A DNA stretch of 21,406 nt, taken from a virus. Positions 1 through 21,406 of this stretch are shown piece after piece. Location: positions 1 to 21,406 of the IMG/VR virus record IMGVR_UViG_3300023301_000133; one strand, given 5' to 3'. The position numbers were made by a program, and so were the translations under genes. Below the pieces are notes generated by a model. The model worked only from the letters and a program-made list of their open reading frames with translations, was not told the origin of the DNA and did no database searches. The stretch's first letter is position 1. Each line of letters begins with the position of its first letter.

Positions 1-1955
1 CCCTGAGACTCTGCAAAAGCAGCTATTGCAGCTCCACCTGCACCCATCGCCTGTGATTGTGCTTTTCCCGATTTCTTAGCCTTCATACCAGCGAGCGCGT
101 AATTACTGCCGATATCGGTGATTGACCCTGATAGCCCACCGAAGCCCTTCATAGCCTCATCTGAACCCGATGAGAGCGCGTTAGCAATCGTTTTACCCAT
201 AGTTCGCATACTTGATACATGGTCTTCAAATGCACCCTGTTGCTCTTTGATTCGGTCCAAATCTTTGGCATGGTCGGCATCTTTTCTACGCCGTTTCTCT
301 TCGTCCAAATCACGCTGAAGATTCGCTTGTTTCAGGTCCAAATCTCGTTGAAAATCGAAATAAGATTGAGTTCGAGCTAAATTGGCTTCTGCTCGGTTGA
401 TCTTGCCGTCTTCCAAATCATGCTGAATCTTATCCAAATCGAGTAGATATACAGCCTCAATTCGGGCTGCATCTTCTTTAATATACAGAAGTTCTAATTG
501 AGTGTTTGCAACGTAATTCTTCCACTCTTTAACAACGTCTTTTGCAACATCTTTCTCAGCCCCAACTTGTGCTCCATCAATGATAGCAGAAAGTGGAGAA
601 ACTGGATCTTTTTGAGTGCTAGATTTACTGGTTTTCTTCGTCTTTTTAGGTGCGGTAAATGCTGGTTGCCAAGTGGCAAATTCTTCTTGAACGCCTTCTG
701 TAAACCCGTTGAAGAATTCCGTTGCACTCACTCCAGATGCGGCCTTAAAAGATGCTCCGCCTAAGGTAAGGGCGTTCAGAACCAGTGACGCTGTATAGTC
801 TCCAAATGCATTCTTATTGGCTTCAACACCTTTTCTAAGTGCTTCTTGATCTTTTAGATAATTTCTAAGTGCTTCACCTGCTTTATCAGCTTCTTTAGAC
901 TGAAGACCATATTCTTCTACAGCATCTTCAGTCGCAATTGTAAGCTTAATCTGCTCTTTACTTATATCTCCAAGAGTTTCTTTAAGAGCATCGCCCGAAG
1001 ATTCCCACTTACCGAAACCCACACGCATCATGTGAAAAAGGGTTGCTTGCTCCGGTGTCCCAGATGCCATATTGGCCATAGCATCTGATACAACGTCTAA
1101 TCCCTTAGCAGACTTTTCAAGACCACTAGCAAGACCTGAGAGAAAAGACCCAGTTTTATCGTTAGCGGCACCTAGTGTTACAACAGACCCAGCCGCATTC
1201 ACTAAAGATAGCGCTAAATGCCCACCGGATTCAGTCACGGAATCCATTTCGACTCTCATCGCTTTAACTTTTCGTATCTGAGGGTCCATCGACTCAGTAG
1301 CGCCACCGACTTTTTCATTAAGTACAGCCATTGCGGCAGCACTTCGAGCACTAGCATCTTCCAACTTGTTTAACTCTTTTACCTCATCTTTTGTTAAAAT
1401 TCCTAGTTGCATTAGGGGTTCAAGTTGTCCTGTAGCAGCCTGCCCGATTTTCTTAGATACAGACGCAAGATCTTGACCCGATGCAACGGAAGCATCTACA
1501 GCGAGTTTGTAAACCTCCATTGCTTTACCGGTGTCCCCAATGCGCAAAACAAGATCACTCAGTGCGCGTTGTTGCACATCATACCCAATACCAGCATCTT
1601 CAACCGTTTTCGCAATAAGTTTATTTGATGACGCAAGTTGAGTAGCACTTGCACCCATACTATTTAAGGTGAACTCGTAAGAAGTTGCAGCCTGTTTTGC
1701 ACCTATATATGCGTCCACAGAAGCCGATACCTGGCCTGTAAGCTGTGTTATGCCAGCGAGCGCTAACATTGTTCCAGCTTTAATATCCCCTAATTTGATG
1801 CCTAATCCCTTAGAAGCCTTCCCCGTCTTCTTCATACTTTTAGCGGTCTTATCAAGGCCCTTTTCAGTATCTTTTAGACCTCTTTTGATCGCTTTGAGAT
1901 CTGCAGTCGCCTTATCCCGAACGTCAAACTCGATTCCCATCTTTTCCATACTCAT
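1..1955 (-). CDS. Tail tape measure protein, N-terminal part (runs off the window)
   Basis: The reading frame is open from an ATG at 1955 to the left edge, giving 651 codons without a stop. The C-terminus lies outside the window. The protein starts MSMEKMGIEFDVRDKATADL and is rich in Ala, Lys, Gly and Ser. A segment near residues 165-185 (GQAATGQLEPLMQLGILTKD) resembles the conserved motif of phage tail length tape measure proteins. A highly charged heptad-like stretch at about residues 475-585 (RDLDEEKRRRKDADHAKD) looks like coiled coil. Tape measure proteins set tail length and occupy the tail tube lumen. The position directly downstream of a frameshifted chaperone pair is the classical lambda-like order. 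The start has GAGGAAACG just upstream and follows the chaperone extension stop (1965-1967) by 9 nt, so the two are translationally close. Confidence 0.9.
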   Translation of the reverse strand, partial: MSMEKMGIEFDVRDKATADLKAIKRGLKDTEKGLDKTAKSMKKTGKASKGLGIKLGDIKAGTMLALAGITQLTGQVSASVDAYIGAKQAATSYEFTLNSMGASATQLASSNKLIAKTVEDAGIGYDVQQRALSDLVLRIGDTGKAMEVYKLAVDASVASGQDLASVSKKIGQAATGQLEPLMQLGILTKDEVKELNKLEDASARSAAAMAVLNEKVGGATESMDPQIRKVKAMRVEMDSVTESGGHLALSLVNAAGSVVTLGAANDKTGSFLSGLASGLEKSAKGLDVVSDAMANMASGTPEQATLFHMMRVGFGKWESSGDALKETLGDISKEQIKLTIATEDAVEEYGLQSKEADKAGEALRNYLKDQEALRKGVEANKNAFGDYTASLVLNALTLGGASFKAASGVSATEFFNGFTEGVQEEFATWQPAFTAPKKTKKTSKSSTQKDPVSPLSAIIDGAQVGAEKDVAKDVVKEWKNYVANTQLELLYIKEDAARIEAVYLLDLDKIQHDLEDGKINRAEANLARTQSYFDFQRDLDLKQANLQRDLDEEKRRRKDADHAKDLDRIKEQQGAFEDHVSSMRTMGKTIANALSSGSDEAMKGFGGLSGSITDIGSNYALAGMKAKKSGKAQSQAMGAGGAAIAAFAESQ

Positions 1956-1964
1956 ATCGTTTCC

Positions 1965-2836
1965 TCAAAGTGGGATTCCAGCATCTTGCATCATCTGTCT
2001 TGTTTTGGTTGTTTCTTCGCGATCCCTATGTTGTTCAGTCTGGGCACGTAGGCGGTGCATATCGACCATTTCAGCTACTTCGCGCATTCTGTAAGGCAAA
2101 TCCAAAAGGGATGCCCTAGCATGGCTGTGTGGTTGATATGTGGAAGTTGGGGGAGGTTCTAAGTAGGTTATAAAGGTTCGATAAAGGGTAACTGCTATTT
2201 GTGAGACTTCATCATATTTACAGCCGTATTCAGCCCTATCAACACCCTCTATTTCCCCGTTGCAAATGGGGCATTTACAGCCATCTCCAAATAATAAGTC
2301 AAGATAGCTGTTTAGGGCTTTTTTTCAGCCACCTTAAGCATGACGCTTCTCTTGATATCACCATAAAAGCCGGTCACATCATAAGGAGTCATTGCCCCCA
2401 TAATTTCAGCGCGTGCCGACTGATCAAGATCTGCCCACATTTTAACGGGCTTGCCATCTGCGCCTAAGACTCCATCAATCGTAATAATATGAGTTGAGAT
2501 AAAGGCGTAAACAGGTTTGAGATCGTCTGAGGATATCTGGGATTTAAGCTGTTGAAGGCGCTGTAACCATGATTTAGACGCTTCATCGTCCAAGCGGGCA
2601 ATGAGGGTAGCAATTTCTGTATCATCGTCATCATCTGGCTCTGATACGGTTAAAAGCTCTGCGAATAAGATGGATTTATCTTGCTCCCATTTACCCCACT
2701 TCTCATTAAATTCAGCTGCATCTAATTCAATATCTAAGATTTCAGGATGGGAAGGTTTTTTATAACCGAATTCAACATCAATTGAATCTGATTCATACTG
2801 GGCGAATACCGTTTGAGATTGTCCTAGTTGAAACAT
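1965..2836 (-). CDS. Tail assembly chaperone, frameshifted long form (gpGT-like)
   Basis: This product arises by a -1 ribosomal frameshift. Frame 0 is read from 2836 through AAG at 2318, then the ribosome slips one base back and reads GCC (2318-2316) onward to TGA at 1965-1967. That gives 173 + 117 = 290 residues. The -1 frame has an in-frame TGA just upstream of the slip site and no credible start at its beginning, so it needs the shift to be made. The extension begins ALNSYLDLLFGDGCKCPICN and ends RQMMQDAGIPL. It has a cysteine cluster (extension residues 14, 16, 19 and 33) that could bind a metal, and a charged helical C-terminus. In lambda-like tails the T part contacts the tail tube protein. 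The location immediately before the tape measure gene fits. Confidence 0.82.
2277..2324 (-). promoter_or_regulatory. Programmed -1 frameshift signal of the tail chaperone gene
   Basis: The slippery heptamer A AAA AAG lies at 2324-2318 (minus strand), in phase with GAA AAA AAG of frame 0. After a 6-nt spacer (CCCTAA, which includes the frame-0 stop) comes a stem: ACAGCTATCT (2311-2302) pairs with AGATGGCTGT (2286-2277) over 10 bp with one G-U pair and a 15-nt loop. A purine-rich AAGGTGG sits just upstream of the heptamer and could act as a stimulatory anti-SD contact. The design is that of the bacterial dnaX and lambda-G type sites. Confidence 0.85.
2312..2836 (-). CDS. Tail assembly chaperone, short form (gpG-like)
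   Basis: This 174-codon frame runs from ATG at 2836, preceded by AAGGAG at good spacing, to TAA at 2312. The protein is acidic in the middle (SEPDDDDDTE) and ends VAEKKP. I recognise it by position and architecture rather than by sequence. It lies between the tail tube gene and the tape measure gene, is about the size of gpG-type chaperones, and ends in an A AAA AAG slippery heptamer that connects to a second frame. Such chaperones coat the tape measure protein and recruit tail tube subunits during tail assembly, and are not in the finished virion. The short form should be the major product, with a minor fraction extended by frameshifting. Confidence 0.8.
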   Translation of the reverse strand: MFQLGQSQTVFAQYESDSIDVEFGYKKPSHPEILDIELDAAEFNEKWGKWEQDKSILFAELLTVSEPDDDDDTEIATLIARLDDEASKSWLQRLQQLKSQISSDDLKPVYAFISTHIITIDGVLGADGKPVKMWADLDQSARAEIMGAMTPYDVTGFYGDIKRSVMLKVAEKKP

Positions 2837-2878
2837 AATTTGTACTCCTTATAGCGGCAGGGGATGCCTTGAGGGGAT

Positions 2879-2908
2879 AAAAGGGGCAAGCTGTAGAAAG
2901 CCTGCCCC
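2879..2908 (-). terminator. Intrinsic terminator after the tail tube gene
   Basis: On the minus strand GGGGCAGGC (2908-2900) pairs with GCTTGCCCC (2891-2883) over 9 bp with one G-U pair and an 8-nt loop. It is followed by UUUU (2882-2879). It sits 8 nt after the tail tube stop codon and would reduce transcription into the chaperone and tape measure genes relative to tail tube. Confidence 0.75.
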
Positions 2909-2916
2909 CGTGTTGC

Positions 2917-3900
2917 TTAGGTGTATTCAACGCTTAGTCCGCCTAAGAAAGTAAGCGGAACATCAAAGGTGTAATTGCTGTTTTCAAGGTTCTTTGAGTG
3001 TGCACCGAATGCACAATCATTGCCCGTAATAGTAATCGTGTCGCCGCCACAACTAAGAGTAATTGTCACTTCCGCTGTAGGGACCGAGCAGCCGCTAGGG
3101 ACGCCTGTAAGGGGTAGAATATCAGTAAGGACACTTGAACGCGCCTTAAAAGTTAGACTTCCGCCCGGCTTGTCTCCATTTGCAAGATAAAGCCCCGCCG
3201 AATCCATGCTATTTTCTGCTGATACCACATGATCTTCATCTATGGTCATTCCCGACACAACTTCAGCGCTCACAATTGGATATTCTACACCGTCATAGGT
3301 GAAAACCATCCCCTGTACTTTCATCCGGGTTTTACCACCGGAATATTCACTAGGATTGCTAATTGCTGTAGTGGCAGTGCTCAAAGTCGAGTATCGACCT
3401 ACACCCGCGAACTCTACTTTAGCATCTGCACCATCTTCAAACTTCCATGTAGGAACAACCCGGCAACCTGTAACAACGCGTGTGAAATAATCACCACTTT
3501 CATCGTCACGAATCCCTTCATAGACCGTCATGCTAGGGACTTCGGTTTGTGTCCGGCCCCACCCAAGATCATAGGTAGCAGACGTGGCTGCTACCACCGT
3601 TTCGCCCATATTAGACGCCTTCAAAAGTGCATCATGCTGGGGCGGTGTATCACCGGCTGCAACACCTTTGCCCACCATGTATACAGTGAATGAAACATCT
3701 GTTTTATCACCAACTCTCAAAACAGACCCTCCAAAACCGTCTGCCGTTTTCTCCATGGGTCCAATATCTGTGCTTAACTCTTGGATCTTGGGTTCGCCTA
3801 GAATGCCTAGAAAATCGGTAGGTTCCGATCCTGTAAAAGCATCCGTGCCATAAGTTGTTTCACTCTTTACGCCTACTATGTGTCGATCTGATAAAGCCAT
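2917..3900 (-). CDS. Major tail tube protein
   Basis: This 327-residue protein starts MALSDRHIVGVKSETTYGTD, typical of phage tail tube proteins whose N-terminus reads 'vGiK.E..yGt'. The rest is rich in beta strands, Thr, Gly and Val, with a C-terminal Ig-like stretch (AEVTITLSCGGDTITITG) and an end GGLSVEYT. The protein should polymerise into the tube around the tape measure. It has its own upstream promoter-like element (3933-3955), the ribosome binding site AAAGGAACGAA, and a strong terminator just behind it. That arrangement fits a gene made in large amounts. Its place between the tail terminator and the chaperone pair supports the call. I see no sheath gene next to it. Confidence 0.85.
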   Translation of the reverse strand: MALSDRHIVGVKSETTYGTDAFTGSEPTDFLGILGEPKIQELSTDIGPMEKTADGFGGSVLRVGDKTDVSFTVYMVGKGVAAGDTPPQHDALLKASNMGETVVAATSATYDLGWGRTQTEVPSMTVYEGIRDDESGDYFTRVVTGCRVVPTWKFEDGADAKVEFAGVGRYSTLSTATTAISNPSEYSGGKTRMKVQGMVFTYDGVEYPIVSAEVVSGMTIDEDHVVSAENSMDSAGLYLANGDKPGGSLTFKARSSVLTDILPLTGVPSGCSVPTAEVTITLSCGGDTITITGNDCAFGAHSKNLENSNYTFDVPLTFLGGLSVEYT

Positions 3901-3932
3901 TTCGTTCCTTTAAGTTATAGTTATGTATATGA

Positions 3933-3955
3933 AATATAAGTGAATTGTTACAATT
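3933..3955 (-). promoter_or_regulatory. Candidate late promoter/operator for the tail tube gene
   Basis: In the 56-bp gap before the tail tube gene the minus strand reads CTTATATT (TATATT at 3938-3933 as a -10), with a perfect 13-bp palindrome AATTGTTACAATT (3943-3955) immediately upstream. No good -35 hexamer is present, so an activator site is plausible. CTTATAT is shared with the candidate promoters before the protease and terS genes. Confidence 0.45.
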
Positions 3956-3956
3956 A

Positions 3957-4523
3957 TTAAGAAATCGAAACCCACGCTTCAACGTGCTGTCGACAAGTGA
4001 TCCCAACTGTTGATTCTATATATGTTAGATCATTAATTGTTAATGGATCTGATACGCCGGAACCTTCTAAACGGCACTCAGAAACGTTTACGCAATCCGG
4101 AACATATCGGGGCAAAACATCCATCAGAATTCCCCTAAGATGCTCTGCTTTTATTCTTGAGAACTCCATTAAGGTGATTTCCCTTCCGTTTCTAATGGGA
4201 AGATCAACCCCTAATTCGACTTTCTGAATTATAGAGATCCAAACGGTTGTGGACGATATATAAGATTCTGTAGTCCCATCCCCTGTACCACGCGTTTCAA
4301 GTGTGGAACCCTCCGGCATGATCCATACAAAGCAATCTGGCCAACCCATCGCTTCTATGGCATCATCTGAATCTTCAGGTCCCACGATATAAGCAGAGGG
4401 GATAGGTACTTCTAAAGGATATTCGGACTGTGATCTTTGAGGAATGAATACGGGTAATTGCTCTTGTAAAGCCGTTTCAATACGGTCGGTTAAAGCAAGC
4501 GCTGCCGTTGAAATATCAATCAT
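3957..4523 (-). CDS. Probable tail terminator/tail completion protein
   Basis: This 188-residue protein (MIDISTAALALTDRIETALQ...) has no motif I can name with certainty. Its start overlaps the stop of the upstream neck gene by 4 nt (ATGA). Size, an N-terminal helix followed by a mixed alpha/beta body (SSTTVWISIIQKVEL), and position between a neck protein and the tail tube gene fit the gpU / minor tail terminator group, which caps the tail and joins it to the head. I base the function mainly on gene order. A head-tail connector role is the alternative. Confidence 0.55.
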   Translation of the reverse strand: MIDISTAALALTDRIETALQEQLPVFIPQRSQSEYPLEVPIPSAYIVGPEDSDDAIEAMGWPDCFVWIMPEGSTLETRGTGDGTTESYISSTTVWISIIQKVELGVDLPIRNGREITLMEFSRIKAEHLRGILMDVLPRYVPDCVNVSECRLEGSGVSDPLTINDLTYIESTVGITCRQHVEAWVSIS

Positions 4524-5062
4524 AGTGAATGCCTCACATCTCTAATGCCCATGCCTTTAGGAGCTATGCCTCTCATAATCCCCCGTTGGATCATCGTTAC
4601 TAAGTTCTTCTTGGATGCCCGTTTCATTTTCATTGGGTTTCGACCGGGGTAGGTTTCGCCAAATTGATTGACTCCACCTTTTGCAAGTCTTCCTGCGTAG
4701 GGAACCGTTGTTCCGATTCTCACGCTTGTCGATGTCATTCTAAAGAGATGTCCAAACCCATTAACGAAGGCTAGGGATGGATATAGGATCTCTCTTCTGC
4801 CTTTTTTCCACCTTAGAACCTCTTGATGCCCGGTCGCTGCCATCTTATATGCAGCATATTTTGGCTCACCATTATAGTTCCAATTTTGCCCACCAAGTTT
4901 GCCTTGAGCGTCGAAATTGGCCCTTACGTGTCTAATCACAAAAGGATGGATAATTTCTTTTACTAGACTTGGCCAAATCTCCTTAATATCCATCGAATCA
5001 ATAACGCCGATCATGCGCGCTATCGCGTCATTGTCTCCGATGCCTAGCCTAAGTTCTAACAT
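4520..5062 (-). CDS. Phage virion morphogenesis / neck protein (Mu gpG-like, PF05069-type)
   Basis: This 180-residue basic protein contains IRHVRANFDAQGKLGGQNWN (about residues 42-61), followed by KYAAYK and, later, VPYAGRLAKGGVNQFGETYPGRNPM. These match the layout of the phage virion morphogenesis family, which reads 'R..F..qg...g..W..l...t...k' and then 'YA..hq.G....aR'. The family acts at the head-tail joining step. The start ATG at 5062 lies 2 nt after the stop of the upstream small gene. The ribosome binding site is only moderate (GAGGGTTCC), so translational coupling is likely. The gene overlaps the next one by 4 nt. Confidence 0.7.
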   Translation of the reverse strand: MLELRLGIGDNDAIARMIGVIDSMDIKEIWPSLVKEIIHPFVIRHVRANFDAQGKLGGQNWNYNGEPKYAAYKMAATGHQEVLRWKKGRREILYPSLAFVNGFGHLFRMTSTSVRIGTTVPYAGRLAKGGVNQFGETYPGRNPMKMKRASKKNLVTMIQRGIMRGIAPKGMGIRDVRHSL

Positions 5063-5064
5063 GA

Positions 5065-5247
5065 TCAGGAACCCTCTTCTAAGGGTTCTATGGAGCCTGT
5101 ATCAGGGACGTCTTCAATGAGTTGGAACCAATCTTTGAACTTGGCGTAATTCTCGTTAGAAATAACGGCATAATCACCACATTTAAGAGGCTTTGATTCG
5201 ATGCCTAAAATTAAGGTGCATTGTCTTTTAAGTATTACATTCTTCAT
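5065..5247 (-). CDS. Small unknown protein of the head-tail connector cluster
   Basis: I prefer ATG at 5247 (MKNVILKRQCTLILGIESKP, 60 residues) over a GTG nine bases upstream, because GGAGG sits 9 nt before this ATG and abuts the GTG. The protein is short with a likely beta-rich N-terminal half and an acidic C-terminus (SIEPLEEGS). I recognise no family. Its stop is 2 nt before the neck gene and its start 2 nt after the previous stop, so it is a tightly coupled member of the late operon and probably contributes to the connector or neck. Confidence 0.65.
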   Translation of the reverse strand: MKNVILKRQCTLILGIESKPLKCGDYAVISNENYAKFKDWFQLIEDVPDTGSIEPLEEGS

Positions 5248-5249
5248 AT

Positions 5250-5678
5250 TTACCACCCTCCGAATGTTTTAGATGTCCAGCTAGTTCGGGTTGGATCTTC
5301 TAGATCTATATTCGTAATAATCGCGTCTTCTGGGAGCATTGAATTACCTAGATCTTGGGGTGTTTCTCTCACTGTTTTGCGGCATCCATTCCAAATATCC
5401 CAGAAAGGTTTTCGAGTATCTGAATCAGCGCCGAATTTTCCTAGCGCCATCGCACCCGCAAAGGCTTCGATACCAGCCCTTACAAGATGTTGTTCATCTT
5501 CACCTAACGTTTCCATGTTGTGACGGGCGAGAAGTGCATTAATTTGGCCGGATGCGCTCTCGATCCACTGTTGAACCAATGCGGTATTAACCGGCTGGGA
5601 AGTCGCTGTAATTCGTGCAGCTTTAAGGGGAAGGTTTGCAACAACATTACTAAGGGTTGCACCGTGAATATTAATCAT
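5250..5678 (-). CDS. Probable head-tail connector (head completion) protein
   Basis: The longest frame opens at 5726, but ATG at 5678 (MINIHGATLSNVVANLPLKA, 142 residues) has GGAGGA 8 nt upstream and overlaps the preceding stop by 8 nt, so I use it. The sequence looks mostly helical (QWIESASGQINALLARHNME and AGIEAFAGAMALGKFG). That matches the all-helical gp6/gp15-type head completion proteins, which form a ring under the portal. No specific motif proves this, and the call rests on predicted helicity, size and position after the capsid gene. Confidence 0.55.
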   Translation of the reverse strand: MINIHGATLSNVVANLPLKAARITATSQPVNTALVQQWIESASGQINALLARHNMETLGEDEQHLVRAGIEAFAGAMALGKFGADSDTRKPFWDIWNGCRKTVRETPQDLGNSMLPEDAIITNIDLEDPTRTSWTSKTFGGW

Positions 5679-5898
5679 TTTGTGAATCCTCCAACATCTG
5701 AATGAAATCCTCTTTGGTGTTCCCATTCCATTCAGGATCTAAACCTTGATCTTTAGCTAAACTGTATAAATCGGATCGAGTTTGATCTTCAAGATCATCA
5801 TCTTTTTTAGGTGCCTCAGATATGATCACCTCCTTTTGTTGGAGCTTTTCAAACTCCTTTAAGGGAATCCATTTGTTTTCATGTTTACGGTAGTTCAT
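5671..5898 (-). CDS. Small protein with HeH/LEM- or SAP-like helix-extended-helix domain
   Basis: The 75-residue product has a basic, coiled N-terminus (KEFEKLQQKEVI) and an acidic linker (KKDDDLED). About residues 39-70 read TRSDLYSLAKDQGLD...GNTKEDFIQMLE, which is the pattern of HeH/LEM or Rho-N-like helix-extended-helix folds. Such small proteins commonly follow the major capsid gene in phages and are often annotated as head or head-fibre proteins. The exact role is unknown. GAGG lies 8 nt before ATG. Confidence 0.6.
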   Translation of the reverse strand: MNYRKHENKWIPLKEFEKLQQKEVIISEAPKKDDDLEDQTRSDLYSLAKDQGLDPEWNGNTKEDFIQMLEDSQND

Positions 5899-5934
5899 TT
5901 CGAGATCCTCTTGGCGGGTTAAAACTTAATATAA

Positions 5935-5975
5935 TGATGGGGAGGGAATCGAACCCCCCTTAAACCGTTCCATCA
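5935..5975 (-). other. tRNA-like acceptor/T-arm minihelix after the capsid gene
   Basis: On the minus strand TGATGG (5975-5970) pairs perfectly with CCATCA (5940-5935). Inside, GGGGGG (5959-5954) pairs with CCCTCC (5946-5941, one G-U) and closes a 7-nt loop TTCGATT that matches the tRNA T-loop consensus. A 10-nt insert (AACGGTTTAA) replaces the D and anticodon arms. There is no anticodon arm and no CCA end, so this is not a functional tRNA. It may be a terminator/processing hairpin, a tRNA relic or a tRNA mimic. Confidence 0.6.
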
Positions 5976-5982
5976 ACTCGGC

Positions 5983-6903
5983 TTATGCAACATCCGTGAA
6001 AGCAATTGCATACAGGGGATTCACAACCACGATCGAAGCATTCGCGCGACCATAAAGCTGTGATCTGTTATTTTTGGTGGTCTCATCGTGTTCAAATTCG
6101 GCAGATGTCCAATCCAAATACAAAATATTAGCTGAATTAAATGCACAAACAGCACTTGATGAAACGCGCTGAATATCGGCTGCCGCACTTTGAGCACCAT
6201 CCTGAAAAATACGGTTACCGATTATCACGCGCTGAATGCCAAGATAATCCGCAAGATATTCAGCAAGCTGTGAAGCTGTAGCATTCTTGTATCCGGTCTG
6301 AGATTGAAAATCATCATGATCCCGAAGCTGATTTGCCTTGCTCAACCCGAGAAAAAGGGAGTCTGCAAGAGAATCTTGTGCGGCGTCCCGTAGATCAGAA
6401 AGGGGTGTACTAGCCGGGTCGGTCCACTGTTCACTAGCTGCCAGTGAAAGAGCCCTTACAGTCACATCTTGAGAGTTCGTGCTGGACGTTCCAGCACCGG
6501 ATAAAACAGAATTCAATTCATCGTCTTTGTCGAACTCGATCTGAGCCTGAAGGTGCGGAACAAAGGAATTTTTAACTTTCTGAAAAAGTTTATCTTTATC
6601 CATTGCGCGCGGGTATTCCTTAAAGTGCGAGATCTCTTGAATCTCATACACCCGATCACTCATCGGGGTTGTGAGTTCGGTTGCGTCGGTGCCCATGGTT
6701 TTAAATCCTGTAAGGGCGTTAGTGGGTGCAATAGCCTGAAAATCCAGGGTCGAGATCTTGCCGGCATGGCCAGCAATCCCACTGGTCGGGACGACCTGAC
6801 ACACAATGTCAGTCATGCTGGTTTTTAGGACACCATCATCTTTCAGCCCCTGGTAAATTTGCGAGGTTCTAGCGTTTGCTATCTGTGAAATATCAAAACT
6901 CAT
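5983..6903 (-). CDS. Major capsid protein
   Basis: Two ATGs exist (6909 and 6903). GGAG is 7 nt before 6903 but only 1 nt before 6909, so I use 6903 (306 residues, MSFDISQIANARTSQIYQGL). The protein ends VVNPLYAIAFTDVA. Sequence is a mix of helices and strands with a Cys in CQVVPTSG and long acidic helices (QIEFDKDDELNSVLSG). I call it major capsid protein because it follows the protease/scaffold gene and precedes the connector genes, and has a size typical of HK97-fold capsid subunits. It probably assembles on the nested scaffold and is not cleaved extensively, though that cannot be read from sequence. The gene is followed by a stable hairpin. Confidence 0.8.
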   Translation of the reverse strand: MSFDISQIANARTSQIYQGLKDDGVLKTSMTDIVCQVVPTSGIAGHAGKISTLDFQAIAPTNALTGFKTMGTDATELTTPMSDRVYEIQEISHFKEYPRAMDKDKLFQKVKNSFVPHLQAQIEFDKDDELNSVLSGAGTSSTNSQDVTVRALSLAASEQWTDPASTPLSDLRDAAQDSLADSLFLGLSKANQLRDHDDFQSQTGYKNATASQLAEYLADYLGIQRVIIGNRIFQDGAQSAAADIQRVSSSAVCAFNSANILYLDWTSAEFEHDETTKNNRSQLYGRANASIVVVNPLYAIAFTDVA

Positions 6904-6946
6904 TTTCATTCTCCGTTTTGTTTAAGTTAAAAAACTGGTTTGTTAA

Positions 6947-6982
6947 GGTTATGTTAGAGGTTATGTTAAAGGTTAAATTAGG
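6947..6982. repeat. Three imperfect 12-bp tandem repeats before the capsid gene
   Basis: The plus strand shows GGTTATGTTAGA, GGTTATGTTAAA and GGTTAAATTAGG in tandem between the capsid start and the protease stop, and the last copy covers the stop codon. In the direction of transcription they read as TAACATAACC units in the capsid leader region. They could bind a regulator or reflect a local duplication. Confidence 0.6.
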
Positions 6983-7430
6983 AATTCATTTCGATATCCA
7001 ACGCTTCCAGGCGAGAGCACTTATTCGTCTTCATCAAGTGTTCAATCTTATCACCGTAATTAGCGAACTCAAGAACTTGCTCGGGTTCTCCCTGAGTCCC
7101 TCTTTCGTGAAGGTTAAGGACGCGCTTAGGAACCATATTAAGAGACTTGAGGTCATCTTGAAGCGGTTTGATAAGGGACGTTACGAGATCGCTAATTTGC
7201 GACAGAGTGACGATCTCAGTATCATCGGTAGTGCTCAACGCCGGTTCAACAGGTTCAACATCTTCTGTGTTATCTTCTGCCAAGTCCAGCTCCTTAGCAT
7301 TCTCCTTCTGTTGCTCTTGAACTTTCTTCATAAGAGCTTGAAGTTCGGCTAGAATTTCGGCCATTTCCGGGGTAGCTTTTAGCGCCTTTTCGAGTGCATC
7401 CAACTGTTCTTTCTTTTCTTTAGGGTTCAT
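6978..7430 (-). CDS. Nested scaffolding protein from an internal in-frame start
   Basis: Inside the protease gene an ATG at 7430 (MNPKEKKEQLDALEKALKAT, 150 residues) is preceded by GTGGAG with 5 nt spacing. It begins exactly where the protease domain ends and the scaffold-type sequence starts. This is the arrangement of lambda C/Nu3 and Mu I/Z, where an internal start yields excess free scaffold. The product has a Glu/Lys/Gln-rich coiled-coil N-terminal half (MKKVQEQQKENAKELD), an acidic linker, and a C-terminal segment (HLMKTNKCSRLEALDIEMNS) that could be the capsid-binding helix. Confidence 0.75.
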   Translation of the reverse strand: MNPKEKKEQLDALEKALKATPEMAEILAELQALMKKVQEQQKENAKELDLAEDNTEDVEPVEPALSTTDDTEIVTLSQISDLVTSLIKPLQDDLKSLNMVPKRVLNLHERGTQGEPEQVLEFANYGDKIEHLMKTNKCSRLEALDIEMNS

Positions 7431-8003
7431 AGTTTCTCCACTTGCTAAATTAGCGTAATTGGTTTTTGACAATTCAACTTCGTAAGTATCTTGAATCGAC
7501 CCTATGTTTTTTAAGAATGGGTCCGCTGTTAGCGATATTTCTCTAATAATAGGTCCAAACTTTTGGCCATCTTGCGTCACATATTCCGGGCTGATGCCGG
7601 CTGAGACATAACCTAGACGGCCCTCATCAAGGGCTAACTGAGTATCTTTAGTCCGCTCAATCTTGGCCCATACCCCAGTGAAACCGTCCCTATTAGCCAT
7701 TTTGACTTCTAAAACGCTGCCATCCCTATCGTGAGATCTCTGATGATCCTGCCATACGGGCATTCTGTAAGGCGTTCCGTTAGCAACATCATCAAAATGA
7801 TTATTAAGATTTGTGGTTTGAGATACGATCTCTCTAAGATAAGTCATGTTGAAAGTGATCTCAGAATCCCCATATTGAATCACTTCATCCAGGGGCAAGA
7901 TCTTGACCCAAGAAGTATTAGGGTTTTCACCTTTAAAATCAGAGTCATGGGATGAGAATTTAAGGCTAAATTGAATGGCCTTATCTTTAATTTCTTTAGA
8001 CAT
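6978..8003 (-). CDS. Prohead protease-scaffold (Mu I-like)
   Basis: I use ATG at 8003 (MSKEIKDKAIQFSLKFSSHD, 341 residues), with AGGTG 6 nt upstream. A GTG at 8012 also opens the frame but lacks a site. Residues about 40-170 follow the Mu I protease layout: WQDHQRSHDRDGSV with a candidate His87, then GLW-like TGVWAKIERT, then GYVSAGISPEYV with candidate Ser134 or Ser138, and IREISLTADPFLKN. The rest (residues 192-341) is a charged, Gln/Glu/Lys-rich helical scaffold. The protease matures the prohead and also removes the scaffold. The next gene downstream is the capsid, the expected order. A start within the gene probably makes scaffold separately. Confidence 0.85.
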   Translation of the reverse strand: MSKEIKDKAIQFSLKFSSHDSDFKGENPNTSWVKILPLDEVIQYGDSEITFNMTYLREIVSQTTNLNNHFDDVANGTPYRMPVWQDHQRSHDRDGSVLEVKMANRDGFTGVWAKIERTKDTQLALDEGRLGYVSAGISPEYVTQDGQKFGPIIREISLTADPFLKNIGSIQDTYEVELSKTNYANLASGETMNPKEKKEQLDALEKALKATPEMAEILAELQALMKKVQEQQKENAKELDLAEDNTEDVEPVEPALSTTDDTEIVTLSQISDLVTSLIKPLQDDLKSLNMVPKRVLNLHERGTQGEPEQVLEFANYGDKIEHLMKTNKCSRLEALDIEMNS

Positions 8004-8023
8004 AAATTGCACCTATTGAGGGA

Positions 8024-8064
8024 ACTACTATTGGTAGTAGTATATAAGAAGATAACCGAGTTAA
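8024..8064 (-). promoter_or_regulatory. Candidate late promoter before the protease gene
   Basis: Reading the minus strand, CTCGGTTATCTTCTTATAT (ending at 8042) is followed directly by a 7-bp dyad ACTACTA-TTGG-TAGTAGT (8024-8041 on plus). The same CTCGGTT-N-CTCCTTATAT element stands before terS. TATATA serves as -10. A standard -35 is missing. Confidence 0.5.
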
Positions 8065-8079
8065 TAAATTTATTCCAAG

Positions 8080-10194
8080 TCATTCCAAGTCATTTAATAT
8101 ATCTTGATAACCTTCTTCGGAGGGGAGGATATATGACCAGATGCACCTGCATCGATCCCCACCGTCGCATATATTAGGAGGGTTAAGCCGGTTGTATTTA
8201 GAACTTCCAACTTCGGCGCGTTCCCCATCCGCGTGAGCACAAGGGATGCAAGTGTTGAATTCTAGGACGCTTGAATATTCAGCCATGACGCGAGTGTCTT
8301 TAATACCCTTATTTCTAGCTTGTTCTTGGATACTTGAGATAATTGCTGTGCGCCCCTGGTTAATACTTCTTCCGGTATAGCCAGCAATGAGGGATTTAGT
8401 TGCAGTTGCCTTTTGAATCGGAGGCTTAGTTTTATTTCTAACGTTCCCTTCAAGTTCTGAAACAGCGTTGTTTTCTAAATAAGAAGAATTAACATTTGTA
8501 ATATGCGTGGCAATTCGATCTGCCTCCGCTATGGCAAAACTATTGCTTCCAAATGGTGCGGCAGTTGCAGACGCTTTAGCAATCTTGTCTGTAACTCCAA
8601 GTTCATAAAGAACGCTAGATTTGCCCGTTTCAATCAGGTTGCGAACAGATGGTTGAATAGCGTTTCTAATCGCGGGTTGATACTCGTCGGATATAGCCTT
8701 AGTCAGACCCCTTAAATCCATTCTATTGGTGATGTCTGCACTTCGATTCACATAGGCATCGCGCATGGATTTAATTACCGTCTGTGCTTCTTTAGCAGCC
8801 TTAGATTCAATCTTTTCAAGTGCCCCTGAAAGCCCTTCAATATCTTTTTTAGATAGGGTCAAGTTGTGTGAAAATTCGGGTTTGACTTCTGGGGCAACTT
8901 CTGCATCTGCAACGGGGTCGAATCCCAGCTCTTCGCGAATCTGGTTACGATCATCATTTGTTAAATCCAATATTCCAGCTTGAACCGCCTGAATCACCTT
9001 ATTTAGACGGTCTGGATCTTTTGTTTCAGATCCCAGATTGAAAGTAAGTTCTGGGTAATGCTCTTGCGGTCCCCAAACGGTATCAACAATACGTCTCACA
9101 ATATGCTCATTAATTAGGTCACAAACTGATGTTCCGAAGTAGGAAATACGTCTAATATTCTCTTGCTGGTCTTTTGTTTCAGCGAGGGCTTGCGTTCCAT
9201 ATTTGCCAAGTCCAACCAATGAACCCGTAGCTTGAAGAGCAAGGGCAATCTGTGAATCACAATAGGTCCGGAGGGATTGAAAATCAGGAAGTTTTCCACC
9301 AGGTGAGATCCAGTCCATTTCATAACCGGGAAAGGCAAATATGGGATCATCAAGAGCACTCGCCGCATTTATTTCATCTTTGATGCGTTGCAGGTCCCCC
9401 GTATCAAAGAGATCTCCAGTCGCTTTAACAGTTCGATATCCGTTGCCATGAGATTCAGCGGCGGCTGTCTCAATCTGGGTGATGAGTTGTTTAATTTCTG
9501 TCCATCTGACAACAGGTCTGATCGCTGAAACACCTTCCAAATCAAGGCCGATTCCGGTGCTATAAATTAGAAGGTTTTCAGCTTCGATATAGACATCAGA
9601 TTGACCGCCTTCATATTCAAATTCTGTGCCAATCCATTGCCTGCCATCCTCACTAAATACCCATCGTTTAACGGTTCCAGGTCTACGATATGCAAGTTTG
9701 GATATACCACCATCCTCATTGTCTATAATTTCCCAGAGTGAGAATCCGTAAACTCTATCGCCTAGTGTCCAACCTTTTAGGAATTCCTTCCAAGAGGATG
9801 GTTTGCTAAGAAGGCTGGAGGAAACAAATGCAGCTTGCTCAAGGCATAGTTCGTGGTCATCTGAGCAAGCGGGCGCAACCACTGCCCAATCCCCTGAAAC
9901 AAGCCCTTCATGAGTGCTATCTACCGAGGATTTGACCAAAGGATCTGATAAATAGGTCTGCCAATATGCACCAGGGTCTCCTCTAGTGCCTCTTGCATAA
10001 TAATTGTACTGATAGGTTGAATCTTTTCCGCTCGGCATCCCGTCAACATAGTATGTATTCGGTCTGCCGGATTCTTCCAAATTTGAAAGTTCAGGATTAG
10101 ACAACCGCAAATTAACTCTTTCTAATTGAGGGGTTGCATTTGACTCAGAATGATGTTTGACTTTGTATTTTTTATAAAGATTATTTTTGGACAT
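8080..10194 (-). CDS. Portal protein fused to Mu F-like head morphogenesis domain
   Basis: ATG at 10194 (MSKNNLYKKYKVKHHSES, 704 residues) has AAGGAGG 8 nt upstream and lies one base after the terL stop, so I prefer it to an ATG at 10239. Residues about 50-450 resemble DUF935/Mu gp29-type portals (DPLVKSSVDSTHEGLVSGDW, YRRPGTVKRWVF, GLGKYGTQALAETKDQQ). Residues about 480-704 resemble Mu F minor head proteins, ending in Cys-rich EFNTCIPCAHADGERAE and ICDGGDRCRCIW (Cys649, 652, 676, 682, 684). The portal forms the dodecameric DNA entry ring, and MuF-type proteins bind it inside the head. In Mu and most relatives these are two genes. Here one continuous frame encodes both. Confidence 0.85.
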   Translation of the reverse strand: MSKNNLYKKYKVKHHSESNATPQLERVNLRLSNPELSNLEESGRPNTYYVDGMPSGKDSTYQYNYYARGTRGDPGAYWQTYLSDPLVKSSVDSTHEGLVSGDWAVVAPACSDDHELCLEQAAFVSSSLLSKPSSWKEFLKGWTLGDRVYGFSLWEIIDNEDGGISKLAYRRPGTVKRWVFSEDGRQWIGTEFEYEGGQSDVYIEAENLLIYSTGIGLDLEGVSAIRPVVRWTEIKQLITQIETAAAESHGNGYRTVKATGDLFDTGDLQRIKDEINAASALDDPIFAFPGYEMDWISPGGKLPDFQSLRTYCDSQIALALQATGSLVGLGKYGTQALAETKDQQENIRRISYFGTSVCDLINEHIVRRIVDTVWGPQEHYPELTFNLGSETKDPDRLNKVIQAVQAGILDLTNDDRNQIREELGFDPVADAEVAPEVKPEFSHNLTLSKKDIEGLSGALEKIESKAAKEAQTVIKSMRDAYVNRSADITNRMDLRGLTKAISDEYQPAIRNAIQPSVRNLIETGKSSVLYELGVTDKIAKASATAAPFGSNSFAIAEADRIATHITNVNSSYLENNAVSELEGNVRNKTKPPIQKATATKSLIAGYTGRSINQGRTAIISSIQEQARNKGIKDTRVMAEYSSVLEFNTCIPCAHADGERAEVGSSKYNRLNPPNICDGGDRCRCIWSYILPSEEGYQDILNDLE

Positions 10195-10195
10195 A

Positions 10196-11671
10196 TTACC
10201 AGCCTCCTTGGATGCGACCTCGGTTATTGGCGGAACCAATAGTTTGGGGTTTAGATTTATTGCTATAGATACCGTTATATAAATAATTCAGTGCTTGGCT
10301 CATCGCGTCGACCTGATCATCGTTTTTACCCGTTGGAAACCTTAATGCTTCTATTTCAAACGCTGGGGCCCAACCTGTGTTAGGAATGAAGATATTAAGA
10401 GCACTCCAATAAGGCTGGATCGCCATAACACGCCCCTCTTTAGATCCCTTGGGTTCAATCGGTAGAATGCCCGGTACGTGTTGCTTAAGCATAGGAATAA
10501 GTGTCTTTCCATCAGCTTTAGCTTCAATAAGTTTAGCTCTAGCTCTGGACCACAAAGGGTCTTCAGCCTTGGCTTTGATAATATTAAGGGTCTCGGTTGA
10601 ATCCCATTTGCCGCGACATTGATCTAGCATGTAAGCATTAGCCCCAATCATTGCCCACAATTGACCTACAGCGAATGAAGTATTTTTACCCTTTCCACCG
10701 TGCCTTAAATCCCAACTTTGAATAATTGTGGCTTCGTTAAGATCCAAATCATGCACACTGAAATATTGAATACCTTCCTTTTTAAGGAGCGTTCCTCCGG
10801 GAGGACTTGGTACACCCTGATAGGATCCATAGTAGATGTCAGGTCTGCTTTTCTTTATGGCTAGAAGCTCTTCTGACGACATCCTCCAAGGCCACAACGG
10901 TTCACCGATTCCTCTGGGGTCATCAGGATCTTCATCATTCTCTTTAATCGCGGGGAAGTTGATTGTTTCCCATTCACCGGGGTATGTATCTCCTAGATAA
11001 GCGATCAGGTCCGCGTGATGCATCCGAGTATTTACAACAACCATTGATCCGCCTTTATCGAGTCGAGATTTCACATCCTGATCAAACCAATTCTCTATTC
11101 GCCTACGCATCGTCTCGCTGTATGCGTCCTCTCGATTACCATACACATCATCGACAATAATAAGGCTTGCGCCAGTACCCTGAATCGCCTGTCCAGCACC
11201 TTTCGCTAGGTAGCCTCCCCTATGGTTAATAATATCCCACTGGTCGGAGGTATTGATACTCTTATAGCGAGAATCTGAGGCTACTTTCTTAGGATTTAGG
11301 GAGGTCTCAGGGAAAATCTTTCGATAGATCTCAGACTGAATAACCCGTTTAGCGTCCCTACTCATGCTTTTGGCGAGTGTTGACGAATGGCTTGTCCCTA
11401 TTATTCGATCATTTGGGTGATTGCCAAGGTAGTAGGCAGGTAGTGCTCTTGATGCTAACTGTGACTTCCCATGCCTGAAGGGGATAGTTAGAATCAGTCT
11501 TTTGATCTCACCTTTCGCAACCTTTTCTAACTTGGTGGCGATATATTCAAGATGCCAATTATCTTTCCATTCAAACTCAGCAGTCATCTTAGCGAAAGTG
11601 TAGAAATCCTTGCGGGCGAGTTCTAACTCTACTTCTTCAGGAGAGAATGGTATCTCTATAGATTTAATCAT
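10196..11671 (-). CDS. terL: Terminase large subunit
   Basis: This 491-residue protein has the two expected halves. The ATPase half shows a Walker A-like FRHGKS (65-70, usually PPRHGKS), Walker B IIVDD (171-175) and a coupling motif TRMHHADL (215-222). The RNase H-like nuclease half shows SWD (Asp321), a LIEAKADGK segment (381-389) and GKNDDQVDAMSQAL (448-461) with the acidic residues for metal binding. Length is normal and no key residue is missing. The enzyme packages DNA into proheads through the portal and cuts it. It overlaps terS by 4 nt and abuts the portal gene. Confidence 0.95.
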   Translation of the reverse strand: MIKSIEIPFSPEEVELELARKDFYTFAKMTAEFEWKDNWHLEYIATKLEKVAKGEIKRLILTIPFRHGKSQLASRALPAYYLGNHPNDRIIGTSHSSTLAKSMSRDAKRVIQSEIYRKIFPETSLNPKKVASDSRYKSINTSDQWDIINHRGGYLAKGAGQAIQGTGASLIIVDDVYGNREDAYSETMRRRIENWFDQDVKSRLDKGGSMVVVNTRMHHADLIAYLGDTYPGEWETINFPAIKENDEDPDDPRGIGEPLWPWRMSSEELLAIKKSRPDIYYGSYQGVPSPPGGTLLKKEGIQYFSVHDLDLNEATIIQSWDLRHGGKGKNTSFAVGQLWAMIGANAYMLDQCRGKWDSTETLNIIKAKAEDPLWSRARAKLIEAKADGKTLIPMLKQHVPGILPIEPKGSKEGRVMAIQPYWSALNIFIPNTGWAPAFEIEALRFPTGKNDDQVDAMSQALNYLYNGIYSNKSKPQTIGSANNRGRIQGGW

Positions 11672-12120
11672 CTTTTTTTAGCCTTATCTAATAGGGCTAA
11701 GAATGACTTCAATTCATCTTTAGACATTCCCGATAGATCAACTTTTGTGGTTACGTCGTGTTGCATAGATCCAGAATGGTCGATGCGATCAATGAAATCG
11801 GCTTGGGTTTTGCCTAACAATTCGGAAGCTCTCAGGCGATCTGATAACTTTGGATCATTGCCACGTTCGGTAATATTCCCGTTCATTACATCTGTCCAAA
11901 ACTTCTGTCGTTGTTCGCGCGAGGCTACAAGTGGGGAGTTCTTATGTGCATTAGCTAAGTATTCTTGGATGTTACCTTTTGATAGCTGTTTAGACCCTCT
12001 AACCCTCATTGTGGCATCATTCCCTGAGTATCCAGCTATGCGGGCGCTCTTCCATGCAGTGTTTCCTGCTAGGTAGGCGTCACACCATGCCTGTTGCTTT
12101 AATGTAAGTTTTCTTGCCAT
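11668..12120 (-). CDS. terS: Terminase small subunit
   Basis: The 150-residue protein starts MARKLTLKQQAWCDAYLAGN and continues TAWKSARIAGYSG, the helix-turn-helix signature of the Terminase_2 family ('lt.kq..F...yl.g.na..Aa..AGYs'). A central helical part (RLRASELLGKTQADFID) should oligomerise, and a basic tail (LALLDKAKKR) follows. It recognises the packaging site and hands DNA to TerL. It is the first gene of the long late operon, with a promoter-like region and terminator upstream. The stop overlaps the terL start (ATGA). The packaging site may lie in or near this gene but I cannot point to it. Confidence 0.9.
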   Translation of the reverse strand: MARKLTLKQQAWCDAYLAGNTAWKSARIAGYSGNDATMRVRGSKQLSKGNIQEYLANAHKNSPLVASREQRQKFWTDVMNGNITERGNDPKLSDRLRASELLGKTQADFIDRIDHSGSMQHDVTTKVDLSGMSKDELKSFLALLDKAKKR

Positions 12121-12126
12121 AAGATT

Positions 12127-12180
12127 ACCTATAGATAATGATATCTACCTATGCAGAATATAAGGAGAAAACCGAGATAT
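12127..12180 (-). promoter_or_regulatory. Candidate late promoter/operator region for terS
   Basis: The minus strand reads CTCGGTTTTCTCCTTATATT with TATATT as -10. Then follows a perfect dyad TAGATA-ATGA-TATCTA (plus 12132-12147) between it and the start codon. It shares CTCGGTT-TCT-CTTATAT with the protease promoter region near 8050, suggesting a phage-specific activator. Confidence 0.5.
12147..12164. repeat. 18-bp direct repeat, copy 1
   Basis: ACCTATGCAGAATATAAG occurs here and again, perfectly, at 12277-12294. The two copies flank a strong terminator. Each includes the CTTATAT promoter-like core on the minus strand. Confidence 0.85.
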
Positions 12181-12187
12181 TAAACAT

Positions 12188-12232
12188 AAAAAACCCCACT
12201 CAAGAAATGTCAGAAAACTTGAGTGGGGTTTT
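12188..12232. terminator. Bidirectional terminator upstream of terS
   Basis: CCCCACTCAAG (12194-12204) pairs with CTTGAGTGGGG (12218-12228), 11 bp, extended by A-run/T-run flanks on both sides. It can end transcripts from either strand. It should insulate the late operon from the small genes to its right. Confidence 0.85.
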
Positions 12233-12276
12233 AACCCTTACACAGGACACATATATCCTCATGACAAGATATATAC

Positions 12277-12294
12277 ACCTATGCAGAATATAAG
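12277..12294. repeat. 18-bp direct repeat, copy 2 (promoter-like)
   Basis: This is the second perfect copy of ACCTATGCAGAATATAAG. On the minus strand it gives CTTATATTCTGCATAGGT, followed by a dyad ATATATC/GATATAT (12251-12257 and 12268-12274). A transcript started here would run leftward into the 12188-12232 terminator after roughly 80 nt. Confidence 0.8.
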
Positions 12295-12314
12295 AGGATT
12301 ATTGTTTTTAACGG

Positions 12315-12358
12315 TCAAAACCCTCAATAAAAGTTTTACTTCTTATTGAGGGTTTTGA
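12315..12358. terminator. Perfect 16-bp hairpin, probable bidirectional terminator
   Basis: TCAAAACCCTCAATAA (12315-12330) pairs perfectly with TTATTGAGGGTTTTGA (12343-12358) around a 12-nt loop. The A/T-rich arms contain their own U runs (GGGTTTT and complement). It lies downstream of the minus-strand small gene at 12462 and would stop its transcription. The 100 bp between it and that gene show no gene. Confidence 0.8.
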
Positions 12359-12461
12359 TATCAGGCTTTCTATTTACCACCTTAGAGGCATTCTTATCTT
12401 GAACTAGGGTTAGTACCCCCGGCCTCATTAAGAGTGTGAGGATTAAGGCTTGCTGGAACTC

Positions 12462-12878
12462 TCAGATAGGAAGATTGGCGAGTTTCTCGATGAAGTCATA
12501 CCCGAGAACTGGAATCTCCTCATTGATCAGTTCATCGAGAAACCTCTGAGTCAAAGGCTGTGCAGGCACGTGATCCAGGAGTTCCGCCAATACAACAATG
12601 TGCTGGAAGAATTGGATACACAGATTTCTGTCTTGTTTGAAGAAATCCATGTAGCCGAGCGGCTTTACTTTATTCTCAAAGGTCGTCTTCAGCTCGTCTA
12701 CGATTGTTACGAGCGGCTTAGGGTTGATGCCGCCCGACTTTATCATCATATCATCGGTCAAGCTGTCCAGTTGCTTGTGGGCACCTCCGGTGATCACTTG
12801 CAGCGAGCCGTCGTTATAGAGATACTCAAGAAACGTAGTTGCATTGTTCGTGATGTGCGTGCATTGTCCGTTACTCAT
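12462..12878 (-). CDS. Small unknown protein 1 with structured leader
   Basis: This 138-residue frame (MSNGQCTHITNNATTFLEYL...) has AGGA 6 nt before ATG. A 183-codon frame on the opposite strand begins only with TTG and has no ribosome site, so I prefer the minus strand, which also matches its neighbours. The protein looks helical (QFFQHIVVLAELLDHVPAQP) without a transmembrane segment or signal peptide. I recognise no family. It has its own sigma70-like promoter and a hairpin leader nearly identical in layout to that of the next gene, and lies between terminators and the AP2 gene, so it is likely an early or regulatory/host-interaction gene rather than a virion gene. Confidence 0.7.
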   Translation of the reverse strand: MSNGQCTHITNNATTFLEYLYNDGSLQVITGGAHKQLDSLTDDMMIKSGGINPKPLVTIVDELKTTFENKVKPLGYMDFFKQDRNLCIQFFQHIVVLAELLDHVPAQPLTQRFLDELINEEIPVLGYDFIEKLANLPI

Positions 12879-12889
12879 TTCATTTCCTG

Positions 12890-12928
12890 TTCGGATTTGC
12901 TCCTAGCGAAATTGCTTAGGAGCTTCGG
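12890..12928 (-). promoter_or_regulatory. Structured 5' leader: CCGAA-hairpin-CCGAA (copy A)
   Basis: On the minus strand CCGAA (12928-12924) is followed directly by the stem GCTCCTA (12923-12917)/TAGGAGC (12905-12899) with an 11-nt loop. A second CCGAA (12894-12890) follows, then the SD of the 12462-12878 gene. The other small gene (12987) has the same layout with a different stem sequence. Confidence 0.65.
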
Positions 12929-12950
12929 TTTCGTGTTCATCATGCATCTA

Positions 12951-12979
12951 TTTATAGCGACTCACTCCAGACTCTCCAA
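12951..12979 (-). promoter_or_regulatory. Sigma70-like promoter of small gene 1
   Basis: The minus strand reads TTGGAG (12979-12974), a 17-bp spacer, then TATAAA (12956-12951). The promoter of the next gene is TTGGAA-N17-TATAAA with similar flanks (TATAAATAG), so the two look duplicated. Confidence 0.7.
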
Positions 12980-12986
12980 AACAAAT

Positions 12987-13253
12987 TCAAATCGGAGGTG
13001 AGGAAGCACTTGAGATTATCCGAAGTGCTTCGTGAGGATAGTAGAAATCTTTGGCGAGACTTTGTTCAATCCCTTTTCCACCCGATGTAGTCAGGCATCT
13101 TTCACGATCACCCGTCGAGATCAGATAGATGGCACGCGCTAAGATGTTTCGTGGGGTTAAGGTCTTCCCATCCATGATCATCTTCTCATAGTGAGAGAAG
13201 CTTCGTGCACTGTTGTACTCTCTCTCTACGGCTGTCAGGGGATACTTGCTCAT
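12987..13253 (-). CDS. Small unknown protein 2 with structured leader
   Basis: The 88-residue protein (MSKYPLTAVEREYNSARSFS...) has a strong AAGGAG site 6 nt before ATG. It is basic and helical in its first two thirds (HYEKMIMDGKTLTPRNILARAIYLISTGDRERC), with no recognisable domain, signal or membrane segment. It has its own TTGGAA-N17-TATAAA promoter and a hairpin leader like that of the downstream gene. Each of the two genes having a matching private promoter and leader, rather than sharing one operon, suggests a common mode of control. Confidence 0.72.
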   Translation of the reverse strand: MSKYPLTAVEREYNSARSFSHYEKMIMDGKTLTPRNILARAIYLISTGDRERCLTTSGGKGIEQSLAKDFYYPHEALRIISSASSPPI

Positions 13254-13266
13254 TTTAATCTCCTTC

Positions 13267-13297
13267 TTCGGTTGTGCTGGTTAATTCCAGCGTTCGG
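13267..13297 (-). promoter_or_regulatory. Structured 5' leader: CCGAA-hairpin-CCGAA (copy B)
   Basis: The minus strand shows CCGAA (13297-13293), then stem GCTGG (13291-13287)/CCAGC (13280-13276) with loop AATTAA. CCGAA (13271-13267) and AAGGAG follow. Layout matches copy A although stem and loop sequences differ. Confidence 0.65.
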
Positions 13298-13314
13298 TTT
13301 GTCATTCTCATTCT

Positions 13315-13349
13315 CACCTATTTATAGCAACCCGATAGGTGCTTTCCAA
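13315..13349 (-). promoter_or_regulatory. Sigma70-like promoter of small gene 2 with dyad
   Basis: The minus strand reads TTGGAA (13349-13344), 17 bp, TATAAA (13326-13321). A perfect 7-bp inverted repeat CACCTAT (13315-13321)/ATAGGTG (13335-13341) brackets the -10 and spacer and could be an operator. Confidence 0.7.
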
Positions 13350-13439
13350 ACTTATTTCAAACATTTATTCTGCACTGCTGTTGATGCATAACACACCTAA
13401 CACGGGGTTACACACCAGTCAAGCATGATCCAGGCCATC

Positions 13440-13964
13440 CTAGCCCAACTTTCTAATATATAATGTGTTCACATGGTCGGGTCCTAAATGGAGGTAACTA
13501 AAGGCTTTTTGGACCTTCTCAGCAATCCCATACGACGTGAGCCTCGCTGTTAGGGGTTCCTTCAGTTTGTGATCATAAATCTTTAGATCACCTGATTTCT
13601 GGTATTTCACAAGGGTTGACTGGAGATCAAGCCTACAAGAGTGGCCCCAATCAGGTGAATCAGGTTCGAGGGATTCCAGCAAGGTGTTATACATCGATTC
13701 CCAGTCACTATAAGGACTCACCACCATAGTCGCGACGACATGAGCAACATGGGCGTGTTCTGGACTCTCATATGTTCCGATGTGTCGGCGAGTACGAGTC
13801 GTGGATCCTAACCAGACGGTCGCGATCCAACGATAATTTCCTTTTGACGTGCGTCTGGCACGAACTCCTTTTAGATCCGACAAAGGTAAATTGTTTTGAT
13901 GGAAGTTTGGATTCGGGTTCGGCATGTTTTTTGGGATGATCTTCTTGGATTCGGATTCAGTCAT
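13440..13964 (-). CDS. Stand-alone AP2-domain DNA-binding protein, candidate regulator
   Basis: In this 174-residue protein residues about 32-80 read KGVRARRTSKGNYRWIATVW and then RRHIGTYESPEHAHVAHVVA. That follows the AP2/ERF pattern 'GVr.r..gkW.A.i.......lG.F.t.eeAa.A...a'. Phage AP2 domains usually sit in HNH homing endonucleases, and I see no HNH motif here. The remaining C-terminal 90 residues (DWGHSCRLDLQSTLVKYQKS...) match nothing I know. It starts from a good promoter (TTGACA-N16-GATAAT) that overlaps a dyad, and borders the origin-like region. A transcription regulator of the early/late switch is plausible. The basic N-terminus is Asn/Pro-rich. Ribosome site AAAGGAATT is present. Confidence 0.75.
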   Translation of the reverse strand: MTESESKKIIPKNMPNPNPNFHQNNLPLSDLKGVRARRTSKGNYRWIATVWLGSTTRTRRHIGTYESPEHAHVAHVVATMVVSPYSDWESMYNTLLESLEPDSPDWGHSCRLDLQSTLVKYQKSGDLKIYDHKLKEPLTARLTSYGIAEKVQKAFSYLHLGPDHVNTLYIRKLG

Positions 13965-14024
13965 AACATAATTCCTTTAATTAGGTTTGGTTTGGTGATT
14001 CTCAGTTTCATCTTACAACAACAC

Positions 14025-14052
14025 ATTATCATTCTACTGATCAGAATGTCAA
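14025..14052 (-). promoter_or_regulatory. Promoter of the AP2 gene with overlapping dyad
   Basis: TTGACA (14052-14047), a 16-bp spacer and GATAAT (14030-14025) on the minus strand. The spacer carries CATTCT...AGAATG inverted arms around a CTGATCAG palindrome, a good operator candidate. Confidence 0.75.
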
Positions 14053-14540
14053 GCATTGCATTGTTTGAATCAACATCACCTTAAAACACCTATGAGTTCC
14101 AAACACCTATCAAACATCCATTCTAATAAGTTACATGATAACTAAGTCACGTCACCTACTAAGAGTTGTTATTTGATAGCTGTCTGTTTGTCTCAGTAGT
14201 ATTATCATGATCATGATGATGAGGACTGTGGTCATAGGCTTCAACATCTTACATCTGATCTGATATTCGTGTATGGCATCTCAAACTACTGATCATACTT
14301 TCAGTTGGCATACTGGTATGCTAGTTCTGACTAATAGAGACGCTCTTATACTATTATCTTAGTTTATACCAAAACACCCCACTGATCGATTACGTGAATA
14401 GCCACCATGTATCCCCCGCTAAGAGTTTTCGATGGTTTCAAGGTGCTGATGTGACGTTCGCTTGACATTTCAGAATTACAAGAGTGTTTAGGATTTGAAA
14501 TTTCTGCGCTTAAATCGAGCTAGCGCTTCAAGTTTTGCAG

Positions 14541-14898
14541 CTAACTAGGTTTTTTTAGTTAGTTAGCCAGCAAAAACCTAGCTACGACACCATTAAGCGA
14601 CGCTTTTCAGACTTTTGGCTAACTGTCTAACAGATCGGGGGATAGGGGAGGGATATATACAAGGAAGAAGAAATATCAGAGGTTATACAGAAATGGTCTA
14701 TATATATATATATACTCTTATTACTTATTATTAGTTAGACAGTTAGCCAAAACCTCCTTACGATACTCTAAAACATCGATTTTCATGACTAACTCATCGA
14801 TTTAAGAGTTAGCCAATGTCTAACTACAGTTAGCCAACACCCGATTTTGACTTAAAAACACGAAAATCAGTTAACCAAGAGATTCAGGGAGGCTAACT
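14541..14898. repeat. Iteron-like AGTTAGCCA repeats, candidate replication origin
   Basis: The nonamer AGTTAGCCA occurs at 14561-14569, 14741-14749, 14807-14815 and 14828-14836 on plus, and on minus at 14616-14624. Near copies are AGTTAACCA (14869-14877) and GGCTAACT (14891-14898). Around the first, CTAGGTTTTT and AAAAACCTAG form a 10-bp inverted repeat, and GCTAACTA/TAGTTAG a further dyad. Iterons of this kind bind replication initiators in plasmids and many phages. The replication genes start directly to the right. Confidence 0.65.
14613..14752. repeat. 19-bp perfect inverted repeat enclosing an AT-rich segment
   Basis: TTTTGGCTAACTGTCTAAC (14613-14631) and its exact reverse complement at 14734-14752 are separated by 102 bp. 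The spacer includes a G-rich run (GGGGGATAGGGGAGGG) and a (TA)8 tract at 14699-14714, which is an easily melted sequence. Confidence 0.8.
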
Positions 14899-14974
14899 GT
14901 TTCCTGCTAAGTAGTCAGTTTTTCGCAGGATTCAAAAGAATCACAAACAACTAATTTTTTCCCGAAAATCAACG

Positions 14975-15014
14975 TATTTTCATCTATTTTCATCTATTTT
15001 CATCTATTTTCATC
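14975..15014. repeat. Four perfect 10-bp tandem repeats (TATTTTCATC)
   Basis: TATTTTCATC is repeated four times without change over 40 bp, one helical turn per unit. The repeats lie about 30 bp before the early promoter. This phased AT-rich array may be a DNA unwinding element, a bent segment or a binding array for the RHH protein encoded next. Confidence 0.85.
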
Positions 15015-15043
15015 AGAATTAGGCATATTAGCAATTATCCTTT

Positions 15044-15062
15044 TATAATACTGTATAGGTGT
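15044..15062 (+). promoter_or_regulatory. Candidate early promoter of the replication operon
   Basis: TATAAT (15044-15049) is a perfect -10, and the -35 is poor. ATAGGTGT (15055-15062), the reverse of the recurrent ACACCTAT word, covers the expected start site and may be an operator. Confidence 0.5.
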
Positions 15063-15121
15063 GTACTCGAACATAACGGAATACATTTCCACTCACAGCA
15101 TCTTACTTAAGGAGAAATATT

Positions 15122-15304
15122 ATGAGCAACCTCACCGATGATATCACAATTATCACGACGAAAGTAAAACAAGAATTCGCGCGTCGTGTGAGGGTAGAAG
15201 CGGCTCTAAAAGGAACCACAATGAGCGCACTTATTCGAACTCTATTGATTGAGCATTTCGATAGCGAAGATTCTTTAAGCACAGAAGAAATGATGAAGAA
15301 ATGA
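15122..15304 (+). CDS. Ribbon-helix-helix (CopG/Arc-type) DNA-binding protein
   Basis: The 60-residue protein reads DDITIITTKVKQEFARRVRV followed by EAALKGTTMSALIRTLLIEH. This is a strand (about residues 7-13), helix (14-30), turn and helix (33-46), the pattern of CopG/Arc/MetJ dimers that bind DNA through a beta ribbon. It is the first gene of the plus-strand operon, with AAGGAG before ATG. It is placed right after tandem 10-bp repeats. CopG-type proteins often repress their own promoter and neighbouring replication genes, so autoregulation of the replication operon is likely. It is not followed by a recognisable toxin. Confidence 0.75.
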   Translation: MSNLTDDITIITTKVKQEFARRVRVEAALKGTTMSALIRTLLIEHFDSEDSLSTEEMMKK

Positions 15305-15353
15305 TGAAAATGTTTAATTCGGAAAACAGCTATATCTTACTGAGGACTAGAAC

Positions 15354-15842
15354 ATGACTAAAATAGGATTTGGAAAAGGGGACGAAAACATCGGAAAAGA
15401 TGTTAAGATCGCTCGAAGAACTGATGGGGGTTACGAAACTCATCATACTTATACACACACCGAAATCGACTTTCCCAAACTCCAGAGCCTGCCCATAGAG
15501 GGCGTGCTACGGGATATAGGAGGATGGTATGATGATCCTTCAGGAAGATGGTCTATGCCGGGCGAAACGCACACAGGCCCTCCAAAGATTCATATAAGGG
15601 GTGATGGAACCACATGGACTCACTACAAGACGGGGACAGGGGGCGATGCTATCTGCCTGATCAGATTCTGGCAGTGTGGGAATTACGACACAAATCAAAA
15701 TTTCTCAGCCTCCGGGTATGTAGATGCTGCTAATTGGCTCGCCGCGCGTTACGACGCTTATATATCCTACAAGAAACACTTTGAGTCATCCAGGAAGAAT
15801 GGAGAATCTCAAGCAGCATTGTTCGAAAACTGCGAAGATTAA
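15354..15842 (+). CDS. CHC2-like primase zinc-domain protein lacking zinc ligands
   Basis: Residues about 46-132 of this 162-residue protein follow the DnaG CHC2 zinc-domain layout: SLPIEGVLRDIGGWY, then RWSMPGETHTGPPKIHIRGD in the place of 'CPFH.E.tPS..v', then WTHYKTGTGGDAICLIRFW in the place of 'CFgCg.gGdai.fv', then VDAANWLAARYD in the place of 'eA...La'. The GGDAI and helix parts are kept, but the four Cys/His ligand positions are replaced. It probably acts as a DNA-template-binding partner of the primase-helicase encoded 35 bp downstream. The start has TGAGGAC upstream. An alternative is a structural protein unrelated to CHC2, with a chance match. Confidence 0.6.
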   Translation: MTKIGFGKGDENIGKDVKIARRTDGGYETHHTYTHTEIDFPKLQSLPIEGVLRDIGGWYDDPSGRWSMPGETHTGPPKIHIRGDGTTWTHYKTGTGGDAICLIRFWQCGNYDTNQNFSASGYVDAANWLAARYDAYISYKKHFESSRKNGESQAALFENCED

Positions 15843-15877
15843 ACAGACACCAAAACCAAAACACACGGAGAATAGCA

Positions 15878-18493
15878 ATGAAAATAAGTAAATATGATGT
15901 ACAAAACCGCTTAATGAAAACTCTAAGAGACGCTGGTCATGCTAAGAATGAAAGAATACTTCAAGCAAAGAAGTATTGTGAAGCCACTGATCTAGATTTC
16001 GAGAAGGTCAGTGTTGGGTATATGTCCAGCGCCGTTTGTATAATTCCATCCGCGCCATACCTATATAAAGATGATTCAAATGACCTTATTCTCAAGAAAA
16101 CTAAGGATAAAGATAAAGGATACGATCCTAAATTCCCAGAACACGCAGGAATAAACCAGACCCATGGCGGTTGGAATCTCAAAAGAATTTCGGAAAGAAT
16201 GTCGCAAGATTCTGGTGCAGGTCGTCTAGTTGTACTGGATTTTGATGGCACAAAAGACGACCTGAAATTAGGCACAACTGGCCGAAAACCTTTAGTTTCT
16301 TTGGTAAACAAGATTTCGAGTGAGTTAGGAAAGTTAGGAATGCCTTCATGCGTAACTGAAATAACAACACCAGATCCTAACGACGTTACGCGCTCTAAAA
16401 TGCACGTAACCTTCAAGTGCTCCGAAAGTGTGAGAGCTGTATCAAGAGAAGACCACGAAGCTAGGTATGACACCTTAGAGGCGTCTGTACTCGAAATAGT
16501 AGACCAATTGGCGGAAGAACTCGACCTACCCAAAGAAGAAGTCGATGCATTGATACTAGATCCAGGTCTTCGACAAATTTCGAGACTGAAACGTCTGGCG
16601 GGCCATGCAAAAGAAGGCAAGAATAATGCCGTTGAGGTCATTAGCACCTCTCCTGATGCCTATGTAAAATGGACTTCTATCTTAGAGACCCGACCCCAAA
16701 CTCTGAATGTTAATCCAATGACTCGCTATACTTATGGCAACATCGTTCGTAAGTCTGTGTGGACGGTTCTCAAAGAAAAGGACGGTTCTCAAACAATCAT
16801 GGAGGGACATGAGGACGTCAGCAAGAGCTTTACCATCGCCCGTCATATATACCCCATCACCTCAGAACTGGACCGTGAATCTGGTCACCGTGCCGTAAGG
16901 TTCAGGTGCCATGATATTCGAGAAAATGTGCACTATGAGTCTTTAAGTTTTTCGGCGTTCACAAATACAAATGACAAGAATACTGAGATGAGTCGCTTGA
17001 TTCATAAAACCATTATTAGCCCAGGGAAAAGCGACGAATTTATCAAAGCCATAAATTTTTATAGCAATTCTTCGTTATCCAAGAAAGAATTGACTTCCAC
17101 CACATTACAGGGTTGGCAAGAAGATTCCGAGGGAAATCCCGTATATATTAATGGAAACCGTTGTTGGGGTCAGGATTGGATTGTTAAAGGGAAGGGAGCC
17201 GCTAAAAGATCTCAAAGAAAAGGATCACTTGATGGGTGGAAAGAAGGTGTCGAAACTCACATCAGCGGAAGTCATGGCCTACTTATAGCACTTGGAATTT
17301 CTTTCTCAGGATGTTTGGTAAAACCTTTAGGTAAAGCATCCTATATCGGGCATTTCTTCGGAGAATCTACTGTAGGGAAGACAACCTCAATGCTAGCAGC
17401 GGCATCAATTTGGGGACAACCCAAACCAGGAGCTATGATTGGAACATGGAGAACAACGGATAACAGGCTTGAAATATCCGCACAGAACATGTCTGGAGCT
17501 TGCCTTATTCAAGACGAGTTAAAGGAGTTTGGAACATCCCAACGGGATAAAGAAAGCCTCCGAAAAGTCATCATGATGATCGCGAATGGTAAAGGAAAAG
17601 GGCGAATGACTAGTGATATTGAAGAGCGCGCAGATCTAACATGGGATTTATCCCTAGTGTCGACGGGCGAAAATTCAATAAAAGATTGGCTGGGAAACCT
17701 GCAACAAGGAGGTGAATCGGTACGGGCTATAGACATTCATATACAGGATGGCGATTTAACGAAATCGTTTGATCATGCGAAGAATATTCAGGAGTGGTCA
17801 TCCGCAAATTATGGATTCGCAGGCAACGAATTTGCGGAGGCCATAATCGGAAATGTGGCGGATATTAAAACCTTGGATGAATCTTTAGAACTCCAACTCA
17901 GAGCTTCATGTGATGACAAAGAACTAGTCAGAATTATGGATTCAGTTTCCCTTATATGGACATCGCTTCTTGTCGCTCATTTCTATGGAATATTACCAGA
18001 TATCATTACGAATGATGATATTTTCGAGTCGATTTCATGGCTCCGAAATAACATTGAAGAAGGAAGAGGCACGGTTAACACACCTGCAACGCGCGCGCTA
18101 GAGAGACTTAAGGATATGATGACGGTTAACCCCGCCGCATTCCCTAGCGAGACCGCTTATGATAGCTCTTATCAGTCGGTAGTAGGTGTAAAACAAACAG
18201 ATCCAACATCTGGTTTCGGAGACGTTATTACACCGAAATCGACTGGATCTTTTTACACATGCGAGTCCATGATAAAGGGGTCTGGAATCTGTTTAAAAGC
18301 TGGAATCTCAGCCAGGGCATTTCTGACTTGGCTTGAAGATCAAGGCATTTCGGAATCTTCAGGAACCCAAACTCGAATCGGAAGTGTTCGCAAGCGCTGG
18401 CATCTCATTACGCTGGATAAAGATGATAATGACGGTGATGAACCCCTTCTAAAAAAACATAGTGTTCCAGAAATGGTTTTACCCGTTGAATAG
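15878..18493 (+). CDS. Primase-helicase: AEP-like N-terminus with DUF927 ATPase
   Basis: This is the largest complete protein here (871 residues). The middle and C-terminal part holds a DUF927-type P-loop ATPase: LDGWKEGVETHISGSHGLLI (451-470), Walker A GESTVGKTT (495-503), Walker B ACLIQDE (541-547) and sensor-like LSLVSTGENS (591-600). The N-terminal 260 residues contain VVLDFDG (Asp121/Asp123), MHVTF (His176) and ISRLKRLAGH (234-243). This order (hhDhD, H, then basic) recalls archaeo-eukaryotic primases, though less securely. A C-terminal winged-helix-like stretch may follow (RAFLTWLEDQGISESSGTQT). It should unwind and prime DNA at the adjacent origin. GGAG lies 8 nt before ATG. No frameshift or lost key residue is seen. 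Confidence 0.8.
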   Translation: MKISKYDVQNRLMKTLRDAGHAKNERILQAKKYCEATDLDFEKVSVGYMSSAVCIIPSAPYLYKDDSNDLILKKTKDKDKGYDPKFPEHAGINQTHGGWNLKRISERMSQDSGAGRLVVLDFDGTKDDLKLGTTGRKPLVSLVNKISSELGKLGMPSCVTEITTPDPNDVTRSKMHVTFKCSESVRAVSREDHEARYDTLEASVLEIVDQLAEELDLPKEEVDALILDPGLRQISRLKRLAGHAKEGKNNAVEVISTSPDAYVKWTSILETRPQTLNVNPMTRYTYGNIVRKSVWTVLKEKDGSQTIMEGHEDVSKSFTIARHIYPITSELDRESGHRAVRFRCHDIRENVHYESLSFSAFTNTNDKNTEMSRLIHKTIISPGKSDEFIKAINFYSNSSLSKKELTSTTLQGWQEDSEGNPVYINGNRCWGQDWIVKGKGAAKRSQRKGSLDGWKEGVETHISGSHGLLIALGISFSGCLVKPLGKASYIGHFFGESTVGKTTSMLAAASIWGQPKPGAMIGTWRTTDNRLEISAQNMSGACLIQDELKEFGTSQRDKESLRKVIMMIANGKGKGRMTSDIEERADLTWDLSLVSTGENSIKDWLGNLQQGGESVRAIDIHIQDGDLTKSFDHAKNIQEWSSANYGFAGNEFAEAIIGNVADIKTLDESLELQLRASCDDKELVRIMDSVSLIWTSLLVAHFYGILPDIITNDDIFESISWLRNNIEEGRGTVNTPATRALERLKDMMTVNPAAFPSETAYDSSYQSVVGVKQTDPTSGFGDVITPKSTGSFYTCESMIKGSGICLKAGISARAFLTWLEDQGISESSGTQTRIGSVRKRWHLITLDKDDNDGDEPLLKKHSVPEMVLPVE

Positions 18494-18524
18494 TAACAAC
18501 ACAACACAAAAACAGGATCTAAAA

Positions 18525-18998
18525 ATGAGTCAATCTGAGTATGACAAAATACATGACGAAATGCCCGAAACCTTCACGGAAGCCGAAGGGACTGCCTATG
18601 TTCGCGCACTGTTTTCGTCCCTCCAACCCTCCGAAGTCGCTATGAAACCCCTATTTAACCATGAAGAGGTCCCCGATGATGTGCTCGAAGTATTCACCCC
18701 CCCCGCTGTACCAATTCCTAAATTTGAATTCACAGGACGTTATATAGATTTAGATCCCACTGATACCCCCAAGGTTAGGGAGGCTCTGGTGTCGACAGTC
18801 AAAAGAATAGCGGGGCATAAAGGATCGGGACATTCTTTTATATGGGGTACAATCTACGTCTCTTCAAACTATGCTCATATTTTAGATAGTGCTAAATCTA
18901 AGAAAACCTCAAAGCTGGATAGGGCCTGTGAAATCCAAGGTTCAAGGCATGATATACATGCAGTCGCAGATTTATTAAAAATCGCTCAATCAATGTAA
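18525..18998 (+). CDS. Unknown early protein A
   Basis: ATG at 18525 (MSQSEYDKIHDEMPETFTEA, 157 residues) has AGGA 7 nt upstream and lies 31 nt after the primase-helicase stop. A longer frame from 18462 overlaps the primase gene without a site. The protein has an acidic N-terminal half with a Pro-rich linker (TPPAVPIPKFEF) and a basic, Ser/Lys-rich second half (SAKSKKTSKLDRACEIQGSR). No known domain is recognised. Same strand and close spacing put it in the replication operon. Confidence 0.75.
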   Translation: MSQSEYDKIHDEMPETFTEAEGTAYVRALFSSLQPSEVAMKPLFNHEEVPDDVLEVFTPPAVPIPKFEFTGRYIDLDPTDTPKVREALVSTVKRIAGHKGSGHSFIWGTIYVSSNYAHILDSAKSKKTSKLDRACEIQGSRHDIHAVADLLKIAQSM

Positions 18999-19020
18999 CA
19001 ACCCTAACAGGAGTTTAATT

Positions 19021-19323
19021 ATGAATTTTTTACGACTTATCCAAAACAACGAGAATCGATTCGCAGAGGATAAACAGAAAACACACTATCAAATCACCGC
19101 CGAATTAATGCCTGGACACAAACTAGACATTCTTTATTTAGGAGAGTGCAAGAATGAAGACCCTCAAAGATGGAGACATCTAAACACAGCGCGCTATTAC
19201 ATCTCTCTCAAAACCTTGCAAATGCTCATGACAAGAGTGCGGCGGCATGGTACGAATATTAGTCATGATGAATTTCATGACGTGATGAACAAGAATCCTT
19301 GCCAGCGCAAGCTAAACAGATAA
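19021..19323 (+). CDS. Unknown early protein B
   Basis: The 100-residue protein (MNFLRLIQNNENRFAEDKQK...) follows the previous gene by 22 nt with AGGAG upstream. It is basic and has an alpha/beta look (KLDILYLGECKNEDPQRWRH, ARYYISLKTLQMLMTRVRRH). No recognised family, no membrane segment. Probably an early accessory factor. Confidence 0.75.
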   Translation: MNFLRLIQNNENRFAEDKQKTHYQITAELMPGHKLDILYLGECKNEDPQRWRHLNTARYYISLKTLQMLMTRVRRHGTNISHDEFHDVMNKNPCQRKLNR

Positions 19324-19356
19324 TCTAAACTAAAACTTAATCTAAAGGATTTCTAA

Positions 19357-19599
19357 ATGGATAAAATCGCTGAGCACGATCTGATCACCGGGATGGCTAG
19401 AACTCATTCTTTCCTAACCCGAAAAAACCCTGAAATGATAAGCATGACCCCAGAAGAACTTAAGGAAATTGCATATACCTTATGGCTAGAAACTCCGAAA
19501 TTAGGTCTATCGTTTCTAGAATTTATGCGAAATATTTTCTGGAAGGATTTCTATAAAAACCGTTATAAATTGGCGTTCCTAAAAAAGAACCTTAGTTAA
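19357..19599 (+). CDS. Unknown early protein C
   Basis: The 80-residue helical protein (MDKIAEHDLITGMARTHSFL...) has AAAGGATT before ATG. Its C-terminal third is rich in aromatic and basic residues (FMRNIFWKDFYKNRYKLAFL), which could contact nucleic acid or a membrane surface. It ends with CTA AAA AAG AAC, but the -1 frame closes after two codons, so I do not call a frameshift here. No family recognised. Confidence 0.7.
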   Translation: MDKIAEHDLITGMARTHSFLTRKNPEMISMTPEELKEIAYTLWLETPKLGLSFLEFMRNIFWKDFYKNRYKLAFLKKNLS

Positions 19600-19627
19600 T
19601 ATTACAAATATATGGAGAAAATGTATT

Positions 19628-19894
19628 ATGGTAAAAAAATCAAAAAGATCTGCTGCATGGCGCAATTCCGTCCCCGATATGCCTTTTTCTGAGAAGCAAA
19701 AATACAGCAAATTTGATTCAGAAGCGACCTGGGTGCCCCCTAGCCGAATTAGGGCCCCTAAAGGCGTCTCACCGGGTCCCATTATCGGCGGCAGAAGAAC
19801 ATGGATCGCTTATTTTGGATTAAAAATGAAAAGTTTTGGTAAAAAAAAGGCGAAGATGATCCACACGAATGTCTTGGATTATACGACACCGTAG
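19628..19894 (+). CDS. Unknown early protein D, short form (frame 0)
   Basis: The 88-residue product starts MVKKSKRSAAWRNSVPDMPF, with GGAGAAAATGT upstream. It is basic and Pro-rich (ATWVPPSRIRAPKGVSPGPI) and ends in frame 0 with AKMIHTNVLDYTTP, which looks less like natural protein than the alternative -1 reading. At codons 72-74 lies AAA AAA AAG, containing A AAA AAG in phase, followed by a hairpin, so a longer product is probable. No family recognised. Confidence 0.6.
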   Translation: MVKKSKRSAAWRNSVPDMPFSEKQKYSKFDSEATWVPPSRIRAPKGVSPGPIIGGRRTWIAYFGLKMKSFGKKKAKMIHTNVLDYTTP

Positions 19895-20019
19895 AGAGCG
19901 CCCTAGATGTTCAAACTACCCGACTAAAGGCGTACAAAAGCAAGACGCAGTGGGAAGTTCCAGCGGACGTTATAAAATGCCCCTCGGGCCTTTATGTCGT
20001 GACCTATGAATTCCCTTAA
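19628..20019 (+). CDS. Unknown early protein D, candidate -1 frameshifted long form
   Basis: Reading frame 0 from 19628 to the AAG ending at 19849, then slipping -1 to GGC (19849-19851), gives 74 + 56 = 130 residues and ends at TAA 20017-20019. The -1 part (GEDDPHECLGLYDTVESALD...CPSGLYVVTYEFP) looks like true coding sequence but has no start codon of its own, and a TAA lies immediately upstream of it (19840-19842). The next gene begins 13 nt later, as expected if translation reaches this stop. The alternative is a natural mutation or sequencing error in the eight-A run. No family recognised. Confidence 0.6.
19843..19882 (+). promoter_or_regulatory. Candidate programmed -1 frameshift signal in an early gene
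   Basis: Heptamer A AAA AAG (19843-19849) in phase, a 6-nt spacer GCGAAG, then stem ATGATCCA (19856-19863)/TGGATTAT (19875-19882), 8 bp with one G-U and an 11-nt loop. Heptamer and spacer length are the same as in the tail chaperone signal at 2277-2324. Confidence 0.6.
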
Positions 20020-20032
20020 TCAGAGAAATATT

Positions 20033-20203
20033 ATGACAAAAAAATCAAGAATATCGACACAAGATTTTTACGAAATTCTCGTCACACTATTCCACGAAAG
20101 TGAGAATAAAAACAAAGTTTTGGCGCGGCAGATTAAGTTTTATGGAGGCGATTTGTGTATCGACTCTCACAAAGAACTCACAAAGAAATGGAATGATTCT
20201 TAA
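20033..20203 (+). CDS. Unknown early protein E
   Basis: ATG at 20033 (MTKKSRISTQDFYEILVTLF, 56 residues) is preferred to an upstream ATG at 20006, which overlaps the frameshifted frame. The site AGAGAAATATT is weak, so coupling to the frame ending at 20019 is likely. The protein is basic with a helical middle and ends LTKKWNDS. It is the last gene before the terminator. No family recognised. Confidence 0.6.
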   Translation: MTKKSRISTQDFYEILVTLFHESENKNKVLARQIKFYGGDLCIDSHKELTKKWNDS

Positions 20204-20208
20204 CACGA

Positions 20209-20243
20209 AAAAGCCCTTAACTTTCATATAGTTAAGGGCTTTT
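20209..20243. terminator. Bidirectional terminator between early and late groups
   Basis: AAAAGCCCTTAAC (20209-20221) pairs perfectly with GTTAAGGGCTTTT (20231-20243), 13 bp with a 9-nt loop, with A run left and T run right. It serves the plus-strand early operon and the convergent minus-strand genes. Confidence 0.9.
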
Positions 20244-20260
20244 CTTATGTTCAGATTTCA

Positions 20261-20677
20261 TTAAATTACATCATCAAAACCTGTTTCTGCATCATCACTA
20301 AGACGAACCCGAAGAATGACAATCTCTTCTTCGAGCTGTTGAATCCTTTTCTCATATTTCTGTTCCAACTGAACCATTCTGGCATCGCACCGATCTTCAT
20401 TTTCTTTTGCATTCTGCAGCTCACCTCTGATAGTCGCGAGCTCCACCTGTGCTACCGTAAGAGCTTTTGAGTCGATCAGGTGGGCTTCATGCATCGAATC
20501 TATCTTTGCTTCTACATGAGCCAAACGGGCTTCGTATCGACTCAAAAGCCCGTCTTTATCTTTTGAAATCTCTAAATAGATTTTCCGACCGATATAAGCC
20601 ATGATCACCACCACGACCACATATCCCACGATATTTTGAGGCAAAAGTTGAGCAAATTCTGTGATCTCTTTTATCAT
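20261..20677 (-). CDS. One-pass membrane protein with coiled coil (lysis-type candidate)
   Basis: The 138-residue protein has one strong transmembrane segment at about residues 13-30 (QNIVGYVVVVVIMAYIG), a basic flank (RKIYLE), then a long coiled coil to about residue 127 (QLEQKYEKRIQQLEEEIVIL) and an acidic end. TGGAG lies 6 nt before ATG. This build resembles Rz-type inner-membrane spanins and small phage membrane coiled-coil proteins. A holin is less likely with one segment and such a long soluble tail. No endolysin is within the window to confirm a lysis cassette. It is the last gene of its convergent transcript. Confidence 0.65.
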   Translation of the reverse strand: MIKEITEFAQLLPQNIVGYVVVVVIMAYIGRKIYLEISKDKDGLLSRYEARLAHVEAKIDSMHEAHLIDSKALTVAQVELATIRGELQNAKENEDRCDARMVQLEQKYEKRIQQLEEEIVILRVRLSDDAETGFDDVI

Positions 20678-20728
20678 AATATTCTCCAGAGGGATTAAAA
20701 TTATTAAGGTTATTTTTCATCATATATT

Positions 20729-20977
20729 TCATACTTCCGAAGGCTGTTGCATGAGTGGGTAATAAAATCCATTCAAAGCCGTGGCCAACTGCGCCACTTC
20801 TAACAACTGAGTGTCAGTGACGTACACACCTGCAACAGCATAACTGATGCCGCCCTTAAGCATATAGTTTTCAGCGTTAAAAGTGATGCCCGGTTTGGGG
20901 CTTTCTGAGACATTACTTGCCGCATAGTTGGCGGCACTGATGGCGTTAAATGGGCACAGAATTAGGCAATGTTTCAT
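20729..20977 (-). CDS. Small unknown protein after the LamG-like gene
   Basis: The 82-residue frame (MKHCLILCPFNAISAANYAA...) overlaps the upstream LamG-like gene by 4 nt (ATGA), which supports translation. It has a short hydrophobic start with two Cys (LILCPF), and a middle (FNAENYMLKGGISYAVAGVY) that looks like a beta-rich surface fragment. I recognise no family. It may be a tail accessory or fibre-chaperone protein, judged only from its neighbour. Confidence 0.6.
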   Translation of the reverse strand: MKHCLILCPFNAISAANYAASNVSESPKPGITFNAENYMLKGGISYAVAGVYVTDTQLLEVAQLATALNGFYYPLMQQPSEV

Positions 20978-21406
20978 GCTAAGACTCCTTCGACTGTGCT
21001 GATTTCGGGAGCAGATAGCGAGCGGGTCCAGAGGGCAAAAGATTGTATTGTGCCGTCAAAAAATCGTTGCCCTTCGGAGAACGAACCGATGATTAGCGTT
21101 TCTCCCGCCAGACTGAGGGAGTCAGCGGAATCAGACACATCCATCTGCACTCCGTTCTTACGAGCCGTCAAAACAGTGTCTCGCGATAAAACAACTCGAT
21201 CGCCGTTGATGGTGTCGTTCTCACCTGCCCACGAGCTGCGCACCGTTGCGACGTTGCTGCCCGCGGTCCAGTAGGCCGTACCATCAGACCAACGGGGGTG
21301 ATAAGATAACTCCCCCCCCGCGCCATCTGCTCGGAATATCGACTGTGCCTTGTTCGTGTTAGAGGAGGCTTTATAACGCGTGGCGACAGTCAGATCAGTG
21401 TCGCTG
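20974..21406 (-). CDS. LamG/concanavalin-like surface or tail protein, C-terminal part
   Basis: The frame is open from the right edge to TGA at 20974, about 143 codons. The N-terminus is outside the window, so internal GTG starts are not used. The residues visible (SIFRADG, WSDGTAYW, GDRVVLSRDTVLTARKNGVQ, LIIGSFSEGQRFFDGTIQSF, ALWTRSLSAPEISTVEG) show the LamG pattern of jelly-roll strands ending in 'f.G.i....iw.raLs..Ei'. Such domains bind carbohydrates and occur at the ends of phage tail fibres and minor structural proteins. GC content appears higher than in neighbouring genes, hinting at exchange of the receptor-binding end. Confidence 0.7.
   Translation of the reverse strand, partial: SDTDLTVATRYKASSNTNKAQSIFRADGAGGELSYHPRWSDGTAYWTAGSNVATVRSSWAGENDTINGDRVVLSRDTVLTARKNGVQMDVSDSADSLSLAGETLIIGSFSEGQRFFDGTIQSFALWTRSLSAPEISTVEGVLA

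Follow-up and report, generated by a model that had tools for sequence, protein, structure and literature searches.

A small phage gene split at an eight-A run, with perhaps some full-length product by -1 slippage

Does a small gene of an uncultured phage, its reading frame broken at a run of eight As, yield a full-length protein by ribosomal slippage, or has it lost a base? The window, that is, the whole stretch of DNA analysed, is the complete 21,406-base virus record IMGVR_UViG_3300023301_000133. A plus-strand operon in its right half holds the split gene together with several orphan genes, and this company suggests that the gene is an early one. The features of the operon and of the locus are as follows.

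15122, plus strand: weak ribbon-helix-helix match, operon member
15878-18493, plus strand: DUF927 primase/helicase-like gene, operon member
19628..19894, plus strand: 0-frame ORF of 88 aa (the short form), ATG at 19628, TAG at 19892-19894
19841..19848, plus strand: A8 run, the point of frame change; the next base is G
19843..19849, plus strand: slippery heptamer A_AAA_AAG, in phase
19850..19855, plus strand: 6-nt spacer
19856..19882, plus strand: 8-bp stem with an 11-nt loop, evaluated at -5.4 kcal/mol
19849..20019, plus strand: -1 frame of 56 codons and TAA (20017-20019), coding-like, here called the C-part
20033..20203, plus strand: next operon gene, starting 13 nt past the stop of the C-part
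about 20210-20243: terminator-like inverted repeat, after the one small gene that follows the split gene

Frames, heptamer, stem and coding signal are directly observed. The junction reads GGT AAA AAA AAG GCG in the 0 frame and, after a -1 slip, continues as GGC GAA GAT and so on. No ATG, GTG or TTG occurs in the -1 frame before a GTG close to its end, and the heptamer is placed at the very start of the sole stretch that is open in both frames. A basic N-terminal part, encoded up to 19849, is common to the short and long forms, and the joined product of 130 residues carries an acidic C-terminal part. In-phase A_AAA_AAG is so rare (three occurrences in about 6,200 codons: the tail chaperone, the upstream gene at 19581 and the split gene) that the break can be regarded as associated with the A run. 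(The heptamer at 19581-19587 on the plus strand lies near the stop of the upstream gene, and a -1 slip there would run into a stop after two codons, which shows that harmless heptamers occur.) The first-pass annotation had described a startless, coding-like 56-codon frame entered by a -1 slip at A AAA AAG and followed by a spacer and stem; frames, phase and codon score agree with that description, and the spacer and the stem are present.

The codon score of the C-part is 0.16-0.18 bits per codon, to be compared with means of about 0.25 for phage frames read on-frame and about -0.05 off-frame. Leaving out the C-part opens a gap of 138 nt, the only large one in an operon whose other gaps measure 13-49 nt; including it reduces the gap to 13 nt. 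Because the -1 frame is coding-like and fills this gap in a tightly packed operon, the two frames most likely constitute one gene, the A run marking the join in its 130-residue product, and the earlier proposal of a single joined product is on the same grounds very probable.

How the two parts would be joined is less certain. The favored explanation, which is given not quite an even chance, is that one gene is split at the A8 run and that perhaps some full-length product arises by -1 slippage. An early-operon gene would then code for a small 130-residue protein with a basic N-terminus and an acidic C-terminus, its frame interrupted in the DNA at the A8 run. Ribosomes slipping back one base at A_AAA_AAG would make the full-length protein, and those that do not slip would terminate 14 codons later, releasing the 88-residue form. 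The slippage rate would probably be low to moderate, since the stimulators look weak, and the site may be less a tuned switch between two products than a tolerated break rescued by slippage. (The occurrence of slippage, its rate and the function are what we infer here.) The weights attached to the four readings compared in this analysis (ribosomal slippage, a one-base deletion, a frame open by chance and slippage of RNA polymerase) are judgements, none of them computed.

The split gene has two marks of a programmed -1 frameshift: an in-phase X_XXY_YYZ heptamer within a frame overlap, and a coding -1 frame without a start of its own. The structure downstream is not stronger than expected: the stem is unexceptional, with stems of equal length at ~5% of window positions, an energy at the 27th percentile and a folding z of -0.18. 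Downstream structure at 5-9 nt is common in bacterial -1 frameshifting but not obligatory, and a Shine-Dalgarno (SD)-like stimulator is optional; inspection of the 8-15 nt upstream of the split-gene heptamer revealed none. A_AAA_AAG is among the most slip-prone motifs in E. coli when stimulators accompany it, and even in their absence 61% of such motifs rise above background (PMC4066793). Many of the hairpins predicted in a survey of bacterial genes carrying motifs of this sort were judged to be probably fortuitous (PMC4066793).

The same genome provides an internal standard of comparison.

2312-2836, minus strand, extending on to about 1965: tail assembly chaperone with a -1 frameshift of the G/GT type, heptamer at 2324-2318

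Like this chaperone (G/GT, the phage lambda type), the split gene has A_AAA_AAG, a 6-nt spacer and a -1 extension that would be entered by slippage, so that the identity of heptamer and spacer length pointed out in the first-pass annotation holds. Equivalence of the two signals as a whole is not supported: the chaperone site has a strong 11-bp stem of -14.8 kcal/mol (0.7% and 1.6%, respectively, for length and energy), AAGGTGG just upstream and a place in the tail operon, whereas the split gene has an ordinary stem, no SD-like element that could be seen and no relation to the tail. Of the two-form -1 frameshift gene originally envisaged, the joined 130-residue product is supported and the programmed two-product switch stays putative. 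The extension of the chaperone bears CKCPICNG, a zinc-finger-like motif.

Phage frameshifts are usually located in tail and capsid genes. If slippage at the split gene is real, -1 frameshifting in phages would reach beyond structural genes into an early one, and a single genome would possess two sites that agree in heptamer and spacer but differ in stimulators. E. coli dnaX is another of the closest known systems: an SD-like stimulator and a strong stem accompany its heptamer, and its shifted product is the shorter one, whereas that of the split gene is the longer. The dnaX heptamer is A_AAA_AAG in the same phase as in the split gene, and two products come from one start (PMC5009743). A further parallel, -1 frameshifting in a regulatory phage gene, comes from cro of Lactobacillus phage A2 when it is decoded in E. 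coli; its shifted product is 12 residues shorter, and the shift appears to be irrelevant in the natural host (reviewed in PMC5009743). With A2 cro on record, the earlier remark that such frameshifting has no known standard example among early genes was too strong.

Loss of one base from the A run, whether an error of sequencing or assembly or a real mutation of the phage, with no functional recoding, comes close behind slippage; it is a serious contender that explains the sequence almost as well. The first-pass annotation named an indel in the eight-A run as the rival explanation. GGT AAA AAA AAA GGC minus one A is exactly GGT AAA AAA AAG GC, in which the heptamer is in phase. Because the deletion yields an identical heptamer, the motif cannot discriminate between recoding and indel. 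The break falls on the longest A run of the window, long runs of A are probably hypermutable (PMC1088944), the stimulators of the split gene are at chance level, and the break seemingly lies inside an AP2-like domain (a weak point, taken up below). On the other hand, the other long homopolymers (two C8 and several A7/T7) are free of frame breaks: the C8 at 18697 has coding signal before and after it in the same frame, and the C8 at 21312 is in frame inside a Laminin_G_3 match. Apart from the chaperone, about 28.5 kb showed no further frame break that lacks an explanation. Intact homopolymers argue against poor sequencing, not against a natural deletion. The C-part retains its coding signal, however, so that a real mutation would have to be recent. 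Even after a natural deletion a slip-prone heptamer would remain, possibly with some full-length product, so that rescued break and programmed site grade into one another. A parallel is offered by broken genes that slippage on A runs rescues: they too have a frame interrupted at a long A run and a restorable full product, but they have nine As and polymerase slippage in place of eight As and a ribosomal heptamer (PMC1088944). If the break is an indel, the locus serves as a caution: what looks like a perfect slippery site may be an A run that has lost one base.

Window positions 199-18191 are matched at 100% identity, as far as compared, by a second contig, IMGVR_UViG_3300001097_000055 (25,287 bases), which stops at 18191, 1.6 kb short of the A8 site, and leaves that site uncovered. 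The 18 kb shared by the two show no difference, which also speaks against careless sequencing, although that contig may derive from the same data.

The 130-residue joined product has no match in Pfam, PHROGs, NCBIfam or PDB, no homologue in viral contigs, genome contigs or phages at the DNA or protein level, and none in 39 virus records sharing the terminase. Scans for relatives with the primase returned only the identical contig or nothing, and in terminase relatives (at most 40% identity, the identical contig aside) no counterpart of the early genes could be detected. These negatives extend no further than the collections searched and their sensitivity; within that range, the homologue search that had been proposed earlier was run and gave no relatives to show conservation of heptamer or frame relation.

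The identity of the protein is suggested, if at all, by a resemblance to AP2 domains of WIAYFGLKMKSFGKKK followed, across the junction, by GEDDPHECLGLYDTVESAL. The pattern sought was a W-x-A strand and then LG-x-[FY]-x-T-x-E-x-A; the best hhalign alignment runs from a WIA strand to the motif LGLYDTVESA across the junction. Scored with hhalign against a profile built from 52 AP2 domains of phages, the joined protein reaches 17.15 and the short form 12.0; one of 150 shuffles does as well as 17.15, and the probability is only 5.7%. HMMER gives the joined protein only 3.7 bits, a value reached by at least 7 of 1,000 shuffles, and the Pfam AP2 model does not match it up to E = 10. A predicted model of the C-part alone is of low confidence (mean pLDDT 64). 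The joined product is perhaps a divergent AP2-like DNA-binding protein, a weak lead that does not amount to membership; as the match spans the junction, it counts on the side of a single gene. (A clearer AP2-like candidate is the orphan protein at 13440-13964 on the minus strand, with 13.7 bits against the phage AP2 profile and a shuffle maximum of 5.7; it has no Pfam match.)

In the usual phage frameshift, the shift appends a separate extension; here the break would lie inside a domain, should the AP2-like reading be right. The short form would then lack half of that domain, and a break or control of dosage therefore fits better than two functional isoforms. That a programmed -1 frameshift interrupts an AP2-like domain, its rate setting the dosage of functional protein in an early protein of the DNA-binding type, is nevertheless considered unlikely.

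It is also very improbable that the 56-codon -1 frame is noncoding and open by chance, with the gene ending at 19894. The frame would be open with a probability of ~5%, and 2-3% of wrong-frame windows match the codon score of the C-part; under a Markov null, an open frame with such a score is expected at about 5e-4. Comparison with real off-frame windows of 56 codons is milder, 5.5% being open and, among those open on the same strand, 6% scoring as high, or about 0.3%, so that the combined chance of openness and codon usage is about 0.05-0.3%, depending on the null. The lack of homologues in the collections searched is in keeping with a chance frame, but such a frame would leave the sole large gap of the operon, and the AP2-like motif LGLYDTVESA lies in the -1 frame across the 0-frame stop. 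Least probable by a little is slippage of RNA polymerase on A8, adding an A in some transcripts and joining the frames in mRNA: the A8 run is at the junction and slippage is possibly productive even on eight As in some IS elements (PMC1088944), but the critical length is nine nucleotides in a large proportion of genomes, eight As being called non-slippery (PMC1088944), and for the E. coli polymerase poly(A) is less slippery than poly(T) (PMC6260861).

Two observations concern the surroundings of the locus. The second contig prolongs the left end of the window by ~7 kb, and at its far end lies the start of an open-ended tail-side gene; an open-ended Laminin_G_3 gene lies at the right end of the window. 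The two may belong to a single gene if the genome is a circle of ~29 kb. The split gene (19628-19650) and its downstream neighbor (20033-20055), both on the plus strand, have similar beginnings, ATGGTAAAAAAATCAAAAAGA and ATGACAAAAAAATCAAGAATA, and in each the start is followed by an A7 run.
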